Translations under genes and position numbers: made by a program | The notes under the pieces: model-generated | The model's input: the letters and a program-made list of their open reading frames with translations, nothing else | Told to the model about the DNA's origin: nothing | Databases searched by the model: none | Shown here: one piece after another, positions 1 to 64,000 of the stretch | Layout of the letters: each line of letters begins with the position of its first letter | Position numbering within the stretch: the stretch's first letter is position 1 | NCBI RefSeq assembly: GCF_014200375.1 | Contig: NZ_JACHBP010000001.1 | Location: forward strand, 1,364,001 to 1,428,000 | Source of the DNA: Terrimesophilobacter mesophilus | Lineage (GTDB): Bacteria; Actinomycetota; Actinomycetes; Actinomycetales; Microbacteriaceae | Length of the DNA: 64,000 nucleotides | Direction: 5' to 3'

Positions 1-701
1 GCGGAAACGACCTCTCGACCCTCGACGTATGGGACGAACGGTTGATCACGCTCGGCTCAGAACTCATCGAGGCACGGGGACGACTCGTCGCCGAGCTGCA
101 ACCGCGCGTGGCCGAGGCATACGTCTCGGTCGCGGGCGACGACCACCATGCGATGCTCGCGAGCCGGCTGAGCGTGCTCGCCGGCGACCCGGATGCCGAA
201 TCAGATGAGCAGGACATCCGTACGGTCATGGCGGCGGAGGAGGTCATGGCGCGATTTCGCGAGTCTCTCGACCGGCTTCGCCGGAGCGAACTGGACCGCG
301 GCATGACGCTCGTCGGACCGCACCGGGATGATCTCGTGCTCGAACTCAATGGCATGCCGGCCAGGGGCTACGCGAGTCACGGAGAGTCATGGTCGTTCGC
401 CTTAGCGCTCAAACTCGCATCCGCCGGGGTGCTGCGGGCAGAGTCCAGGGTGGGAGATCCCGTGCTCGTTCTCGACGACGTGTTCGCGGAACTCGACGAG
501 TCGCGGCGGGGGCGACTGGGAGCAGCGGTCGACGACTTCGAGCAGGTCCTCATCACGGCCGCGGTCTTCGGGGATGTTCCCCCTGCGCTGGCGAGGAATA
601 CGGTGCAGATCGAGCGCGGCACGATCGTCGACGCGAGAAATCCGACCGGCGACACCGAACCCACGCCTGTGGAGGAGAGGATGTCGGATGTCGCCGACTG
701 A
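1..701 (+). CDS. recF: RecF, DNA replication and repair ATPase (3' part)
   Basis: This is the C-terminal part of RecF; the gene enters the window already in frame (reading from base 3). RecF is an SMC-like ATPase that binds gapped DNA and helps load RecA in recombinational repair. The visible protein carries the family motif GMTLVGPHRDDL, the ABC-type signature ASHGESWSFALALKLA and the Walker B stretch PVLVLDDVFAELD followed by the D-loop. The ATP-binding N-terminus lies upstream of the window. Its last 14 bases overlap the dciA-like gene, and gyrB and gyrA follow, as near the origin in most actinobacteria. Recognition is firm; only the N-terminus is missing. Confidence 0.97.
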   Translation, partial: GNDLSTLDVWDERLITLGSELIEARGRLVAELQPRVAEAYVSVAGDDHHAMLASRLSVLAGDPDAESDEQDIRTVMAAEEVMARFRESLDRLRRSELDRGMTLVGPHRDDLVLELNGMPARGYASHGESWSFALALKLASAGVLRAESRVGDPVLVLDDVFAELDESRRGRLGAAVDDFEQVLITAAVFGDVPPALARNTVQIERGTIVDARNPTGDTEPTPVEERMSDVAD

Positions 702-1188
702 CCCGGGTTCCTCCGAACACATCGCGGTGTTCCAGAGGTTCCGCGAGATCTTCGGCAACCGGGCCGCGACGTCATCCGACGCTCGCAAACGCGCGAAGCG
801 GGAACCGGGAGCGACAACGCCGTTCGGTGCCGGCAGGGAACCTCACGGTCTCGGCGATGTCGTCGACGCGCTGACTGCCAGGCTGGGCTGGAACTCCTCG
901 CTCGCCAGGTCGGAGCTCATCGACTCCTGGGCCGAACTCGTGGGAGAGGAGACGGCAGGGCACTCGACGCCGGTCGGCATCGAAGGAGGCCTCCTGACGG
1001 TGTCGTGCGACTCGACGGCGTGGGCCACCCAGCTGCGGCTGATGCGGTCGCAGATCCTGACCAGGATCGCCCAGCGGTACCCGGATGCCGGCATCGAGAC
1101 ACTCCGCTTCGACGGGCCAGGTGTTCCCTCGTGGAAAAAGGGCCCCAGATCAGTTCCAGGGCGTGGTCCGCGCGATACTTACGGCTGA
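688..1188 (+). CDS. DciA-like (DUF721) protein
   Basis: A 166-residue DUF721/DciA-family protein. DciA-type proteins load or assist the replicative helicase DnaB in bacteria lacking DnaC; in actinobacteria the gene sits between recF and gyrB, as here. I chose the ATG at 688 because it is preceded by a purine-rich ribosome site (GGAGGAGAGG at 671-680). An upstream in-frame start would lie deep in recF. The N-terminal third is basic and low complexity; the conserved part is the C-terminal half, with WNSSLARSELIDSWAELVG and LTVSCDSTAWATQLRL, typical of the family's KH-like fold. The family is secure; the helicase-loading role is inferred from homology. Confidence 0.9.
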   Translation: MSPTDPGSSEHIAVFQRFREIFGNRAATSSDARKRAKREPGATTPFGAGREPHGLGDVVDALTARLGWNSSLARSELIDSWAELVGEETAGHSTPVGIEGGLLTVSCDSTAWATQLRLMRSQILTRIAQRYPDAGIETLRFDGPGVPSWKKGPRSVPGRGPRDTYG

Positions 1189-1242
1189 ATAGGCAAAAGA
1201 GGTGCCCGGAACGAAATAAAGTCCCCAGAAGGCCGAATCCGG

Positions 1243-3319
<2,077 letters not shown>

Positions 3320-3386
3320 TGACTCCGCCGGTCGAGTAGCGCGAGACACGCGCATCGAGACCGGCACACCACGGGACTAGGGACAC

Positions 3387-5982
<2,596 letters not shown>

Positions 5983-5990
<8 letters not shown>

Positions 5991-6390
5991 CGTAGCGGAG
6001 AAGCTCCAGCGCAAGTCGCAGCGGGCGACGGCAACCAAGCAGGTCAGGCTCAAGCTCGTGTACGTGGACTTCTGGTCCGCGGTCAAGCTGTCCTTCCTCA
6101 TTTCGCTCTGCGTGGGAATCGTGCAGATCGTCGCGACGTTCCTCCTGTGGATCGTGTTGAACTCGACGGGAATCTTCAACCAGTTGACGAGCGTGCTCGT
6201 CGATATCCTGGGGGACCCGAGCTTCAGCGTTCTCGACAGCTTCTCGCTCGTGAAGGTCATGTTGTTCACCGCTGTCGTCGCTCTCCTGAGCGTCGTGGTG
6301 GGAACGGCACTGGGCGCGATCGCAGCGGTGATCTACAACATGAGCGTTCGTCTGACCGGTGGGCTGCTGGTCGGATTCACGAACAACTAG
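5983..6390 (+). CDS. DUF3566 membrane protein
   Basis: A 135-residue membrane protein of the DUF3566 family, which in actinobacteria almost always follows gyrA. After a basic cytoplasmic N-terminus there are two strong transmembrane segments (about residues 35-60 and 85-115) separated by a short extracytoplasmic stretch. The start overlaps gyrA by 8 bases, so translation is probably coupled. Its cellular role is not established; a link to envelope or division functions is only suggested by conserved gene order. Confidence 0.92.
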
Positions 6391-6441
6391 CTGATTACGT
6401 GATCGCAGGGCCGGTGCGATACTCTCGTATCTGCCTCACTC

Positions 6442-6515
6442 GGGGATATAGCTCAGGCGGTTAGAGCGCTTCGCTGATAACGAAGAGGTCCCAGGTTCAA
6501 GTCCTGGTATCCCCA
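6442..6515 (+). tRNA. tRNA-Ile (GAT anticodon)
   Basis: A 74-nucleotide cloverleaf. The acceptor stem GGGGATA pairs with TATCCCC, the anticodon GAT is at 6476-6478, and the T-arm contains GGTTCAAGTCC. No CCA is encoded. It follows gyrA/DUF3566 and precedes tRNA-Ala by 11 bases, as in most actinobacteria. Confidence 0.98.
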
Positions 6516-6526
6516 CCCCTTACTAC

Positions 6527-6599
6527 GGGGCCTTAGCTCAATTGGTAGAGCGCCTGCTTTGCAAGCAGGAGGTCAGGAGTTCGATTCTCCTAGGCTCCA
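6527..6599 (+). tRNA. tRNA-Ala (TGC anticodon)
   Basis: A 73-nucleotide cloverleaf. The acceptor stem GGGGCCT pairs with AGGCTCC (one G-T pair), the anticodon stem CCTGC/GCAGG closes the loop TTTGCAA, and the anticodon TGC is at 6560-6562. No CCA is encoded. The accessory island starts directly after it; I did not find a second copy of its 3' end that would mark an attachment site. Confidence 0.98.
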
Positions 6600-6753
6600 C
6601 TTCACGGGTTGTTCTCACTCGAACCCGATTTTGTTCTAACTTGAAATCAGCAAGCGACTGCCGGCGGGATTTCGGCCGGTTTTGTCGGTCCGGAAGTGAT
6701 CGGCGAGGCCGGATCTCCTTGCTGAAATGCAAAAAGCACGCCCTAGGCGGTGA

Positions 6754-6774
6754 TCGTTCCGTTTTCGGGAACGA
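6754..6774. terminator. Hairpin between tRNA-Ala and the island
   Basis: Arms TCGTTCC (6754-6760) and GGAACGA (6768-6774) form a perfect 7-base stem around a 7-base loop. It lies between the tRNA operon and the convergent end of the transposase-like gene, so it could stop transcription from either side. There is no clear T tract. Confidence 0.4.
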
Positions 6775-6822
6775 CAAACCGTCTTGGACGTGCTGAGGTG
6801 GTTCGGGTGTTGGAGTGCCTGG

Positions 6823-8655
6823 TTATGTTTGGGGCGGCGGGTCGACTCCGGGTGCAGCGGCTGGCAGTTCCTTCAGTGGCCACTTCGCACGGTAGGGGTT
6901 CTTGCCGTCGCGGTCGCGGCGGCGAACGGGTGCCTGTCGGGGCGCGGGCTTCCGCCGGGGCGTTGTGGAGGCATTGCGAACTTTCTCCTCGTGGAGGAAG
7001 GCGGCAATCTTCCGGATGTTCGCCGAGACGACGAGCACCGTCGTGACAACCTGCTGGGCGGTGAGCCCGTGAACCCGACGGCGGGAGGCGTCGTTGATGG
7101 CTTCGTAACCGGGTTCCTTGAGAAACGCGTTGAACGCCTCCGTGGTGTTCCGGTCGCGTCGATAGGTCATCGTGTGAATTTCTGTGCCGTAGGGGAGGTC
7201 TTGAGTCATCGCGGCATTGTCGGTTTCCGTGAACGTCACCGAGGTCTGGGTGCAAATCTTGTCGGGGACGAAGTCCCCGGGAAGCACCGTGTGAGGGCGG
7301 TCTTTGCCTTTGGGTGCTCGCGAGTGGAGCTCACGCAGTTCGCATTCGACGGTAGCGCTGGGACCAAGTGCGGGACACATCTTGGGGATACTCCCGTTCG
7401 CGTCGGGGCGTTCCTTGTCGCGGAGCTGGAAGTGCAGCCTTTCATCGATGCGCTTGATGTAGGTGGCTTCGTCGATGCGATGAGCTTTCGCGTCGATGGT
7501 CGCATCGGCAAGGCTCTTCGGGACGCCGGGGCAGAGGAAGAGCCCTTCGTTGTACAGCGCGCCCTTCTTCCCGCCTTTCGTGCCAATGTCCGGTTCCCTA
7601 TAGGTGGTCAGTGGCATGAAGCCGAGCCGCTTCATGGGGAGGCCCAGTGACTTGACCTTCAGGAGGGCGAAGTAGCCCATGTCGGTCGTGCAGCGGCCAG
7701 GCTGGTGCCCGCGGTCCCTGATGAGTCGGTGGATTCGCACGGTATCCACACCCAAGTGCTTGGCACCAGGCTGGCTAAGGGAGAAGCCCATGGCGATGAG
7801 GGGAACGTCGGCCGGCCCGCTGGCGTCATGCACTACGCGGACGGAAGTGTTGGCTGCCCACCCCCATACCCAGTCCATCTGTGGCTTCCCCGTGTTGTCG
7901 AAGTGGGTCATCGACTTCGTCGGGTACCAGTCGGCGTCCGGTTCAAGGGTTTCCTTGTCTTCCAACTCCCGATGCGTGTGCTTGTCGCGCGCCGAGCGGC
8001 CCCGGCGGCTCGGGGCGGGTAGCGGAGTCTGGTCAGCGCCGACGTCGATGACCTTCTGCCGGTCCCGAATGTGTTGGGGCTGCATCTGGAAGGTCATCTC
8101 AAGCCACATGCTCGTGTACTGGTCGAGTCGCTCGCGCATCTCTCGCTGACGTTCCGGGTCCCGTGAGGCGACGATTGCCTCGCGCTCGTCGCGGCCCATC
8201 AGGCGTCGCCTGTTCGGTACCGGATACGGGTCCATGAGGTCGACCATGCGGTGAAAGGCCGTCCAGGTGTTGTTGAGCCACCGCTTCGCTTGCACTGCGT
8301 GGTCTTCGCCGAAGGCACGTGAGGCATCTGGCAGGTCGAGATACTGGCGGGCGTCATCGGTGAGCCGCCGCCAAAGAATGTCCCGCATGCTCGTAATCCA
8401 GACTGGCGAATGCTCTGTGGCGAGCAGGTAGAGCGCGACCAGAACGTGGCGGTCGTTGATGGCGACGGTGTGACCACCGGCTGCTCGTGGGTCGCGGTCT
8501 GCCGCGCGCCACTCGGCGAGCTTGTCAAGAAGGCCCGTCGCAGTAACGCGCGCATCGGCCAGTTTCACGGCGTGAAGCCCGATGGAGGTGGAGCGGGCTC
8601 CGGCGCCGCGGGTTTCATCGTCGGTGAGCTCGATGCCCTGCAGGTCGTTGGTCAT
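6823..8655 (-). CDS. DDE transposase-like protein
   Basis: A 610-residue protein that looks like a diverged DDE (RNase H-fold) transposase. The C-terminal part NTTEAFNAFLKEPG followed by RRRVHGLTAQQ and SANIRKIAAFL matches the usual Glu-containing helix and the following region of IS1182/IS5-like transposases. TTDMGYFALLKVK, around residue 324, resembles the second catalytic Asp block, and the first Asp could be in the DVGADQTP or MDWVWGW stretch. The tail is basic (PRRKPAPRQAPVRRRDRDG). Its ATG overlaps the stop of the recombinase-fold gene (ATGA), so the two are translationally coupled. I see no flanking inverted repeats that delimit a simple insertion sequence. The family is inferred from motifs and may not be catalytically complete. 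Confidence 0.6.
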   Translation of the reverse strand: MTNDLQGIELTDDETRGAGARSTSIGLHAVKLADARVTATGLLDKLAEWRAADRDPRAAGGHTVAINDRHVLVALYLLATEHSPVWITSMRDILWRRLTDDARQYLDLPDASRAFGEDHAVQAKRWLNNTWTAFHRMVDLMDPYPVPNRRRLMGRDEREAIVASRDPERQREMRERLDQYTSMWLEMTFQMQPQHIRDRQKVIDVGADQTPLPAPSRRGRSARDKHTHRELEDKETLEPDADWYPTKSMTHFDNTGKPQMDWVWGWAANTSVRVVHDASGPADVPLIAMGFSLSQPGAKHLGVDTVRIHRLIRDRGHQPGRCTTDMGYFALLKVKSLGLPMKRLGFMPLTTYREPDIGTKGGKKGALYNEGLFLCPGVPKSLADATIDAKAHRIDEATYIKRIDERLHFQLRDKERPDANGSIPKMCPALGPSATVECELRELHSRAPKGKDRPHTVLPGDFVPDKICTQTSVTFTETDNAAMTQDLPYGTEIHTMTYRRDRNTTEAFNAFLKEPGYEAINDASRRRVHGLTAQQVVTTVLVVSANIRKIAAFLHEEKVRNASTTPRRKPAPRQAPVRRRDRDGKNPYRAKWPLKELPAAAPGVDPPPQT

Positions 8656-9551
8656 GGACGCACCACCCGACCGGTAATGGTGTCTCGGTAGTCGCCGGGC
8701 GATGTCGGGGGGAGGGCCTTGATGTAGGGGCTGAGCGAAACCGCCTCCGCGAGGCCAGCCAGATTCAATACGACATTGATTGGCGCGCCCGTCTGGAGCA
8801 GCTGCACAAGCCAGGTCGCCCGCAGCCTCGTGGGTTGTGGGGTCGATTCGGTGCGGTCGTCAAGGTGGAACTGGTGGATGACTCGTGCCGGGTATTGGGG
8901 AATCCGGTACCCGGCGAAGGCCCAATCGTCCTCGGTGCGGTCGTTGAGCCCGAGACGCAGAGTCTCCTGCCACTCGAGTCTGACGGGAACCAGTCGAGGA
9001 TGCCTGCCGCGGACGTTCACCTGGAGGTCGCGCGCTTCAGCGCGCACGTCGCCAACCTTGGCGAGCGCGATTTCCGCCGCGCTCAAGCCAGCACCGGCGC
9101 CAAGGCCCAGCAACACGCGTGCGTTCCCTCGGCGGGCGGCGTTGCTGCGGCGCACAGCTGAGCTGCGAAACTCGAGGAGCTCCTCCTGCGAGTACGGGTG
9201 TGCGGCACGAGAGTCGGGTCCATCCAGTTGCGATGTCTTCCTTCCAGTCAGGTGGGTGACAAGTCGATTCAGTCGTTGTGCGGTGTGGTACTGGTACCAG
9301 TCACTTTTCGAGCTCATGACCTGATTCACGAACCGGGCGACGTTGTGGTGGGTGAAGACGCCGGCGTCGATGTCGAGGCCTGCCGTCTGCCAGGTCCAGT
9401 GCACGAACGTCGATGCCGCTGCCAGGTATGCTCGGGCGACACTCACGGTCTTCGGGTTGAAGGAGCGCACTGCCTCCTTCACGAAACCGCCGATAGCAGC
9501 CCAATGGTCCGACGACATGACGGGCGTGTACCTCTCAATCGCACGGGCCAC
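8652..9551 (-). CDS. Tyrosine-recombinase-fold protein, copy 1
   Basis: A 299-residue protein with the layout of a tyrosine recombinase: an N-terminal helical SAM-like region, then GLGAGAGLSAAEIALAKVGDV (box I region), RLRATWLVQLLQTG (box II region) and LSPYIKALP (Tyr region). Only the box II Arg and the Tyr are kept: the box I Arg is Ser, and the expected His residues of box II and of the LGH motif are absent. I chose the GTG at 9551 (Val-Ala codons GTG GCC) because the paralog at 10376-11275 starts the same way and both are then exactly 900 bases. An 18-base palindrome lies 10 bases upstream. The gene is coupled to the transposase-like gene. It may be a regulator rather than an active recombinase. 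Confidence 0.7.
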   Translation of the reverse strand: MARAIERYTPVMSSDHWAAIGGFVKEAVRSFNPKTVSVARAYLAAASTFVHWTWQTAGLDIDAGVFTHHNVARFVNQVMSSKSDWYQYHTAQRLNRLVTHLTGRKTSQLDGPDSRAAHPYSQEELLEFRSSAVRRSNAARRGNARVLLGLGAGAGLSAAEIALAKVGDVRAEARDLQVNVRGRHPRLVPVRLEWQETLRLGLNDRTEDDWAFAGYRIPQYPARVIHQFHLDDRTESTPQPTRLRATWLVQLLQTGAPINVVLNLAGLAEAVSLSPYIKALPPTSPGDYRDTITGRVVRP

Positions 9552-9561
9552 GAGACCATGG

Positions 9562-9579
9562 TGGTTATTAGAATAACCA
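9562..9579. promoter_or_regulatory. 18-bp palindrome upstream of recombinase-fold copy 1
   Basis: The sequence TGGTTATTAGAATAACCA has perfect 8-base arms around AG. It lies 10 bases upstream of the chosen GTG. A near-identical palindrome sits at the same offset upstream of the paralog (11287-11304). It probably is an operator overlapping the -10 region, or less likely a recombination core site. Confidence 0.65.
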
Positions 9580-9613
9580 GTGTCAAGCTCACCACTGACA
9601 TTGGGCTCGAGGC

Positions 9614-9629
9614 GGCTCATGCCTGAGCC
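9614..9629. promoter_or_regulatory. GGCTCA inverted repeat in the divergent gap
   Basis: GGCTCA (9614-9619) and TGAGCC (9624-9629) form an inverted repeat, and GGCTCA occurs again at 9651-9656, directly at the start codon of the HTH gene. This could be an operator for that regulator. Confidence 0.3.
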
Positions 9630-9655
9630 CCAGTGCGCTCGTCTACGCTTGGCTC

Positions 9656-9934
9656 ATGGCCCGTTCGGAGCGTGCACGACCCGCGGCGCTCAGCGATGCC
9701 TGGCCCGGCACCCCATCTCCGAGTCCTATCGGTGAGGTAGCGAGGCTGTTCGTCGTCAATCTGCGTCGGGCGATTGGCGACCGCAGCATCCGGGCAGCCG
9801 CCGAGGAGTGCGGCCTGCATCACGCGACCCTGCTCGGAATCCTGGAAGGCCGCACCTGGCCGGACCTGGAGACCATTGCCAAGCTGGAACGGGGACTGAC
9901 CGCCGACCTGTGGCCTGGGCGAACCAGTCACTAA
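9656..9934 (+). CDS. Small HTH DNA-binding protein 1
   Basis: A 92-residue protein with an XRE-like helix-turn-helix in its second half: SIRAAAEECGLHHATLLGILEGRTWPDLETIAKLERGL has the expected helix, turn and recognition helix spacing. The N-terminus is Pro/Arg rich. It is transcribed away from recombinase-fold copy 1, from a short gap that carries repeated GGCTCA elements and, further left, the 18-base palindrome. It is the best local candidate to repress that operon. The precise ligand and targets are unknown. Confidence 0.65.
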   Translation: MARSERARPAALSDAWPGTPSPSPIGEVARLFVVNLRRAIGDRSIRAAAEECGLHHATLLGILEGRTWPDLETIAKLERGLTADLWPGRTSH

Positions 9935-9978
9935 TCTACTTATTTGCTTCATGCCAGAGAGACATGCGCAAAAGAACG

Positions 9979-10012
9979 GATCTTCAAGATCAGTTGACCC
10001 TTTAGATCAACT
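9979..10012. promoter_or_regulatory. Two inverted repeats upstream of HTH gene 2
   Basis: GATCTT-C-AAGATC (9979-9991) is followed at once by AGTTGA-N9-TCAACT (9992-10012). The second repeat overlaps TTGACC (9994-9999), a good -35 element, and TAGGGT (10020-10025) lies 7 bases before the GTG of the next gene, which might be translated from a leaderless message. Together they suggest an autoregulated promoter. Confidence 0.45.
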
Positions 10013-10031
10013 CTTCGGCTAGGGTGCTGTT

Positions 10032-10379
10032 GTGACTACTGCCCGCTTTCGCCCTCGCGATTGTGCCAGGACCCCGGCCGCCTTCGGATACTCGAGGGAG
10101 ATCAGGTGGGCAGACGAGTCAGGTGCCAGCGACGACCGTCTCGATCAGATCGGCACAGCGAAGCTCCAGCACGAGTTCGCCTACCGGATCCGGGATGCTC
10201 TCGCCGCCCGCGACCTCACCGTGAAAGATTTCGCAGAGATGGAGGGACAGGACTACTTTCGCTGGCGCCGCCTGCTTCGCGGCGAGATCATCATGCGACT
10301 GGAGGACGTCACCCGGGTGGAGCGTTCCCTGGAGCTGCGGCTGGTCTCGGAGCACCGATATGGCAGCCGAGAGGACTAA
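10032..10379 (+). CDS. Small HTH-like protein 2
   Basis: A 115-residue protein whose C-terminal half (YRIRDALAARDLTVKDFAEM, then YFRWRRLLRGE) has the look of a phage-type XRE helix-turn-helix; the N-terminal half is basic without a recognised domain. GTG start at 10032, preceded by inverted repeats. It converges with recombinase-fold copy 2: the stop codons overlap by 4 bases (10376-10379). By position it is the regulator partner of that second copy, mirroring HTH gene 1 and copy 1. Confidence 0.6.
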   Translation: MTTARFRPRDCARTPAAFGYSREIRWADESGASDDRLDQIGTAKLQHEFAYRIRDALAARDLTVKDFAEMEGQDYFRWRRLLRGEIIMRLEDVTRVERSLELRLVSEHRYGSRED

Positions 10380-11275
10380 AGGCCACAGCCACGAAGCGCT
10401 GCCCGGGCGTTGTCGGGATCGACTTCGGGCACGTACTTGACGTAACGGGCGAGCGCCTCCAGCGACTGCACCCCGGCCGCGCGCAGCAGGGGCACGACGT
10501 GTACCCCGCTGGTGAGGTGATGCACAATCCAGGTCGAACGCATCCTAGGCGTTTGTGGCGTCTCCTCAGTGGTACCCGACCAGTAAATGAAGTTGGTGAT
10601 CACATTCTTGTAGACCTTGGTTCGCCCCGGCAGAAACGCCCAGTCGGTGCTGCGATGCTCTTTCACAAAGGTGATCAGAGCGGGCTCCCATTCATGCAAC
10701 AGGGGGACTGCCCTCGGCCGGTCGCCCCTGATCTCCACCAAAACCCCGCGATCGTCGAGGCGGATGTCGCCAACCCGCAGATTCGTGATCTCCCGCGCGG
10801 CCAGGCCGGCGCCGAAGCCAAGGGACAGCAACACTTCGGCATTGACCCGGCGATCGTGTGGCGACTGGGTGGCCGCCCAACTCTTGAACGAGGCCAGCTG
10901 TTCATGCGTGTAAGGGGCGAGTGCTTCGGGTAGGCCAATCGGTCTCATCCGAGGAGGCATGACCTTCGGGCCGAGCAGGAATTCGGCCATCCTCAGCAAC
11001 TGAGATCGTCTGGTGGTTCGCCCGGAGTTTGTGTAATGGGCGAGACCCTCGGCGACAAACCGCTCGATCGTGTGACGACGGAAGATGACATCTCGCTCCA
11101 ACGGCAAACCTGCCGTCTGCCACGCCCAGAGGGTAAGCCCGGTCGCGGCACGCAAGAGTTCTCCCTGCCGGTACGGAATGGCGGGTCCGGCCTCCTCGAC
11201 AGCAGTCGAAATGAAGTCGCCGATCTCGTTCCAATAGGGCGCCGCCACTTTTGGCGGTTCAAGATTTACGGCCAC
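10376..11275 (-). CDS. Tyrosine-recombinase-fold protein, copy 2
   Basis: A 299-residue paralog of the protein at 8652-9551. Shared landmarks are WAWQTAGL (WTWQTAGL in copy 1), LGFGAGLAAREITNLRVGDI, DWAFLPG, TPQTPRMRSTWIVHHLTSG and LARYVKYVP. As in copy 1, the box II Arg and the Tyr are present, but the box I Arg at its usual place and the box II and box III His residues are missing. The GTG at 11275 has a strong ribosome site (GGAGG five bases upstream) and makes both paralogs the same length; the longer in-frame reading upstream would run through the palindromic promoter. It is divergent from the four-domain/phosphoesterase operon. Confidence 0.7.
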   Translation of the reverse strand: MAVNLEPPKVAAPYWNEIGDFISTAVEEAGPAIPYRQGELLRAATGLTLWAWQTAGLPLERDVIFRRHTIERFVAEGLAHYTNSGRTTRRSQLLRMAEFLLGPKVMPPRMRPIGLPEALAPYTHEQLASFKSWAATQSPHDRRVNAEVLLSLGFGAGLAAREITNLRVGDIRLDDRGVLVEIRGDRPRAVPLLHEWEPALITFVKEHRSTDWAFLPGRTKVYKNVITNFIYWSGTTEETPQTPRMRSTWIVHHLTSGVHVVPLLRAAGVQSLEALARYVKYVPEVDPDNARAALRGCGL

Positions 11276-11286
11276 AATGTCCTCCG

Positions 11287-11304
11287 TGGTTATTATAATC
11301 ACCA
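11287..11304. promoter_or_regulatory. 18-bp palindromic operator in a bidirectional promoter
   Basis: TGGTTATTATAATCACCA matches the 9562-9579 palindrome at 16 of 18 positions and lies 11 bases from the GTG of recombinase-fold copy 2. It contains TATAAT on both strands (plus strand 11294-11299, minus strand 11292-11297), so one palindrome covers the -10 boxes for the leftward recombinase-fold gene and the rightward operon. A TTGCCG -35 candidate lies 16 bases from the minus-strand -10. Confidence 0.65.
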
Positions 11305-11360
11305 CAATGAGATCGGCAACCACCGTTGGTTCGAACGAGAGGAAGAACGTGGAGACACTA

Positions 11361-11654
11361 ATGGACAGTATTGGCGGGAGGTACGAGGTCACGACTGCGT
11401 CGTCCAGCTATTTGATCGACCTGGATCGACAGGTCATCAGGCGTTTGCCTCGTACTGGTAGCCCGGAAGGTTCGTTGCTGCGTCGCGACGACGAACTGAT
11501 CACTCTGCTCGAGGTCATTGAGTGTTCCGTCGGTCGCCGCATGATCCTGTTGCTCGATCTGCACGTGTTCGGAGTCCCTTTCACGGCACGATTTGCCACC
11601 CAGGTGCTCTCTATTGATCCGGTTGCCTCACCCGGAGTGGAGGCCGCACAATGA
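11361..11654 (+). CDS. Unknown small protein, stand-alone copy of a repeated domain (copy A)
   Basis: A 97-residue protein of no recognised family. It is one copy of a domain that occurs four times in this operon: GGRYEVTT, then YLIDLDRQVIRRLPR, then LLEVIECSVG. The others are the C-terminus of the next protein and the genes at 12795 and 13115. The ATG at 11361 has GGAG six bases upstream. An ATG at 11307, seven bases after the plus-strand TATAAT, could instead give a leaderless, longer product. The stop overlaps the next start (ATGA), so it is coupled to the phosphoesterase gene. No signal peptide or membrane segment is seen. Confidence 0.7.
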   Translation: MDSIGGRYEVTTASSSYLIDLDRQVIRRLPRTGSPEGSLLRRDDELITLLEVIECSVGRRMILLLDLHVFGVPFTARFATQVLSIDPVASPGVEAAQ

Positions 11655-12802
11655 CGCCCCCCATCACACTTCCGACCTTGTCAACGGCGCGCCTGATCGG
11701 CCTCGTCGGTGACACCCACGGTGACATGGAGCACATGTTGATCGTCTCGGAGACGATGTGGAAGCGCGGAGTTTCAGTGCTGCTGGTGCTCGGCGATTTC
11801 GGATTCATCTGGCCACGCCACAACTGGGACAACGATCTCGACAAGCTCAGCAAGAGGCTCACACAGCGTGGGCAGATGCTCTACTGGCTCGACGGAAACC
11901 ACGAAGACTTCGCTACTCTTTTCCGCAAGTTCCCGGTATCCGACGATGGCCTACGTCGGCTGCGGCCAAACATCATCCACCTGCCCCGCGGGTACCGCAC
12001 TCCACTGACGTTCGGCCGGACTCTGGCCGTCTTGGGTGGCGCGAACTCGATCGACGCCCACCATCGAGAGCTCGACAGCACATGGTGGCTCGAGGAACAA
12101 ATCTCCGATGACGATCTCGAGAAACTCGGCCACGAACACGCCGATGTGATGCTCGGCCATGACGCCCCCATACCCCTGCCGGGCCTGGACGCCTCGCTAG
12201 CGAAGGCCGACCATTACTGGCCGGCGGAGATGCTCGCCTACGCGGCTGCCGGACGCCAGAAGTTCACGGATGGCTTCCTGCAGGTCCGCCCGAGCCTTTA
12301 CTTCGGTGGCCACTACCACCAATACATTGACGAGAACGTCACCTACGGAGAAGCCGAAGCTGCCTTCGAGACCCGGGTGATCCTGCTGGGAATGAACAGC
12401 TCGAACACCCTGAGCCAGGCCGTGCTCCACCTCCAGAACCTGGAGGTCGAAGCCTTTGCCCGCAACGACACGACCGTGACCCGACTCACCGGCGCCGAAT
12501 CGGGCCTCTGGCAGGTGCGCACGCGCGATAGTACCCATCGGTTCGACCTTGATGCTCGGACTGTCGAGCGCCGACCCGGCCCCAACGCGCTACACCCCAA
12601 CATTCAAGACGTGCGCCGGCTACGCTCCATCAGCGTCTGCGAGGTAGGTGAGCGGGGGTTTTGGACTTTCCCCCCGGATGACGTGTCGGTCGATTACCTC
12701 TGGACCAACAGCTCTGTCGTCGAACGCGTCGAACGACTCCAGCCCGAAGAACGGACCACTCCAACGAATGCAGGCCAGACGAAGGCGGGCGACGATGACT
12801 GA
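11651..12802 (+). CDS. Calcineurin-like metallophosphoesterase with C-terminal repeated domain (copy B)
   Basis: A 383-residue protein. Residues about 15-250 are a metallophosphoesterase: GDTHGD (near 20), LGDFGF (near 47), DGNHED (near 83), MLGHDAP (near 170) and FGGHYHQ (near 220) are the full set of two-metal ligands, so the enzyme is probably active. Substrates of this family range from nucleotides to nucleic acids and phosphoproteins and cannot be told here. Residues about 281-363 are copy B of the repeated domain (SGLWQVRTRDSTHRFDLDA, then TVERRPGPN, then VGERGFWTF), otherwise seen alone in neighbouring genes. It overlaps the upstream gene by 4 bases and the downstream one by 8, in one operon. 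No secretion signal is seen, so it is probably cytoplasmic. Confidence 0.85.
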   Translation: MTPPITLPTLSTARLIGLVGDTHGDMEHMLIVSETMWKRGVSVLLVLGDFGFIWPRHNWDNDLDKLSKRLTQRGQMLYWLDGNHEDFATLFRKFPVSDDGLRRLRPNIIHLPRGYRTPLTFGRTLAVLGGANSIDAHHRELDSTWWLEEQISDDDLEKLGHEHADVMLGHDAPIPLPGLDASLAKADHYWPAEMLAYAAAGRQKFTDGFLQVRPSLYFGGHYHQYIDENVTYGEAEAAFETRVILLGMNSSNTLSQAVLHLQNLEVEAFARNDTTVTRLTGAESGLWQVRTRDSTHRFDLDARTVERRPGPNALHPNIQDVRRLRSISVCEVGERGFWTFPPDDVSVDYLWTNSSVVERVERLQPEERTTPTNAGQTKAGDDD

Positions 12803-13118
12803 GCCGGAAGCATCCAGCCCCGACCAAGCTCCTACGACCGCCACACCCCTGACGGGCGAGGAGGGCGGACTGTGGCGTGTCCACACCATCGGAAGTCTTC
12901 ATAGCTTCGACCTTGATGCGGGAACAGTGGAGCGCCTGCCTGGCGCTGGCGCAGCGGTCATCGACTTTCCGGGATCACATCCGCTTCTCGAAATCATCCA
13001 CTGCACCGTTGGGGCCGGTGGCTACTGGGCAATCGAGTCCGATGATCCCAGATTCAGCTATCTCGCGCACACAAGCTCCACGATCAGCCACATTGAGCGC
13101 GTCGAAAGGGACTCATGA
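12795..13118 (+). CDS. Unknown small protein, copy C of the repeated domain
   Basis: A 107-residue protein made of a short polar N-terminus and copy C of the repeated domain: EGGLWRVHTIGSLHSFDLDA, then TVERLPG, then VGAGGYWAI and a C-terminal ISHIERV. The best match in the window is the C-terminus of the phosphoesterase directly upstream, with which it overlaps by 8 bases. Its stop overlaps the start of copy D (ATGA). It may bind or regulate the phosphoesterase; that is inference from shared sequence and coupling only. Confidence 0.65.
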   Translation: MTEPEASSPDQAPTTATPLTGEEGGLWRVHTIGSLHSFDLDAGTVERLPGAGAAVIDFPGSHPLLEIIHCTVGAGGYWAIESDDPRFSYLAHTSSTISHIERVERDS

Positions 13119-13411
13119 ACCAGGTCGCGGGACTCAAAGGTGACGAAGGCGGGCGTTGGCGAATCCGGACCCAGCGCAGCTCGTAACTGGTGGATCTCGA
13201 TGCCATGACGATCACGAGGATTCCGGGGCCGAATTCGTCGTCCTCGATCAACGACTGCGAAAGGCCACTCGGCAGTCTGGAAAAGTACAGGGTCGGAGCA
13301 ACCGGGTACTGGACTATGCGCGCTGGTGCGGACTCCGACATGGTTGAGTACTTCTGGCAGTTCTCCACCGAAATACGGAGTATCGAACGGCTATCCGACG
13401 AGAACAGCTGA
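13115..13411 (+). pseudogene. Copy D of the repeated domain, interrupted by an in-frame TAA
   Basis: An ATG at 13115 overlaps the stop of copy C. The frame reads EGGRWRIRTQRSS, then TAA at 13184-13186, then continues in the same frame as LVDLDAMTITRIPGPN, VGATGYWTM and IRSIERLSDENS to 13411. Both halves align without a gap to copies A to C. The stop falls where copy A has Tyr (SSSYLIDLD), so a TAC or TAT codon changed to TAA explains it. The downstream part has a GTG at 13190 but no clear ribosome site. It is either a recent nonsense mutant or a sequencing error. Confidence 0.65.
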
Positions 13412-13472
13412 CTTCGCCGGTTCACGCGACTCGGGAGGTGCATTGTCCTGGTGGTTTGTGACGCTGCTGGGC

Positions 13473-14021
13473 TCACCAGGTCTTTGTCGAAGGGGGGCAG
13501 ACATCTGTCGGACCCATGAGCTTCCCGTCGCGCTCTGTCGTCGCGGCCCCCTCGGTCGGCTCCCATAGGATCCTTTCTCCGCTCCGCTTATAGTCGGAAA
13601 CGAAGACGTCGAAGGACGGGGGGTAGCCGCTGACTAAGCCGTTCTCCGTAAGACAGTCATACTGCGAGATCCTCGCGTCGTAGCGCTTTCGGAGTTCAGA
13701 CTCCGATAGGTCAGAGATTTTCGGCTCCCCGATCTGTTTGGTGCATTTATCGGTGGCTGCCTCCAGTTCCTCCCTCGTGGTTTCACGATTGTCGACGAGA
13801 AATCCTGCCTCGGGATCACCGGGAGGAAGATCCGCCGTTTTGATCCCTTCGTCCTCAAGGCAAGCGCGCTTCAGAACCATGTATTCCTCTGGAGTACCTT
13901 CGAAAACGCGGGTGCCCGAAGGTGAGGGCTCTATCGACTCGACCGGTGGCAGGGTCGCGCATCCAGCTAAAAGAACCAGTTCAACTGCAAGCGCGACCCC
14001 GCCGAGATACCGGCGTCTCAT
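13473..14021 (-). CDS. Lipoprotein A, paralog of lipoprotein B
   Basis: A 182-residue secreted lipoprotein: the N-terminus is basic then hydrophobic and ends in the lipobox LAGC (Cys21). The mature part is not a known enzyme. It is clearly paralogous to the product of 15155-15709: FEGTPEEYMVL/FHGTPAEWSLL, CLEDEGIKTADLP/CLEDNGLTTADLP, and GPTDVCPPSTKTW/GPTDICPRDTSTW at the C-terminus. It is coupled to secreted protein A (stop and start overlap by 4 bases at 14018-14021). By analogy with bacteriocin loci it might protect the producer or help export, but nothing in the sequence proves this. Confidence 0.8.
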   Translation of the reverse strand: MRRRYLGGVALAVELVLLAGCATLPPVESIEPSPSGTRVFEGTPEEYMVLKRACLEDEGIKTADLPPGDPEAGFLVDNRETTREELEAATDKCTKQIGEPKISDLSESELRKRYDARISQYDCLTENGLVSGYPPSFDVFVSDYKRSGERILWEPTEGAATTERDGKLMGPTDVCPPSTKTW

Positions 14022-14371
14022 CCGTGGGTCAGGCAGGATGGCACCCCATGTGCGCTAGTCGCCCCGCTGGTCCACCAATTGCCGCCACCAATTTGGGGTC
14101 CCCCAGTAGTGTTCATTGCTACGCGAGATCGGGTCCCACCCGAGGCATACACATAGTTGTAGTACGTTCCTGGCGGAGAAATCACAGTCTGGCCCCCAGT
14201 TGTGGCAGTGAGCCATCCGAAGAGCTCACCGCAGCCACGGACCCCCGAGTTGGTTACCAGAGCCGAGGCAGATATTGGAAGTGCTAGTGCAAGCACCAGC
14301 GCACCGACACCGGCCGCGGCCGCGGCCGCACTCCTCATTCCCGAGTGCTTTGAGTTGCTTCTATTTCTCAT
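14018..14371 (-). CDS. Small secreted protein A
   Basis: A 117-residue protein with a basic N-terminus, a long Ala/Leu hydrophobic stretch and a signal peptidase site after SASA, leaving a mature protein of about 80 residues. The mature part has two Cys, one near each end (RGCGELFGW and PSCLTHG), and Gly/Thr/Tyr-rich middle sequence (SPPGTYYNYVYASGGTRS). The ATG at 14371 has AAGGGA nine bases upstream. It is paralogous to secreted protein B, which is transcribed in the opposite direction 224 bases away. No known family was recognised; size, disulfide pattern and exporter context make a secreted toxin or bacteriocin possible. Confidence 0.75.
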   Translation of the reverse strand: MRNRSNSKHSGMRSAAAAAAGVGALVLALALPISASALVTNSGVRGCGELFGWLTATTGGQTVISPPGTYYNYVYASGGTRSRVAMNTTGGPQIGGGNWWTSGATSAHGVPSCLTHG

Positions 14372-14595
14372 GTCTGAATCCCTTTGATGAAGTATCGGCT
14401 TACATGGCGCGAACGTTACCACCACTATGGGGGTAGAACAACCATTTCCTTTTGCGACCGATATTGGTCCCAAACTTTGACCACTGCCAAAACCTCACAA
14501 GAAACAAAGTGTTGTAGTTTCACGTTTTGCGAGTTAGCGTCAAGCTATCGTCACAATCGTGGAGTCCTTGAATTGATGTTTAATTGGAGGGGGAA

Positions 14596-14928
14596 ATGGC
14601 TAGAAAGGTTCGACACGGATTAATGGCGACCGCAGGTGCAATAGGGGCACTCGCGCTCGCACTGGCAATACCAACTGCAGCCTCGGCTGCAGTCCACACC
14701 GGCACTTTGGGTTGTGGAGCAAAGTTCGGCTGGGTTACGGCGACTACCACCGGTTCCACGCAGATAACGCCCCCAGGAAGCAGCTGGACGTATATCTATT
14801 CGACCGGAGGCACGCGGTCGGAGGTCGCCATGACCGCGAATCAAATGCCGAAGACCGGTGGCGGCTACTGGCAGGTCTACGCATCAATCAACGCCAGCGG
14901 TAGCCCCTACTGCTCAGCCTTTGGCTGA
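14596..14928 (+). CDS. Small secreted protein B
   Basis: A 110-residue protein with a signal peptide ending AASA and a mature part close to that of secreted protein A: GCGAKFGWVTATT, then ITPPGSSWTYIYSTGGTRS, and a second Cys near the end (SPYCSAFG). The ATG at 14596 follows GGAGGGGGAA, so expression could be high. It heads the rightward cassette of lipoprotein B, adaptor, ABC ATPase and permease, separated from them by 226 bases with no gene. It is the likely substrate, or effector, of that exporter, or it may pass the membrane by its own signal peptide and be handled by the complex afterwards. Confidence 0.78.
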   Translation: MARKVRHGLMATAGAIGALALALAIPTAASAAVHTGTLGCGAKFGWVTATTTGSTQITPPGSSWTYIYSTGGTRSEVAMTANQMPKTGGGYWQVYASINASGSPYCSAFG

Positions 14929-15154
14929 TTCGCATCGCAAAGTGGGTGACGGCGGCCGTTTTTCGCTGTGACTTCAGCCACGGAGGCCGCCGCCCCCGAT
15001 GCATGCGCCATCTTTGATGACGCCAGATGAGGGTGAAATTATCAGGGCTTCCTCATAGCTTTGGTGCGTAGCGTTTCTCACAGCCAAGGATCTTTGGGCG
15101 ACCAAGGGTGGTGGATCTGGTCAACACGGGGACAAAATAAGGAGTATAGGCACG
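14929..15154. other. Gap between secreted protein B and lipoprotein B
   Basis: 226 bases without a gene. It may hold a terminator or attenuator for secreted protein B and a second promoter for the exporter genes. The only clear element is the ribosome site AGGAG (15140-15144) before the GTG at 15155. Confidence 0.4.
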
Positions 15155-15709
15155 GTGAAGAACACAAGGCTTGGCTACTCCGTCGGTCTCGGCGTGCTGG
15201 TAATTTCAGTGCTCATGGCCCTTGTAGGTTGCACGAGCACTGCGCCGGCCCCTTCGCCGACGAATGAGGGGGCAAAGATCTTTCACGGCACCCCGGCGGA
15301 ATGGAGCCTGCTATTTCGCTCCTGTCTTGAAGACAATGGCCTGACGACGGCGGATCTGCCCGACGGCGATGCAAGCGGCTTCATGCTGTCCAACGATGGT
15401 GTAACCGAGGAGCGGCGCACCGAGGTGACAACCAAGTGCCACAGCGAGATCGGTGAGCCCCAAATGGAAGGCTTGAGCGACGACGAATTGCATCGACGGT
15501 ATGAGTCCCGGTTGGATCAGTTCCAGTGCCTGCTCAAGAATGATCTGATCAGCGGCTCTCCGATGAGCTTCGAGAAGTTTGTCGATGAATACAACCGCAG
15601 CGGCCAGAAGCAACTGTGGTCGCCAGACCAGGATGCTTCGACCGTAGAGCGGGACGGCATTCTGTATGGCCCCACAGATATTTGCCCCCGAGACACCAGC
15701 ACATGGTGA
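15155..15709 (+). CDS. Lipoprotein B
   Basis: A 184-residue lipoprotein with lipobox LVGC (Cys26), paralogous to lipoprotein A. Conserved blocks are CLEDNGLTTADLP, a central acidic region with four mature Cys residues, and the C-terminal GPTDICPRDTSTW. The GTG at 15155 is preceded by AGGAG. It overlaps the start of the adaptor gene, so it belongs to the exporter operon. The role is unknown; an extracytoplasmic partner of the exporter or an immunity lipoprotein are both plausible. Confidence 0.8.
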   Translation: MKNTRLGYSVGLGVLVISVLMALVGCTSTAPAPSPTNEGAKIFHGTPAEWSLLFRSCLEDNGLTTADLPDGDASGFMLSNDGVTEERRTEVTTKCHSEIGEPQMEGLSDDELHRRYESRLDQFQCLLKNDLISGSPMSFEKFVDEYNRSGQKQLWSPDQDASTVERDGILYGPTDICPRDTSTW

Positions 15710-16755
15710 GCACCGAGCACCACAATCGGTGGCGGGTGCACGCGGCATGGGCACTCGCACTGTTGCTTGCAGTTGGAGCGGCGTCGTGGGCGACATCAGT
15801 CCTGGTGAACCCGAGTGGAGACCAGACCAAGCCAGAGGCGGCAGCTCCCAAGTACACTGCCGAAGTTGGGGAGATCGGAGTAACAACTTCCGTTCAGGCG
15901 AACGTTGTGTTTCAGGCAGGGCCTTCCGGCACTGCGGGGTTGTCGGGAACGATCACGTCGATCAACATCGAACCAGCTAAGCCGATCAATGCCGGTGATG
16001 TTCTCTTCACGATTGACCTGCGGCCGGTAGTGGTTGCGAAGGGCGCAACCCCCGCATTCCGAGACCTCTCCTATGGAGTTAGAGGCCCCGACGTACGTCA
16101 ACTGCGTCAGTTTCTCGGTCTCACGGATGCGGATGTCTTCGACGGAGCCACGTGGCGCGCCGTGGCAGCGTGGCAGAAGAAGCTCGGGGTCACTGCAGAT
16201 GGCATCGTGCATCGCGGCGACATCCTCTTCCTCAGGTCGCTACCTACCCGTGGCTACCCTTTGGAGGGAATCGAGGTCGGGTCGCCCATCATGGCGGGAC
16301 AGGCAGCGGTGGCGACTGTGCTTGAACGCCCCCTCGTAACGGTTGCCGCGGATGGGACAGGTGCGAAGTTGGCGGCCGGGATGGCGGCCAGCATGACCGT
16401 CGACGGTGTGGAGTACAAGGGCGTCCTGTCGGGGCCATCGCGCGGAACGGACGGGCTTCTCAGCTACAGCCTCACGGGTGAGGATGGATTGTCGGTCTGC
16501 ACGGCGGAATGCGCCATCGGCTTCCCCGTTACGGGAGGACAGATCTCAGTCGAGGTTGATCTCGTCCCCCGTGTGAGCGGAGTCGTGATACCTGATTCGG
16601 CGATCGCAATATTGCCGGATTCATCTACGTCCGTACGAGTGGTGGGCGGGAAGCTCATCGCCGTGAAGGTTGTCGCGAGTGGTCAGGGCCTATCGGTAGT
16701 GGAGGGACTGGAGGCAGGTACCGTCATCGAATTGTTCGCGGACGACAAGTCGTGA
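15703..16755 (+). CDS. Peptidoglycan-binding HlyD/MacA-like adaptor
   Basis: A 350-residue membrane-anchored adaptor. After one N-terminal transmembrane helix comes a lipoyl/barrel-sandwich half (VGEIGVTTSVQANVVF, ITSINIEPAKPINAGDVLFTIDLRP). In place of the usual coiled-coil hairpin it has a peptidoglycan-binding domain (YGVRGPDVRQLRQFLGL, then TWRAVAAWQKKLGVTADG), followed by the second half of the sandwich and a beta-barrel. Such proteins link an ABC pump to the cell wall in actinobacteria. The ATG at 15703 overlaps the lipoprotein stop; a GTG at 15706 is an alternative. The next gene overlaps by 4 bases. Confidence 0.85.
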   Translation: MVSTEHHNRWRVHAAWALALLLAVGAASWATSVLVNPSGDQTKPEAAAPKYTAEVGEIGVTTSVQANVVFQAGPSGTAGLSGTITSINIEPAKPINAGDVLFTIDLRPVVVAKGATPAFRDLSYGVRGPDVRQLRQFLGLTDADVFDGATWRAVAAWQKKLGVTADGIVHRGDILFLRSLPTRGYPLEGIEVGSPIMAGQAAVATVLERPLVTVAADGTGAKLAAGMAASMTVDGVEYKGVLSGPSRGTDGLLSYSLTGEDGLSVCTAECAIGFPVTGGQISVEVDLVPRVSGVVIPDSAIAILPDSSTSVRVVGGKLIAVKVVASGQGLSVVEGLEAGTVIELFADDKS

Positions 16756-17402
16756 TCGAACTCACCGACCTCACCTTCGCATACTCGGTGGCGGACCCTA
16801 TCTTCGCCGGCCTCGACCATCGGTTTGAGCCGGGTACTTCTACTGCCTTGGTAGGTCGGTCGGGATCGGGTAAGTCGACTCTTCTCTATCTCATCGGACT
16901 CATGCTCAGCCCGACCTCGGGCAACATCGCCATCGACGGCATCGCCGCAGACGCTCTCGCCGACTGGCAACGTGCGGAGATGCGGGCGCGACTCATGGGG
17001 TTCGTATTCCAAGATGCGCTGCTCGACCCCGCTCGAAGCATCATCGACAATGTCCTTGAGGGCGCCCTCTATAACGATGTCGCAGGCGGAGACACCCGCG
17101 AAGAGGCCTTGGCATTGCTGTCCCGATTCGGCGTCACAGTCGACTCTGAGCGGAGACCGGGCCAACTCTCCGGAGGACAAGCGCAACGCGTAGCCCTCTG
17201 CCGGGCACTACTTGGCGAGCCGGCAATCGTGCTGGCTGATGAGCCGACGGGCAATCTCGATGACATGAGCGCCGACATCGTATGGGATGCCCTTCTCGGC
17301 TATGCGGCAGCCGGTGCGACCGTTGTGATTGCCACCCATGATCGACAGCGAGCTGCACTGTGCACAAGCATCGTGGAAGTGGGCCATGCCGATCCGGCCT
17401 GA
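16752..17402 (+). CDS. ABC transporter ATPase (MacB/LolD type)
   Basis: A 216-residue stand-alone ATPase with Walker [10 protein letters not shown], signature LSGGQAQR, Walker [13 protein letters not shown] and the H-loop [12 protein letters not shown] places it in the MacB/LolD/FtsE group that partners FtsX-like permeases. The GTG start overlaps the adaptor stop, and the permease start overlaps this gene by 17 bases, so the three form one unit. It powers the type VII-superfamily (mechanotransmission) ABC system with the genes beside it. Confidence 0.93.
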
Positions 17403-18489
17403 GCGTGCCATACGTGAGGCGGCCCGCAACGCCACGGCTCACCGCGCGACCACGATCATGCTCATCCTGGTGACGATGGCCATGACCACGGCAACGTTCA
17501 TTACGGCTGGACGCGCAGCCGCAGCCGAGGAGGCAGTGCTTCACAGCGTCGACAATGCCGGGCCACGCCTCATCGAGGTCACTATCGCCGAGCCCTCTCC
17601 AGGTGTCGATGTCAGCACCCTGGACCGGTTCAAGCACATCGACGGTGTCGAGTGGGTGCTGGGTCTTGGCCCTGCTCGCGACGTACGCTCAAGTGTCACC
17701 GGTGCCCGCGTCAACGTCGCGGCACGGGATCTCCTCAGTCCACTACCACCCGAGGTCACAATCGATCCCGGCCGTTCGCCCCGCCCCGGCGAGGCAATCA
17801 TCGGCGCCGACACTCAGCAGCGGCTCCAGCTCATCTACCCTTCCGGGGCCTTGTTGGATTCGGGTACGTCGCGTGCTGTCGTCGGAGCGTTCAGTGCATC
17901 CGGTGCGATTACGGACCTGGATCGGCTGGTTCTCATTCAACCGGGAGCAACTTCTGCACCCAGCCAGGCAACGCTGGTCTATTTACTCGCCGATCAGGCT
18001 GAGAATGTCGCTGGGATTGTCCGCGAAGTCCGCGCGCTGGCCGCAGTCAGCCCCGTCGACTCCCTCGTGGTTCGTACGGCACCAGAACTTGTGGAACTTG
18101 CGGCGGTTCTCTCCGGTGAGATCGGAGGACTCAGCCGGCAGCTCGCCCTCGGTGCGATTCTGGTCGGTGTCGTTCTTGTCGCCCTCACCATGACCCTTGC
18201 ACTCAGCAGTCGTCGTAGGGACTTCGGTCGTCGTCGAGCCCTCGGCGCATCTCGAAGTGCGCTCATCGCTCTCACACTTTTGGAAGCGGCTTTCCCGGTT
18301 GCCATCGGCGTGATCGTCGGCACTATCGGTGGGCTTACCGCCGTCGTGCTCTGGATGGGCACGGCGCCCCCGATCGGCTTTATTGTCGCGGCGGATCTAC
18401 TCATCGCGCTAACCGGCACCGCCGCCGCAATACCACCGGCAGCTCTCGCGGCAGCGCAGGATCCGGTCCGCATTCTGCGTGTGCCATGA
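17386..18489 (+). CDS. FtsX-like ABC permease
   Basis: A 367-residue permease of the MacB/FtsX type: one N-terminal transmembrane helix (about 25-45), a large extracytoplasmic domain (about 50-255), then three helices near the C-terminus, with LALSSRRRDFGRRRALGASRS between the second and third, the coupling region for the ATPase. It ends with AAAQDPVRILRV, the usual family ending. The start is the ATG at 17386. It completes the exporter encoded by the two genes upstream. Proteins of this group usually move substrate from the outer face of the membrane outward rather than across it. Confidence 0.9.
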   Translation: MPIRPERAIREAARNATAHRATTIMLILVTMAMTTATFITAGRAAAAEEAVLHSVDNAGPRLIEVTIAEPSPGVDVSTLDRFKHIDGVEWVLGLGPARDVRSSVTGARVNVAARDLLSPLPPEVTIDPGRSPRPGEAIIGADTQQRLQLIYPSGALLDSGTSRAVVGAFSASGAITDLDRLVLIQPGATSAPSQATLVYLLADQAENVAGIVREVRALAAVSPVDSLVVRTAPELVELAAVLSGEIGGLSRQLALGAILVGVVLVALTMTLALSSRRRDFGRRRALGASRSALIALTLLEAAFPVAIGVIVGTIGGLTAVVLWMGTAPPIGFIVAADLLIALTGTAAAIPPAALAAAQDPVRILRVP

Positions 18490-18496
18490 TTTCGAT

Positions 18497-18649
18497 ATGT
18501 CTGAGACTGAAGAGTTGGCGCCCAACCCACCATGCACTTGCAGCCACCGCGAGTCTATGCATACCGAACACGGCTGCACTGATTGGCCTGAATCTCATCT
18601 GCCCGGGACGATGTGCAAGTGCACGCATCGCGGCGACGGGACTGCGTAG
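18497..18649 (+). CDS. Cys/His-rich 50-residue protein, probable zinc-binding
   Basis: A 50-residue reading frame just 7 bases after the permease stop. It contains CTCSHRESMHTEHGC and then MCKCTHRGDG, giving two C-x-C-x-H units and a central H-x2-H-x-C. This ligand spacing resembles small zinc-binding proteins often seen in actinophages and actinobacteria. No strong ribosome site is seen, so translation may rely on the upstream gene. Its tight pattern of seven or more potential metal ligands in 50 residues makes chance unlikely. Function unknown. Confidence 0.5.
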   Translation: MSETEELAPNPPCTCSHRESMHTEHGCTDWPESHLPGTMCKCTHRGDGTA

Positions 18650-18733
18650 GATCGCCTGGTTTCGTGTGTCCTAATGGGCGCGAGTAGATGATGTGAAGAT
18701 TATCTCGGCGAATGAATTGTGAAGATCCTCTTG

Positions 18734-18961
18734 CTAGATGGGCTCAAGCATGATCTCGTCGAGGACGGCGTCGGAGGCATCGTTGAGCATCTCGATACCG
18801 CGTGCGTCCAGTTCTCCAGCCACTCGCTCAAGCCACTTCAGCCGGCGGGGCGATAGATCGGGCATGTCCTCAGCCAGCTTGCGCAAACCCTGCGGACTGT
18901 AATTCCCGAACTTGATGCGACAGAGTTCTCGATCTTCCGCACTCACAATGGCTGGACTCAT
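18734..18961 (-). CDS. Hypothetical 75-residue protein
   Basis: A 75-residue, charged, helical-looking protein with no recognised domain. The ATG at 18961 has GGAG seven bases upstream, which supports it being real. It is probably cytoplasmic (no signal or membrane segment). It stands alone on the minus strand after the rightward exporter operon. Confidence 0.55.
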   Translation of the reverse strand: MSPAIVSAEDRELCRIKFGNYSPQGLRKLAEDMPDLSPRRLKWLERVAGELDARGIEMLNDASDAVLDEIMLEPI

Positions 18962-19257
18962 GTCTATTCTCCGATTCGTCTTGTATAGAACGGCTAGTCA
19001 GACGTTCATTCCTTCTATGCGCGGCAACTTTGAATGAGTGACGACCAATAGCGACGAGGCCGACCGAGATCAGCTGAGCAACGAAAGAGATCCAGCAGCA
19101 GGACAGTGTCTGGGCTCGAGGGGCACCTGCGCTTTTGAATTCCGCACCGTAGGTAAATAGCTGGTTAGACCGCTCCTGACTTTGACCAGCATCCAAGCGC
19201 TGGAGGTAAGGCAATGCGGATCGCTCAGGCAGAGCCGACAAGCCGGATCACAATGTC
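18962..19257. other. No convincing gene
   Basis: About 300 bases between two leftward genes. A minus-strand open frame overlaps here (18870-19241) and includes a short hydrophobic run, but it overlaps the better-supported gene at 18734-18961 and has no ribosome site. It may be a decayed gene. Confidence 0.4.
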
Positions 19258-19856
19258 TTAGTTCTTCTGTCGGAGCTGGTCCTTGATGGCGGCGGTGGAG
19301 TCCGCGATCCTCTTCAGGTGGCCTTTCACGCTGTCGCTATAACCTGGCGTTGGCAGCGCTTCATGCCAGAGTTCCGTTGATAGCGTGAAGTTCTCTTGAA
19401 ACCGCTTCTGCCCGATGCCATACCAAGGCCGAAGGTCACTCTTGTAGGAGATCCGACCCGTGAATCGGATCGGAATCTTATCGAAGTCCTCTTCCGGGGG
19501 CGTTCCGGCGGACCAGCTGTAGATTGTTTCCGCTCTCTGGGTGGGTGCCCAGGTGGGGATGGGGTTCGGGAACATTTTGATCAGGTCTTGGAGGGATTTC
19601 GGCATGTCCGGTGACTGCCATTTGTCGGCGTCATCGAACACGAGCTCAACATCGAAGGCGGTGCTTGGTCCGTAGTTCTGGACGCAGAAGTTCAATCTCG
19701 TCGGCTCGAGGCGTAGTTCCACGGTGGGGACCAGGACTGGGCGTGCCTGTTTGTGGCTGAGGCTCTCCTGGCGAAGCAGGGCCCACACGGCAACGACGGC
19801 GGTGACATCGCGGCCAGTGCCGAGAGGGACGCCCAGTATTCAGAAGACGGGTTCAT
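19258..19856 (-). pseudogene. Membrane-anchored hypothetical protein with an apparent N-terminal frameshift
   Basis: The main open frame (19258-19788) encodes 176 residues of unknown function whose first codons, GTG TGG GCC, fall inside a hydrophobic segment. Upstream, an ATG at 19856 opens another frame reading NPSSEYWASLSALAA; a one-base loss near 19805-19810 (reverse strand GCCGCG-AT-GTCACC) would join it to VTAVVAVWALLRQES. The joined product would have one N-terminal transmembrane helix and a cytoplasmic or extracytoplasmic beta-rich domain (RLNFCVQNYGPSTAFDVELVF). Either the gene is inactivated, there is a sequence error, or it starts within the segment. Confidence 0.5.
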
Positions 19857-20167
19857 GATGCCGAGGCTATCGAATCGGAAAGGTGCTAAATCCAGTGGTG
19901 TTCAAGAGGCGTGTATTCATCGTGTAGCCGCGACCTGTTTGGCAACACCGGTTGAGCTGTATCGGTACCGGGCCATTTCCACGGTGGCCTTGCGCTGCTA
20001 GGCGATCTCGTCCAGGCCCGAGCGGCGACGTGCGGTTTGCAGGTGGGTCGAGACAGCATGAGAGTTCCACGATAGGTGGTGGCTTCATCTTCGACGACGC
20101 ATCGCTCACCACTGTGTAGTCGTTCGCCTTGACCGCTCACCGGCTGATTTGAGACCCAAGTGCAGCC
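19857..20167. other. No gene seen
   Basis: About 310 bases between the toxin-antitoxin pair and the frameshifted gene. Short open frames exist on both strands but none has a ribosome site or recognisable product. I see no repeat or hairpin of note. Confidence 0.4.
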
Positions 20168-21298
20168 TCATTCAGCGAGGTCGACCGAGATCTCGCCGGA
20201 GACTCGCAACTTGCCAAATTTCTTCCAATCATTGGTGAGATGCGCATACTGACCCGCGACGACGCCGGTCGCAAGGCCCACGCGTTCAGCGAACGCAGTT
20301 AGATCCTCGGCCGTGTCGATCTCCGCTAGTTCGCGGCGATCACGCTCAGTCAGGAGAAGGCTTTCCGCGAACTGGTCAGCGGCGGTCTCCAAAGAGTCTT
20401 CGTCATCGTGCACTCCGCGTTTCTTCTCGACGTTGATGTAAGTCGCCCGCTTGGGGTGCAGGAGGATATGACCAGTTTCATGGAGAAGGGTGAACCAGAA
20501 GATGTCGTGAAACTTGTGTCTCCCCGATAGCGCGATAATCGGATGTCCTGTTCCCAGCCACCGTGATGCCCCGCATATGCGCGTTCCTTCGACTTCAGGG
20601 ATGAAAACGAGCAGGACCCCAGCTTTCCGCAGTTCGTTCTGTGCGTGACGAAATCCTTTCTTCAAGGACTCGCGGGTGAGCATCGGAAGTGTCGGCGCTA
20701 CGTCTCGCAGTTTGCCGACATTGAAGGTGGGGGTATCTCCAAGTGAGTGTTCCGCCTCCACCTCGGCAAGGCGAAGCCAGAGCGCGGTGGCGTACGGATT
20801 AATCTCGAATTTCTGACTTCGCTTGTAGCTAGCTTGTGGTTCGAGCCATACGCGATCGAAGGCTTCGGTGTCGGCAACTTGGAAGAAGCGCAGCAACTTC
20901 TCGACCTGAGTGCTCGCGGAAGTAGAAGAGTCGATGATTCCCCTTGAGCGGAGGACGGTTGATGGGAACTTGTGGACCCAACTGCCGATGGCGGCAAAGG
21001 ATTTCTGTGCGGTCTCCCGCGCCTTGTGAGCCTGCCAGGACACGTCCATTCGTAGCCAGAGCTCAGCGGGCACGCCAAGCACTCTCTCAAGAGCTAGGCC
21101 GACCTCCGGAGACAGGGGAACATGCCCTTTGAGCACTTGGTTGAGGTGCTTCGTGCTCAGATTGGTCCTGGAGGCTACATCCGTTTGCGAGAATCCACCA
21201 GCGTCCAATTCTCGTTGAATTAGGCGGCCAGGAGATACGGCCCAGTCCGGTGTGAACTCTTGCAGCTGGTATCCAGTTGTGCCACTTGAGCCGGTCAC
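20168..21298 (-). CDS. HigA-type antitoxin with ImmA/IrrE metallopeptidase domain
   Basis: A 376-residue two-domain protein. Residues about 22-75 are an XRE helix-turn-helix of the HigA type (GRLIQRELDAGGFSQTDVASRT, STKHLNQVLKGHVPLSPEVGLALERVLG). The C-terminal half is an ImmA/IrrE metallopeptidase with the zinc motif HETGH (near residue 272) and a downstream Asp/Glu-rich part (EDSLETAADQFAESLLL). It overlaps the upstream toxin-like gene by 4 bases. Such proteins neutralise and repress their partner toxin, and the peptidase domain can destroy the repressor under stress. Two TTACC-N5-GGTAA operators upstream are its probable binding sites. Confidence 0.88.
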   Translation of the reverse strand: MTGSSGTTGYQLQEFTPDWAVSPGRLIQRELDAGGFSQTDVASRTNLSTKHLNQVLKGHVPLSPEVGLALERVLGVPAELWLRMDVSWQAHKARETAQKSFAAIGSWVHKFPSTVLRSRGIIDSSTSASTQVEKLLRFFQVADTEAFDRVWLEPQASYKRSQKFEINPYATALWLRLAEVEAEHSLGDTPTFNVGKLRDVAPTLPMLTRESLKKGFRHAQNELRKAGVLLVFIPEVEGTRICGASRWLGTGHPIIALSGRHKFHDIFWFTLLHETGHILLHPKRATYINVEKKRGVHDDEDSLETAADQFAESLLLTERDRRELAEIDTAEDLTAFAERVGLATGVVAGQYAHLTNDWKKFGKLRVSGEISVDLAE

Positions 21299-21672
21299 GA
21301 GGCCACCGCGGGCGATAGCTCTTTGCCATGCGCAGCGAGCTTTTCGACCAGAAGGGCTGGCTGATGGCCAGCACTCTTCCAGAATTGGTCGGGGGACGCG
21401 AGCTTGACTTGCTCGCCTCTTTCGTTAAGCACTAATGCAGACATTTCGACCTCCTCGAGTTGAATGGATAGTTCAGCGAAGCGGGTGCCGCGCTCCTTCA
21501 CTGGGCGAAGACGAAGGCTTCGCAGGTGGCGCAAGGTGCGCAGGTCGGGTGCCCCGGCAATGGTGAAGAGCAGGTCCTTCGCCGCAGCAGCGCTTTGCGG
21601 CCAGTGTCTCTCTAGACCGTCCGCAGCGGCGCACAGGTTATGCACGTCTGCAGAACGCCACGCTAGGAGCAC
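21295..21672 (-). CDS. HigB/RelE-like toxin
   Basis: A 125-residue protein of the RelE/HigB fold (killer protein of toxin-antitoxin systems): LLAWRSADVHNLCAAADG, then AAAAKDLLFTIAGAPDLRTLRHLRSLRLRPV, the usual basic core of HigB. Members cleave mRNA on the ribosome. The GTG at 21672 has AGGAGG five bases upstream, and that ribosome site lies in the middle of an operator palindrome. Toxin first and antitoxin second is the HigBA order. Confidence 0.78.
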   Translation of the reverse strand: MLLAWRSADVHNLCAAADGLERHWPQSAAAAKDLLFTIAGAPDLRTLRHLRSLRLRPVKERGTRFAELSIQLEEVEMSALVLNERGEQVKLASPDQFWKSAGHQPALLVEKLAAHGKELSPAVAS

Positions 21673-21727
21673 CTTTACCTCCTAGGTAAAGATAATTAAT
21701 GCTAAGCTGCTATTACCGATTAGGTAA
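21673..21727. promoter_or_regulatory. Two TTACC-N5-GGTAA operators between the toxin-antitoxin and Ubl operons
   Basis: Site 1, CTTTACC-N5-GGTAAAG (21673-21691), overlaps the toxin ribosome site; site 2, TTACC-N5-GGTAA (21713-21727), is 38 bases away centre to centre. Both have the same core and spacer length. They lie in the 111-base divergent gap that also holds the promoter of the ubiquitin-like operon, so one repressor may control both. Confidence 0.7.
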
Positions 21728-21783
21728 ATCCTAGCAGGTGCGAACTATTTGCCCTGTATCGACAACGAGAAAGTTGGACTGAG

Positions 21784-22047
21784 ATGACGCATCAGGATCT
21801 CGCCGAGGCGAGCAAGAAGAAGTACCCGAAGATCAACATCACGATCGATTCGAAGACCTACACGGTTCGAGACGATGACTGGGAAGCGGGCGCGCTTCTC
21901 CGCCTTGCAGGTTTAGATCCGGTCGAGTACGACCTGGCCCAGATCAAGAAGAATGGCCAGCTTAAGCGTTTCAAGGACGGCCACGTCGTGAAGGTAGAGG
22001 ACGGCGATGAGTTCGAGTCGGTCAAGCAGGATGGTCCGGTGGCCTAA
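21784..22047 (+). CDS. Ubiquitin-like protein (multiubiquitin family, single domain)
   Basis: An 87-residue beta-grasp protein of the multiubiquitin family: INITIDSKTYTVRDDDWEAG, ALLRLAGLDPVEYDL, then FKDGHVVKVEDGDEFESV. Family members usually have one or more such domains and act as modifiers that an E1 activates at a C-terminal Gly. Here the chain ends QDG-PVA, so a Gly would only be exposed if the last three residues were removed, a job suited to the JAB domain encoded two genes downstream. It heads an operon with E2-like and JAB-E1 genes, overlapping the next gene by one base. Confidence 0.88.
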   Translation: MTHQDLAEASKKKYPKINITIDSKTYTVRDDDWEAGALLRLAGLDPVEYDLAQIKKNGQLKRFKDGHVVKVEDGDEFESVKQDGPVA

Positions 22048-22409
22048 TGGCGGAGGGAGCGCGAGATGGAGTCGAGGGCTTCGTTGCAGATCTTGCCGAC
22101 TGGGGTGTCTCGGCACAGGTTCACGATATCGCCGTGGTCTTTGACGTACGTGCAGTAGGCGGTGCCTTGGAGGGTCAGCTAGTCCAGAGTGGTGTGTCGA
22201 TCAATGAGCTCGGATCGTGGCCGGCCATCCCACCACATTGGGTACATTTCCCAACCAGTGTCAGCCTGCCCCAGGTCCACCCCGATCAGAAAGACACGCT
22301 GCCAGGGTGGACTCGTCATTCGCGACAGATTGAGCGATGGGACCAGGTCACCGAGCCCGGTCGAGCCTGGCTTGGACACGTCCGCGCCGTCCTTGCGGGA
22401 GCAACCTGA
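22047..22409 (+). CDS. E2-like (ubiquitin-conjugating fold) protein
   Basis: A 120-residue protein in the position of the E2 in bacterial ubiquitin-like operons. It matches the prokaryotic E2 pattern: DIAVVFDVRAVGG, a central PPHWVHFP and WTRHSRQIERWDQV, ending WLGHVRAVL. It contains no Cys at all, so it cannot form the usual E2 thioester. It may bind Ubl or E1 non-covalently, or use another residue such as a His. The assignment rests mainly on order between Ubl and JAB-E1 plus the His/Trp motifs. Confidence 0.7.
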   Translation: MAEGARDGVEGFVADLADWGVSAQVHDIAVVFDVRAVGGALEGQLVQSGVSINELGSWPAIPPHWVHFPTSVSLPQVHPDQKDTLPGWTRHSRQIERWDQVTEPGRAWLGHVRAVLAGAT

Positions 22410-22411
22410 CC

Positions 22412-23896
22412 ATGCCGACTCCGGAGTATTCCGTCGCTATGCCTTCAGACATTGACCGGGAGCTGAAGCAGCACCTGGTTCGCAAAGATGGTCAAGAGGA
22501 TGTGTGCCTGGCGACCTACGCAATCTCCCGCGGACGGGATCGGACGACAGCACTTATCCGTCGAATCTTCCGGCCGGCACGAGGTGAGAGGCACGTGCAT
22601 GGCAATGCAGCGTTTACGGGGGACTATGTCATCCGAGTCGCCCAGGAGGCCGCATCGCGCGGTGAAGGTCTGATCCTCCTGCACAGCCACCCTGGTGGTC
22701 GAACTTGGCAGGGCCTGAGTTCGACTGACCGAGAAACCGAATCCGGCTATTCGGGCGTCGCAGGCGCCGTCACGAAACTGCCGGTAGTAGGCATGACCCT
22801 CGCGGGCGAGAGTGGTGCATGGTCGGCTAGGTTCTGGATCTCCCGTTCCGAGAGTCTTGAAGCGGAAGCGGTCCGGGTCGTCGGTGACCAGTTTATGCAG
22901 TCCTTCAATCCGCGTCGCCGCGCCGCACCCCTTGCCACCGAGTCGCAACGACGGACAGTAAGCGCCTGGGGGGAGCTGGTCCAAGCTGACTTCGCCCGCA
23001 CGCGGGTGCTTGTCGTGGGACTGGGAAGCGTAGGGCTCGACGTGGCCCAAAGGCTCGCAGCCTCCGGCGTCCAGTCGATTGGGCTTATGGATTTCGATGC
23101 GGTCGAAGTCCACAATCTCGACAGGATGATCGGGGCGACTCGCACCGACGCAAGAATCGGCCGCACAAAGGTGGAGGTTGCCCGACGTCTGTTGCTCGCG
23201 CAAGCCACGGCGAGTTCGCCGGACATCCGCAGTCACGAAACCTCAATCTGTGACCCCGATGGGCTGGCCGTAGCGCTTGACTATGACGTTGTGTTCTCCT
23301 GCGTCGACCGACCATGGGCGCGCGCGGTGCTAAACCAGATCGCCTACTCAGACCTGATTCCCGTCATCGATGGGGGAATCAATATCGAGGCCACCGAAGA
23401 CGGCCGTATGCGCAGTGCAACAGCGCGTGCGCACACGCTCGTACCAGGCCAACCATGCATGGTTTGTACCCAGCAACTCAATCCGGCTCGCGTTGCACTT
23501 GACAGAGAAGGGCTGCTTGACGACGAGGAATACATTCGGGCGTCGGGGATTGACGCTGAGCGCGTCGGGCAGAATGTTGCCACTATGTCGGCGACGGCCA
23601 GCTCGATGCTTCTCGCGCAGTTCGTGAGTCTAATCGCGGCACCCGGGGGAAGAGGGATCCCAGGTCCGCTTTGCTTCCACTTCCGTCATCACATCCTCGA
23701 GCACATAGAAACGACGCAGAACCCGGTATGCCGCTGGGAGGCCGATCCCGGTGAAGGTGATCTGCGCCTTCCGGTCGCCACTGGCCATGCGCACGCTCAA
23801 GAGATATTGAGACAACGACAGCTCAACAGACGCGGCCTCGCGCCATGGTTTGCGAAGTTTCGGGAAGCGCTAGGCCGGCTCCTGTTGCCGGATTGA
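22412..23896 (+). CDS. JAB deubiquitinase-E1 (ThiF) fusion
   Basis: A 494-residue fusion. The N-terminal JAB/JAMM domain has HSHP (residues 91-94) and S-x2-D (103-106), the zinc-binding isopeptidase motif. The C-terminal half is a ThiF/E1 adenylation domain with GLGSVG (about 203), DFDAVEVHNLDR (about 227-238), SCVDRPWAR and a Cys pair, CMVC (349-352). Such fusions activate the Ubl C-terminus by adenylation and can process or remove it. The ATG at 22412 lies 2 bases after the E2-like stop. A Cys-bearing helical insert like that of eukaryotic E1s is not obvious. Confidence 0.92.
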   Translation: MPTPEYSVAMPSDIDRELKQHLVRKDGQEDVCLATYAISRGRDRTTALIRRIFRPARGERHVHGNAAFTGDYVIRVAQEAASRGEGLILLHSHPGGRTWQGLSSTDRETESGYSGVAGAVTKLPVVGMTLAGESGAWSARFWISRSESLEAEAVRVVGDQFMQSFNPRRRAAPLATESQRRTVSAWGELVQADFARTRVLVVGLGSVGLDVAQRLAASGVQSIGLMDFDAVEVHNLDRMIGATRTDARIGRTKVEVARRLLLAQATASSPDIRSHETSICDPDGLAVALDYDVVFSCVDRPWARAVLNQIAYSDLIPVIDGGINIEATEDGRMRSATARAHTLVPGQPCMVCTQQLNPARVALDREGLLDDEEYIRASGIDAERVGQNVATMSATASSMLLAQFVSLIAAPGGRGIPGPLCFHFRHHILEHIETTQNPVCRWEADPGEGDLRLPVATGHAHAQEILRQRQLNRRGLAPWFAKFREALGRLLLPD

Positions 23897-23954
23897 AATC
23901 CGCACATGTTTTCAACACCAATCGAATTATTCGTCCATGGAGAGGAGGTGAATC

Positions 23955-24074
23955 ATGGGTAAGTCATCAAAGCCCTCGAAGTCCCAGTTGAGCAAAGCTG
24001 GATCGACGCTCGCCTCAAACTCGTCGTCGAAGGCGTCGAAGTCCCAGGCAGCATCAACACTCGGCAAAGGCTGA
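23955..24074 (+). CDS. 39-residue Ser/Lys-rich peptide of the Ubl operon
   Basis: A very small gene with an excellent ribosome site (AGGAGG, six bases before the ATG) 58 bases after the JAB-E1 stop and directly before a strong terminator. The peptide is almost only Ser, Lys, Ala, Gly, Thr, Gln and Leu, and contains an imperfect repeat, KPSKSQLSKAGSTL and KASKSQAASTL, ending GKG. It has 7 Lys and 14 Ser. Nothing suggests a signal peptide. Its place, in the same transcription unit and before the same terminator, makes it a candidate substrate, carrier or cofactor of the ubiquitin-like system. Confidence 0.75.
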   Translation: MGKSSKPSKSQLSKAGSTLASNSSSKASKSQAASTLGKG

Positions 24075-24089
24075 AAGCTGTTGTCCAAA

Positions 24090-24119
24090 TGCCGGCCCGC
24101 GCGATTGGCCGGGCCGGCA
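24090..24119 (+). terminator. Strong hairpin terminator after the Ubl operon
   Basis: TGCCGGCCCG (24090-24099) and CGGGCCGGCA (24110-24119) form a perfect 10-base GC-rich stem with a 10-base loop. There is no T tract, as is common in actinobacteria. It follows the 39-residue gene by 15 bases, supporting a transcript of Ubl, E2-like, JAB-E1 and peptide. Confidence 0.8.
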
Positions 24120-24571
24120 CTTGGCGTCTCTGACGAGCATCTGCATTACTCCGATACTTCAGGCTGGCCCTACATTGCCGCGACGGCGTAACGCTCGAAC
24201 GTTCAGCGGCCTCACGATTTCAGTGAGATAGGCGACCAATCCGATCATGGTCTTTGAGGCCGATTTGGGGTTGCGGGACCGTACGCGGCCTAGGGAAGAT
24301 GTGACAGTACGGGCGTTGACAAGTCGCGTGTTAGCGGTCGGATTGGGGCGCCACAGTGACGACCTTGCGTGCGCAGCCCGAGCCCATTCCCCAGATCAAG
24401 AGAACGCGCCGACCGCCCAAGACAAGGTAAGGAGACACGCCCTAGCTGGCCAAGGCGGTCGCGGTTGACGAGGTCAAATGGCAGAAGCCGCCGCATCCGC
24501 TCAGGGATCCCAGGCTAGAACGGATAGCGGGCAGTGGGCGGCTTCGTCCGACTATCGAGTGGGAACCCAGG
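24120..24571. other. No gene seen
   Basis: About 450 bases between the Ubl terminator and the convergent end of the membrane-anchored XRE gene. Short open frames on the plus strand (for example 24247-24468) have no ribosome site, no recognisable product and unremarkable composition. No repeat of note was seen. Confidence 0.4.
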
Positions 24572-25060
24572 CTACCCTCGCTTCTGCGCGCGCAATTGAG
24601 CCTTGCTGCGTGAGAGCGGGAGCATCTCGTCCAGGCGCGGATCCAGATAGAGCCTTCGGAGCGCCATGAAGATGAGCGATCCACCTCCCCAATAGCCGAG
24701 GAAGAGTACCCAACCGAACTGTCCTCTGGCAGCGAAGCTGATCAGGCTTACGGACACACCGATGCCGATGAAGAGCCACAGCCACGCGGTGGTGATTCTC
24801 CCTCGCCGTGCCTGCTGGTCCTTTACCCTGCTTTCAAGTGAGTCAACGCGGCCACTTAGTTCATCGCTCTCAATTGCCGTAAAGAGTTCACGAACAGTGA
24901 CGTGCAAAGCTTCAGCCACGAGGGAGAGCGTCTCCAGGCTTGCGTCGTTGCCAGCTTCAAGCCGCTGGATAGTCCTGATCCCGACCCCGCTCTTGGTGGC
25001 GAGTTTATCCTGCGTCCAGCCTCGTTCCTGACGGAGTTCGACGATGCGTGATTCATTCAT
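24572..25060 (-). CDS. Membrane-anchored XRE transcriptional regulator
   Basis: A 162-residue protein with an N-terminal XRE helix-turn-helix (RIVELRQERGWTQDKLATKSGVGIRTIQRLE), a short charged linker (SLESRVKDQQARRGR) and two transmembrane helices at the C-terminus (about 97-115 and 120-140). The ATG at 25060 starts exactly at the DNA-binding domain. Membrane-bound XRE proteins of this design exist in many Gram-positives; a role as a sensor of envelope state or of the neighbouring exporter is possible. It is upstream of nothing on the same strand: the MacB-like operon ends 178 bases before it begins. Confidence 0.75.
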   Translation of the reverse strand: MNESRIVELRQERGWTQDKLATKSGVGIRTIQRLEAGNDASLETLSLVAEALHVTVRELFTAIESDELSGRVDSLESRVKDQQARRGRITTAWLWLFIGIGVSVSLISFAARGQFGWVLFLGYWGGGSLIFMALRRLYLDPRLDEMLPLSRSKAQLRAQKRG

Positions 25061-25238
25061 GACTTCAGGTTTGCACAAAGTGCGCCGCCCCCGCACCGTC
25101 AACGGCCCGCCAACCACTCGCCACTGGGTCGCCAATCTCCCGTCACGAATCTATGTTCGCTAGGGTCTGGGTCGCGGTCTGAGTGAGCAAGGAAGTGGGC
25201 TCCAAGTGCTGCGTTAGTGGTAACCAGTGCCGCTCGTC

Positions 25239-27167
25239 CTAGCGGATCGCTTCGGATGGATCGATTTTGGCGGCTCGCATAGCGGGTAGGAACGCTGCAA
25301 CCGCCCCACATATTGCCCCTGCTAAGGGTGACAGTGCGATCGTCGCCCAGGGCGCCAAGGCAGTCCAACCGTGGGCGGCGGCGACACTGACCGAGATGGC
25401 CAGGCCTCCAGAGATCCCAGCTAAGGCACCTGCTAGTCCGATGACGACACCTTCCCAAAGAAACACCGCCGCGACACCGGCTTGTCCGAGGCCAAGCGCG
25501 CGACTCAGAGCTAGTTCTTGTGTTCGAGATTGGACTGAAAGGTACATAGCCGATGCTCCGCTGAGAACGGCTAGGGCAAGGAGCGCAGCTGCCAACGAAC
25601 CGAGCAGGCCGTTGAGGTCAGTTTGGACGCCGATTCGCAGGTTGTGCAGTTCACTGGCGGTCTCCACCGAGATGCTTCCGGGTGCCGTGGGCGATAGCGC
25701 GAGGGGAATTGCTTTGGCGAGCGGGCCTGAATAACCTGCGGATGTTCGAACAACCAATTGCGACGACGTTGAACTGAATAGGTGCATCGGGACCACGACG
25801 CTTGTGAGGAGGTTCGGCTGGCGCGGTGATGCGGTAATCGTTCCCACTATCGAATACGGTTCGCCATTTACCCAAACCTCGGCGCCCAACCCATCTTGGG
25901 CAAGCCCGAGGCTTTCTACTACTGAGTGGCCGACCACTGCGACTCGCTGACCCCCACTGGCAGCGAACAAGCGGGCAGCATCACTCGGAGTTGTTTGCAC
26001 TCGAAGGACGTTGAAGAGGTCAGGGTCTGCAGCCAGAGTACTTCCAGGAAATGGCGAATCGTTCAGACTCGGGAGGAGTGCGAAGCGGGCCGTCCTTGCC
26101 GTCCCGGCATCGAGTGTCGCGATTTCTCCCACACTCTCGACATGGTCCAGAGCTCGGATTCGAGTCATCCAGGCGATTCGCTGGTCCGTAGTTGTGCCCG
26201 AAGGCACATTGACTCGCACCTCATCGCGTGCCGCCGCCGTGAGGCGATCTGCGATTTGTTGAGATGCTGTCGATCCGATGCCAGCAGCACCAACGAGACC
26301 GGCAAAGGCGAGGGCAAACGCGGCGATTAACGCCACCGAGCGCAGCGGGCGGGAAGTGACGTTGTTGATTGCGCGAAAGACTCGCTCGACTGCGCGACGC
26401 AAACGCGCTGACCGCCCAGCTTGCGCGTTGACCGATGTGACCGACCTGAGAGTCGTCGAGTCACGGGTTTTGCGCCTGGGCGAGGTCCGGGTTTCAGAGA
26501 GGACGCCATCGTTCATTCTCATGACCCGATCCGCATACTTAGCGATCTCTGGGTCGTGGGTTACTACAACTAAGGAAGTGCCCGACCTATTCAGTTCAGA
26601 AAGTACCTCCATCACTTGATTTCCGGTCTCGCTGTCGAGATTACCGGTCGGTTCGTCCGCGACGATGACGGAAGGGTTCGTCGCGATGGCGCGAGCAATC
26701 GCAAGACGCTGTCGTTCGCCACCCGAGAGGGAGCGTGCAAGACTGCTTGATCTTCCCGTCAGACCGACAAGGTCGAGGGCCCGCGAAACGCTCTCGCCTT
26801 GTTCTCGCAGAGGGATACCTTGGATTGCCAGGCCGAGCGCTACATTGCGAGCAGTCGTCTCATATGGGTTCGCATACGACGACTGGAACACAAACCCGAA
26901 CGTCTTGGCGCGGAGAAAGTCAAGGTCAGGCCCGCTAAGTTGTTTTGCGTTGACCCCGCCAATGTCGTATGTGCCTTCCCAATCCGAATCCAGCAGCGCG
27001 ATCACGTTGAGTAGGGTTGACTTGCCAGATCCGGAGCGACCGATCACGGCGACGAACTCTCCCGGAGAGATCGTTAGGTTGACGTCACGAACCGCAGCCC
27101 ATTGATGATGATCTCCATATCGGCGGCTGACCCCATGCAATGAGAGAAGTGGCGGTCCCGGATTCAT
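25239..27167 (-). CDS. MacB-like ABC exporter, fused ATPase and permease
   Basis: A 642-residue fusion. Residues about 1-225 are an ATPase with Walker [10 protein letters not shown], signature LSGGERQR, Walker [13 protein letters not shown] and VVTHD. Residues about 275-640 are an FtsX/MacB permease: one helix (VALIAAFALAFAGLVGAAG), a large external domain with a MacB-like PSLNDSPFPG loop, and three C-terminal helices, with TQELALSRALGLGQ as the coupling segment. The ending MRAAKIDPSEAIR is typical. It overlaps the adaptor gene upstream by 4 bases and is the last gene of the second secreted-protein cassette. Confidence 0.92.
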   Translation of the reverse strand: MNPGPPLLSLHGVSRRYGDHHQWAAVRDVNLTISPGEFVAVIGRSGSGKSTLLNVIALLDSDWEGTYDIGGVNAKQLSGPDLDFLRAKTFGFVFQSSYANPYETTARNVALGLAIQGIPLREQGESVSRALDLVGLTGRSSSLARSLSGGERQRLAIARAIATNPSVIVADEPTGNLDSETGNQVMEVLSELNRSGTSLVVVTHDPEIAKYADRVMRMNDGVLSETRTSPRRKTRDSTTLRSVTSVNAQAGRSARLRRAVERVFRAINNVTSRPLRSVALIAAFALAFAGLVGAAGIGSTASQQIADRLTAAARDEVRVNVPSGTTTDQRIAWMTRIRALDHVESVGEIATLDAGTARTARFALLPSLNDSPFPGSTLAADPDLFNVLRVQTTPSDAARLFAASGGQRVAVVGHSVVESLGLAQDGLGAEVWVNGEPYSIVGTITASPRQPNLLTSVVVPMHLFSSTSSQLVVRTSAGYSGPLAKAIPLALSPTAPGSISVETASELHNLRIGVQTDLNGLLGSLAAALLALAVLSGASAMYLSVQSRTQELALSRALGLGQAGVAAVFLWEGVVIGLAGALAGISGGLAISVSVAAAHGWTALAPWATIALSPLAGAICGAVAAFLPAMRAAKIDPSEAIR

Positions 27168-28276
27168 TCGGATACCAAAACCTCATCGCCTGGCTTTAAT
27201 TCCTCGGATCGGATTGCGCTCCATCCGTCGGCGTTTCGAATGACGGTCACCCCCACACGCATCGTGGGTCCTGCTCCCGCACGCTTCATGACGAAGTCAC
27301 CGCTGGCGTCCGAGCGGATAGCGAGGGTCGGCACCGCCGTATCGGGCATCGCCTTGGTTCCAAACAACACGGAAACGCTTTCGCCGATCGAAAGGTCACT
27401 GCCCGCATCGAGGGTAATGCGGATGTCACGCCCCGGGGGCCGACCCGCATTGGTTGAGCTCTGCTGGAAACTGCCGACCTCAGTCACCACGCCGGTAGCG
27501 CTCTTGCCTCCGACACCGTCAATCGTCACCCGCTCTTTTGGCGTGATTTGCAGAGCCTCACCGACGCTTGCACGCACGGTCACATAAGGGGTACCAAACC
27601 CGAGTACTGCGAACGGGTGACTCTCACCTAGCTGCGAGCCTAACGGTGCGATTGACACGAGCGAGACATCACCGAGACCTTTGGGGAAAGTGTAAAACTC
27701 GTCAGTGCTGACATAAGTGCCAGAAAACCGCCCGCCCGGTGGGTCGGTTTTTGTAGCGGCATACACAGCGCGCACGGCAGCCAGCGTCGAACGATCCAAA
27801 GTTCCACTTAGCTCGACACCTAGTGCTTTCTGAAGACTTGATACGTCTGGGCCATTGTCGCCGTATGCCAAGTCGCGGAATAGAGGGATTTCAACGGAGA
27901 AAACGAAGATCGGCCTATCTGATACCTTTCCCAGCCACGCTCCATTACTCAACGGGCCTTCGTGCGCGGCAACCTCCGAGACGATTGACCGCTGGGCACC
28001 GGTAGGTGGCACCACATACACCGGTTCCTGCTGGGCACCGGCAACCTCGCCCTGAATCCGAATATCAGATGATACAGAACGGGACTCTACTGATGCGAAC
28101 ACAACTACGGTTTGGTCTCTAGCGTCAAGCACCACAGCATCTGGTGAACGGACCCACGTACCGAGCACGAAAGCGACTGCCGCGATAACCAACACGACGG
28201 TCACGAAAACCAGCGCACGCAATGGGTGGGCTAGGTGTGGTACACGCCCCTGGCTTGCCCGATCGCTACCCGGCAA
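27164..28276 (-). CDS. Peptidoglycan-binding HlyD/MacA-like adaptor, second cassette
   Basis: A 370-residue adaptor with one N-terminal transmembrane helix, a split lipoyl-like part and a peptidoglycan-binding domain in the middle (LAYGDNGPDVSSLQKALGV, then SGTLDRSTLAAVRAVYAAT), followed by beta-rich membrane-proximal parts. The design matches the adaptor at 15703-16755 although the sequences differ. The start used is TTG at 28276, overlapping the lipoprotein stop; a later in-frame start is possible because no good ribosome site is seen. It should link the MacB-like exporter to the cell wall. Confidence 0.82.
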   Translation of the reverse strand: MPGSDRASQGRVPHLAHPLRALVFVTVVLVIAAVAFVLGTWVRSPDAVVLDARDQTVVVFASVESRSVSSDIRIQGEVAGAQQEPVYVVPPTGAQRSIVSEVAAHEGPLSNGAWLGKVSDRPIFVFSVEIPLFRDLAYGDNGPDVSSLQKALGVELSGTLDRSTLAAVRAVYAATKTDPPGGRFSGTYVSTDEFYTFPKGLGDVSLVSIAPLGSQLGESHPFAVLGFGTPYVTVRASVGEALQITPKERVTIDGVGGKSATGVVTEVGSFQQSSTNAGRPPGRDIRITLDAGSDLSIGESVSVLFGTKAMPDTAVPTLAIRSDASGDFVMKRAGAGPTMRVGVTVIRNADGWSAIRSEELKPGDEVLVSE

Positions 28277-29096
28277 CGGTAGTGATCACTTTCTTCGCTT
28301 CTGCTAACACTTTGTCCACTGAGTCTCGGTAAGCCTTGAGTTCAGCCTCATGAGCATCAATGTAGTCGAGTTGGTTTCGGGTCTCCCAGTCCGCGAGGAT
28401 TTGAACGGTGTTCAGCTTCTCCTTGCAAGCCACGTCCAGTGCTGCGACCTTGAGCTGCTCTTCTCCAGCAGGAGGAAACTGCGGGACCAGAACTCTGGCA
28501 TCAGGGTTGAGCGCTAACCCGTCGGACTCGATACATGATGACCATTTCCCACGCTCAGCTTTGAACTCTGGACTGGCAAGAAGGGCTTCAAACGACTCAT
28601 TGATTCCTCGATCCACGACCGTTTGGTTCGGCGAACTATTTACAGCCATCAAGGGAAGCTGGCGTTCGGTATTGAAGCACGAATGGAATGCTTGCCACCA
28701 GTCGTCGCCAAACGAGTTCTCTTGAGACTCAATCAACTTGGATTCTGCGGACTGCGGAAGTTCATAACCATTATTCTCAGCATCCATGCGAGACCACAGG
28801 CCATAGCGCCGCTCCGGGATCGGGGGGACCGAGGCCCAGTCCTGTCCTGCACGCGGGAAACTCAAACCCTTCTTTCCCATGCACTGTGAAGTGAGTGTGG
28901 CGTTCGCTTGATTTATTGTCTGGGCCTCCGACCAATTCATCGCAAACGCCTCAAGCGGCAATACGATTTGGCTCAACTGTGGGTTCAACTCCGCACGCGC
29001 GCCACTGTGGTCGTGCGAAACACCGTTGGCGCAGCTAGTCAGCCCAAGAACACTGACAAGAACCAACGTCGCCAAACTGGTCGCCCGAGTCCTCAT
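28266..29096 (-). CDS. Lipoprotein C
   Basis: A 276-residue lipoprotein: signal peptide ending in lipobox LTSC (Cys22), then a mature part with several Cys and a coiled, charged C-terminus (EAELKAYRDSVDKVLAEAKK). It has the same kind of short Cys/Gly motif as lipoproteins A and B (SSCIESDGLALN; compare CLEDNGL). The ATG at 29096 is preferred over a TTG at 29102 that overlaps the upstream stop. It occupies the lipoprotein slot of the second cassette, between the secreted protein and the adaptor. Confidence 0.78.
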   Translation of the reverse strand: MRTRATSLATLVLVSVLGLTSCANGVSHDHSGARAELNPQLSQIVLPLEAFAMNWSEAQTINQANATLTSQCMGKKGLSFPRAGQDWASVPPIPERRYGLWSRMDAENNGYELPQSAESKLIESQENSFGDDWWQAFHSCFNTERQLPLMAVNSSPNQTVVDRGINESFEALLASPEFKAERGKWSSCIESDGLALNPDARVLVPQFPPAGEEQLKVAALDVACKEKLNTVQILADWETRNQLDYIDAHEAELKAYRDSVDKVLAEAKKVITTVAG

Positions 29097-29098
29097 CG

Positions 29099-29449
29099 TC
29101 AATAGAAATATAGCGAATCAAACGAGTTGTTGCGCGGATCTAGCCAATTGAAGTAGCCACCGCCCCCAGGCGGAACCTGAAAGACACTACCGCCATATCC
29201 CGGGTCGCTGAAAAAGCCAATGTAGGCTGTTCGGTTGTTACCCGTGGACGAGATGTTGTCGTGGAATCCTGGCAACGACGATTGATTACTTGTCCACGAC
29301 CCGAAAGCACCAGAAAAATTAGCATCGATCCAAGCGCACGCTCGATTGCTCGTACACTGAGAAAAGGATGCTTGGGCCGGCACCCCAATCGCAAGCACTG
29401 ACACAGTGGCCAAAGCGGCGGCGGCGATCACGCCCGCAATTGCCTTCAT
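29099..29449 (-). CDS. Secreted peptidase-inhibitor family I36-like protein
   Basis: A 116-residue secreted protein with a signal peptide ending AQA and a mature domain of the inhibitor I36/beta-gamma-crystallin type: CTSNRACAWIDANFSGAFG, then NNRTAYIGFFSDPGYGGSV and Gly-rich end. Two Cys flank SNRA. The ATG at 29449 has GGAGGA upstream. Known I36 proteins (from Streptomyces) inhibit metallopeptidases; others are of unknown function. It heads the second lipoprotein-adaptor-exporter operon in the slot held by secreted protein B in the first cassette. Confidence 0.8.
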   Translation of the reverse strand: MKAIAGVIAAAALATVSVLAIGVPAQASFSQCTSNRACAWIDANFSGAFGSWTSNQSSLPGFHDNISSTGNNRTAYIGFFSDPGYGGSVFQVPPGGGGYFNWLDPRNNSFDSLYFY

Positions 29450-29835
29450 TTCTGTTCCTCCTCCAAAGGTCGAAGAATCATCTACATATGATTTGTTGAA
29501 GTATAGAACGCTCGGTCTACGAGCGATAGCCCCCAACTTGACACATCAAAAGCCCGGGAACGCGTGCGCGTGATTCCAGATAAGTGACCTGTTCTGACTT
29601 TCCCGCCCCGCAGGTCTCGCCGACTCGTGAGCCCATTTAGTTGCGGGGCAACGACGGCAAAAAGAGGATAATCGCGGAACCCGCAGAGGATAGTTGGAGG
29701 GAGGCCCGAAAAGTGCCCATACGCTGCCTGCTCAGATCCGAGTGAGAACAACCCACTTCACACAATTCGGGGTGGCGATCGCGTTTTGTGTCACAGGGGA
29801 TTGACACGAATCACCTACCAGTTTATTGTCACTTC
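29450..29835. other. Divergent control region
   Basis: 386 bases between the leftward I36 operon and the rightward tetR gene. On the minus strand TATACT near 29495 is a possible -10 for the I36 operon. On the plus strand TTGACA (29801-29806) is a clear -35 for tetR. No gene is seen. Confidence 0.5.
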
Positions 29836-29844
29836 ATGGTGACA
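29827..29844. promoter_or_regulatory. TGTCAC-N6-GTGACA operator over the tetR start
   Basis: The arms TGTCAC (29827-29832) and GTGACA (29839-29844) are a perfect inverted repeat around the ATG at 29836. With TTGACA at 29801-29806, transcription would begin close to that ATG, so the palindrome sits where a TetR protein would repress its own gene, and the message may be leaderless. Confidence 0.6.
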
Positions 29845-30441
29845 CGAAACTATACGATGCGTGCTCGTGCAGACGATGTATCGACGCGGCGCTCGGCGAT
29901 CGTCCAGGCCCTGATCGACCTGGCGATGGTGAAGCTCACGATCGACATCACCCTCGATGATGTAGCGGAGCAGGCCGGGGTCAGTACTAGAACGATCTTG
30001 CGCCATTTCGGCGACCGGGAGGGTCTTCTGGATGCGGCAATCGGGGCTGGAATCGCACTCATCCAGGCCGAACGGGAGCCGGCAGTGGACGACCCGCGCG
30101 AATCGGTCCGGAAGCTCATCGATCACTACGAACTTCGCGGCGACTTTGTCCTCCGAATGCTCGCCCAGGAGGACGACCCTCGGATCCGCGCGCTCACGGC
30201 GAACGGGCGACTCCTCCACCGAGAATGGGTGACGACCGCATTCGGTCTCTGGCTACCGAACGGTCACGCTGAAGATGTGCGACTCACCGATCTGCTCGTC
30301 GTTGCGACCGACGTGTACACCTGGAAACTGCTGCGCCGTGACCGGGGCCTGGCCCGAGCGGATGCTGAGTCACGCATCCGCGATCTCGTCACCGCCGTGC
30401 TCGGCGCCGATCCATTCCTCCCAGACGGGCTACGGCGATGA
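29836..30441 (+). CDS. TetR family transcriptional regulator
   Basis: A 201-residue TetR-type repressor. The N-terminal helix-turn-helix is ITLDDVAEQAGVSTRTILRHFGDREGLL; the rest is a helical ligand-binding domain. The ATG at 29836 lies in a palindrome; an ATG at 29857 is an alternative start. It overlaps the glycosyltransferase gene by 4 bases, so the regulator probably controls both in response to a small molecule that the transferase modifies. Confidence 0.9.
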   Translation: MVTRNYTMRARADDVSTRRSAIVQALIDLAMVKLTIDITLDDVAEQAGVSTRTILRHFGDREGLLDAAIGAGIALIQAEREPAVDDPRESVRKLIDHYELRGDFVLRMLAQEDDPRIRALTANGRLLHREWVTTAFGLWLPNGHAEDVRLTDLLVVATDVYTWKLLRRDRGLARADAESRIRDLVTAVLGADPFLPDGLRR

Positions 30442-31535
30442 CCGACGCGCTCTTCGTCACCGTCGACGGCGGCGGGAACCTGCCGCCTGCTCTCGCGCTC
30501 GCCTACCGTATCGTCGAGCGTGGCGGTACCGCCCGATTCATCGGGAATGAGATCCAGCGTGCGCGGATCGAGACGGCAGGCTTTACCTTCCAACCCATCG
30601 ACGGATGGTTCGGCTACGACGCCTCGGCCAGGCGCAGTACGTGGCAAGGCGTCACCACACAGGCGAAGTTGTTCGCCGACCGGATCTTTGCGCGCACTGC
30701 CATCGAATCGGCGGCGGCTCAGCCAACCGATGTGGTTGTCATCGACACACTGCTCTATGGCGCACTCGAGGGGGCCGTCAAAGCAGGGCTGCCAGTGGTG
30801 CAACTCGTCCACATGTTCTCCGGATTCGCACTGAGAAACGCGAAAGGCTCTTTTGGTCTGTTCGTCAGAATGAACGGGGTGGACCCGGTCCGCGCCCTCA
30901 CCGCACCGAAGCTCACTCTCGTCGCCACCCGACCGGAGTTCGACCGCACCGCGATGCCTCACGCGCGGCACACCGGATTCTTCTGGCAGGGCAGTCCGGT
31001 CGAGGCGAAGCCACGCGAGACCCCGCGAATCCTCGTCTCCTACTCGACCACCGCATTCCCGGGTCAGCCCGAGGTGCTGCAGCGCACCGTCGACGGCCTC
31101 GGTTCGCTCGATGCCGAGGTCATCGTGACGACTGGCCCGTCCATCGACCCCGACTCAATCCGACCCGCCGCGAACACGACGATCCACAGCTTCCTCGACC
31201 ATGGCAAACTCCTGCCGGAGACTTCGCTCGTCATCGGTCACGGCGGTCATTCAACCGCGTCACGAGCCCTCGCCTATGGCGTTCCCATGCTGGTCTTGCC
31301 GATGCATCCGCTCATGGATCAGCCACTCGTCGGGAAGGCAATCGCTGAGCAAGGTGTCGGGCTGACAATCCCCAAGCGGTCTACCGCGACAGCCATCCGC
31401 GAGGCCACAGTCAGGTTGCTGGGCGACGAGAGGATTCGTGCGACGGCCGGAGAGCTCGGTGCCTCGATCCGAGAACGTGATGGTGCGGCTGTCGCCGTTG
31501 ATGCGCTGGAGACCTTCGTTGGCGCCCCGGGGTAG
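30438..31535 (+). CDS. GT1 family glycosyltransferase (MGT-like)
   Basis: A 365-residue glycosyltransferase of the GT-B, UDP-glycosyltransferase type. The C-terminal nucleotide-sugar site shows VIGHGGHSTASRALAYGVPMLVLP followed by HPLMDQPLVGKAI, the family's donor-binding motif. Macrolide glycosyltransferases of this group inactivate antibiotics; others decorate natural products. The ATG at 30438 overlaps tetR. A resistance or detoxification role fits the regulator-enzyme pairing, but the acceptor cannot be told from sequence. Confidence 0.88.
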   Translation: MTDALFVTVDGGGNLPPALALAYRIVERGGTARFIGNEIQRARIETAGFTFQPIDGWFGYDASARRSTWQGVTTQAKLFADRIFARTAIESAAAQPTDVVVIDTLLYGALEGAVKAGLPVVQLVHMFSGFALRNAKGSFGLFVRMNGVDPVRALTAPKLTLVATRPEFDRTAMPHARHTGFFWQGSPVEAKPRETPRILVSYSTTAFPGQPEVLQRTVDGLGSLDAEVIVTTGPSIDPDSIRPAANTTIHSFLDHGKLLPETSLVIGHGGHSTASRALAYGVPMLVLPMHPLMDQPLVGKAIAEQGVGLTIPKRSTATAIREATVRLLGDERIRATAGELGASIRERDGAAVAVDALETFVGAPG

Positions 31536-31938
31536 TGCCCATAGAGTTCACTCAGGTCCGCTCCCAACTCACACCGATGCCAGGAGCCGATCCAGAGGCC
31601 GCGGGGCGCGGTTCGGCCCGAGCGCGTCGACGAGTGCGCTCGCGTAACGTGCCTTCCTCTCGCCGATCGTCCCCATGAAGCGATGAAGCTGAAGCTCGAC
31701 CGCCCTCGACCGCTGCGCGGGCTGGTTCTGGAAGATGCGGAATGACGCAGGCGCCCTCTGCTGCGAGGTCGCGATCGCGACGCCGGTGCGCTGCGAACCG
31801 GCCTGAGGATTGCTCTTGCGCACGAACCGGTGAGGAGTAATGTTCTGGTTGGCCCGCCGGGACATCCGACGAACCCGTGATGAAATCTTCGGGCCGGCCC
31901 CGTCACTGTCGACGAGCCGGCGCAAGGGAAGGAACACT
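31536..31938. other. No convincing gene; possible right edge of the island
   Basis: About 400 bases. A minus-strand frame (31569-32015) reads through but has no start with a ribosome site and runs over the DUF6220 gene. The first gene of the conserved block follows, so the boundary of the accessory region is probably here. No direct repeat of the tRNA-Ala end was found. Confidence 0.4.
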
Positions 31939-32400
31939 GTGAGTTCTGCAACAACACCCTCCACAACCGCCAAACCCGTCGCCGGCTGGCGCGTCGTCTG
32001 CGACACCATCTTCAAGTGGGTCGCCCTGCTCGGCCTCCTGCTCAGCCTGCTTCAGGTGACGCTCGCCGCACTCGGCTTCTGGGGTGCAGAGGAGAAGCCG
32101 GGCGACCAGGCCTGGGGCATGGCCGCGTTCGAACCGCACGCCATCAACGGCATGATCCTCTACACAGTCGCCGCAGTTCTGTTCATCCTCGGCCTGCTGG
32201 CGATGTCCGGATGGAAGGGCTGGCTCATCCCGCTCATCCTGTTCGCTCTCCTGTTCTTCGTCCAGGGACTTCTGGTCGGCCTCGGCTTCGGGGTGAGCAA
32301 GTGGTTCGGCTTCCTGCATGCCCTCGACGGAGTGCTGATCATCGCCGGGTTCGCCTGGCTCTACTTCGACCGGATGCGGCATCCGCTCAAGAAGGGATGA
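31939..32400 (+). CDS. DUF6220-like four-helix membrane protein
   Basis: A 153-residue integral membrane protein with about four transmembrane helices: near 20-42, 62-85, 90-115 and 122-143, with conserved FEPHAINGMILYTVAAVLF and FLHALDGVLIIAG. The His residues before helices 2 and 4 are characteristic of DUF6220 proteins. The GTG at 31939 has a GGAAGGA ribosome site. Function unknown. Confidence 0.7.
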   Translation: MSSATTPSTTAKPVAGWRVVCDTIFKWVALLGLLLSLLQVTLAALGFWGAEEKPGDQAWGMAAFEPHAINGMILYTVAAVLFILGLLAMSGWKGWLIPLILFALLFFVQGLLVGLGFGVSKWFGFLHALDGVLIIAGFAWLYFDRMRHPLKKG

Positions 32401-32410
32401 TTTCTGAGGG

Positions 32411-32947
32411 TCAGTCGGACGTGGGGGGCTCAGGCTCGTCACTGACCCACAGTTCGTCATCCGCACGCAGCGTCTGCCATGCGGCGTAGGCGACGCCGGC
32501 AGCGGCCACGAGTCCGACTCCGATGAGGATGTAGCGACCGGGGCCGCTGCTCGGCTTCGCCGGAGCGACGGTCTTCGACGTCGAGCGAGCGACACGGCTG
32601 AGCGCCTGCCGCACTTGCGGACTGCGCGCGACCTCCAGGGCGGCGAGTGCCGTTCCCAGCGCCGAGGAGACGGCGGGGAGCACATCGCGGGAGACCTTGT
32701 CGCGCGCTGCTCCTGCGACGTTGCGACCGACCTCCAGTCCCGTCTCCACCCCCGGGCGCACGCGAGACTCGTACAGGTCGCGCACGCGCGGGACGAACTC
32801 CTCCCGACTGACGTTCGAGAGTTGTCTGCGGGCTTCCTTCACGACCTTCGTCGCGTGGTCGAGAACATCCCTCTGGTCGTCCCACAGCTCCGACGCACCG
32901 CGCTTCAGTCGGTTCAGTTCGCGCTGGCGTTTACGTGACAGCCCCAT
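32411..32947 (-). CDS. Conserved actinobacterial protein with one C-terminal membrane helix
   Basis: A 178-residue protein. A basic, helical N-terminal region (KRQRELNRLKRGASELWDD) and a long charged helical stretch precede a Pro-rich linker, one transmembrane helix (YILIGVGLVAAAGVAYAAW) and a short tail LRADDELWVSDEPEPP. The tail is reminiscent of the small DLW-type proteins found after tRNA-Ala in actinobacteria. It sits next to ppiA, facing it from the opposite strand. Function unknown. Confidence 0.75.
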   Translation of the reverse strand: MGLSRKRQRELNRLKRGASELWDDQRDVLDHATKVVKEARRQLSNVSREEFVPRVRDLYESRVRPGVETGLEVGRNVAGAARDKVSRDVLPAVSSALGTALAALEVARSPQVRQALSRVARSTSKTVAPAKPSSGPGRYILIGVGLVAAAGVAYAAWQTLRADDELWVSDEPEPPTSD

Positions 32948-33070
32948 GAATAACCTCCGTCGTGTGGTGGTCGGATATGGTTCCTATCCTCCCACGAGCC
33001 CAACTGGCAGCAAACACGGTCTCGCTGGGCGAACGCTGACACCGCCGCGACACTGTGAAAGAATTGTCCA

Positions 33071-33610
33071 ATGCCTGCACACACTCACGTCGCCACCATC
33101 CACACCAACCTCGGTGACATCACCGTCAACCTCCTCGCCAACCATGCGCCAAAGACGGTCGCCAACTTCGTCGGCCTCGCCACGGGGCAGATCGAGTGGA
33201 CGGATCCGAGCACGCAGGAGAAGACGAACCGTCCCCTCTACGACGGTGTGGTCTTCCACCGCATCATCGACGACTTCATGATCCAGGGAGGCGACCCGCT
33301 CGGACAGGGCATCGGCGGCCCCGGCTACCAGTTCGACGACGAGATCCACCCGGAGCTCAACTTCAACGAGCCCTACGTCCTCGCGATGGCGAATGCCGGC
33401 ATCCAGATGGGCCGCGGAACGAACGGCTCGCAGTTCTTCATCACGACGGTGCCGACCCCGTGGCTGCAGGGCAAGCACACCATCTTCGGCATCGTCGATG
33501 GCGAGGACTCGAAGGACACGGTCAAGAAGATCGAGTCGGTCAAGAAGGACGGTCGCGACCGTCCGATCGAGCCCGTGGTGATCGAGAGCATCACGATCGA
33601 CGAGCTCTGA
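33071..33610 (+). CDS. ppiA: Cyclophilin-type peptidyl-prolyl isomerase
   Basis: A 179-residue cytoplasmic cyclophilin that speeds cis-trans isomerisation at Pro. The active-site features are FHRIIDDFMIQGGDP and TNGSQFFITTVPTPWLQGKHTIFG, with the expected Arg, Phe, Gln, Trp and His. No signal peptide. It starts the conserved block of ppiA, rhomboid, crgA and sortase. The rhomboid gene follows after 2 bases. Confidence 0.96.
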   Translation: MPAHTHVATIHTNLGDITVNLLANHAPKTVANFVGLATGQIEWTDPSTQEKTNRPLYDGVVFHRIIDDFMIQGGDPLGQGIGGPGYQFDDEIHPELNFNEPYVLAMANAGIQMGRGTNGSQFFITTVPTPWLQGKHTIFGIVDGEDSKDTVKKIESVKKDGRDRPIEPVVIESITIDEL

Positions 33611-33612
33611 GG

Positions 33613-34458
33613 GTGACGGACTCCTCCACCACCGCGTCGGATGTCTGCTATCGCCATCCGAATCGGCAGAGCTTCGTGCTCTGCCAGCGCTGTGGCCGCA
33701 CGATCTGCGCGGACTGCCAGACGCCGGCCGCCGTGGGATTCCACTGCCCGGAGTGCATGAAGGAGGCCAGGCAGTCCGCGCCCCGGACCAGGCCGGCCGT
33801 CGTCACGGCATTCCGTGCGAACAGTTCGACGCCCGTCGTCACGTATTCGATCATCGCTCTCTGCGTCGTGATCTACATCGCGCAACTCCTCAGCAACGGC
33901 GCCGTGACCGCCGCGCTCTTCTACCACCCCTTCCTCACCGAGACGCAGCCGTGGCGGATGATCACCTCGCTCTTCCTGCACTCTCCCCAGACCTACCTCC
34001 ACATCATCTTCAACATGTTCTCGCTCTTCGTGATCGGCCCTCCCCTGGAGCTCGCGCTCGGCCGGTGGCGATATCTCGCGCTCTACCTCCTGAGCGGACT
34101 CGGCGGATCCGTTGCGGTGCTGCTCCTGGCTCCGACGACGGGCGTGCTCGGAGCCTCCGGCGCGATCTTCGGCCTGCTCGGTGCGTTCTTCATCATCCAG
34201 CGTCGGCTCGGCGGGCGGAACATGCAGATCATCGTCGTGATCGGCATCAACCTGGTGATCGGCTTCGTCATCCCGAACATCGCCTGGCAGGCGCACGTGG
34301 GAGGCCTGGTCGTCGGCGGCCTCGTCGCGTTCGTGCTGTTGAGGACGCGTCCGACTCGCAAGCGGAACGAACAGCTGGTCCTGTTGTTCTCGGTGTTCGT
34401 CGGGCTCGTGGTCCTGACGGTCATCGGTGTCATGCTCCTGCACAACCGGTTGCTCTGA
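33613..34458 (+). CDS. Rhomboid family intramembrane serine protease with zinc ribbon
   Basis: A 281-residue rhomboid. The cytoplasmic N-terminus has Cys pairs of a B-box/zinc-ribbon type (CQRCGRTICADC, then CPEC). Six or more transmembrane helices follow. The catalytic Ser is in GASGAIFG (near 181) and the His in WQAHVGG (near 226). It cleaves membrane proteins within their helices. The GTG at 33613 lies 2 bases after the ppiA stop. Confidence 0.94.
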   Translation: MTDSSTTASDVCYRHPNRQSFVLCQRCGRTICADCQTPAAVGFHCPECMKEARQSAPRTRPAVVTAFRANSSTPVVTYSIIALCVVIYIAQLLSNGAVTAALFYHPFLTETQPWRMITSLFLHSPQTYLHIIFNMFSLFVIGPPLELALGRWRYLALYLLSGLGGSVAVLLLAPTTGVLGASGAIFGLLGAFFIIQRRLGGRNMQIIVVIGINLVIGFVIPNIAWQAHVGGLVVGGLVAFVLLRTRPTRKRNEQLVLLFSVFVGLVVLTVIGVMLLHNRLL

Positions 34459-34504
34459 ACCGCCACCGGATGCTGTGAACCGCGAGTGGACGTCCGGCCG
34501 GTTT

Positions 34505-34547
34505 CCACAGCCTTATCCACAGTGGGGATAATTACACGAATGTAATT
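34505..34547. promoter_or_regulatory. DnaA-box cluster and hairpin between rhomboid and crgA
   Basis: TTATCCACA (34513-34521) is a perfect consensus DnaA box; GGGGATAA beside it is a diverged box on the other strand, giving a near-palindrome, and TTTCCACAG (34502-34510) is a third weak match. AATTACA-CGAA-TGTAATT (34530-34547) is a perfect 7-base inverted repeat that may end transcription of the two convergent genes. Confidence 0.55.
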
Positions 34548-34571
34548 GTGGGGTTCAGCTCATGGAGTTGG

Positions 34572-34814
34572 TCAGCTTCGCCAACGAGTCGTCATGAGGA
34601 AGCCCACGAAGAGGATTCCGAACCCGACCAGAATGTTCCAGTCCTTGAGCGAGGCGACCGGGAGCGTGCCCTGGCTCACGTAGAAGACGATGATCCAGGC
34701 GAGGCCGAGCAGCATGAGCCCGAACATGATGGGTTTGAACCAGACCGCATTGGGGGCGTCGTCTCCGGATCGCGACTCCTGCGGCTGTTCGGACTTCGAG
34801 GTGCTTCTTGCCAT
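34572..34814 (-). CDS. crgA: Cell division protein CrgA
   Basis: An 80-residue protein with a polar N-terminus and two transmembrane helices (about 28-47 and 62-77), the CrgA layout. The stretch NAVWFKPIMFGLMLLGLAWIIVFY is characteristic. CrgA is a small actinobacterial divisome protein that interacts with FtsZ, FtsI and other septal factors. It lies in the conserved position near sortase and PknB genes. Confidence 0.93.
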   Translation of the reverse strand: MARSTSKSEQPQESRSGDDAPNAVWFKPIMFGLMLLGLAWIIVFYVSQGTLPVASLKDWNILVGFGILFVGFLMTTRWRS

Positions 34815-34895
34815 GCCGGAATTCTATCCTGAAAGCCTGTCGCGGCATCCGCGCTCAATGCGACGGCCATCGGCGGAGAGCCTAGAATCGAACTC

Positions 34896-35678
34896 ATGAC
34901 CGTTGACCCGCCGGCCACGACTCGCAAGGCCGCGACGAGAACGCGCCGCCGTGCCCGCCGCCGGGTGACGATCGTCGGCGTCTTCGGGGAGCTTCTCATC
35001 ACCGCTGGAGCGCTGGTGTTCCTGTTCCTGGGTTGGCAGTTGTGGCTGAACGACATCATCGTCGGAAATCAGGACAACCACACGGCGGCGAGCCTCGCCG
35101 ACTCCTGGGATTCCGGCAACATCTCGCTCAACCATGAGGAGCCGGTCGCCCCCGACTATGGCGACCCGGTGGTGCCGGCGAAGCCGAGCACAGACCAGAC
35201 CTTCGCCGTCATCTACGTTCCACGATTCGGAAAAGACTGGGTGCGTGAGATCGCGGAGGGCATCGGAGTCGCCGATGTGCTCAACACGGGGCGCATCGGG
35301 CATTACCCCACAACGCAGCTTCCCGGCCAGGTCGGCAACTTCGCACTGGCCGCGCACCGACTCACTCACGGGGCACCGTTCCGCGACATCGACCAGCTGC
35401 GCATCGGGGACAAGCTGTATGTCAAGACCAAGGACGGATACTTCACCTACATCTTCCGGAATCTCGAATACGTGAGCCCGCAGGGGGTCGGCGTCCTCGA
35501 CCCTGTGCCGCAGCAGTCTGACGTCGACGGCACCACCCAGGTGCTCACGATCATGAGCTGCAACCCGAAGTGGTCCACCGCGGAGCGGATCATCGCCTAC
35601 GCCGTATTCGACTCGTGGCAGCCCATCTCCGTGGGGCCGCCAGCGGCCATCGCCTCGCTGGCGAACGCGAAGGGATAG
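34896..35678 (+). CDS. Class E sortase
   Basis: A 260-residue membrane-anchored sortase. It has a basic N-terminus, one transmembrane helix (about 27-48) and a beta-barrel catalytic domain with His in FALAAHRLTHG (near 154), Cys in LTIMSCNPKW (near 221) and Arg in TAERI (near 230). Class E sortases join surface proteins with an LAxTG-type signal to peptidoglycan in actinobacteria. It is transcribed with the small membrane gene and the amidotransferase that follow. Confidence 0.95.
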   Translation: MTVDPPATTRKAATRTRRRARRRVTIVGVFGELLITAGALVFLFLGWQLWLNDIIVGNQDNHTAASLADSWDSGNISLNHEEPVAPDYGDPVVPAKPSTDQTFAVIYVPRFGKDWVREIAEGIGVADVLNTGRIGHYPTTQLPGQVGNFALAAHRLTHGAPFRDIDQLRIGDKLYVKTKDGYFTYIFRNLEYVSPQGVGVLDPVPQQSDVDGTTQVLTIMSCNPKWSTAERIIAYAVFDSWQPISVGPPAAIASLANAKG

Positions 35679-35681
35679 CGC

Positions 35682-35840
35682 ATGTACGGAACCCTGTGGC
35701 ACATCCTTCCCGGTCCTGCGTGGGTTCGGGTGATCATCCTCCTCGCGCTCCTGGCGCTCGTGCTGTTCTGCCTCGTCGAGTGGGTGTTCCCCTGGGTGAA
35801 TTCGATCATCCCCACCCAGGAGGTGACGGTCGACGGATGA
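35682..35840 (+). CDS. Small membrane protein between sortase and amidotransferase
   Basis: A 52-residue protein with one long hydrophobic helix (VRVIILLALLALVLFCLVEWV) flanked by short polar ends. The ATG at 35682 is 3 bases after the sortase stop, and its stop overlaps the amidotransferase start by 4 bases. Small genes of this type are common here in related genomes. Function unknown. Confidence 0.75.
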   Translation: MYGTLWHILPGPAWVRVIILLALLALVLFCLVEWVFPWVNSIIPTQEVTVDG

Positions 35841-36475
35841 CGAAGGTTCTCGTCGTCGATAATTACGACAGCTTCGTGTACACGCTCAACGGATACCTCC
35901 TTCAGTTGGGCGCGACGACGACGGTCGTGCGCAACGATGACTTCGCTGTGGAGGATGCCGCGCGGGAGGCGAGCGCATACGACGCGGTCCTGTTGTCGCC
36001 TGGCCCCGGCGTTCCTGCGAACGCGGGAGTGTCCATCCCGCTGGTGAAGGCCGCGCTCGAGTCCGCCATCCCCCTGCTCGGAGTCTGTCTCGGCCACCAG
36101 GCGATCGCCGAAGCGCTCGGAGCGACCGTCGCCGTCGCCGAGGAGCTCATGCACGGTAAGACGTCACTCGTCAGTCACGACGGCAGCGAACTCTATGCGG
36201 ATGTCCCCCAGCCGTTCACGGCCACCCGCTACCACTCCCTCGCGATCGTCAACGACACGGTTCCCGCAGACCTGGTCATCACATCCCGCACCCAGGGAGG
36301 AGTGATCATGGGCGTCCAGCATGTCTCGGCACCGATCTACGGCGTGCAGTTCCATCCGGAGTCGGTGCTCACCGAGGGCGGCTACCAGTTGCTCGCGAAC
36401 TGGCTCACGATCTCCGGACTCGACACCGCGAAGACCGCGGCTGCAGGACTCACGCCCCTCGTCAACCTGAACTAG
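35837..36475 (+). CDS. Anthranilate/aminodeoxychorismate synthase glutamine amidotransferase
   Basis: A 212-residue class I glutamine amidotransferase of the TrpG/PabA type. The nucleophile Cys is in GVCLGHQAIAE (near 83) and the His/Glu pair in VQFHPES (near 172); the N-terminus is VLVVDNYDSFVY. It passes ammonia to chorismate in folate or tryptophan synthesis, with the chorismate-binding partner encoded elsewhere. The 3' end overlaps the end of the convergent pknB gene by 14 bases. Folate or tryptophan cannot be told apart from this subunit. Confidence 0.93.
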   Translation: MTKVLVVDNYDSFVYTLNGYLLQLGATTTVVRNDDFAVEDAAREASAYDAVLLSPGPGVPANAGVSIPLVKAALESAIPLLGVCLGHQAIAEALGATVAVAEELMHGKTSLVSHDGSELYADVPQPFTATRYHSLAIVNDTVPADLVITSRTQGGVIMGVQHVSAPIYGVQFHPESVLTEGGYQLLANWLTISGLDTAKTAAAGLTPLVNLN

Positions 36476-38168
36476 CGGTTCCGCTGCAGTAATTGAGGGT
36501 GATCGGCGACTTCTGAGGGTGTGTCCCCGGCGCCAGCGACTGGCTCGTCACAGTGCCACCCGTGCAGGTGTCATCGGCGACGGGAGTGATGTTCAACCCG
36601 AGCGCAGAGAGCTTGCGGTTGGCGTCCGCGATGGCGAGGCCGGTGACCTTCGGGACATCCACGAGGCCATCCGAGACCACGAGGTCGACCGTGGATCCCG
36701 TGCGAGCCGAGATGCCGCCGTCGGGACTCGTCCCCATCACGATGCCCTTCGCGATCGACGGTGAATGACTCTTCGTCGTCGTGCCGTAGACGAATCCTGC
36801 TTCCGTGAGGGCCTTGATGGCGGCCTTCTCGGTCATGTTCGTGACGAGGGGAATCGCGACGAAACTCAATCCCGTCGACACCCAGACCTTCACCGCGTAG
36901 TCCTTCGCCACCCGAGTGCCGGCCGGCGGGTCGATGCGGATGATCGCACCCTCCGGCACGGTCTCGCTCGGTTCGCTGAATCGTGTGGGGACCAGATGCA
37001 GATCGGAGAGCTTCTGCGCGCCGGATTCGTAGGTCTGGCCCGTGATGTCGGGGACGGCAACGGCGAGGTCGCCGCCGAACTTCGTCGGGGACAGGGTGAG
37101 AACCCAGATCATGACGGCGACGAGGATCACGGCCATGACGGTGACGCCCCCCCAGATCCACGCGACCGGGGGTCGGGACTGGGTGCGCACCACGCGATCG
37201 TCCGACGAATTCGCCAGCTGCCGCATCGTCGCATCCGAACCGGCCCTGGCGTTCGGATTGACGCCGAAGAGCGTGGCGTTGAAGTCGTCCTTGACGGCCT
37301 TCCGGACGGGCACCTCGCCGGCAGCGCCCGATTCGAGTGCGCTCCGGAACTCCGCGGCGGACTGGTATCGCGTGAACTTGTCCTTCTCGAGCGAGTGCAG
37401 CACGACGGCATCCATGGCGGGGGACACCTTCGGGTTGATGGAGCTCGGTCGAACCGGGGCCTCGCTGATGTGCTGGTAGGCAACGGCGACAGGCTGCTTT
37501 CCATGGAAGGGTGGCCGCCCGGTGAGCAGTTCGAACAACACGATGCCCGTCGAGTAGAGGTCGGTGCGGGCGTCGACGGTTTCACCGCGGGCCTGTTCCG
37601 GCGAGAAGTACTGGGCCGTGCCGAGAAGCGCACTCGTGTCCGCCACGGTGGCGGTGTTGTCGGAGACGGCGCGGGCGATGCCGAAGTCCATGACCTTGAC
37701 CTGCCCGTTCTGGGTGATCATGATGTTGCCCGGCTTGATGTCGCGGTGCACGAGCAGCGCGCGGTGGCTGTACTCGAGCGCCGTGAGGACCTGGGCGACG
37801 ATGCGCGCCGCCTCGGACTGCTCGATCGGGCCATCCGCGACGATGTCTTTGAGCAGGCGTCCGTCGACGAACTCCATGACGATGAACGGCAACTGGATCT
37901 CGATCCCGCTCGCATCGCGAACGGTCTCCTCACCTGCGTCGAAGACGCGCACAATCGTCGGATGCGCCATCCGCGCCGCCTTCTGCGCCTCTTCGCGGAA
38001 GAGCAGCCGGAACTTCGGGTCGTGGGCGAGGGAGGGCTTGAGGAGCTTGATCGCCACCTTGCGTCCGAGCCGCGTGTCGATGCCGGAGTGCACATCCGCC
38101 ATCCCGCCGCGCCCGAGGAGCGCACCGACCTGGTACCGGCCGGCAAGCAGGCGAGTACCTTCAGTCAC
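36462..38168 (-). CDS. pknB: PASTA-domain Ser/Thr protein kinase PknB
   Basis: A 568-residue receptor kinase. The kinase domain has GRGGMADV, the ATP-binding Lys41 (VAIKLL), HRDIKPGN (near 141), DFG and the SPEQARGE activation segment. After a single transmembrane helix (near 336-358) come three PASTA domains that bind muropeptides or lipid II. The third has two Cys (DDTCTGG and NYCSG) that could form a disulfide. It phosphorylates FHA-domain proteins and division and wall-synthesis enzymes. It is the last gene of the seven-gene cluster. Confidence 0.95.
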   Translation of the reverse strand: MTEGTRLLAGRYQVGALLGRGGMADVHSGIDTRLGRKVAIKLLKPSLAHDPKFRLLFREEAQKAARMAHPTIVRVFDAGEETVRDASGIEIQLPFIVMEFVDGRLLKDIVADGPIEQSEAARIVAQVLTALEYSHRALLVHRDIKPGNIMITQNGQVKVMDFGIARAVSDNTATVADTSALLGTAQYFSPEQARGETVDARTDLYSTGIVLFELLTGRPPFHGKQPVAVAYQHISEAPVRPSSINPKVSPAMDAVVLHSLEKDKFTRYQSAAEFRSALESGAAGEVPVRKAVKDDFNATLFGVNPNARAGSDATMRQLANSSDDRVVRTQSRPPVAWIWGGVTVMAVILVAVMIWVLTLSPTKFGGDLAVAVPDITGQTYESGAQKLSDLHLVPTRFSEPSETVPEGAIIRIDPPAGTRVAKDYAVKVWVSTGLSFVAIPLVTNMTEKAAIKALTEAGFVYGTTTKSHSPSIAKGIVMGTSPDGGISARTGSTVDLVVSDGLVDVPKVTGLAIADANRKLSALGLNITPVADDTCTGGTVTSQSLAPGTHPQKSPITLNYCSGTASSG

Positions 38169-38228
38169 GTGTGCTTCTCCGGGGTGCAGGGGCGATTTCT
38201 AGCCAGTGTACCCGCTCGATGGTGGAGG

Positions 38229-39857
38229 TCACGGGACGGTGAGGGTGAGGACATCGGACAGCGGTGACGCCGTGCCGGAGCAGGATGCCGTGTACGAGAC
38301 CTTCGTGTCGCCGGGGTCTGCGCGCAGCGTGATCGTGGCCGACGTCGTGCCGGGCGGTACGGGATTCGAGCTCGTCACCGTGCCGTTCTCGATCGCGACG
38401 GTGTACTTGTCCAGGTTCGAACCGGTGGGGCAGGTGTAGCCCGGCCACGTGATGGTGACGCTCTGGGATGCCGTGTACGGGCCTGCGGGGTTCGCGGTCA
38501 GGTCGGCCGGCTTCGACGGGGGCGGGATCGGTGCATAGATCTTGACGCTCATGGTGGTGCCCTTGGGGACCCACCCCTTCGGGCTGATGTCGTAGACGGT
38601 GAGCTCGTCGGCCTTGCTCGGGGCCTCATCGCCCTGCGTCACGTTGTAGGAGAGCTCGAGCTTGTCGAGTGCGGCCTCGACCTCGCTCTGCGTCATCCCC
38701 GCGAAGTCGGAGAGGCTGATGTTCACGAGGTCGGGACTCGGGCTCGGCGACGGCGAGGTGGACACGGGCGGAGTGCTCGGCGGCGTCGAGGGGGTCTTGT
38801 CGCGGTTCGGCTGGCCGAGAAGCGCGATGATGGCGCCGACGAGTACGACGAGAAGGATCGCGATGAGCGCGACGAGAGGCCAGGTCCACGGGTTGCGGCG
38901 CTTCGATTCGGCCGGCGGTAGCGGCCGGGTGGCGTCCTCGAGCGTGGGAAGGACCCGCGTCGCGGAGGTCTGGCCGAACGCGGTGCCGAGCGACGATTCG
39001 CCGAGAACGCCCGGAACTGCCGCGGCGGCAGCGCTGACATCCCCGCGCCTCAGCGCCTGCGCCGCACGAGCGAGGTGCGCAGCGGATGCCGGGCGGTCGG
39101 ACGGGTTCTTCGCAATGCTCGAGTACACGAGGTTGCGCACGGGTTCGGAGACGGTCACCGGGAGGTCGGGCGGCGTCTCGTTGATCTGGGCCATGGCGAT
39201 CGCCACCTGGGACTCGCCCGTGAAGGGGCGACGTCCGGCAAGGGCCTCGTACGCGACGATTCCGAGCGAGTAGATGTCGGTCGTCGGCGATGCCGGATGT
39301 CCGCTCGCCTGTTCCGGCGACAGGTACTGCACCGTGCCCATGACCTGTCCGGTCGCGGTGAGGGGGACCTGGTCGGCGATGCGGGCGATGCCGAAATCGG
39401 TGATCTTGACCCGGCCATCCGGGGTGATCAGGAGGTTCCCGGGCTTGATGTCACGGTGGACCAGCCCGGCGGCATGGGCCGCGTGCAGCGCGGAGGCCGT
39501 CTGGGCGACGATGTCGAGCACGCGATCGGTGGCGAGCACACGTTCGCGCTCGAGGATCGTGGAGAGCGCTTCACCGGGGACGAGCTCCATGACGAGGTAG
39601 GCACTGCCCTCTTCCTCGCCGTAGTCGAAGACGTTCGCGATGCCCTCGTGGTTGACGAGTGCCGCGTGGCGGGCCTCTGCGCGGAACCGCTCGAGGAATC
39701 CGGGATCGCCGAGGTACTCGTCCTTCAGGATCTTGATCGCGACGGTCCTGCCGATGACGAGGTCGGTGGCCTGCCAGACCTCGCCCATGCCGCCGATCGC
39801 GATGCGATTGGAGAGTTGGTACCGACCACCGAAAGTGAGGCCGCTCGTGGGTCTCAT
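38229..39857 (-). CDS. pknA: Ser/Thr protein kinase, PknA-like
   Basis: A 542-residue transmembrane kinase: IAIGGMGEV glycine loop, VAIKILKD, HRDIKPGNLL and DFGIARI in the kinase part; one transmembrane helix (near 345-367); a Pro/Ser/Thr-rich linker (STPPSTPPVSTSPSPSPSP); one PASTA domain; and an Ig/FN3-like C-terminal domain with Cys pairs. The ATG at 39857 overlaps the pbpA stop. Upstream of pknB in the same operon, it is the second kinase of the wall-growth control circuit. Confidence 0.93.
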   Translation of the reverse strand: MRPTSGLTFGGRYQLSNRIAIGGMGEVWQATDLVIGRTVAIKILKDEYLGDPGFLERFRAEARHAALVNHEGIANVFDYGEEEGSAYLVMELVPGEALSTILERERVLATDRVLDIVAQTASALHAAHAAGLVHRDIKPGNLLITPDGRVKITDFGIARIADQVPLTATGQVMGTVQYLSPEQASGHPASPTTDIYSLGIVAYEALAGRRPFTGESQVAIAMAQINETPPDLPVTVSEPVRNLVYSSIAKNPSDRPASAAHLARAAQALRRGDVSAAAAAVPGVLGESSLGTAFGQTSATRVLPTLEDATRPLPPAESKRRNPWTWPLVALIAILLVVLVGAIIALLGQPNRDKTPSTPPSTPPVSTSPSPSPSPDLVNISLSDFAGMTQSEVEAALDKLELSYNVTQGDEAPSKADELTVYDISPKGWVPKGTTMSVKIYAPIPPPSKPADLTANPAGPYTASQSVTITWPGYTCPTGSNLDKYTVAIENGTVTSSNPVPPGTTSATITLRADPGDTKVSYTASCSGTASPLSDVLTLTVP

Positions 39858-41293
39858 TTGTTCAGCACCGCCTCTATGACTTTCCTCGCGATTGGCGCTG
39901 CAACGGCGTTGCCGAAGCTCGTTCCGTTCTCGACAACAACTGCAACGGCGATCTGTGGGTCGTTTGCGGGGGCGAATCCGGTGAACCAGAGGGTATAGGG
40001 TCGCCCCTCCCCGTTCTGGGCCGTGCCCGTCTTGCCCGCCACATCGACTCCACTTATTCTGCCATTGCTCGCAGCCCCGTTGTTGACGTTGTTCACCATG
40101 AGTTGAGTGAGTGTCGCACTCGTCTGCGGGGAGATGGGATTGCTGAAGACCTCCGGCTGGAAGGGCTGAATGACGGTCAGGTCGGGCGCGGTGATCGTGC
40201 GGATGAGGGTCGGCTTCATGACGACGCCCCCGTTGCCGATGCCGGCGGAGACCATCGCCATCTGCAGTGGAGTCACCTGGACGTTCGCCTGCCCGAACGA
40301 CGACAGCATGAGCTGCGGCACGTCGAGCGAGCCCGGGATGGAGCTGGGTGTGACATCCATGGGGATCGCGAGATCGGCCCCGAACCCGTAGAGCGTCGTG
40401 TACTTGCGCAGCGTCTCCTCGCCGAGGGCTTTGCCGAGTTCCGCGAACGGGATGTTGCAGCTCAGCCGAAGAGCGTTCGCGATGCTCACCTCTTTTCCGG
40501 CACCGCACTGGCCGTCGTTGGAGTTCGTGATCACCGAGTCGCTGAGGGGGAGCTTGAGTGTCGACGGGTTCGGGAACGTGCTGTCTGCGGTGAACTCTCC
40601 GCTGTCGATCGCGGCGGAGGCGACGATGAGCTTGAAGACACTTCCCGGGTGGTACAGGTCGCCGCTGATGGCACGGTTGAACAACGGATTCTTCGGGTCA
40701 TCGAGGAGCTTGTTGTATGCGGAGATGACGTTGACGGTGGTGTGGGATGCCAACCGGTTGGGGTCGTACGAGGGCTTGGACACCATGGCGAGGATGGCGC
40801 CGGTCTTCGGGTCGATGGCGACGACGGCGCCCTGGTTGCTGCCGAGGGCATCCCAGGCCGCCTTCTGCACGGCGGGGTCGATCGTGAGCTCGACCGCCGC
40901 ACCTTTCGGTGTCTGACCGGTGAGGATCGCATTGACCTTGGCGAGGAACTGGTCGTTGGCCGTGCCGCTCAGGTAATCGTTGAGCGCCCCCTCGACGCCG
41001 CTCGTCCCCTGGTTGAGCGTGAAGTATCCGGTGATCGCCGCGTACAGCTCCGGCTCGGTGTAGACGCGCTGGAACTTGTACTGGTCGTCGACGGGCTTGG
41101 ATTCTGCGATGGGTTTGCCCGCCACGAGAATCGGGCCGCGCTCGGCCGAGTAGCTGTCGTAGAGGGTGCGGACATTTCGCGAGTCGGCCCGGAGGTTGTC
41201 CACCTGCAGGGCCGAGATCGTCGTCGTGGAGCACAGCAGGGCGACGAACATGATGAGGATGACGGCGCTCACGCGCTTGAGTTCGCGGTTCAC
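39854..41293 (-). CDS. pbpA: Penicillin-binding protein 2 type transpeptidase PbpA
   Basis: A 479-residue class B penicillin-binding protein. One N-terminal transmembrane helix precedes a pedestal and the transpeptidase domain with the three active-site motifs SVFK (near 218), SCN (near 280) and KTG (near 420). It cross-links peptidoglycan, working with the SEDS glycosyltransferase encoded directly upstream, with which it overlaps by 4 bases. Confidence 0.96.
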   Translation of the reverse strand: MNRELKRVSAVILIMFVALLCSTTTISALQVDNLRADSRNVRTLYDSYSAERGPILVAGKPIAESKPVDDQYKFQRVYTEPELYAAITGYFTLNQGTSGVEGALNDYLSGTANDQFLAKVNAILTGQTPKGAAVELTIDPAVQKAAWDALGSNQGAVVAIDPKTGAILAMVSKPSYDPNRLASHTTVNVISAYNKLLDDPKNPLFNRAISGDLYHPGSVFKLIVASAAIDSGEFTADSTFPNPSTLKLPLSDSVITNSNDGQCGAGKEVSIANALRLSCNIPFAELGKALGEETLRKYTTLYGFGADLAIPMDVTPSSIPGSLDVPQLMLSSFGQANVQVTPLQMAMVSAGIGNGGVVMKPTLIRTITAPDLTVIQPFQPEVFSNPISPQTSATLTQLMVNNVNNGAASNGRISGVDVAGKTGTAQNGEGRPYTLWFTGFAPANDPQIAVAVVVENGTSFGNAVAAPIARKVIEAVLNK

Positions 41294-42711
41294 GGTCCGA
41301 TCACCAGCCTCGGTTGGTTCCGGATGGTGTCGGACAGGCGCAGGAGCAGGGCGACGATGATCCAGTTCGCCACGAGGGACGATCCGCCCGCCGCGAGGAA
41401 CGGCGTCGTGAGCCCGGTGAGCGGGATGACCCTCGTGACGCCGCCGACGACGATGAAGACCTGCAGTGCGATGACGAATGACAGCCCGACCCCGAGAAGT
41501 CGCCCGAAGTCATCCTGCCCCGCGAAGCCGATGCGCATTCCGCGGGAGACGAGGATGAGGTAGAGCGCGAAGATCGCGAACAGGCCGGCGAGACCGAGCT
41601 CCTCGCCGAGGCTCGCCACGATGTAGTCGCTCTGGGCGAGGGGCACGATCTGCGGGCGACCTTCGCCGAGTCCGGTGCCGATGAGCCCGCCGTGGGCGAG
41701 ACCGAAGAGCCCCTGGACGAGTTGGTAGCTTCCGCCGGCCGCGTTGTACACGTCCGGGTTGAACGCGTCGAGCCATCCATGGAATCGGGCCGCGACGTAG
41801 CTGAACAGCTGGCTGGCGATGAGGGCTCCGCCGACGAAGAGGAGCAGACCGAGAACGACCCAACTGAGGCGCGCGGTCGCGACGTAGATCATGACGAGGA
41901 ACAGGCCGAAGTAGAGAAGGGAGGTTCCGAGGTCTCGCTGGACGATGAGGACGGCCATGGCCGCCGCCCAGATGACCAGGATGGGCCCGAGGTCGCGCGC
42001 GCGCGGGAACCTCACACCGAGGATCTTCTTTCCGACCATCGACAGGCTGTCCCTCGCCTCCACGAGGTATCCGGCGAAGAAGATGGCGAGGGCGATCTTC
42101 GCGAGTTCGCCGGGCTGGAACGAGAAGATTCCCAGGCGGACCCACAGTCGGGCACCGAACTGCTCGTAGCCGATCACCGGAAGCATGGGCAGGAGCAGCA
42201 GCAGGATCCCGGTGAACATGGCGATGTAGCGGTAGCGCTGCAGCACCCGGTGGTTCCGGATGGCCACGACGACGGCGAACGCGATGACCATCGCGATGGC
42301 GGTCCAGGCGATCTGGCGGATGCCGTCCGCGTTCCATCCGGTGGCGTGCGCGGCGATGTCGAGCCGGTAGATCTCGGCGATGCCGATTCCGTTGAGGAGG
42401 GTCGCAGCGGGAAGGATGAAGGGGTCCGCCTCCGGTGCGACGAAGCGCAGCGCGATGTGAAGTCCGATCGCGAGGACGGCGAGTACTCCGCCGAGCCAGA
42501 TGATCTCCGGGCGGATCTCACCCAGCGCTCCGAGCTGGACGAGAACGACCGCGATGCCGTTGAGCACGCACGCGAAGATGAGCAGCAGAAGTTCGAGGTT
42601 CCGCAGCTTCGACGGAATGTGCAGGTGCAGGCGCAGGGCCGACGTGTGGCCGGTCGGGGCGTCGGCGGTCGCCGATGGGGTGGCCGCCACATCCGTCGTC
42701 ACGTCAGCCAT
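41290..42711 (-). CDS. rodA: RodA/FtsW/SpoVE family peptidoglycan glycosyltransferase
   Basis: A 473-residue SEDS protein with about ten to twelve transmembrane helices. Characteristic stretches are FSFQPGELAKIALAIFFAGY, QRDLGTSLLYFG and NWIIVALLLRLSD. SEDS proteins polymerise glycan strands from lipid II and need a class B PBP partner, here PbpA next door. The ATG at 42711 is chosen; the phosphatase gene upstream overlaps by 8 bases. RodA or FtsW cannot be told from sequence alone; position favours RodA. Confidence 0.94.
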   Translation of the reverse strand: MADVTTDVAATPSATADAPTGHTSALRLHLHIPSKLRNLELLLLIFACVLNGIAVVLVQLGALGEIRPEIIWLGGVLAVLAIGLHIALRFVAPEADPFILPAATLLNGIGIAEIYRLDIAAHATGWNADGIRQIAWTAIAMVIAFAVVVAIRNHRVLQRYRYIAMFTGILLLLLPMLPVIGYEQFGARLWVRLGIFSFQPGELAKIALAIFFAGYLVEARDSLSMVGKKILGVRFPRARDLGPILVIWAAAMAVLIVQRDLGTSLLYFGLFLVMIYVATARLSWVVLGLLLFVGGALIASQLFSYVAARFHGWLDAFNPDVYNAAGGSYQLVQGLFGLAHGGLIGTGLGEGRPQIVPLAQSDYIVASLGEELGLAGLFAIFALYLILVSRGMRIGFAGQDDFGRLLGVGLSFVIALQVFIVVGGVTRVIPLTGLTTPFLAAGGSSLVANWIIVALLLRLSDTIRNQPRLVIGP

Positions 42712-43948
42712 TGGTCGAGTCGGCCAATCGTTCGATGATGGCGCGGGCATCCTCGAGGTCGTTCGCGCTGATCGTGTCCTCGACGGTGGAGCGCGTGTAG
42801 GAGTTCAGGTCGGCGAGCTTGATGCTCGTCTGCTGGTAGACGCTGTGGAGCGAGATCGGGCCGAGATCCTGCTGCACCCCCTGGTAGATGGCGACGGTCT
42901 CGCCGTTCGCCCCCACGTAGTAGTGCATCTGAGTCCAGCGATACGCGAACAGCAGAGCAACGACGATTCCCGCGATGATGAGCGCGATGCCGACGAGCCA
43001 GGTGATCCGGCGCCGGATCGCGCGTCGCTTGTCCTCGAGGATGAGCTCGTCGAGGTACTCCTCCGACTCCGGTTCGAAGTGGCTGTCCTCGTGCTGTGCG
43101 GATTTCAACGGATGCAGCAGGAGTGTCGGCAGGCGCAGTGCGCGGCGAGCGCTGTCGGCTTCGTAGGTGAGCGGGAGCGCGGCGGAGCCGACCGTGAGCG
43201 GGGGGTTGGATGCCGACTCCGGACCGTCGCCGACATCCACGAGCACGACGGTGACGTTGTCGGGCGCACCCTGGTCGAGGCTTTCGCGCACGAGCCGGTT
43301 GCAGGCATCCTTCGTGCCGGTGAAGGTGCTGAGCGCCGTGGCGATCTTCTCGTCGGACACGTAGCTGCTCAGTCCGTCGGAGCAGATGAGCCAGCGATCG
43401 CCGGGCTGGGTGTCGAGAATGGCGGTGTCGATCTCGGGCGAGGAGTCGACATCGCCGAGGACCCGCATGAGCACTGAGCGACGGGGATGCACCGCCGCCT
43501 CTTCCTGGGTGATGCGACCGCTGTCCACGAGGCGCTGCACGAAGGTGTGGTCTGCGCTCACCTGTTCGAGGACGCCAGCCCGGTAGAGGTAGATCCGGGA
43601 GTCGCCGATGTGGGCGAGAGCCATGTGGTCGCCGACGCGCACGAGGGCGCTGACGGTCGTGCCCATCCCGGTGAGCTCTGCGTGGTCGAACACGGTTTCG
43701 GCGAGCATGGTGTTGGCGGCGAGGAGTGCGCTTTGCAGTGCGAACTCCGCATCGCTCGCAGAGGAGTACGGTACGTCGGCTTCGACGATCCGTTTGAGGG
43801 CGATCGCGGATGCCACGTCACCGCCGGCGTGGCCTCCCATGCCGTCGGCGACGAGGAACAGGTGTCGGCCTGCATATCCGGAGTCCTGGTTGTTCGCCCG
43901 GATCTTGCCGACGTGGGAGACCGCCGCACTCTTGCCTGTGATCGCCAT
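42704..43948 (-). CDS. pstP: PP2C-type protein phosphatase PstP
   Basis: A 414-residue PPM/PP2C phosphatase. Metal-binding motifs are NNQDSG, LVADGMGGHAGGD, HIGDSR and GAPDNVT; a transmembrane helix (near 320-340) separates the cytoplasmic catalytic domain from an external tail. It reverses phosphorylation by PknA and PknB. It is encoded between the FHA genes and rodA. Confidence 0.96.
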   Translation of the reverse strand: MAITGKSAAVSHVGKIRANNQDSGYAGRHLFLVADGMGGHAGGDVASAIALKRIVEADVPYSSASDAEFALQSALLAANTMLAETVFDHAELTGMGTTVSALVRVGDHMALAHIGDSRIYLYRAGVLEQVSADHTFVQRLVDSGRITQEEAAVHPRRSVLMRVLGDVDSSPEIDTAILDTQPGDRWLICSDGLSSYVSDEKIATALSTFTGTKDACNRLVRESLDQGAPDNVTVVLVDVGDGPESASNPPLTVGSAALPLTYEADSARRALRLPTLLLHPLKSAQHEDSHFEPESEEYLDELILEDKRRAIRRRITWLVGIALIIAGIVVALLFAYRWTQMHYYVGANGETVAIYQGVQQDLGPISLHSVYQQTSIKLADLNSYTRSTVEDTISANDLEDARAIIERLADSTNG

Positions 43949-43952
43949 CCGG

Positions 43953-44456
43953 CTACCGTCGCAGCTCGAAGCTCGTGGTGCCGATGCGCACCCTGGTGTT
44001 CAGCGGAACCGGAGTGGGGACGGTGACCCGCGCCTCGTCGAGGAAGGTGCCGTTCGTCGAGTCGAGATCCTGGATGGCCCACTCCTCGCCCCACAGGAGG
44101 AGTCGGGCGTGGTGGGTGGAGGTGTAGTCGTCGCGGATGACGAGACCGCTCTCCGCGGAACGTCCGATCGTGAGAGGTTCAGCGGTGAGCTCGATCTCGA
44201 GCCCTTCCTTCGCCCCGGAGGTGATGACGAGCCGCTTCGCGTTGCTGACGGTCGCGATCGTGGACTTGCCCGAGGGCTTCGCGGCGGGCGCGGTCGGCGC
44301 CTGGCCCGCGGGGAAGGGAGCCGCCACCGAGTCCGGCATCCGCTTGACCCTCTGGCCGAAGAGGTCGGATCGGAGGGCGTAGACGATCGCGAAGATGAAG
44401 ACCCACAGGAGCAGGAGGAACCCGAAGCGCAGGACGAACAGTGTGAGTTCACTCAC
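43953..44456 (-). CDS. fhaB: FHA domain protein FhaB (FipA)
   Basis: A 167-residue protein with an N-terminal transmembrane helix (about 8-28) and a C-terminal FHA domain with LTIGRSAESGLVI, STHHARLL and DSTNGTFLD, which binds phosphothreonine on kinase targets. It overlaps fhaA by 4 bases and is followed by pstP after 4 bases. Confidence 0.94.
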   Translation of the reverse strand: MSELTLFVLRFGFLLLLWVFIFAIVYALRSDLFGQRVKRMPDSVAAPFPAGQAPTAPAAKPSGKSTIATVSNAKRLVITSGAKEGLEIELTAEPLTIGRSAESGLVIRDDYTSTHHARLLLWGEEWAIQDLDSTNGTFLDEARVTVPTPVPLNTRVRIGTTSFELRR

Positions 44457-45181
44457 CGCGCAGCACCGTCCTGGGCGGTTCCGTCCACGCGGAGGTCGGA
44501 GAACTGGTCAATCGACGCTGATTGGGCAAGCACTCGGAACACGATACGGGTTCTGCCAATGGAAATCACGGAATCGGTGGGCAGGGCGGCCTTCGTCACG
44601 GGGGCGCCGTTGAGGAGCGAGCCGTTCGTGGATCCGAGATCGTTGACCTGGCCCCGCTTGCCGTCCCACAGGATCTCCACGTGTCGGCGGGAGATTCCGG
44701 AGTCGTCGACGGTGATGTCCGCTTCGGCTCCGCGGCCGATGACGGTGTGGGATTTCGTGATCGGGTAGCGTTTTCCGCCGATGTCGAGGATCGGTGTCCA
44801 CGACACCTCTCCTTTGACGTTCGAGGATTCGATGCGCACCACTCCTTCTGCGAGTGTGCCGTCTTCGACGAGCCGGATGCTGATCCCGCCGGCGAACTGG
44901 TACCGCTGCGCGGTCGCATGGGTCTGGATCAGTTGCGTCAGCTCGTCGATGAGCGTCGGCCCGATCCCGGTCATCCGTGCATGGTCACCCGGTGCGAGGT
45001 GCACCGTGAACCTGTTGGGGACGAGGATTCGGTCCCGTGCGACGACGACCGCCTTGGTGTCGAGTTCGCGTCGAAGGGCTGCCGTGATCTCGACCGGTTG
45101 GAGCCCGCTCTTGAAGGTCCTGGCGAAGGCGCCGTTGACGACCCGCTCAAGTCCCTTTTCGAAGCTGTCCAAGAGGCCCAA
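44453..45181 (-). CDS. fhaA: FHA domain protein FhaA (DUF3662)
   Basis: A 242-residue protein with an N-terminal DUF3662 (FhaA_N) domain (GLLDSFEKGLERVVNGAFA) and a C-terminal FHA domain (HTVIGRGAEADITVDDSGI, SRRHVEI, GSTNGSLLNG). In mycobacteria FhaA binds phosphorylated MviN at the septum. It is the first gene of the leftward cluster; its promoter must lie in the gap before tRNA-Leu. Confidence 0.95.
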   Translation of the reverse strand: MGLLDSFEKGLERVVNGAFARTFKSGLQPVEITAALRRELDTKAVVVARDRILVPNRFTVHLAPGDHARMTGIGPTLIDELTQLIQTHATAQRYQFAGGISIRLVEDGTLAEGVVRIESSNVKGEVSWTPILDIGGKRYPITKSHTVIGRGAEADITVDDSGISRRHVEILWDGKRGQVNDLGSTNGSLLNGAPVTKAALPTDSVISIGRTRIVFRVLAQSASIDQFSDLRVDGTAQDGAAR

Positions 45182-45313
45182 GGATCTCCCTCCTTATTCT
45201 GACGATGTTAGCCGTTGGGTTTGGGGTGAGCCCGAACCCGGGGGAATCTACAACCCGAGAATGACGGCGGCGGCGCGCGGGCCGCCCGCCCGCTGTGATA
45301 ATCTCACTACGCT

Positions 45314-45397
<84 letters not shown>

Positions 45398-45463
45398 CAA
45401 CAGTCGTCAGCAGGCCAGGCGCCGTCTCGGCCGCTCACAATCGCCGAATGGTAGCGTTCCCCT

Positions 45464-46384
45464 GTGATCGAGGTCGAGCACCTGACGAAGAGGTTCGGTG
45501 ATCGGCTCGCCCTCGATGATCTGTCGTTTCGGGTTGACGCCGGAAAGGTGACGGCGTTTCTTGGCCCCAATGGGGCTGGGAAGACGACGACCATGCGACT
45601 GATCCTCGGGCTTGATCGGCCGACATCCGGCCGTGCGCTCGTGGGTGGTCGAGCCTTTCGCGACTATGTTGACCCGATCTGCCAGGTGGGGGCGCTGCTG
45701 GATACGAAGTTCGCCCATCCGCGGCGGACCGCGTTCGACCATCTCCTCGTCATCGCGGCCACGCACCGAATTCCGCGGTCACGCGTGCACGAGGTGATCG
45801 AGGAGACCGGGCTTGAATCGGTTGCCGGTGAGCGGGTGCTCAAATTCTCGCTCGGGATGACGCAGCGCCTGGGTATCGCGTCAGCGTTGCTGGGCTCTCC
45901 GCGCATTCTCATTCTCGATGAGCCGGTGAATGGCCTCGACATCGACGGGGTGAGCTGGTTTCGAGAGTTGTGTCGACGGTACGCAGCGGACGGCGCAGCG
46001 GTTTTCCTCTCCTCTCATTTGATGTCCGAAGTCGAGCGGGTGGCGGATCAGGTGATCGTCCTCGGCCGTGGCCGGGTGCTCAAGGATGCCCCACTATTCG
46101 AGTTCCGGCAGGGAGCTGCGGTCGTCAGCGTAGTGACCGAGCACGCCACCGAGTTCGCAGCGCATCTTGAACGGTTGGGCGCATCCGTACTGATGTCGGG
46201 TGACCATTCGTTGTCCGTCACCGGTCTATCGGCAGCCGAAATCGGCTCTGCGGCATTGCGCCAAGGGATCGCCCTGGAGCGCCTCAACGAAGAATCACGA
46301 TCCCTGGAGGACAGCTACCGGGTGCTCACCGACCAGGACATCGAGTTCCGGTCCATGACGAACTCGGGCGATGTCGCGGAATGA
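45464..46384 (+). CDS. ABC-2 type transporter ATPase 1
   Basis: A 306-residue ATPase: Walker A GPNGAGKTT, signature FSLGMTQR (typical of DrrA/bacitracin-type exporters), Walker B ILILDEPVNGLD, and an extended C-terminus. The GTG at 45464 is used. It overlaps the permease gene by 4 bases. The order ATPase then permease and the DEPVNGLD motif fit drug or peptide exporters such as BcrA. Confidence 0.92.
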   Translation: MIEVEHLTKRFGDRLALDDLSFRVDAGKVTAFLGPNGAGKTTTMRLILGLDRPTSGRALVGGRAFRDYVDPICQVGALLDTKFAHPRRTAFDHLLVIAATHRIPRSRVHEVIEETGLESVAGERVLKFSLGMTQRLGIASALLGSPRILILDEPVNGLDIDGVSWFRELCRRYAADGAAVFLSSHLMSEVERVADQVIVLGRGRVLKDAPLFEFRQGAAVVSVVTEHATEFAAHLERLGASVLMSGDHSLSVTGLSAAEIGSAALRQGIALERLNEESRSLEDSYRVLTDQDIEFRSMTNSGDVAE

Positions 46385-48084
46385 CTGCGGTGGTTGTCGA
46401 CGCGCGAGTTGAGCCCCGTCTGACTCTGTGGCGACTGACGAAGGCGCAGTTGCGTGCCCTCTTGGGAGGCTCTGCCGTGGGGTGGGGTATTGCCGCAGTG
46501 ATGCTCCTCTCTGTGTTGAGCGGGGCGATCGCGGTGATATCCGTCTTGTCACCGCATCACCCCATCGACCCGCTGTCAGCGGTGCACACGGCGATCATGC
46601 TGGCTTCGGTCCTGGTGCAGCTGTTCGCGATCGTCGTGGGGGCTGAAGCATTCGCGGGCGAGTTCGGCTGGGGGACGATCGGCGCCACACTCGCGGTTTC
46701 CCCGCGGCGTGGGATGTTGTTCTCCGCGAAATCCATCGCAACCTGCGGAACGGTGGTGGTGCTCGGATTAGTCTCGGGGCTCCTCGCCGGCGGGACGGCG
46801 TTGACGGTGTTGGCACTCATGGGGAACGCGATCAATCCCATGGTGATGATGGCGGGGTTGGCATCCGCTACCGGTCTTGCGGTCGGAGTGGGAATTCTCT
46901 CCCTGCTCGCACTGGCACTCGGCGCGCTCACTCGTATGCGGGTTGTCGCCATCCTGGTGCCCATTGGCGTGCTCTACATACTCCCCCTGGCCGTCGGCCT
47001 GATTCCTCAGGGCGCGGTTCGAGAGTGGGCGAGCGCGGTTCTGCCCAGCACCGCGTTCACCGCGTTGACTACGGTCGACCCGGTTGGCGCACTACTCGTG
47101 CTGGCGGTGTGGTGCGCGGCAGTGGTGCCGGCTGCGGTGGTGCGGTTTGTCGCCAGCGATCTGAGTGCAGTCGCGGCCGGGCATCCTCGAGCTCTCCGCA
47201 GGAACCCTGGGCAGCAACATTCTGACGGTCATCCGTTCCGGTCGACGACCGGCGGGAGACTCCGATCGGAATTGCGCAAGAGCTGGAGTCTGCCGTCTGT
47301 CCGCTGGATTATTGCGATCGCCATCCTTCTCAATATGGCGTTCGGTATCGCTCGCGCATCGCTGAACTCGGTTGAGGGGGTCAGCGACAACATCCATGAC
47401 GCCCTCTCCATCGAGTACAGCTTTTCCATCACAGATGGTATCGGTGGGATCGCACTCCTGCTGGCAGTGCTGTGCGCCATTCAGGTCGCGAGTGAATTCG
47501 AGACCGGTACTGCGGTAGCAACATTCGTTGCCGCGCCACGGCGCTGGCAGGTGACATGGATGAAGGCTCTTCTTGCGGCGATCTCGGGGGCGGCAATCGG
47601 GGTCTTCGCTGTGCTTCTCACCGCAGTGGTCATTGTCCCGATCTACGCGGCGCGTGGGTATATCGCAACCCCGGACGTTGTGGCGGACGGACTTGAGGCG
47701 GGAGGCAAAGCCGTGATCTTCCTCATTCTCATCTCCCTCATGAGCGCGGGCATCGCGGGAGCAACCCGACGGAGTGCCACGACGGTGATTGTCATGAGCG
47801 CGGCCCTGATCATCGGCCCGGCGTTGTTCAATACCATCCTCGGATTCTCCCGCGCCACAGACAGCCCATTGCTTGCAGTCGGGAACGTGGCCCGACTCTT
47901 CCCATGGGAGGGCGCCAGGTTCTTCTCACCGCCCGACGGCGTGACAGATTTCGCCACGATCGATGGGAGCGGAGTACTTCAGGTTTCCGCCCAGTTCGGG
48001 ATCATGATGACCGCGATCTGGGCAGCCGTCGCGCTCATCGGGTGGTTCATCTCCGACACGCGTCGACCAATCAGTGTTCGCTGA
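46381..48084 (+). CDS. ABC-2 type permease 1, duplicated
   Basis: A 567-residue membrane protein with about twelve hydrophobic helices in two similar halves separated by a charged stretch near residue 290 (RRNPGQQHSDGHPFR). Each half resembles an ABC-2 permease, so this may be a fused pair. Together with the upstream ATPase it forms a complete exporter. The substrate is unknown. Confidence 0.85.
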   Translation: MTAVVVDARVEPRLTLWRLTKAQLRALLGGSAVGWGIAAVMLLSVLSGAIAVISVLSPHHPIDPLSAVHTAIMLASVLVQLFAIVVGAEAFAGEFGWGTIGATLAVSPRRGMLFSAKSIATCGTVVVLGLVSGLLAGGTALTVLALMGNAINPMVMMAGLASATGLAVGVGILSLLALALGALTRMRVVAILVPIGVLYILPLAVGLIPQGAVREWASAVLPSTAFTALTTVDPVGALLVLAVWCAAVVPAAVVRFVASDLSAVAAGHPRALRRNPGQQHSDGHPFRSTTGGRLRSELRKSWSLPSVRWIIAIAILLNMAFGIARASLNSVEGVSDNIHDALSIEYSFSITDGIGGIALLLAVLCAIQVASEFETGTAVATFVAAPRRWQVTWMKALLAAISGAAIGVFAVLLTAVVIVPIYAARGYIATPDVVADGLEAGGKAVIFLILISLMSAGIAGATRRSATTVIVMSAALIIGPALFNTILGFSRATDSPLLAVGNVARLFPWEGARFFSPPDGVTDFATIDGSGVLQVSAQFGIMMTAIWAAVALIGWFISDTRRPISVR

Positions 48085-48166
48085 ACCCATTTGACCCATT
48101 GGATTAACTCAGCAATCCTCAGGGCAATCTGCAATCGGCAGGCCTATTCTGAATCAGTGAGTCACG

Positions 48167-48952
48167 ATGAGTGATGTCGGTACGCCACCGATCCCGATGC
48201 TGGACGTCAAGGAACTCCGCGTCAGTTACGGTGCTCGGGTCGCCGTCGACGGGGTCAGCTTCCGCATCGAGCGCGGGGAGATCTTCGGACTTCTGGGGCC
48301 CAACGGCGCGGGGAAGACGAGCACGCTCAGCGCCATCGAAGGTCTGGTCAAGCCGCAATCCGGGCGGTCGCTGATCGACGGCATCGATACCGCGCAGCAT
48401 CCGCTGGAGGCGAAGGCGCTGCTCGGCGTACAACTGCAGTCATCCAGCTTCCAGCCCGAGTTGTCGATCCAGCAGATCGCGTCCTTGTTCGCCGGCCTGT
48501 ACGGCGTTCGGCTCACCACGGCGCAGCTCGCCGACCGGCTTCGTGACATCGGCCTGGAGGCGGAGGCAGGCCGGCGCTTCAAACAGCTCTCCGGCGGACA
48601 GCAGCAGAGGCTGGCCCTGTTCATCGCGAGCATCCATGACCCCCTGCTCCTGCTCCTCGACGAACCGACAGCCGGACTGGACCCTCAGTCGCGGCGAGCG
48701 CTGTGGCAGCGGATCGAGCAGGCCCGGGGTGCCGGCCGCAGCATCCTGCTCACGACGCACTCGATGGAGGAGGCGCAGGCGGTCTGCGATCGTGTCGCGA
48801 TCGTGGACCACGGAACGCTGCTCACGACGGGAACACCCGCCGACCTGATCGCGAAACACCGGGACGATCCGAAGGTGAGGGCGGTGGCCCACGGCGAGGT
48901 CACCCTCGAGGATGTCTTCATCGGCCTGACGGGAAGTGAGATCCGTGACTGA
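48167..48952 (+). CDS. ABC-2 type transporter ATPase 2
   Basis: A 261-residue ATPase with Walker A GPNGAGKTS, signature LSGGQQQR, Walker B LLLLLDEPTAGLD and TTHSMEEA. It is the DrrA/CcmA-like type. The permease gene overlaps by 8 bases. Confidence 0.94.
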   Translation: MSDVGTPPIPMLDVKELRVSYGARVAVDGVSFRIERGEIFGLLGPNGAGKTSTLSAIEGLVKPQSGRSLIDGIDTAQHPLEAKALLGVQLQSSSFQPELSIQQIASLFAGLYGVRLTTAQLADRLRDIGLEAEAGRRFKQLSGGQQQRLALFIASIHDPLLLLLDEPTAGLDPQSRRALWQRIEQARGAGRSILLTTHSMEEAQAVCDRVAIVDHGTLLTTGTPADLIAKHRDDPKVRAVAHGEVTLEDVFIGLTGSEIRD

Positions 48953-49703
48953 ACGCCCGGCGTTCGGCCTCGCGATGGGGGCGCTCCTCAAAGCCGACAC
49001 CCTGTCCCTTCTCCGCAATCGGACCTCGGGGATCATCACGGTCCTCCTGCCGATCATCCTTGTCGTCGCGACGAGCTTCGGTGAGAAGAAGATCCGCCTA
49101 CTCGGCGGCCCCGACCTGATCATCGGCCTCGCGCTGACGGTGGGACTGCTCGTCTCCAGCCTCCTCGGCTACGCCATCAGCCTGGCCCAGGATCGTCACG
49201 CGGGGGTTCTGCAGAGACTTCGCGTGACCCCGACACCGACCTGGATGATCATGGCCAGCAGGCTCATCGTGCAGCTCGTCGTCAACCTGGCGATGACCGT
49301 GATCGTCGTCGTGCTCGGTGTCGTCGTGCACGGGTTGTCCCTGAACCCGGCCCAATACGCGTTGGTCCTCGCGATCTCGATCTTCGGCGCGGCCGTGTTC
49401 CTGGCGATCGGCCAAGCACTCGTCGGCCTCGTCAACTCGCTCAGCGCGGTCAACGCGATCGGACGCATCCTGTTCGCGCTCCTCCTGCTCCTCGGCCTCG
49501 TCGGCGCGACCGGCATTCTCGGGGATGCCGTCAAGGCGATCGCCGACTGGTCGCCCGTCGGCGCGCTCATGACCCTGTTCTCCGACGCGCTCAACTGGTC
49601 ACCGTGGAGCGACCAGGACACGTTCGCGTTACTCGTCGGCATCGGGTACATCGTGATCTTCTCGTTCGTCGGGATCCGCCTGTTCCGGTGGGACTCGAAA
49701 TAA
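48945..49703 (+). CDS. ABC-2 type permease 2
   Basis: A 252-residue permease with six transmembrane helices and the ABC-2 pattern (LGYAISLAQDRHAGVLQRLRVTPTP). I chose the GTG at 48945; a GTG at 48936 is also possible. It pairs with ATPase 2. The flavin reductase follows after 19 bases and may be transcribed with it. Confidence 0.93.
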   Translation: MTERPAFGLAMGALLKADTLSLLRNRTSGIITVLLPIILVVATSFGEKKIRLLGGPDLIIGLALTVGLLVSSLLGYAISLAQDRHAGVLQRLRVTPTPTWMIMASRLIVQLVVNLAMTVIVVVLGVVVHGLSLNPAQYALVLAISIFGAAVFLAIGQALVGLVNSLSAVNAIGRILFALLLLLGLVGATGILGDAVKAIADWSPVGALMTLFSDALNWSPWSDQDTFALLVGIGYIVIFSFVGIRLFRWDSK

Positions 49704-49722
49704 CGGGGAAAGAGGAGATGCC

Positions 49723-50295
49723 ATGCCGAAGCTGATGATCGTGGTGGGGAGCGTGCGGCCCGGCAGGATCGGGCTGCCGATCGCCAACTGGGTTCGGGCG
49801 ACAGTTGCCGGCGACGCGCGGTTCGAGTGCGACTGGGCCGACCTGCAGGAAATGGGCCTGCCCTTCATGGACGAGCCGAATCATCCGAAGCTGCACCAGT
49901 ACACGAAAGACCACACGTTCGCCTGGAGCGCCAGGGTCGACGCGGCCGACGCATTCATCTTCGTGTCGCCGGAATACAACTTCAGTTACGCGCCCGCACT
50001 GAAGAACGCGCTCGACTACCTCAATCGCGAGTGGTGGCGCAAACCACTGGGTCACGTGAGCTACGGGGGCATCTCGGCAGGCACGAGAGCGGTGACGGCG
50101 CTGCGACCGGTCGAGCTGTGCGTCGGGCTCGTTCCGACGGTCGCGAATGTGGAGATCCCGTGGGCCGCGAAGAACATCGACGACAACGGTGAATTCATTC
50201 CGCTCGAGTCGCAGGAGAGAGTTCTTACCGCCCAGCTCGACGAACTCGTTGACCTGGATGGCGTGCTGCGCCCACTTCGCGCGGCACGCGCCTGA
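49723..50295 (+). CDS. NADPH-dependent FMN reductase family protein
   Basis: A 190-residue flavodoxin-fold protein. The FMN phosphate loop is GSVRPGRIG, and SPEYNFSYAPALKNALDYL is the characteristic second motif. Members reduce quinones, azo dyes or chromate using NAD(P)H. It follows the second exporter; the substrate is not known. Confidence 0.9.
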   Translation: MPKLMIVVGSVRPGRIGLPIANWVRATVAGDARFECDWADLQEMGLPFMDEPNHPKLHQYTKDHTFAWSARVDAADAFIFVSPEYNFSYAPALKNALDYLNREWWRKPLGHVSYGGISAGTRAVTALRPVELCVGLVPTVANVEIPWAAKNIDDNGEFIPLESQERVLTAQLDELVDLDGVLRPLRAARA

Positions 50296-50353
50296 CGCCC
50301 TCCGCACGGGTGCGTAAGCGGTGGAACGCGCTTGCATTCTTCATCCGACCGAC

Positions 50354-50370
50354 ATACCCTAGGGGGGTAT
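50354..50370. promoter_or_regulatory. CsoR-like copper operator
   Basis: ATACCC-N5-GGGTAT (50354-50370) is the GC-rich pseudo-palindrome bound by CsoR copper repressors, located 39 bases before copZ. No csoR gene is in the window, so the repressor, if any, is encoded elsewhere. Confidence 0.65.
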
Positions 50371-50409
50371 AAGCGATTGCGCTCCGAACACAGCTGAAGG
50401 AACCAGGAA

Positions 50410-50634
50410 ATGACCAGTATCCAGTACGAAGTCACCGGAATGACCTGCGGCCACTGCGTCGCGAGCGTGACGGAGGAACTCGGCGAACTGGCCGGCGTGA
50501 ACTCCGTCGCCGTCGATCTGAACGCCGGAGGAGTCTCGGTGGTGACCGTCGACAGCGCGGCAGCACTCGACCATGAACTCGTGCGCGCCGCCATCGACGA
50601 AGCGGGATACCAGCTGGTGACCACCACACCGTGA
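50410..50634 (+). CDS. copZ: Copper chaperone CopZ
   Basis: A 74-residue heavy-metal-associated domain with the copper-binding motif MTCGHC (Cys13 and Cys16). It carries Cu(I) to the ATPase encoded next. The stop overlaps the copA start by 4 bases. It lies behind the CsoR-like operator. Confidence 0.95.
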
Positions 50635-52916
50635 CGAGCAACACCGTCGCTGGAGGGTCCTTCGTTTCGGTCGACGAACTCGAGCGCACCGAACTTCACC
50701 TGGGGATCGGCGGGATGACGTGCGCGTCGTGCGCGAACCGCGTCGAACGCAAGCTCAACAAAATCCCCGGGGTGAACGCATCCGTCAACTTCGCCACCGA
50801 GAAGGCGCTCGTGAGCGTCCCTGGCGGAACGGATGTCGCCACGCTCATCGCCGCGGTCGAGTCTGCAGGGTACACCGCCGCGGAACCCGCGCCGCCGGTA
50901 ACCCTGGTCGACGATGAGGGCGATGGGCGCGCCGAGGACCCGGCCATCGCATCCCTGCGGCAGCGCCTGATCCTGTCGACGATCCTGGCCGTACCTGTCG
51001 TCGTGTTGTCGATGATCCCGGCGGTCCAGTTCACGAACTGGCAGTGGCTCGCGCTCACGCTCGCCGCACCGGTCGCCATCTGGGGTGCATGGCCGTTCCA
51101 CCGCGCAGCATGGGTGAACCTCCGCCACGGTGGGACGACCATGGACTCGCTCGTCAGCGTCGGCGTTCTCGCCGCACTCGGCTGGTCGCTCTACGCGTTG
51201 TTCTTCGGCGAGGCCGGGATGCCCGGCATGACCATGTTGTTCCACTTCCTCGCCGAGCCGGGGTCTGGCGCGAACGAGATCTACCTGGAGGTCGCCGCAG
51301 CGGTCACCGTGTTCCTCCTCCTCGGACGTTACCTCGAAGCGCGTGCGAAGCGGGCATCCGGTGCAGCGCTCCGTGCTCTGCTGGAGCTCGGTGCGAAGGA
51401 CGCCATCAGGCTGGAGAACGGACGGGAGACCCGCGTCCCGATCGGCGAGCTGAGGGTCGGGGACCGGTTCGTCGTGCGGCCGGGAGAGAAGATCGCGACC
51501 GACGGTCTCGTCGTCGAAGGGTTCTCCGCTGTCGACGCGAGCATGCTCACCGGCGAGTCGAACCCCGTGGATGTCTCCGTGGGCGAACGCGTCGTCGGCG
51601 CGACGGTGAACGTTGCCGGCCGACTCGTCGTGGAGGTCACGCGTGTCGGAGCGGACACCGAGCTCGCCAGGATGGGCAGGGTCGTGGAGGATGCCCAGAC
51701 CGGCAAGGCCCGGGTGCAGCGGCTTGCCGACCGGGTGTCCTCGGTGTTCGTGCCCATCGTGTTCGGCCTTGCCGTGCTCACGCTTGTCGGGTGGCTCCTC
51801 TTCGGGGCGACCCTCGTCATGGCCTTCACGGCCGCGGTCGCGACCCTCATCATCGCGTGCCCGTGCGCGCTCGGCCTCGCAACCCCCACCGCCCTGCTCG
51901 TCGGCACGGGGCGCGGATCGCAGCTCGGCATCCTCATCGGCGGACCGCAGGTGCTCGAGCAGACCCGTCGCGTGGACACGATCGTGCTGGACAAGACCGG
52001 CACCGTCACGACCGGCGTCATGGCAGTGTCAGGGATCACCACCGCCGACGGCGAGGAGGATGACGAGATCCTCGCGATGGCGGCCGCTGTCGAACACGGC
52101 TCAGAGCATCCGACCGGGGCCGCGATCGTCTCCGCCGCGCTGGAGCGCGGGATCGGGCTCACGCCGGTCGAATCGTTCACCGCCGACGCCGGAAGCGGCG
52201 TACGTGGGATGGTCGACGATCGGCTCGTCCTCGTCGGCCGGATGGCGTGGCTCGAGAAGGAGTGGTCCTCGTCGGCGCCGGCGGCACTCGCGGATTCCGC
52301 GAAGGCTGCAGAGGGCGAAGGCGGCACCGTCGTCGCCATCGCGTGGGACGGCTCCGTGCGCGGGATCATCACCATCTCGGACACCGTGAAGCACTCGAGC
52401 GCGGAGGCGATCGGCCGGTTCCGTGCGCTGGGGCTCACCCCGATCCTCCTCACCGGCGACAACGAAGGCGCAGCAGCAGCCGTCGGTACGGCCGTCGGCA
52501 TCGACGATGTGCGCGCCGGCGTGAGCCCGGCAGGCAAACTCGACGTCATCCGGGAACTGCAGGGTCATGACCGCACCGTGGCGATGGTCGGCGACGGAGT
52601 CAATGACGCCGCGGCACTCGCCGCAGCCGACCTCGGAATCGCGATGGGCTCCGGCACCGACGCGGCGATCGCGGCGAGCGACATCACGGTCGTCCGCGGC
52701 GACCTGAACGGAGTCGTCGATGCGATTCGACTGGCCAGAAGGACGCTCGGCGTCATCAAGGGGAACCTGTTCTGGGCATTCGCATACAACGTCGCAGCCA
52801 TACCGCTCGCGATGGCCGGGCTGCTCAACCCGCTCATCGCCGGTGCCGCGATGGCGTTCTCTTCCGTGTTCGTGGTGACGAACAGCCTGCGGCTTCGGCG
52901 GTTCCGCGCGCTCTAG
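50631..52916 (+). CDS. copA: Copper-exporting P-type ATPase CopA
   Basis: A 761-residue P1B-type ATPase. An N-terminal heavy-metal domain (MTCASCANR) is followed by eight transmembrane helices, the transport motif CPC in helix 6 (IIACPCALG, near 409), TGES, the phosphorylated Asp in DKTGT (near 453), SEHPTG and [10 protein letters not shown]. It exports Cu(I). GTG start overlapping copZ. Confidence 0.97.
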
Positions 52917-53302
52917 TCGCGGTCGTCGTCGCTCGTGAACCGGTTGCGCAGGCGCTCCAGTTCACGGCGGTCCCTCTTGGTCGGCCGTCCTGCGCCGCGG
53001 TCGCGCTGCCCGACGATCGCGCGTTCTTCGCGCGGAGGAGGGGGCGGAGTGCTGTCCGTGTAGCAGTCGGTCGCGACGGAGGCCGCGACCCGCTTGGAGA
53101 GGAGCCGCTGGACGGTGAGGATGCGGTCGAATCCGGCGATCCGGATGCGAATCTCGTCGCCCACGCGCACCGGCTGCGCCGCCTTGACCCGCTCCCCGCC
53201 GACACGCACGTGGCCCGCGCGGCATCCGGCGGTCGCCGCCGACCGCGTCCGGTAGATGCGCACGGCCCACAGCCACGCATCCACCCGCACAGAATCGGCC
53301 AT
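52913..53302 (-). CDS. S4 domain RNA-binding protein (Hsp15-like)
   Basis: A 129-residue protein with an N-terminal S4 domain ([21 protein letters not shown], then [17 protein letters not shown]) and a basic tail. Hsp15-type proteins bind stalled 50S-tRNA complexes; the actinobacterial relatives are little studied. It converges with copA, overlapping by 4 bases. Confidence 0.9.
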
Positions 53303-53306
53303 GCGT

Positions 53307-53327
53307 CGAGCCTAGGCCGGAGGCTCG
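53307..53327. other. Inverted repeat between the S4 gene and glpK
   Basis: CGAGCCT and AGGCTCG (7-base arms, 7-base loop) lie just upstream of both divergent starts. It could be part of the control region; no family is recognised. Confidence 0.25.
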
Positions 53328-53397
53328 AAAACGGCGCCACACTTGCCATAGGCTCGCGAGGGAGGATGCCGACCAATCCCGGAGGCGAGGACACGCA

Positions 53398-54921
53398 ATG
53401 GGCCAGGAGACGTTCGTCGCCGCCATCGACCAGGGGACGACCTCGAGCAGGTGCATCGTCTTCAACAAGCGGGGCCGGATCGTGTCCAGCGCCCAGCGGG
53501 AGCACCGGCAGATCTTCCCCCGGCCGGGCTGGGTCGAGCACGACGCCACCGAGATCTGGGCCAACGTTCAGGATGTCGTCCAGCGTGCGCTCGACGGCGG
53601 CGGCATCGCGGTCGACCAGCTTGCCGCGATCGGGATCACCAACCAGCGGGAGACGGTCGTGCTCTGGGACCGGGAGACCGGCGAGCCGGTTTCGAACGCG
53701 ATCGTGTGGCAGGACACCCGCACGCGCGACCTGGTTCGTGAGCTCGGCGCGCCGGTCGGGCCAGAACGATTCCGGGAGCGCACCGGACTGCCGCTGGCCA
53801 CCTACTTCTCCGGCCCCAAGTTTCTGTGGATGCTCGAGAACATCGACGGGTTGAGGGAGCGGGCCGAGCGCGGCGACATCCTGTTCGGCACCATGGACTC
53901 CTGGCTCATCTGGAACCTCACGGGCGGCACCGACGGCGGCAGGCACGTGACCGATGTCACGAATGCCAGTCGCACGCTCCTCATGAACCTGCGCGAACTC
54001 GACTGGGACGGGACGGTGCTCGAGCGCATGCGCATCCCACGCGCAGCACTCCCGGAGATCGTCTCATCGTCCGAGGTGTACGGGACGGCGACGGGCGTTC
54101 TTGCGGGTGTTCCCATCGCGGGTGCGCTCGGGGACCAGCATGCAGCCCTCTTCGGGCAGACCGCGTTCTCCGAGGGCGACGTCAAGAGCACGTACGGCAC
54201 GGGGAGTTTCCTCCTGTTGAACACCGGCGCCGAGCCCGTCCAGTCGCGGCACGGATTGCTCACCACCGTCGGGTACCAGATCGGGGATGCGCCCGCCGTC
54301 TACGCCCTCGAGGGTTCGATCGCGGTGTCCGGTGCTCTCGTGCAGTGGTTCCGGGACCAGTTGGGCGCCATCGAGAACGCGAGCGACATCGAGGCGCTCG
54401 CGGCGAGCGTCGCCGACAACGGCGACTGCTATGTCGTCCCCGCCTTCTCGGGCCTGTTCGCACCGCACTGGCGAAGCGACGCTCGCGGTGTCATCGTGGG
54501 GCTGACCGGCTATGTCACGAAGGCGCACATCGCGCGCGCGATCCTCGAGGCATCCGCCTGGCAGACGAAAGAGGTGGTCGACGCGATGGCGGCCGACACC
54601 CGGATGCCGCTCGCCGAGCTTCGGGTGGACGGCGGTATGACGGCCAACAACCTGCTCCTGCAGATTCTCGCCGACGCGCTCGACGTGAGGGTGATCCTTC
54701 CCGAGGTAACGGAGACCACGTGTCTCGGCGCCGCGTTCGCGGCGGGCCTTGCGGTCGGCTACTGGTCGGGTCTGGATGAACTACGGGAGACGTGGAGCCA
54801 GAAGGCCGCATTCGAGCCGGCGATCGACGAGAAACGCCGCGCCCACGAGTATCGGCAGTGGAAGAAGGCGGTGGCCAGAACACTGGACTGGGTCGAGCCG
54901 GAAGTCGGAGTCGACCGGTAG
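53398..54921 (+). CDS. glpK: Glycerol kinase
   Basis: A 507-residue FGGY-family kinase making glycerol-3-phosphate from glycerol and ATP. Motifs include [13 protein letters not shown] at the N-terminus, [16 protein letters not shown] and the ATP-site [10 protein letters not shown] and VDGGMTANN. It stands alone here, without glpF or glpD. Confidence 0.97.
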
Positions 54922-54979
54922 TCGCTCGGGCGGCGACACGATTGCGTTCTGGTGAAGTCCACCGTGCTACCGTCGCCCC

Positions 54980-56044
54980 ATGACGCGCATCGTCGCGGTA
55001 GCGCCGGAGCTTCCAGAGTACGTGTACGCGCAAGCGGACATCACGAGGGAGCTCGCGCCCCTCATCTCCGCCGATCCGGCCCAGAGGGTCATCCTGGAAC
55101 GGATGCACGCGTCGACGGGCATCGGTACCCGGCACACGGCACTTCCCCTTGACCGGTACCGGGACCTCGGCCCCTTCGGCGACACGAATGACATCTTCAT
55201 CACCGTCGCGACGAACCTCGCAGAGCGAGCACTCGCGTCGGCCCTGGACTCGGCGCGGCTCCGCGCGCGCGACGTCGACTTCATCATGTTCACGTCGGTG
55301 ACCGGGATCTCGGCACCGTCCATCGACGCGCTTCTCATCCCTCGCCTCGGACTGCGCAGCGACGTGAAGCGCCTGCCGTCGTTCGGCCTGGGCTGCGTGG
55401 CGGGTGCCGCGGGGATCGCTCGCGTCCACGACTACCTCGTCGGGCATCCGAGCGACATCGGCGTGCTCATCAGCGTCGAACTGTGCTCGCTCACCCTGCA
55501 GCGAGCCGACGCGACGATGGCGAACTTCGTCGCCACGGGGCTCTTCGGCGACGGAGCGAGTGCGGTCGTCCTGGCCGGCGAGGACGCGGTGGTGCCCGGG
55601 CCGCGCGCTGCGACCGGCCCGCGCGTGGTCGATACGAAGAGCGCCTTCTATCCGGACTCCGCTGCGGTGATCGGCTGGAACGTGAAGGCGAGCGGGTTCG
55701 AGATCGTCCTCACGGCCGGTGTCGCCGACCTCATCGAGAAACACTTTCCAGAAGAGGTGCGTTCGTTCCTCGCCGGCAACGGCCTCACCGTCGACGACAT
55801 CGGATGCTGGCTCGCGCATCCGGGCGGCCCGCGGGTGCTCGAGGCGTTCGGCACGGCGCTCGGACTGCCGCGAAGCGCGTTCGCCCTGAGTTGGGCGTCG
55901 CTCGAAAAGGTCGGCAACCTCTCCTCCTCCTCCGTGCTGCACGTGCTCGCGGATGCCGGCACCCAGCCCGCGGGAACCCGCGGAGTGCTGTTCGCTCTCG
56001 GCCCCGGAGTGAGCGCCGAATTCGTCCTCCTGGAGTGGCAGTGA
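54980..56044 (+). CDS. Type III polyketide synthase
   Basis: A 354-residue chalcone-synthase-like enzyme. The catalytic triad is Cys139 (FGLGCVAG), His280 (LAHPGGP) and Asn313 (GNLSSSS). It extends a fatty acyl or other starter with malonyl units to pyrones or resorcinols. The methyltransferase and flavoprotein genes follow with 4-base overlaps, the order of srsA, srsB and srsC of Streptomyces griseus, which make modified alkylresorcinols. Confidence 0.93.
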   Translation: MTRIVAVAPELPEYVYAQADITRELAPLISADPAQRVILERMHASTGIGTRHTALPLDRYRDLGPFGDTNDIFITVATNLAERALASALDSARLRARDVDFIMFTSVTGISAPSIDALLIPRLGLRSDVKRLPSFGLGCVAGAAGIARVHDYLVGHPSDIGVLISVELCSLTLQRADATMANFVATGLFGDGASAVVLAGEDAVVPGPRAATGPRVVDTKSAFYPDSAAVIGWNVKASGFEIVLTAGVADLIEKHFPEEVRSFLAGNGLTVDDIGCWLAHPGGPRVLEAFGTALGLPRSAFALSWASLEKVGNLSSSSVLHVLADAGTQPAGTRGVLFALGPGVSAEFVLLEWQ

Positions 56045-56580
56045 TCCTCTACTCGGCGCTCATTCTCGCGACTGGTGCGGAACGCATCGTCGAACTCGTC
56101 CTCTCGACCCGGAACGCGCGGAAGGCGTTCTCGCTCGGCGGGGTCGAGTACGGTCGCGGGCACTTTCCCTGGCTGGTCGCGCTGCACACCGGCCTGCTCG
56201 TCGCGTGCATCATCGAGGTTCTCGTAACCGACCGGCCGTTCCTCCCGCTCCTCGGATGGCCGATGCTCGCGCTGGTCGTCGCGAGCCAGGCCCTTCGGTA
56301 CTGGTGCATCGCCACGCTCGGGAGCCAATGGAACACGCGCGTGATCGTGGTGCAGGGCCTGGGTCTCGTGACGCGCGGTCCGTACCGCTGGCTGCGGCAT
56401 CCGAACTATCTCGCCGTCGTCGTCGAAGGTTTCGCGCTGCCACTCGTGCACACCGCGTGGATCACGGCGCTCGTCTTCACCGTGCTCAACGCCGTTCTGC
56501 TTCTCGGTTTCAGGATTCCGACGGAGAACCGCGCGCTGGCATCCCTGCAGCCGGCCGGCCCGAGGGGACGATCCACGTGA
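56041..56580 (+). CDS. Isoprenylcysteine carboxyl methyltransferase (ICMT) family protein
   Basis: A 179-residue integral membrane methyltransferase with four or five helices. The AdoMet site lies in VTRGPYRWLRHPNYLAVV, followed by a Glu. In srs-like loci such enzymes methylate the phenolic lipid rather than an isoprenylcysteine. Starts with GTG overlapping the polyketide synthase gene. Confidence 0.88.
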   Translation: MILYSALILATGAERIVELVLSTRNARKAFSLGGVEYGRGHFPWLVALHTGLLVACIIEVLVTDRPFLPLLGWPMLALVVASQALRYWCIATLGSQWNTRVIVVQGLGLVTRGPYRWLRHPNYLAVVVEGFALPLVHTAWITALVFTVLNAVLLLGFRIPTENRALASLQPAGPRGRST

Positions 56581-57608
56581 CCGACGTGCTCGTTGTCGGT
56601 GGTGGCCCGATCGGGCTTGCAACCGCGATCGAGGCGAGGATGGCGGGACTCTCGGTCACCGTCGTCGAGCCGCGCGGCGTGCCGATCGACAAAGCCTGCG
56701 GCGAGGGGCTCATGCCGGGCGCGCTCGCCGCACTCGAACGCCTTGGCATCGACCCGCCGGGGCACGTGATCGCAGGGATCAGCTACCAGGCAGGCGATCG
56801 GAGAGTCGACCACGCCTTCCGCCACCGGCTCGGTCGCGGCGTTCGACGCACGACGCTGCACCGGGTCCTGGCCGAACGGGCGGAGGCCGTGGGCGTGGAG
56901 TTGGTGCGGGGCACAGTGGATGCGCTGCAGCAGGACGACGACTCCGCATCCGCGCGGCTCACCGACGGCACGACCCGGCGTGCCCACTGGCTCGTGGGCG
57001 CCGACGGCCTGCACTCGACCGTTCGCACCGAGGCCGGGCTCGCGCTACCGGTGCGCGGGACTCGCAGATTCGGACTTCGCCGGCACTTTGCCGCAGCGCC
57101 CTGGAACGAGTTCGTCGAAGTGCACTGGACGCCCGCCGCGGAACTCTACGTCACGCCGGTCGGCGATGGCGAGGTCGGAGTCGCCGTGCTCGGGCCGCAG
57201 CACACCGACTACGACGAAGCGGTCCGGTCGGTGCCCGCTCTTGCCGACCGGCTCCGCGATCGAGCGATCACGACGAGCACGCGCGGCGCAGGGCCGTTCC
57301 ACCAGCGAACCACGGCCAGGACCGCCGGGCGCGTAATCCTCGTGGGGGATGCATCCGGCTACGTGGATGCGATCACGGGAGAGGGGATCCGCGTCGGGCT
57401 CGCACAGGCCAGGGTCGCGATCGAGTGCATCGCAGCCGGGAATCCCGCGCGTTACGAGCGCGAGTGGAGGCGGGTCACGAGGAATTTCCGGATGCTGACC
57501 TCGGGCCTCGTCGCCCTGGGCGACTCGCCGCTTCGGTCAGCCATCGTTCCCCTGGCGCGGTCGCTCCCCGGTGTCTACGGCGCCGTCGTGGAGCGCCTGG
57601 CTCGCTGA
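56577..57608 (+). CDS. FAD-dependent hydroxylase/reductase (geranylgeranyl reductase family)
   Basis: A 343-residue flavoprotein with a Rossmann motif VVGGGPIGLATAIEA, the GEGLMPGALAALERLG region and GDASGYVDAITGEGI, typical of the PHBH-like group. By analogy with SrsC it probably hydroxylates the resorcinol to a quinol. GTG start overlapping the methyltransferase gene. Confidence 0.88.
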   Translation: MTDVLVVGGGPIGLATAIEARMAGLSVTVVEPRGVPIDKACGEGLMPGALAALERLGIDPPGHVIAGISYQAGDRRVDHAFRHRLGRGVRRTTLHRVLAERAEAVGVELVRGTVDALQQDDDSASARLTDGTTRRAHWLVGADGLHSTVRTEAGLALPVRGTRRFGLRRHFAAAPWNEFVEVHWTPAAELYVTPVGDGEVGVAVLGPQHTDYDEAVRSVPALADRLRDRAITTSTRGAGPFHQRTTARTAGRVILVGDASGYVDAITGEGIRVGLAQARVAIECIAAGNPARYEREWRRVTRNFRMLTSGLVALGDSPLRSAIVPLARSLPGVYGAVVERLAR

Positions 57609-57692
57609 GCCCGGTAATCCCCTGCCGAGAACCACCTCCGGCGATGACGACGGACCCGAACTCCCTCGAGCGCCTGTTCAGGGCAGAATCCG

Positions 57693-58913
57693 CTACCTGA
57701 ACTCGCCCGTCGCCGCGGCAGGGTCGACCGAACGATCGTCGCGTGACGGCACCCTGATGTCGAAGAGGGCGTCGAGCGCCTCGGCGAACTCGTCGGAGCG
57801 TCCATCGATGGCGAGCTCCCTGGCGCGCACGGACGGGCCGTGCAGCAGCACTCCGGCGAAGTGACGAAGCGCCGACTCCGTCTCGGGGGATGCCGGACGC
57901 CGGCCGAGCTCTTCGGCGAGGGTGTCGAGGACGTGCTTTCGCAACGCGACGACCGCGGGTGCTACGGCCTGCTCGGCGGCGAACGCGGTTGCGGCGCTCG
58001 AGACCATCTCGTGCGCGTCACTCGTTGAGTTGAGCTCTTCGAGGGGGGCATGGAGGCTGACGGTTTCGAGGTCGAGGAGTTCGATCCCGTCGACCGTCGC
58101 GACATCCGGGTTCACGTTTCGCGGAAGTCCCAGATCGATGACGAGCGTTCGCCGGGCCGCACCGAAGTGCTGCGCCGCAAGGGCATACCCGTCGACAGTG
58201 GTGCAGGTCACGATGAGATCGGCATCGGCGACCTCCGCGGGAAGGTCGCTCGCCGCACGCAGTCCGTGGCTCGTCGCGAAAGCCGGCCCCCGCCCGGTCG
58301 GCGAGTACACCGTCATCCTCGTCACCCCGCGCATCCGCAACGCCGCGACGGTTGCTGCCGCGTACCGTCCGGTCCCGACGAGCAGGACGTTCAGATCGGA
58401 CCAGTCGGCGAAACGACTCGCTGCCAGTTCGAGGGCGAGGTGAACGAGAGAGCGACCCGCGACGCTGATCGCCGTACCGGTTCGCACCCCGCGGCTCGTC
58501 TTCGCGGCCGCCTGGAAGAGTCGCTCGAGCGGGGACGATGTCGAGCCGGCGTGTTGCGCAGCGCTGAGAGCCCTGCCGACCTGGCCGGCGATCTCGCCCT
58601 CACCGACGACCACGGACTCCAGTCCGGAGGCCACCGAGAAGAGGTGTCTCGGCACATCGTGTTCCTGGAAGACACGCGCGTGCACGCGAAGGGGCTCGGC
58701 CTCGACTCCTGCCGCCTCGGCGACGACGGGTATGACATCCTCCAACGCGGAGTCGAGGTAGACCTCGAACCGATTGCAGGTGGACAACACGATGGCCCCG
58801 TCGACATCGGCACGCCCGTGGAGCCCCGTCAGCACCGTGGGCGCCGCCGCGGAGAGTCGTTCCAGATAGTCGAATGGCGCAGTTCGATGGTTGATGGACG
58901 CGCAGACAAGCAC
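57693..58913 (-). CDS. hemA: Glutamyl-tRNA reductase
   Basis: A 406-residue HemA that reduces glutamyl-tRNA to glutamate semialdehyde, the first committed step of tetrapyrrole synthesis. The catalytic Cys is in [24 protein letters not shown] and the NADPH-binding [10 protein letters not shown] follow. It is divergent from hemE with a 66-base gap. Confidence 0.96.
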
Positions 58914-58979
58914 GCCCTCCAGTGTAGAACTCGTTTTGCGTGCCTAAGCTGTATCCGTGCTTCTTTGGCGAACCATCCG

Positions 58980-60017
58980 ATGATCGACGGCCGAACGCAG
59001 GATTCCCCGCTCATCCGCGCCTATCGAGGGCAGAGGGCGGACACCCTTCCGGTGTGGTTCATGCGGCAGGCCGGACGGTCCCTTCCCGAGTACCGGGCGC
59101 TGCGCACGGATGTCGCGATGCTCGATGCCTGCCTCGACCCTGCGCTCGCGAGCGAGATCACCCTGCAGCCGGTGCGCAGGCACGGCGTCGACGCCGGCAT
59201 CCTGTTCAGCGACATCGTCGTTCCCGTCAAGCTCGGCGGCGTCGGCGTGGAGATCGTGCCGGGTCGGGGACCGGTGCTCGAGCATCCGATCCGCAGCGCC
59301 TCGGATGTCGCGGCGCTGCGCCCCATCGACCCGGATGTCTTCTCTCCGATCCGAGAGGCCGTCGCCCTCACCGTCGCAGAACTCGGCTCGACGCCGCTCA
59401 TCGGCTTCGCGGGCGCCCCGTTCACCCTCGCCGCCTACCTGGTGGAGGGGGGCCCGTCCAGGGACCACCTTCGGGCGCGTACACTCATGCACTCCGACCC
59501 GCATACCTGGGCGGCACTCATGAACTGGGTGGCCGATGCCTCCGGCGAGTTCCTCCGAGCGCAGGTCGAGGCCGGTGCATCCGCCGTGCAGCTGTTCGAC
59601 TCCTGGGCCGGATCTCTCAGCGTCGAGGACTACGTACGCCGGGTCGCCCCGCACTCCCGGCGAGCACTGGACCACCTTCGCGGGCTGGACGTGCCGAAAG
59701 TCCACTTCGGGGTCGGAGCCGGCGACCTGCTCGAGGCGATGTACGGCGTCGGTGCGGACGTCATGGGCGTCGACTGGCGGATGCCGCTGTCCGAGGCGAA
59801 TCGTCGACTGGGGGGACGGACACCGATCCAGGGCAACATCGATCCCGCGCTGCTGGCCGCTCCCTGGCCGGTGCTGGAGGCGCACGTGCGCGCGGTCGTC
59901 GACGCGGGGCGGGCTGCTCCGGCACACGTGGTCAATCTCGGGCACGGCGTTCCGCCGGATACCGACCCTGACACGCTCACGCGACTCGTCGAACTCGTGC
60001 ACTCCCTCCCGCAGTGA
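58980..60017 (+). CDS. hemE: Uroporphyrinogen decarboxylase
   Basis: A 345-residue HemE. The signature [16 protein letters not shown] holds the conserved Arg and Asp region, and [17 protein letters not shown] and [13 protein letters not shown] are typical. It makes coproporphyrinogen III. The stop overlaps the hemY start. Confidence 0.97.
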
Positions 60018-61363
60018 CGACCGCAGCGACTCGACGCGCCATCGTGATCGGGGGTGGAATCGCGGGCCTCGTGGTGGCGCGGGACCTCGCGGTGGGCGGT
60101 GTCCCCGTCATGCTGCTCGAAGCCGACGATCGCCTGGGCGGGCAGGTACGGCGCCACCGTGTCGGCGGCATCGATCTGGATGCCGGGGCGGAGGCCTTCG
60201 CAATCCGCACGAGCGCCGTGGCCGACCTTGCCGAGGAGCTCGGACTCCGCGCTGACATCGTCGCGCCGCAGCCGGCAGGGGCCTGGCTGTATTCGGACGA
60301 TCGCGGGGCCCTGCCGCTTCCCGCGACGAGCCTGCTCGGCATTCCCGCCACCCCCTTCGACGCAGCGGTGGCCAGGATCGTCGGGCGCCGCGCCGCACTG
60401 CGCGCCGGCCTCGACGCCGTCCTGCCGAGGCGTGTCGGAGCGACCTCGCGCACCCTCGGCGAGCTCGTGCGGCGCAGGATGGGCACGGCCACGGTCGAAG
60501 GACTCGTCGCCCCGGTGACGGTCGGCGTGCACAGCACCCATCCTGACGAGCTGCCCCTGGAACGCGTAGCCCCCGGCCTGCTTGCGGCACTCGCCGCCCA
60601 GGGCACCCTCGCGCGCGCCGTTCGCAGGCTGCGCGGTTCCGCGATCGCGGGATCGGCCGTCGCGGGGATCCGGGGCGGGATCACGCGACTCGTGGACGAG
60701 CTCCGGGCCGACCTCGAACGGCGTGGTGCCGACATCCGAGTCGGTGCCCGCGTGGACGAGGTGTGGGCCGACGGTGCGCTCGTGGGCGGTCAGTCGGTCC
60801 CCGGTGCCGTCGTGGTCGCCGCACCCGGCCTGGTCGCGCCGGCGCAGTCGCGCAGGACCGTGCTGGCGACCCTCGTTCTCGACAGCGTCGAGCTGGATTC
60901 CGCGCCGCGGGGCAGCGGCGTCCTGGTGGCGAGGAGCTCGCGGGTGATGGCGAAGGCCCTGACCCACCAGACCGCGAAATGGTCGTGGCTGGCCGAGCGC
61001 GCCGCCGGCCGGCACGTCGTGAGGCTCTCCTACGCGAGCGCGCCTCCCGACTTCAGCGAGGTGGCGAGGGCGGATGCGGCCGAACTGCTCGGCATCGACA
61101 TCCGCCCTGGGCAGGTCCTCGATTTCGCGACGGTGGAGTGGTCTCGCGCTGTGCGGCAGCCGCCGGTCCCCGGTGTCGTCCAGGTCGGAGAGTCGGTCGC
61201 GGGCACCGGGCTGGCCTCGGTCGTCGCCCAGGCGAGGGCACAGGCGGCGAGCCTGCTCTCGGGGCCACTGGCGCCGCCGCACGGGAGGCCGCTCGGTCGC
61301 GGTGCGAGCACGAAGCCGAAAAGTCGTAGCGTGGTACCAGGCAAGGAGAACGACACAGAATGA
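60014..61363 (+). CDS. hemY: Coproporphyrinogen III oxidase, HemY/CgoX type
   Basis: A 449-residue flavoprotein with [18 protein letters not shown] and the HemY-family C-terminus ([19 protein letters not shown]). In Gram-positives this enzyme oxidises coproporphyrinogen to coproporphyrin. The GTG overlaps hemE by 4 bases and its stop overlaps hemQ. Confidence 0.94.
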
Positions 61364-62028
61364 CAACGGAAACCCCCGAACTCGGTTACACCCTCTGGGC
61401 GGTGCTCCGGCGAGACCCGGCGAGAGTCGCAGAAGGGCCGGTCGACGATCTCGCCGAACGTGTCGCCGCGGTGCAGAAGACGGGAGTCGTGATTCGCGGC
61501 TTCTATGACACGTCGGGTGTGAAGGCGGACTCCGACCTCATGGTGTGGCTGCACGGGCCCGACCCGCAGCGACTGCAGTGGGCGCTGCGCGAGCTTCGCC
61601 GCTCCCCACTGCTCACCACCCTCCTGCCCACGTGGAATGCGCTCGGTGTTCACCGTGACGCGGAGTTCACGGCGAGCCACCTCCCGGCCTACCTGCGGGG
61701 TACCGAACCGAAACGGTGGTTGACGGTGTACCCGTTCGTGCGCTCCTACGAGTGGTACCTGCTGTCCGAGGATGAGCGCCGCCGGATGCTCGGCGAGCAC
61801 GGAATGAAGGGTCGCGACTTCCCGCAGGTCCTCGCGAACACCGTCGCGAGCTTCGCGCTCGGCGACTACGAGTGGCTCCTCGGGCTGGAGGCGGACGAGC
61901 TCGTGGACCTCGTGGACCTCATGCGTCACCTGCGCTACGTCGATGCGCGACTTCACGTGCGGGAGGAGATCCCGTTCTACACGGGCCGTCGTATCGAGCT
62001 CGCGGAGCTGCCAGAGGTCCTCGCGTGA
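61360..62028 (+). CDS. hemQ: Coproheme decarboxylase HemQ (chlorite-dismutase family)
   Basis: A 222-residue HemQ/ChdC that decarboxylates coproheme to heme b with peroxide. Conserved stretches are WLTVYPFVRSYEWYLL, HGMKGRDFPQVLANTV, SFALGDYEW and RHVREEIPFYTGRR-like LHVREEIPFYTGRR. Its presence places the cell on the coproporphyrin-dependent branch. Confidence 0.96.
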   Translation: MTTETPELGYTLWAVLRRDPARVAEGPVDDLAERVAAVQKTGVVIRGFYDTSGVKADSDLMVWLHGPDPQRLQWALRELRRSPLLTTLLPTWNALGVHRDAEFTASHLPAYLRGTEPKRWLTVYPFVRSYEWYLLSEDERRRMLGEHGMKGRDFPQVLANTVASFALGDYEWLLGLEADELVDLVDLMRHLRYVDARLHVREEIPFYTGRRIELAELPEVLA

Positions 62029-63125
62029 CCGCGCCGGCCGCCTACGACGCCATCCTGCTCGCGGGATTCGGTGGGCCGGAGGGGCAGGATGACGTCATCC
62101 CGTTCCTCCGCAACGTCACGCGCGGGCGAGGCATCCCCGACGAGCGCCTCGAGACGGTCGCCACCCACTACCGTCACTTCGGCGGTGTCAGCCCGATCAA
62201 CGATCACAACCGGCAGTTGAAGTCCGCTATCGAGGCCGAGTTGGGCTCGCGCGGCATCGACCTGCCCGTGCTGTGGGGAAACCGCAACTGGGCGCCCTTC
62301 CTGAACGAGGCGGTCGTCGAGGCGAACGAGCGCGGACTCACACGCCTTCTCGGGATCGTCACGAGCGCCTACAGCTCATACTCCAGCTGCCGGCAGTACC
62401 GGGAGGACTTCGCGAGAGCACTGGCCGAGACCGGACTCGATGGCACAGTGCACATCGACAAGGTTCGCCAGTACTTCGACCACCCCGGCTTCGTCACGCC
62501 GTTCATCGAAGGCGTACGCAACGCCTACGCCGAGTTCGCCGACCGGGGCATCTCCTCCGACCGGGTCCACGTGCTGTTCTCCACGCACAGCATCCCGAGC
62601 GATGACGCGGAGCGCAGCGGGCCGCGCGACACCGACTTCGGGCCGGGTGGCGCGTACGCGGCGCAGCACCTCGCGGTCGCCCGCGTCGTCATGGACGCGC
62701 AGGAGCAGCCGGGGAGCTGGGAGCTCGTCTACCAGTCGCGCTCCGGGGCGCCGAGCACACCGTGGCTCGAACCCGACATCAACGACGCGATCGCCGCCCT
62801 CGACATCCAGAAGGTCGACGGCGTCGTGATCGTGCCGCTCGGCTTCGTGAGCGACCACATGGAGGTGCTCTGGGACCTCGACACCGAAGCGCTGGAGGCG
62901 ACGCGTGAGCGCGGCCTCGAGGCCATCCGCGTCCCGACCCCCGGCATCCATGAGGCGTTCGTGACCGGTCTGGTCGACCTCGTGGTCGAACGTCTGCGCG
63001 GCACTCCGGATGAGGACCGGCCGGCCCTGACGGACCTCGGGCCCTGGTACGACGTGTGCCGCCCTGGTTGCTGTGAGAACATCCGTGCCGGGTTCAAGCC
63101 GGCCGTCGCGGGGATGGCACCGTGA
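62025..63125 (+). CDS. hemH: Ferrochelatase (coproporphyrin ferrochelatase)
   Basis: A 366-residue HemH/CpfC inserting iron into coproporphyrin III. The active-site His lies in FSTHSIPSDD. Cys in YSSCRQY and the C-terminal VCRPGCC are positioned like the [2Fe-2S] ligands of actinobacterial ferrochelatases. GTG start overlapping hemQ. Confidence 0.96.
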   Translation: MTAPAAYDAILLAGFGGPEGQDDVIPFLRNVTRGRGIPDERLETVATHYRHFGGVSPINDHNRQLKSAIEAELGSRGIDLPVLWGNRNWAPFLNEAVVEANERGLTRLLGIVTSAYSSYSSCRQYREDFARALAETGLDGTVHIDKVRQYFDHPGFVTPFIEGVRNAYAEFADRGISSDRVHVLFSTHSIPSDDAERSGPRDTDFGPGGAYAAQHLAVARVVMDAQEQPGSWELVYQSRSGAPSTPWLEPDINDAIAALDIQKVDGVVIVPLGFVSDHMEVLWDLDTEALEATRERGLEAIRVPTPGIHEAFVTGLVDLVVERLRGTPDEDRPALTDLGPWYDVCRPGCCENIRAGFKPAVAGMAP

Positions 63126-64000
63126 CCCTCCGCATCGGCACGCGCGCGAGCGCCCTCGCGATGGCACAGACCGGCCAGGTCGCCGACCGGTTGACGCGCG
63201 AGAGCGGCGAGACGGTCGAGCTCGTGAAGGTCACGACGGCGGGCGACCGCAGCACCGCTTCCCTCGCGTCCCTCGGTGGCACCGGCGTGTTCGCTGCGGC
63301 GCTGCGCGAGGCCCTGCTCGCCGGGGAGTGCGACATCGTCGTCCATTCGCTCAAGGATCTGCCCACAGCTCCGCTCCCGGGGCTCGTCGTCGCGGCGACG
63401 CCGAAGCGGGCGGATGCGCGTGACGCCCTGTGCGCCAGGGGCGGATTCACCCTCGAGACCCTTCCGGTCGGGGCACGGGTCGGGACCGGATCGCCGCGGC
63501 GTCGTGCCCAACTGCTGTCTCGCCGACCCGATCTGGAGACCCTCGACATCCGCGGCAACGTCGACACCCGTCTCGGGCGCGTCTCGAGCGGCGATCTCGA
63601 CGCGGTCGTGCTCGCCGCGGCGGGCCTCGAGCGGCTCGGAAGGCTCGATGCAGCAACACAGCTGCTCGAGCTGTCGGAGTGGCCGACGGCACCGGGCCAG
63701 GGCGCTCTGGCACTCGAGGTCCGCGCCGGTGAGGAGCAGCTCGTTGCGGCCCTCGACCACCCGGCCACCCGGCTGATCGTCGAGACCGAGCGCGGGGTCC
63801 TCGCCCGACTGGAGGCCGGATGCGCGGCACCCGTCGGTGTGACCGCCATGCTCGACGGAGGGCTGCTGTTCGCCTCGGCGCGCGTCTACAGTCTCGACGG
63901 CAGCGGCGTGCTCACGAGTTCCCATGCTCTTTACCCGGCGGACTCGCCGGAACCCGCAGAAGAGCTGGCGCGGCGCATCGCCGACGAGCTGCTCGCGGCG
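63122..64000 (+). CDS. hemC: Porphobilinogen deaminase (5' part)
   Basis: The first 293 codons of HemC, which assembles four porphobilinogen units into hydroxymethylbilane. The dipyrromethane-cofactor Cys lies in LEAGCAAPVG; IGTRASALAMAQ and DIRGNVDTRLGR are typical. The gene runs off the window without a stop. Confidence 0.97.
   Translation, partial: MTLRIGTRASALAMAQTGQVADRLTRESGETVELVKVTTAGDRSTASLASLGGTGVFAAALREALLAGECDIVVHSLKDLPTAPLPGLVVAATPKRADARDALCARGGFTLETLPVGARVGTGSPRRRAQLLSRRPDLETLDIRGNVDTRLGRVSSGDLDAVVLAAAGLERLGRLDAATQLLELSEWPTAPGQGALALEVRAGEEQLVAALDHPATRLIVETERGVLARLEAGCAAPVGVTAMLDGGLLFASARVYSLDGSGVLTSSHALYPADSPEPAEELARRIADELLAA

Follow-up and report, generated by a model that had tools for sequence, protein, structure and literature searches.

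What do two neighbouring paralogous proteins do, when both have the fold of a tyrosine recombinase and seemingly cannot cut DNA? The question is raised by the window, a stretch of 64,000 nucleotides of the Terrimesophilobacter mesophilus genome (assembly GCF_014200375.1, contig NZ_JACHBP010000001.1, positions 1,364,001 to 1,428,000), which encodes two such proteins on its minus strand: the transposase-proximal rec1 (8652-9551) and the transposase-distal rec2 (10376-11275). The original prediction was that they may be regulators or accessory DNA-binding proteins rather than recombinases. It overlooked the adjoining DDE transposase and a transposon at a tRNA gene; the rec pair is the core of this 23-kb element.

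Two catalytically dead recombinases

Both genes start with GTG and encode proteins of 299 amino acids that share 34% identity with co-linear N-termini, as expected of the predicted paralogous pair with homologous starts. Against the Pfam Phage_integrase model, rec1 is slightly above the cut-off (3.3e-6) and rec2 under it (1.6e-4). The catalytic positions were mapped by profile alignment to XerA/XerD (in the order box I Arg, hairpin Lys, box II His, box II Arg, box III His, Tyr) and read S R T R L Y in rec1 and A R P R V Y in rec2, indicating that the box II Arg and the Tyr are retained, while the box I Arg, the Lys and both His are gone. All of this had been predicted except the loss of the hairpin Lys, and neither protein has the R-K-H-R-H/W-Y set of active Phage_integrase enzymes. 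The AlphaFold2 model of rec2 (pLDDT 92.7) has the complete two-domain (CB plus CAT) fold; the helices of the CB domain open the 299-residue protein, and an additional N-terminal domain is absent from the model. Its structural matches include XerA (Z 16.9 over 257 residues), Tn1549 Int (Z 15.3), Cre (Z 15.0) and the dead recombinase-fold repressors SroF (Z 12.6), YopR (11.1) and MrpR (11.0). Structure prediction and alignment with the Xer/integrase families, the checks proposed originally, give a full tyrosine-recombinase fold from which most of the catalytic residues are missing.

The 166 non-redundant relatives keep at most three of the six catalytic residues: the box II Arg is present in 158 and the Tyr in 74, the box I Arg in 38, the Lys in three, the box II His in two and the box III His in none. 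As read from these alignments, the family has lost recombination chemistry and retained its fold and DNA-contact residues, and its members are not stray degenerate genes. The part of the original prediction that saw accessory DNA-binding proteins rather than recombinases agrees with this family-wide loss and with the conserved DNA-contact positions. The genes belong to a conserved module, made up of an HTH gene, one to three dead recombinases and a DDE transposase that is Tn5/IS1182-like and invariant in its triad. Proximal and distal recs form largely distinct lineages (14 label changes; mean after shuffling, 53.6), and recs accompany the transposase even in the smallest element, of 3.0 kb. 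A comparison of rec2 with phage records found no match.

A DDE transposon at tRNA 3' ends

The transposase gene (6823-8655, minus strand), whose start overlaps the stop of rec1 by 4 bp (ATGA), encodes a 610-amino acid Tn5/IS1182-like protein with the residues D208, D325 and E506, which are invariant in 16 aligned homologues and in 32 of 32 sequences of a further alignment. Its AlphaFold2 model resembles the Tn5 transposase (Z 15.9), with TnsB scoring lower (about 9), indicating an RNase H-like fold that bears the intact DDE triad. The NCBIfam IS1182 model NF033551 does not match the window transposase; it matches three of 16 members of the transposase family (best 1.6e-6), leaving 13 without a match.

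The element in the window spans 6606-29754 (23,149 bp); its terminal repeat is perfect over 16 bp, and its target duplication measures 7 bp. Its target is a tRNA-Ala(tgc) gene (6527-6600, plus strand, found by ARAGORN), with the discriminator base A at 6599. The left target-site duplication, ACTTCAC (6599-6605), begins at this base and is followed by the left end (6606-6645), which holds the terminal inverted repeat GGGTTGTTCTCACTCG and, as a direct repeat, the TTGTTCT motif for a second time. The right terminal inverted repeat, CGAGTGAGAACAACCC (29739-29754), is complementary to the left end at 16/16 positions and precedes the right copy of ACTTCAC (29755-29761). The cargo (11277-29102) includes genes for a metallophosphoesterase, two MacB-type ABC transporter clusters, and PD-Lambda-2_B-like and ThiF (E1-E2-like) genes. 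Integrase-type att recombination was rejected as the origin of these boundaries: the direct repeat measures 5-7 bp, and inverted repeats form the ends. The left flank of the tRNA-Ala gene is homologous in seven congeneric genomes up to the tRNA 3' end, after which the stretches read contain no element. The right flank is non-homologous, and none of the seven yielded the right-hand neighbour gene (0/7); consequently, an exact empty site is not claimed. One of the seven congeners (G626) has an element of its own, at a different tRNA-Ala gene.

Adjacency to tRNA genes, taken as a distance of no more than 700 nt from the transposase stop, was analysed in 93 non-redundant loci whose flank measured at least 500 nt. 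In 74 of the 93 the neighbour is a convergent gene, for a tRNA in 73 and for tmRNA in one (median distance 226 nt), and a non-convergent neighbour was recorded once; at random control points the frequency was 7/3774. The other 19 loci include eight with tRNA 3' fragments; the remaining 11 of the 93, both Streptomyces plasmid copies among them, lack both a tRNA and a T-arm-like 3' segment. Terminal inverted repeats with at least 12/16 matches and an exact target-site duplication of 5-7 nt were found in 21 of 88 oriented loci (1/1005 in a control with mismatched duplications). When the start of the duplication was left free (-12 to +12) and at least 13/16 repeat matches were demanded, all 13 loci that passed had a duplication starting at the discriminator base (nine) or one base earlier (four). 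Judged from the loci compared, these are elements with short terminal inverted repeats, an intact DDE transposase and a 5-7 bp target-site duplication at a tRNA 3' end. Their orientation, on the same evidence, is fixed: the transposase end faces the tRNA gene, and the duplication runs from the discriminator base. Mobility is indicated by an element of 3,019 bp whose copies in two genomes share 99.97% identity and are inserted at different tRNAs: a tRNA-Pro (duplication ACTTG) and a tRNA-Arg-like 3' end (duplication GCTGA).

Target selection, element ends and palindromes

We favour as fairly likely a family of tRNA-3'-end, cut-and-paste DDE transposons whose dead recombinases are accessory subunits serving as target selectors, in the manner of TnsF. 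The dead recombinases probably help the element to locate its tRNA 3'-end target. A dead rec would bind the tRNA gene at its T-arm/acceptor part, the segment that serves as attB for tRNA-specific integrases; once bound, it would recruit or orient the transposase, whose DDE centre would perform every cutting and joining step. In elements with two recombinases, the diverged copies probably split target binding and end binding. That the minimal element is present at two isotypes speaks against a strict isotype reading by its rec. The tRNA isotype tracks the phylogeny of the module (19 changes in the proximal-rec tree, where shuffling gives a mean of 43.6); trees of the recs and of the transposase fit the isotype equally well, and thus are silent on which of the two proteins selects the target.

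It is unlikely, if still worth weighing, that the transposase itself recognises the tRNA gene and the dead recs bind the element ends as architectural or assembly factors. Each left end carries two direct GTTC..GAA copies, about 22 nt apart in many of the 81 aligned loci. However, IS1182/Tn5-type enzymes are not known to be specific for tRNA genes, and even the minimal 3.0-kb element has retained its rec. At one locus (L239), an intact transposase lies at a distance of 228 nt from a tRNA-Leu gene; no rec is detectable in the region, and its genome (G528) is absent from the rec matches listed. This suggests that tRNA genes could be recognised by the transposase alone and that recs may have roles besides target selection; the loss of a rec after insertion could also account for this locus. 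Five partial rec-less transposases (L240, L241, L243, L244, L245) also lie near tRNA or tmRNA genes. In the main set, four copies without a rec have no tRNA, but most of these are fragments. A eukaryotic precedent for transposases choosing such targets is Dada, whose DDE transposons are specific for tRNA and other small RNA genes and have 6-7 bp duplications (PMC3706591).

The small HTH gene predicted near each rec corresponds to two genes found between rec1 and rec2, both on the plus strand: HTH1 (9656-9934), divergent from rec1 and encoding a 92-amino acid XRE-type regulator (Pfam HTH_3, 1.1e-5), and HTH2 (10032-10379), encoding a 115-amino acid HTH protein with a weak aMBF1-like match. HTH1 is conserved in the module, with homologues in 38 of 105 loci, and HTH2 homologues are present in some elements. 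Two palindromes lie 26-31 nt upstream of the rec starts in the window: TGGTTATTagAATAACCA (= TGGTTATTAGAATAACCA; 9562-9579) upstream of rec1, the probable HTH1 operator, and TGGTTATTatAATcACCA (= TGGTTATTATAATCACCA; 11287-11304) upstream of rec2. The 2.41-Mb genome has no further copies at up to two mismatches (control pattern, 0). That the palindromes are copies of the element ends was rejected (similarity to own ends 6.4, against 6.9 for other loci).

The recs acting as transcription regulators at these palindromes in their own promoters is improbable. Such a role would suit the position of the palindromes near both rec starts, their uniqueness in the genome, the existence of dead recombinase-fold repressors and the similarity of the rec2 model to three of them. 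However, TGGTNATTNNAATNACCA sites occur in 10 of the 38 loci with an HTH1 gene and in none of the 67 without it, elements lacking HTH1 or palindromes still have recs, and recombinase core sites are far longer than the 8-2-8 dyad of the palindromes. The TGGTNATTNNAATNACCA sites bear no resemblance to the element ends, and their confinement to HTH1 loci makes the HTH protein the better candidate binder, and the HTH1 protein may repress the rec operons through these sites; the regulator half of the original prediction becomes less likely accordingly. That the recs are still recombinases (by non-canonical chemistry, in cointegrate resolution or as conventional tRNA integrases) is very improbable: the Tyr and the box II Arg persist in many relatives, but the Lys and both His are almost entirely lost, and the boundaries are short duplications and inverted repeats instead of the extended identical repeats of the tRNA 3' end that integrase att sites would be expected to leave.

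Beyond the window, we lean slightly towards a widespread new actinobacterial family in which dead recombinases derived from tRNA-specific integrases select the target for a single-polypeptide Tn5/IS1182-like DDE transposase, with no AAA+ or TniQ bridge, placing multi-kilobase cargo precisely behind the acceptor stems of many different tRNA genes.

Comparison with known systems

Islands at tRNA 3' ends are mostly attributed to active tyrosine integrases; the DDE transposon described here achieves insertion at the same place while keeping integrase-fold proteins unable to cut. The family also accounts for genes labelled 'hypothetical protein' in the two Streptomyces plasmid records inspected. 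Titles and abstract openings of open-licence PMC articles gave no account of such elements, and one may exist elsewhere. If the selector role is true, this would be a two- or three-protein system, small enough at 3.0 kb for reconstitution, and a compact, precise and non-disruptive means of inserting large cargo in actinobacteria.

The transposase shares with the IS1182 family and the Tn5/IS4 type the DDE order, the R..E..K near the last acidic residue and the Tn5 fold; unlike those types, the elements here are large, carry cargo and accessory recs, and are specific for tRNA genes. MrpR, YopR and SroF lack catalysis and regulate phages, an example of the integrase fold in regulation, whereas the window recs are associated with a transposase and with a tRNA gene as target. 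Dada differs in being eukaryotic and of another transposase superfamily, and its abstract mentions no recombinase-fold partner (PMC3706591). Tsy elements likewise combine an HTH protein with paired tyrosine-recombinase-fold proteins and are site-specific; their movement is ascribed to two catalytically active recombinases, with inverted repeats undetected (PMC10293859), whereas both window recs are dead and an intact DDE enzyme adjoins rec1.

The closest likeness is to TnsF of the Tn7-like Tn6022, described as an inactivated tyrosine recombinase that chooses comM as the target of a DDE transposon (Faure et al. 2023, PMC10293859). Both systems would pair a DDE transposon with an inactivated tyrosine recombinase as accessory protein for a fixed site, target selection being a proposed role in the present one. 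TnsF is described there as a 498-amino acid protein that has zinc fingers and an incomplete CAT domain and is connected through TniQ to the Tn7 machinery (PMC10293859); the recs here have 299 amino acids, entire CB and CAT domains and no N-terminal zinc-finger region. A TniQ search of the genome at E 0.01 found none, a search that gave signals, under the cut-off, in just two of 14 control genomes. Unlike Tn6022 with its TniQ and TnsABC partners, the present elements use one Tn5/IS1182-like transposase and tRNA 3' ends instead of comM. If the selector role is true, they would represent an independent case beside TnsF in which the specificity of an integrase was separated from its catalysis and put at the service of a DDE enzyme.

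Recombinase-fold proteins without the catalytic set

The recombinase-fold proteins rec1 (8652-9551, minus strand) and rec2 (10376-11275, minus strand) both start with GTG, comprise 299 aa and share 34% identity. Their Phage_integrase matches are weak (3.3e-6 and 1.6e-4) and, at E 0.01, make up two of the four found in the entire genome, the other two lying elsewhere and being strong (E <1e-40). Catalytic positions were assigned by alignment to XerA/XerD: the expected set R K H R H Y reads S R T R L Y in rec1 and A R P R V Y in rec2. The original prediction that both retain the box II Arg and the C-terminal Tyr but lack the box I Arg and the His residues was right at every position, and the hairpin Lys, which it did not list, is also gone from both. 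The integrase fold was recovered in the AlphaFold2 model of rec2 (mean pLDDT 92.7, 35 input sequences): the top PDB match in Foldseek was XerA (5hxy, 1.4e-8), and VIA-align gave Z 16.9 for XerA (257 aligned; rmsd 17.2, the domain orientation differing), 15.3 for the Tn1549 integrase and 15.0 for Cre, with recombinase-fold phage regulators ranking lower (SroF 12.6, YopR 11.1, MrpR 11.0). The modelled rec2 thus has the fold of an integrase but not its chemistry.

Within the same family, 21 of 150 genomes (own genome counted) contained relatives of these proteins (recs), mostly paired; across the phylum 25 of 396 genomes did at 1e-10, about half of these being weak matches taken no further. A scan of named genomes confirmed 101 loci, 80 of which were kept (Cryobacterium, Curtobacterium, Leifsonia, Frigoribacterium, Gordonia, Nocardia, Cellulomonas, Acidimicrobiales MAGs and others). 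Seven Streptomyces plasmids also carry relatives; in the two plasmid records inspected, the rec and transposase genes are both annotated as 'hypothetical protein'. Among 166 recs, non-redundant at 95%, the catalytic residues were distributed as follows: box I R in 38, K in 3, box II H in 2, box II R in 158, box III H in none and Tyr in 74; no rec has more than three of the six. The Arg after the hairpin is present in 165 and the Trp after box II in 157. Catalysis lost with DNA-contact positions kept looks like the signature of a selected, non-catalytic DNA-binding protein.

The transposase module, its ends and its cargo

The conserved module delimited by tblastn and profile searches includes one to three recs, a 610-aa protein encoded in a gene that shares an ATGA overlap with rec1 and, in part of the loci, HTH1 (a 92-aa XRE-type regulator; 9656-9934, plus strand). 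The 610-aa protein is an intact DDE transposase. The window protein itself had no convincing Pfam or NCBIfam match, but 3 of 16 homologues matched IS1182 transposase (best 1.6e-6), and alignments of 16 and of 32 homologues show D208, D325 and E506 to be invariant. The structure model (pLDDT 87.3) aligned with Tn5 transposase at Z 15.9, with piggyBac at 12.3, and with TnsB and retroviral integrases at approximately 9-10. Foldseek alone gave no match below 0.001, its top twelve all being DDE enzymes.

The window element (6606-29754), a transposon behind tRNA-Ala(tgc), has GGGTTGTTCTCACTCG at its left end and the exact complement at 29739-29754, and is flanked by ACTTCAC (6599-6605 and 29755-29761). 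Among 88 loci, terminal inverted repeats (TIR) of at least 12/16 with an exact 5-7 nt duplication from the discriminator (the tRNA base at which the duplication starts) were found in 21, versus 1 of 1005 controls; many of the others were covered only in part. The 21 bounded elements span 3.0 to 34 kb. With the duplication start left free, every one of the 13 loci passing at 13/16 had it at the discriminator itself (0; 9 loci) or one base before (-1; 4 loci). Alignment of 81 loci on this base places the element start a few bases past it, where GGG is common, and in many of these loci a GTTC..GAA motif is present as two direct copies approximately 22 nt apart. The TIRs, the intact triad and the short duplications together imply site-specific insertion by the DDE enzyme. 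In five elements (L028, L033, L069, L101, L105) the right flank opens with the target duplication and continues into a further left end, suggesting that insertions are stacked behind a single tRNA. At several left ends (e.g. L026, L028) the end repeats are followed by a GC-rich hairpin flanked by a T-rich stretch, which might re-establish termination of the tRNA transcript.

A search of 105 loci for the motif TGGTNATTNNAATNACCA, allowing up to 2 mismatches, gave 14 sites, every one with HTH1 (shuffled, 0), corresponding to 10 of 38 loci with HTH1 versus 0 of 67 without. The motif is unlike the element ends, and most sites precede the start of a rec or HTH1 gene (by 26-31 nt for the window recs); in the simplest reading, HTH1 would act as a repressor of the rec operons. 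The window cargo includes a PD-Lambda-2_B-like defence protein (20168-21298; PADLOC 1.2e-34) and a ThiF/E1-E2-like protein (22337-23896), so the transposon probably carries anti-phage genes, together with two MacB/FtsX-type ABC transporter clusters (15616-18489, 25239-28276). A small uncharacterised protein and a calcineurin-like phosphoesterase (11277-11654, 11651-12802) are found side by side as common cargo of several elements (L026, L034).

Insertion at tRNA 3' ends

Collapsing transposases at 97% identity reduced 133 3' ends to 108 clusters; tRNA adjacency was scored in the 93 clusters that have a rec and a 3' flank of 500 nt or more. In 74 of these 93 loci a tRNA (73) or tmRNA (1) in convergent orientation lay within 700 nt (median 226 nt), versus 7 of 3774 random points drawn from these loci away from the zones scored; one locus additionally had a non-convergent tRNA in range. 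The loci are phylogenetically non-independent and were mostly retrieved for carrying a rec. The isotypes were Leu (24), Pro (16), Ser (13), Met (9), Arg (3), Ala (2) and six others once each. At L184 the neighbouring target is itself called as a tmRNA, not a tRNA. Of the 19 other loci, 8 have a T-arm-like tRNA 3' segment at 175-420 nt; it is absent in 11, including both plasmid copies.

The same 3,019-bp element (L168 and L169, 99.97% identical) sits behind two different tRNAs. The duplication is ACTTG at tRNA-Pro(cgg) and GCTGA at a tRNA-Arg-like 3' end, whose isotype was assigned by resemblance to L177, the contig beginning inside the tRNA. In L168 the element encodes a 304-aa rec (L V P R L L) and a 487-aa transposase; its third gene is a 133-aa ORF of unassigned kind (1687-2088). 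One dead rec plus transposase therefore seems enough in nature, HTH1 being optional, and this rec is not bound to a single isotype. In seven congeners, homology to the left of the window element extends as far as the 3' end of the tRNA, and in the stretches read no element is present at that place; their right flank is non-homologous, so no exact empty site is claimed.

Target selection and known systems

We infer that the dead recs are natural target selectors for tRNA genes: their fold is one that binds attB-like DNA, and they accompany a transposase inserting at the T-arm/acceptor end. Proximal and distal recs (relative to the transposase) are largely separate lineages (14 changes vs 53.6 shuffled), and the sites that they serve in a two-rec element are therefore probably different; the median identity between recs inside one element is 27%. 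The tRNA isotype tracks the module phylogeny (19 changes vs approximately 42-44 shuffled), equally for transposase and rec. Against the selector role, the intact transposase of L239 lies 228 nt from tRNA-Leu and no rec was detected there; a further five partial copies lacking a rec are also near a tRNA or tmRNA. The transposase may therefore itself contribute to tRNA targeting, or suffice for it, or such copies may have lost their rec. Dada transposons (PMC3706591) favour targeting by the transposase, in that they are DDE elements able to target tRNA genes, with duplications of 6-7 bp. The L239 transposase (8406-10244) neighbours an 872-aa ATPase-like protein.

No description of these elements was found in open-licence PMC papers. 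For the terms searched, a tyrosine recombinase survey (PMC8138268) mentions active integrases downstream of tRNA genes, inactive ones not being met there. The proposed selection of targets by dead recs resembles TnsF, which Faure et al. 2023 (PMC10293859) describe as an inactivated tyrosine recombinase selecting comM for Tn6022; here, in contrast, a search of the window genome at E 0.01 found no TniQ, the transposase is Tn5-like, the recs are without the zinc-finger region and the target is tRNA. Tsy, in the same paper, moves by active recombinases, whereas the recs here are dead. On these accounts, neither TnsF/Tn6022 nor Tsy fits these elements.

Follow-up and report, generated by a model that had tools for sequence, protein, structure and literature searches.

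Organization of the Locus

The window analyzed here is a stretch of 64,000 bases (1,364,001–1,428,000) of the single-contig, 2.41-Mb genome of Terrimesophilobacter mesophilus. As summarized in Table 1, it carries a cassette of four consecutive plus-strand frames, A to D, that share one domain; in B, this domain is fused to a phosphoesterase.

Table 1. Features in and around the cassette (positions are those of the window)
Feature	Position	Strand	Remarks
tRNA-Ala	6527–6600	+	ARAGORN; left flank of island
Genomic island	6601–31826	.	Beside tRNA-Ala; right edge ~31.8–32.4 kb
c3, DDE-type transposase-like	6823–8655	-	Invariant D207, D324, E505 in 11 relatives
Tyrosine recombinase	8652–9620	-	Pfam Phage_integrase, 3.8e-6; 4-bp overlap with c3
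HTH-like protein (cluster c4)	10032–10379	+	Recurs near the domain
Second tyrosine recombinase	10376–11392	-	Head to head with A; NCBIfam XerC-like, 6.9e-6, under curated cut-off
Copy A	11361–11654	+	Free A-type domain (domain HMM); alternative start 11349
B	11651–12802	+	Calcineurin-like phosphoesterase (~11684–12400) fused to C-type domain (~12467–12748)
Copy C	12795–13118	+	Free C-type domain
Copy D	13115–13411	+	C-type domain, broken by TAA 13184–13186

The original prediction, that these frames hold four related copies of one domain, was confirmed by pairwise comparison. In Smith–Waterman alignments against 1000 shuffles (with an X at the position of the stop codon of copy D), all six pairs were significant, and the observed score was never reached by a shuffle: Z was 36 for B–C, 28 for B–D, 23 for C–D, 11.1 for A–C, 10.9 for A–D and 6.5 for A–B. 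The shared motifs that had been listed are visible in the translations, except that copy C has IERV instead of IERL. The frames do overlap by a few bases, as had been noted (A/B by 4, ATGA at 11651; B/C by 8; C/D by 4). Copy D is homologous and in the predicted place, but the gene is not intact: read from 13115, it is open only after the internal stop (GTG 13190).

The start of copy A may be GTG 11349 instead of ATG 11361, because the window reads (V)ETLMDSIGG where relatives begin MKTLMDSTTG. Copy A is 62% identical to its counterpart in Cryobacterium, and the overlapping order A / phosphoesterase–C / C is also found in Cryobacterium tepidiphilum (L016), so the layout is no local accident.

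Next to the cassette lies what we take to be an ABC exporter set. The stretch at 13473–18489 presumably combines it with small secreted peptides of lactococcin-972-like appearance (14018–14473, minus strand; 14584–14928, plus strand) and two related lipoproteins (13473–14021, minus strand; 15155–15709, plus strand).

A Domain Placed by No Library

The domain had been proposed to belong to no known family, and profile searches with copies A to D and with 81 of the 99 copies we collected agree: Pfam, NCBIfam and PADLOC place none of the 81, matches being obtained by only one or two members, with a best Pfam value of 6.2e-4 (a single member) and a best PADLOC value of 0.024. Neither A, C nor the open part of D matched Pfam, NCBIfam, PADLOC or PHROGs, and a scan of 10 proteins with the PADLOC models, A to C and the open part of D included, gave no match at all. 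Against the sequences of solved structures, the best E value of the domain profile was 1.7. A literature search, largely confined to papers outside subscription, returned no description of this domain.

An AlphaFold2 model of copy C (pLDDT 79.9, from 7 rows) shows six strands. Searches with the fold gave no clear match (best E of 0.54 with Foldseek against the PDB and 0.18 against BFVD; VIA Z of 4.6). PH, Sm/Lsm and galectin-like folds were considered, and at VIA Z values of only 3–4.6 the similarities prove nothing.

With a domain profile built from 15 copies, we detected the domain in 40 of 398 genomes of the host family, spread over 23 of 85 genera, and in 6 of 396 genomes of the phylum, the source genome being counted in both sets. 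The same profile found it in none of the seven other genomes of the genus; together with the placement of the cassette in an island (see below), this bears out the accessory location originally proposed. A phage origin of the domain was rejected, as A and C matched none of 50,697 phage records and no viral contig. Among plasmid records, A had no match and C a single weak one.

Two Paralogous Types That Occur Together

We sorted 99 copies from 61 loci with two competing profiles (L114 standing also for its duplicate L115) and obtained 50 A-type and 46 C-type copies, with 3 unassigned. In a tree of 91 copies, in which few columns leave many forks open, the two types fell on opposite sides of one branch (support 73/87, found in 84% of bootstrap trees).

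Both types were present in 23 of the 24 multi-copy clusters (56 copies), as compared to a mean of 14.0 after shuffling, and none of 20,000 shuffles reached the observed count; when only one cluster per genus was retained, the figure was 15 of 16, reached in 56 of 20,000 shuffles. For these counts, the fragment cluster of L082 was left out and one unassigned copy in L094 was ignored. Such pairing, read from gene content, implies that an A-type and a C-type copy would form a heteromeric complex. Having four copies, as in the window, is incidental; the constant of multi-copy clusters is one type plus the other. The pairing is not absolute, since 33 clusters hold a single A (19) or a single C (14) whose own strand has no partner gene within 1.5 kb. 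Within clusters, 22 of 43 junctions overlap, and 30 either overlap or are at most 25 bases apart. The arrangement of free and fused domains, already pointed out for the window, recurs in relatives.

The Cassette Lies on a Mobile Island

In five same-genus regions used as empty sites, sequence homologous to the window from 31.8–33 kb onward comes after tRNA-Ala, separated from it by 38–49 bp in two regions and by 0.5–3.5 kb of other sequence in the other three. This comparison places the cassette inside an island of about 25 kb, with a GC content of 0.60 versus 0.67 for the rest. We found no convincing terminal inverted repeats at the island, and the tRNA-Ala 3′ end is not repeated elsewhere in the window.

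The c3 protein had no Pfam match apart from one chance match at 0.36; by eye, its invariant acidic residues would make it DDE-type. To place such genes in a wider context, we compared 52 host-family regions containing the domain with 40 control regions from the same genomes, using our own gene calling. Recombinase or transposase families were present in 30 of the 52 and in none of the 40 (Fisher p 3.7e-10), and c3 or TnsB in 23 and none, a contrast that is partly circular as these clusters were defined from the test regions. The c4 HMM matched 10 of 52 test regions and 0 of 40 controls.

In 13 of the 15 c3 loci scanned for tRNA genes (L121 was left out), c3 adjoins a tyrosine recombinase gene and its end lies 210–313 bp beyond a tRNA gene whose 3′ end points at it. 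These tRNAs are Ala, Leu, Pro or Met, and the loci are the window (6601–9620), L016, L070, L071, L077, L081, L085, L086, L088, L095, L098, L100 and L102; L082 and L083 are the two exceptions. The pair of genes looks like an element with two recombinase kinds that targets the side of tRNA genes. Domain elements of two genera adjoin tRNA-Met and a UPF0182-type gene (c19) in L081, L085, L088, L090 and L095, a site that we regard as an insertion hotspot.

The proximity of domain and recombinase genes, the frequency of c3 or TnsB in domain regions and the position of c3 elements beside tRNA genes could also mean that the A–C pair is an accessory factor of the mobile element, aiding integration, target choice or copy control instead of defense. 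We consider this unlikely, because the machineries that accompany the domain are of two unrelated kinds (tyrosine recombinase/DDE or TnsABC), 22 of the 52 domain regions contain none of the counted mobile genes, and a phosphoesterase would be an odd part of either machinery.

Neighbors of the Cassette and of Its Relatives

As an independent look, PADLOC models were run at E 1e-10 on two cluster lists of 148 proteins (134 of each scanned), covering 134 of 358 neighbors of at least 150 aa and 134 of 492 control proteins. Neighbors matched 258 models and controls 64, these being counts of overlapping models and not of proteins. Among the matches listed were type I restriction, IIG, DrmA, PglW, GajA, AbiU and mads for the neighbors, and mads, PD-T4-6, JetB and AriA for the controls. 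A type ISP restriction gene stands beside L022 (4.7e-98).

HTH proteins of cluster c9 occurred in 14 of 52 domain regions and 2 of 40 controls; Xre-MbcA-ParS_M (2.9e-4) and HTH_17 (1e-6) were each matched by single neighbors. By eye, the c9 and c20 proteins resemble MbcA/Xre antitoxins. Members of these two clusters adjoin the phosphoesterase in L024 (9811–10188), L086 (9019–9534) and L108 (9141–9530).

A small protein with a helicase-associated domain (PF03457; 1.7e-9 in L074) lies beside the domain in 22 of 52 regions and 0 of 40 controls, again a partly circular contrast with a cluster defined from the test regions; examples are L022:6176–6736, L074:9182–9793 and L024:11316–12026. Cluster c6, a protein of 150–180 aa, was found in 7 loci, including the 3′ side of the Cryobacterium cassette (L016:7418–7870), and the one member compared with Pfam had no match.

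The Phosphoesterase of Protein B

B matches Pfam Metallophos (PF00149; E 1.3e-7, 32.7 bits against a curated cut-off of 21.5) and PHROG 1649 (E 7.6e-29). Calcineurin-like metallophosphoesterases bind their metals through the motif set D-x-H, GD, GNH(D/E), H and GHxH, and in the window all of these are intact (GDTHGD, GD, GNHE, GHD and GHYH).

When an AlphaFold2 model of B (pLDDT 84, from 10 rows) was compared with known structures by VIA-align, the best match was the RNA lariat debranching enzyme Dbr1 (4pef; Z 16.8, rmsd 3.5, 220 residues aligned over residues 12–263), followed by Mre11, GpdQ and acid phosphatases at Z 14–15. On this model, Dbr1 leads generic phosphoesterases by a narrow margin. 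Foldseek put LpxH at the top (E 2.8e-8), and Dbr1 was absent among the sequence-profile matches of B.

The first place of Dbr1 would be compatible with RNA repair or counter-defense, in which the phosphoesterase would heal tRNA or other RNA ends broken in a conflict and A–C would be the RNA-binding part. HAD_SAK_2 proteins lie beside some relatives of the cassette (L023, 7.8e-9; L072, 1.4e-7; L085, 6.9e-6) and beside the phage Big4 homologue (4.2e-5), the scores for L085 and Big4 being under the curated cut-off; PMC7824862 describes Swiss-army-knife HAD phosphatases, as well as calcineurin-like ones, as taking part in RNA repair by phages. However, no ligase or kinase was recognized beside the cassette, and cluster c16, of HAD_SAK_2 type, has no member within ±7 genes of it, as judged from BLAST clustering only. 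This account appears distinctly improbable to us.

The Enzyme Is Optional, Recruited and Sometimes Apparently Dead

The phosphoesterase alone is far more widespread than the domain, with homologues in 288 phage and 25 plasmid records, all below 60% identity. Conversely, the phosphoesterase is missing from 45 of the 65 domain clusters (a sum of patterns; a few loci have one elsewhere), and nine of these are C–A or A–C pairs. In the 10 loci where phosphoesterase and domain are fused, the domain is invariably C-type.

In a tree of 32 phosphoesterases, from which three fragments (L024 3473, L081 7691 and L020) had been removed beforehand, the domain-linked enzymes formed a main lineage (support 88/90) and a second one (99/98), the latter nested among phage and plasmid enzymes that lack the domain. 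From this topology, the phosphoesterase seems to have been recruited at least twice. The number of fusions is uncertain: the fused state changes 4 times on the tree, with at least one change forced by well-supported branches.

To grade the enzymes, we scored each at the 25 columns where at least 90% of 29 intact phosphoesterases agree; the intact ones themselves keep 23–25. Four fusions that have lost catalytic motifs keep 16 (L073), 9 (L020), 8 (L081) and 5 (L085), the low scores of the last three reflecting gaps as well. The enzyme part of these four looks catalytically dead, which would mean that catalysis is not needed everywhere.

L081 and L085 also have neighbors in common, and their frames are open. 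Their dead enzyme parts are 39% identical over 233 codons (dN 0.60, dS 1.77), while their domain parts are 65% identical over 99 codons (dN 0.28, dS 0.88). In the intact pair formed by the window and Cryobacterium, the order is reversed, with 62% identity for the enzyme (dN 0.29, dS 2.03) and 55% for the domain (dN 0.42, dS 2.14). All these values are rough, being simple counts in which dS is close to saturation. They nevertheless speak against the cassette being debris of a decaying island, with no present function, as the stop in copy D, the 8 of 99 copies that do not reach 80 aa and the in-frame stops of several others could suggest: between window and Cryobacterium dN is far below dS, and even the dead pair stays open at a dN/dS of about 0.3. 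We regard decay as very improbable.

Two further observations concern the C-type domain. In L077 (9289–9957) and L079 (7440–8108), it runs on into an HTH-like protein, the sole profile support for this extension being an HTH_17 match in L077 (E 0.0098). In genome G342, the same phosphoesterase and a gene with a double C-type domain are found both on the main contig (L114) and on a second contig of 449,692 bp (L115), suggesting recent movement.

The gene content bears directly on a toxin–antitoxin scheme, in which the phosphoesterase would be a toxic nuclease and A and the free C antidotes binding the fused C domain. A small upstream gene with a 4-bp overlap, the mobile location, the patchy spread and the recurrence of MbcA/Xre-like and HTH genes nearby are all compatible with such a scheme. 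Toxin and antidote genes should, however, be inherited together, whereas most domain clusters have no phosphoesterase; the nine C–A or A–C pairs would have nothing to neutralize in their cluster, dead phosphoesterases are kept in frame with the domain, and A and C match no phage record, whereas related phosphoesterases occur in 288. An enzyme acting as the toxin is thus a doubtful proposition. Since some lineages keep the pair with no enzyme or with a dead one, our results suggest that the A–C pair, not the enzyme, is the core of the system.

Proposed Function

We infer that the cassette is a two-subunit module built from an undescribed β-domain family, in which an A-type and a C-type copy would form a heteromeric complex. 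Here, the C-type subunit is joined to a phosphoesterase that looks active from its motifs. The pairing statistics, the consistent C-type fusion and the coupled frames point to a complex that acts on the phosphoesterase or works through it: A, and the free C as well, would bind the enzyme and either set its target or hold it inactive, the overlapping frames allowing the subunits to be made in a fixed ratio. The most likely task of the enzyme, in conflicts with phages or rival mobile elements, would be to cut or heal nucleic acid at phosphodiester or phosphate ends. The substrate is the weakest step of this mechanism; nucleic acid is favored on account of the fold similarity of B to Dbr1 and Mre11 and the HAD_SAK_2 neighbors of relatives. 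Islands mobilized by tyrosine-recombinase/DDE or Tn7-like machinery would carry the module as cargo. To this reading, in which an island-borne A–C complex steers a nucleic-acid phosphoesterase or keeps it in check in conflicts with phages or other elements, we assign a probability of roughly 40%.

A possible alternative, which we entertain tentatively, is that A–C is a conflict system in its own right, the complex serving as sensor or effector and riding on tRNA-side and Tn7-like islands. It would have repeatedly captured phosphoesterases, some of them now dead scaffolds, and possibly DNA-binding modules.

The original interpretation is supported in part: the accessory location stands and a conflict-related role is probable, but an A–C module with an optional enzyme fits better than a simple toxin with antidotes, as A–C pairs devoid of phosphoesterase and dead fusions that retain the domain weaken the case for the enzyme as toxin.

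If the directed-phosphoesterase reading is true, the module belongs to a two-subunit family that has gone unrecognized and serves as a marker of mobile cargo within a single family of the Actinomycetota. The same domain pair exists in three settings (no enzyme, an active-looking enzyme, a dead enzyme), which amounts to a built-in experiment on what the enzyme contributes, and the dead-enzyme fusions caution against phosphoesterase-based names for such loci.

Comparison with Known Systems

Phosphoesterases on defense-rich islands are known in kind. What is new here is the A/C domain pair, which is undescribed within the literature and libraries searched.

The cassette resembles toxin–antitoxin modules in having small overlapping genes on a mobile island, but in its family the enzyme is optional or dead and there are two paralogous types of partner. 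With the anti-phage systems of PADLOC-DB, the likeness lies in the defense genes that recur among the neighbors of relatives; none of the four frames, with D represented by its open part, is matched by a PADLOC-DB model, and even across the 81 copies the best value remains 0.024.

Dbr1, as the best VIA-align match, is similar in fold to the model of B; this modeled likeness is one of fold only, with other phosphoesterases close behind, and we know of no Dbr1 that carries a C-type domain. The closest kinship is with the calcineurin-like metallophosphoesterases at large (PF00149; PHROG 1649), which have the fold and the metal motifs in common with B, whereas B has a C-type domain fused to it and A and C encoded alongside.

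Follow-up and report, generated by a model that had tools for sequence, protein, structure and literature searches.

A Bub-type ubiquitin-like conjugation operon in Terrimesophilobacter mesophilus and a divergent HigB-like/HigA-M78 module as its apparent regulator

Type 6e of the bacterial ubiquitin-like (Ubl) conjugation operons, as defined by Iyer et al. in 2006, combines one to three Ubl repeats with an E2/RWD protein that has no Cys and a protein in which JAB is fused to E1; "certain actinobacteria" are named there, and a Zn-binding DUF6527-type gene is given as a frequent, not universal, component (PMC1779556). The Bub pathways of this class have solved structures, yet no protective role has been shown for them according to a 2026 EMBO J paper, and their induction offers a route into function. 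The DNA-damage-responsive CapW or CapH+CapP regulators flank 219 of 544 Bub operons (PMC13373217), and a COG2856/DUF955 locus lies next to 70% of PF14452 genes (PMC4963859). In the Bil (bacterial ISG15-like) system, BilA consists of two domains, the E2 carries a catalytic Cys (CEHH), and JAB and E1 are distinct proteins (PMC11354881).

Here we analyze an operon in a 64,000-nucleotide stretch of the T. mesophilus genome (hereafter the window). The operon belongs to the known Bub/type 6e class and is a member of a well-supported, often plasmid-borne actinobacterial clade, of which 15 loci were studied. The account we favor, and hold to be probable, is that of a Bub-type conjugation pathway from a DUF6527-less clade, divergent from and controlled by a HigB-like/HigA-HTH-M78 module.

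The three-gene operon and its clade

The core consists of three plus-strand ORFs coding for an 87-aa BubA-like Ubl (21784-22047), a 120-aa BubB-like E2-like protein devoid of Cys (22047-22409), and a 494-aa BubCD-like JAB-E1 fusion specified by a single ORF (22412-23896). The first two overlap by one base (TAATG) and the latter two are two bases apart, in agreement with the conjugation operon proposed in a sequence-only reading of this DNA. That reading also had four genes spaced by a few bases or less; this holds for the core junctions and fails for the fourth, very small gene, which starts 58 bp downstream of JAB-E1. The single strong terminator it proposed likely corresponds to a G+C-rich plus-strand hairpin at about 24085-24124 (-31.4 kcal/mol, z -4.19), which is indeed strong and has no T run. 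A simple sigma-70 scan detected no promoter. The operon lies in a stretch whose G+C is lower than that of its flanks, which fits the accessory island named in that reading: the value is 0.59-0.61 at 12-32 kb, whereas the window as a whole has 0.64 and the DNA beyond, on the downstream side, 0.66-0.71.

The window Ubl alone scores 19.1 bits against Multi_ubiq (PF14452), under the Pfam cut-off of 24.5, and 10 of the 12 aligned members of its family match this model at E <= 0.01, so that the Multi_ubiq-type Ubl (one to three repeats) typical of Bub/type 6e is found at the level of the family. Its C-terminus reads DGPVA, without a diglycine. The structure model of this protein is poor (pLDDT 62.8) and found no match in the PDB with Foldseek; the Ubl profile gives weak matches (E 0.07-0.09) to the multi-ubiquitin structures 9d5b and 9cd2 and to Ubl-BilA (8u38).

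The JAB-E1 protein matches ThiF in Pfam (1.8e-30), and its profile recovers the solved Citrobacter BubCD with E 4.1e-28 over residues 6-351, covering both JAB and E1 and displaying the N-terminal fusion of JAB to E1 seen in the Bub class. The JAMM residues (E29, H91, H93, S103 and D106) and those of the E1 module (the GxGxxG motif, D227, D229, R238, K253 and D299) are invariant in all 11 aligned sequences. PADLOC returned only matches from generic E1-E2 models for this protein. The ThiF/MoeB-type E1 domain, together with the CxxC pair (C349, C352) kept in the alignment, might be taken to mean that the Ubl is activated for sulphur transfer or small-molecule synthesis instead of protein tagging. 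We regard this as very improbable, given a neighborhood devoid of metabolic genes, an E2-fold partner alongside a BubCD-like JAB-E1, and the separation of this class from the metabolic ones by Iyer et al. (PMC1779556).

The model of the E2-like protein (pLDDT 79.8) has an E2 fold, which bears out the earlier assignment: the 50 VIA matches listed for it are E2/UBC folds, all with Z below 8, with Citrobacter BubB at rank 4 of that list (Z 7.2, 108 aligned, 3.5 A). A Cys-less E2-fold protein is thus modeled between Ubl and JAB-E1, as in Bub/type 6e, with weak results in direct comparison: hhalign against typical Bub E2s yields a very weak relationship (probability 3.4, E 0.013), the E2 profile retrieves nothing from PDB sequences but Cullin-4B at E 1.7, and Foldseek on the model gives a best E of 0.44. 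A GW-x-RHSR motif contains Ser92, which is invariant in all 10 aligned E2-like sequences, and aligns to WQRWSRH of Synechocystis, which in turn aligns to YQRWSRH of BubB. Bub conjugation chemistry is noncanonical and involves a Ubl-Ser oxyester; judging by the alignment, the invariant Ser92 would be compatible with such chemistry.

The set of Ubl, E2-like and JAB-E1 genes recurs in 14 other loci, one of which (L019) has an interrupted E1 gene, and such recurrence is far beyond chance. In a tree of E1s, the 14 that could be placed, with L019 left out, form one clade with support of 100/99 on a branch of 2.61. The single Ubl, Cys-less E2 and fused JAB-E1, which the sequence-only reading had singled out as distinguishing, are class-typical and make up the very definition of type 6e given by Iyer et al. 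(PMC1779556), and a claim of novelty on these grounds is hence rejected. The clade lacks the DUF6527-type gene, for which a two-sequence HMM found no match across the 15 loci; the same HMM matches L032 and L033, which are its own seeds, and L074. This raises the question of whether the JAB alone is enough for tag removal. No virus-borne relatives were found among 50,697 phage records, and none of 28 pattern stretches for JAB-E1 in viral contigs was confirmed.

The divergent HigB-like/HigA-M78 module

Upstream and on the minus strand lie genes for a 376-aa protein (20168-21298) that joins a HigA-like HTH and an M78 (ImmA/IrrE) metallopeptidase domain in one chain (Pfam M78 4.9e-08, HTH_3 1e-06) and for a 125-aa HigB/RelE-like partner (21295-21672). 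The former retains an intact HExxH zinc motif (HETGH), scores 41.0 bits against the TIGR02607 HigA model, below its cut-off of 47.7, and is presumed to combine a repressor/antitoxin with a protease switch. The latter, presumed to be a toxin, has no Pfam match of its own and shares 34.7% identity over 75 aa with its counterpart at L031; against the PF05015 HigB-like toxin model (cut-off 27 bits), the L031 partner falls below at 21.9 and the partner at L029 passes at 29.0.

Between the divergent genes are two operator-like palindromes, one (TTTACC-N5-GGTAAA, 21674-21690) situated a single base ahead of the GTG codon with which the HigB-like gene starts and the other, with one mismatch, at 21712-21728. 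They are the only matches to the motif in the window, where 0.19 would be expected. The palindrome, generalized as TYACC-N5-GGTRA, occurs in seven of the eight intergenic regions associated with HigBA-M78 (seven clade loci and L020), as against a mean of 0.006 and a maximum of 1 in shuffles, and at only two other sites in 338,528 bases. The first palindrome also overlaps the likely ribosome-binding site of the HigB-like gene.

An M78 protease gene stands upstream in 13 of the 15 clade loci (there is none at L017 and L030), and the HigB-like/HigA-M78 combination itself in seven. The regulator type is swapped within the clade, with a split HTH and M78 at L016 and L019 and a sigma-like protein with M78 at L003 and L028. 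The sequence-only reading had recognized a toxin-antitoxin pair beside the operon; the genes are pair-like, and to see them as bystanders does not stand, because of the M78 gene in 13 of 15 loci and the operator-like palindrome in the divergent promoter region. The pair therefore appears, from these sequence patterns, better read as the regulator of the operon.

The module also occurs apart from Bub, since of the eight HigA-M78 genomes besides the window's own, five lack both the palindrome and any ubiquitin-like operon. The closest relative of the window HigA-M78 in a 388-genome sample (G274, 52% identity) sits opposite a ubiquitin-like operon, which is of a different subtype, and the palindrome is present there too. 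Most HigA-M78 genomes of the sample lack a Bub JAB-E1, and HigA-M78 is often found as an isolated pair with its HigB-like partner, as would be anticipated if the module were an ordinary toxin-antitoxin cassette that stabilizes the locus by addiction and takes no part in regulating the Ubl operon. Kopfmann et al. 2016 (PMC4963859), the only relevant paper retrieved from the literature on HigA-type antitoxins with multiubiquitin, propose addiction for a cyanobacterial relative. Nevertheless, we consider this unlikely in the present case: in seven of eight loci the palindromes fall within the promoter region that the divergent units share, and the four loci with swapped regulators retain the protease and not the toxin.

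The most likely reading is thus that stress induces this Bub pathway through a switch built on a protease-bearing antitoxin. Going by the conserved sites, the HTH of HigA-M78 would sit on the palindromes between the promoters and repress both. By analogy with known families, the M78 protease would respond to stress, probably to DNA damage as with CapP and PprI/IrrE, and cleave the repressor; the Ubl operon would then be switched on, and the HigB-like toxin might be released as well. Homology to Bub and the intact motifs suggest that the Ubl is adenylated at its C-terminus by the E1 module, that E1 and the Cys-less E2-like protein join it to target proteins, and that the JAB trims or removes it. 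The benefit could be defence or stress management; the phage defence brought up in the sequence-only reading is at most a candidate role here. A protease-bearing antitoxin with a conserved operator-like palindrome makes a compact, directly testable induction circuit—if it holds, a single stress signal could govern a toxin and a protein-tagging pathway together.

The 39-amino-acid gene

The small fourth gene (23955-24074, plus strand) specifies a Ser/Lys-rich protein of 39 aa, is preceded by a strong Shine-Dalgarno sequence and is a real coding gene, as had been proposed. Its supposed membership in the operon is rejected, since it is found in none of the 14 sister loci and its homologs occur in other settings; the four-gene set accordingly does not recur. 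The gene is seen in 13 genomes, mostly near AIPR, AAA_13, ABC-3C, restriction-modification or unrelated genes, and the C-terminus of its product is STLGKG in 12 of these and STVGKG in one (G382 not included). In G219 it directly follows a different E2-JAB-E1 operon. This placement, the proximity to JAB-E1 in the window, and the strongly conserved C-terminus of a basic, Ser/Lys-rich protein could speak for a four-gene pathway in which it serves as a dedicated substrate or second modifier. We find this highly improbable in light of its absence from every sister locus and the varied company of its homologs, and likewise give little credence to the idea that the protein is a disordered modifier or a dedicated substrate that was acquired on separate occasions behind the two unrelated E1-containing operons of the window and G219. 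Were that so, it would be a Pup-like tag or, for a bacterial ubiquitin-like pathway, the first target known through genetic linkage. We instead judge it to be a separate roaming gene and not a conjugation component, and it would fall outside the mechanism favored above. None of 153 stretches for the small protein in viral contigs was confirmed; tblastn against plasmids gave no match, a result rendered uninformative by the low-complexity filter.

Comparison with described systems

With Bub, as typified by Citrobacter BubB and BubCD (PDB 9ea4, 9ea5, 9ea8, 9eae and 9eav), the window operon shares a Multi_ubiq-type Ubl, a Cys-less E2 fold, an N-terminal JAB fused to E1, the same gene order and nearby HTH/M78 regulators. 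It differs in that its clade has no DUF6527 gene and a Ubl ending in [AG]-x-V-[AGS] with no GG, its E2 is too divergent to detect by sequence, and HTH and M78 share a single HigA-like polypeptide, which is paired with a HigB-like protein. The pSYSX cassette of Synechocystis PCC 6803 (SGL_RS01610-RS01620) similarly comprises Ubl, E2-like and JAB-E1 genes with a divergent HTH and COG2856 pair, the JAB-E1s being about 30% identical; unlike the window, it has two Ubl domains, a DUF6527 gene, and separate HTH and protease genes. Bil likewise brings together Ubl, E2, E1 and JAB functions, whereas the E2-like protein of the window has no Cys and its JAB is fused to E1 in one ORF. As in CapH+CapP, an HTH repressor and an M78-family protease with HExxH lie beside an immune-type operon; in contrast to those separate proteins, the window has a single polypeptide with a HigB-like partner, which, from its domain composition, may work like CapH+CapP while not being classed as such.

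The core operon and its affinities

Within the window (1,364,001-1,428,000 of a single-contig genome of 2.41 Mb), the genes for an 87-aa Ubl (21784-22047, + strand), a 120-aa E2-like protein (22047-22409, +) and a 494-aa JAB-E1 fusion (22412-23896, +) are as tightly co-linear as the sequence-only reading had claimed, with a TAATG overlap joining the first two and a 2-bp gap before the third. The fourth ORF, of 39 aa (23955-24074, +), had also been placed within a few bases of its neighbor; it lies 58 bp beyond the JAB-E1 gene, with GGAGAGGAGG upstream. The terminator claimed for the end of the operon corresponds to a strong hairpin 3' of this ORF (-31.4 kcal/mol; z -4.19 on folding against shuffled sequence), and the stretch directly 3' of the JAB-E1 gene folds no better than its shuffles (z -0.22).

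The proposed JAB-E1 fusion is borne out: ThiF covers the E1 half at 1.8e-30 in Pfam, where Prok-JAB is sub-threshold (13.8 versus 25 bits), and a profile of 11 JAB-E1s matches the structurally solved Citrobacter protein BubCD over residues 6-351 at 4.1e-28, the top of 46 PDB sequences, with MoeB behind at 2.6e-12. All 11 aligned proteins share the JAMM residues E29, H91, H93, S103 and D106 and the E1 residues G203, G205, G208, D227, D229, R238, K253 and D299; the sole invariant cysteines are C349 and C352, with C297 and C440 nearly invariant.

Pfam yields nothing for the E2-like protein, which, as claimed, lacks Cys throughout its 120 aa. An AlphaFold2 model built with two sequences as input (pLDDT 79.8, pTM 0.74) returns E2/UBC entries in all 50 rows listed by a second structure aligner, Citrobacter BubB ranking fourth (Z 7.2, 108 residues aligned, 3.5 A). 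The E2 fold predicted by this model is well supported, though not by score alone, since all Z lie below 8 and the best Foldseek E is 0.44. Residues H67, W88, S92, R93, H111 and R113 are invariant among 10 aligned E2-like proteins; in the Cryobacterium copy, aligned separately, W replaces R93. The sole sequence link to typical Bub E2s is the pairing of GW-x-RHSR with W-x-x-WSR (hhalign probability 3.4, E 0.013); the Synechocystis E2 against BubB gives 1.2e-14. For the Bub class, conjugation is described as oxyester chemistry.

The multiubiquitin type claimed for the Ubl holds through its relatives, 10 of 12 of which match Multi_ubiq (best 3.9e-12), while its own Pfam score is under the cut-off (19.1 versus 24.5 bits). 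The family C-terminus reads [AG]-x-V-[AGS]; its Val never varies among the 12, save for one extra residue in L018, and none of these 12 aligned Ubls ends in diglycine; going by the termini, either the JAB domain may trim the Ubl behind [AG] or the C-terminus may be used as made. The Ubl is single in 10 of 15 loci and double in five (L019, L024-L027).

Of 394 genomes sampled from the class, 10 encode a JAB-E1 relative at E <= 1e-20: the source genome of the window, five with close relatives (G300, G147, G010, G013 and G082; 42-54% identity) and four with distant ones (26-30%). Cryobacterium fucosi has another close relative (52%). At E <= 1e-15, 62 of 72,556 plasmid records match, the ten best being all actinobacterial at 50-57% identity; phage records gave no match. 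In all 15 loci studied (the window, L003, L015-L019 and L024-L031), Ubl and E2-like genes, some without annotation in the records, adjoin the E1, so that the core gene set recurs. In L019 (genome G082) an inserted IS21-like transposase pair splits the JAB-E1 gene. In a tree of the other 14 E1s and six further rows, the 14 form one branch (length 2.61, support 100/99) separate from those six, the exact root being weakened by two very long outgroup rows; the window's E1 clusters with L024-L027 (93/95). None of the 15 loci is matched by a DUF6527 model made from two sequences, which does match L032 and L033, both its own seeds, and L074. The operon is a Bub-class member, of a divergent, DUF6527-less actinobacterial clade.

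A probable M78-bearing regulator and a shared palindrome

Thirteen of the 15 loci carry an M78 protease gene no more than about 3 kb upstream, that of L019 scoring below the Pfam cut-off (18.8 versus 22 bits). In the window, L024, L025, L026, L027, L029 and L031, a HigB-like gene and a HigA-HTH-M78 fusion are divergent from the operon; L015, L016, L018 and L019 have an HTH with M78 in one or two divergent genes (in L015 the M78 gene alone could be identified); and in L003 and L028 a sigma-like gene, an unknown gene and M78 are co-directional. No M78 gene was found upstream in L017 and L030, where the neighbors are sigma-like or AAA-type. These two share a homologous-looking 286-336-aa gene and an AAA-type gene, perhaps another regulator type, and L030 also has the sigma-like gene. 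The distant L020 operon, too, has a HigBA-type module ahead of it. Five sequences, the window's among them, went into the HigB-like HMM, and its matches to these are circular; independent matches are L020, L026 and L027. Most likely, the Bub operon is induced through the protease-bearing HigA-like regulator.

The palindrome TTTACC-N5-GGTAAA is perfect at 21674-21690 and carries one mismatch at 21712-21728. Even with two mismatches allowed, the 64 kb hold no other match (expectation 0.19; two reached in 1 of 100 shuffles). The form TYACC-N5-GGTRA is present in the divergent region of seven of eight HigBA-type loci; the Clavibacter locus L025 carries the variants TTTACC-N5-GGTACA and TGTACC-N5-GGTACA. 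In shuffled divergent regions the number of loci with the pattern averaged 0.006 and never exceeded 1, a somewhat optimistic figure because the pattern was first noticed in these same regions; elsewhere, 338,528 bases of 21 loci hold two further sites. As an independent test, HigA-M78 was sought in 388 genomes of the class, and 9 matched. Among nine fetched places (the window's own left out, two from G124), the palindrome stands beside HigA-M78 in L074 and L078, elsewhere in L079, and is absent from six. The L074 protein (genome G274) is the closest homolog of the window's (52%), and with its palindrome faces a second Bub-like operon subtype encoding a long Multi_ubiq-looking Ubl, a DUF6791-ThiF protein and a DUF6527-like product. 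The module is thus shared with Bub operons without being exclusive to them.

The 39-aa gene

The small-gene family was found in overlapping samples of the class (4 of 296 genomes), order (7 of 297), phylum (2 of 396; one weak, E 4e-4, not counted) and family (5 of 214), making 13 distinct genomes: the window's, G265, G219, G146, G328, G579, G448, G627, G382, G1187, G1168, G1090 and G1013 (loci: window 23955-24074, L035, L036, L037, L053-L057 and L083-L086). The product is basic and Ser/Lys/Ala/Gly-rich, with two SKAG-x-TL repeats, and ends in STLGKG in 11 of 12 copies read and STVGKG in G1013; the G382 match (E 2.6e-13) did not fit the C-terminal motif, and its C-terminus was not read. Across eight aligned copies (28 pairs), synonymous codon differences outnumber non-synonymous ones (368 versus 175), third positions vary most, and a purine-rich Shine-Dalgarno-like stretch precedes most starts. 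These coding signatures mark it as a genuine protein-coding gene, even though the G448 copy carries a stop codon at position 3. It is absent from all 14 sister Bub loci, and the four-gene set of the sequence-only reading thus falls away.

A hairpin usually follows the gene across the family. In a plain tally it lies several times near defense-type genes. The neighbors recorded are AIPR (G265), AAA_13 (G579), parts of ABC-3C (G448), an N6-methylase system (G627), a DEAD/ResIII helicase (G328) and PIN_4 (G146); no neighbors were recognised in G382, G1013, G1090, G1168 and G1187, which were not scanned by Pfam. In G219 it directly follows an operon (L050, 4075-8830) in which an E2-like gene with Cys is joined by a JAB-like one and by a highly diverged ThiF/E1 gene (17.8 bits); no Ubl was recognised in this operon, and split HTH and M78 genes stand divergent to it. 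Elsewhere in the window, at 14018-14928 and 15616-18489, ABC-transporter genes have nearby genes for small secreted products of 135 and 110 aa that may resemble lactococcin 972-type bacteriocins.

Comparison with known Bub systems

The single Ubl, Cys-less E2 and fused JAB-E1 had been held to set this operon apart; type 6e, as Iyer et al. 2006 describe it, is exactly such an operon (PMC1779556). According to the CapK/CapS paper, CapW or CapH+CapP adjoin 219 of 544 Bub operons; the same paper notes that no protective effect of Bub against phage has been demonstrated (PMC13373217). Kopfmann et al. 2016 find that 70% of PF14452 proteins have COG2856/DUF955 genes as neighbors, which they interpret as stabilizing toxin-antitoxin loci (PMC4963859). 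The CapP and PprI proteases are described as ssDNA-activated (PMC13373217; PMC10904395). The Bub enzyme set and its association with regulators are hence known already, and the small gene stands as a puzzling side observation; what is added here is the fused HigA-M78 form with its shared putative operator, a proposed switch that makes a good testable addition.
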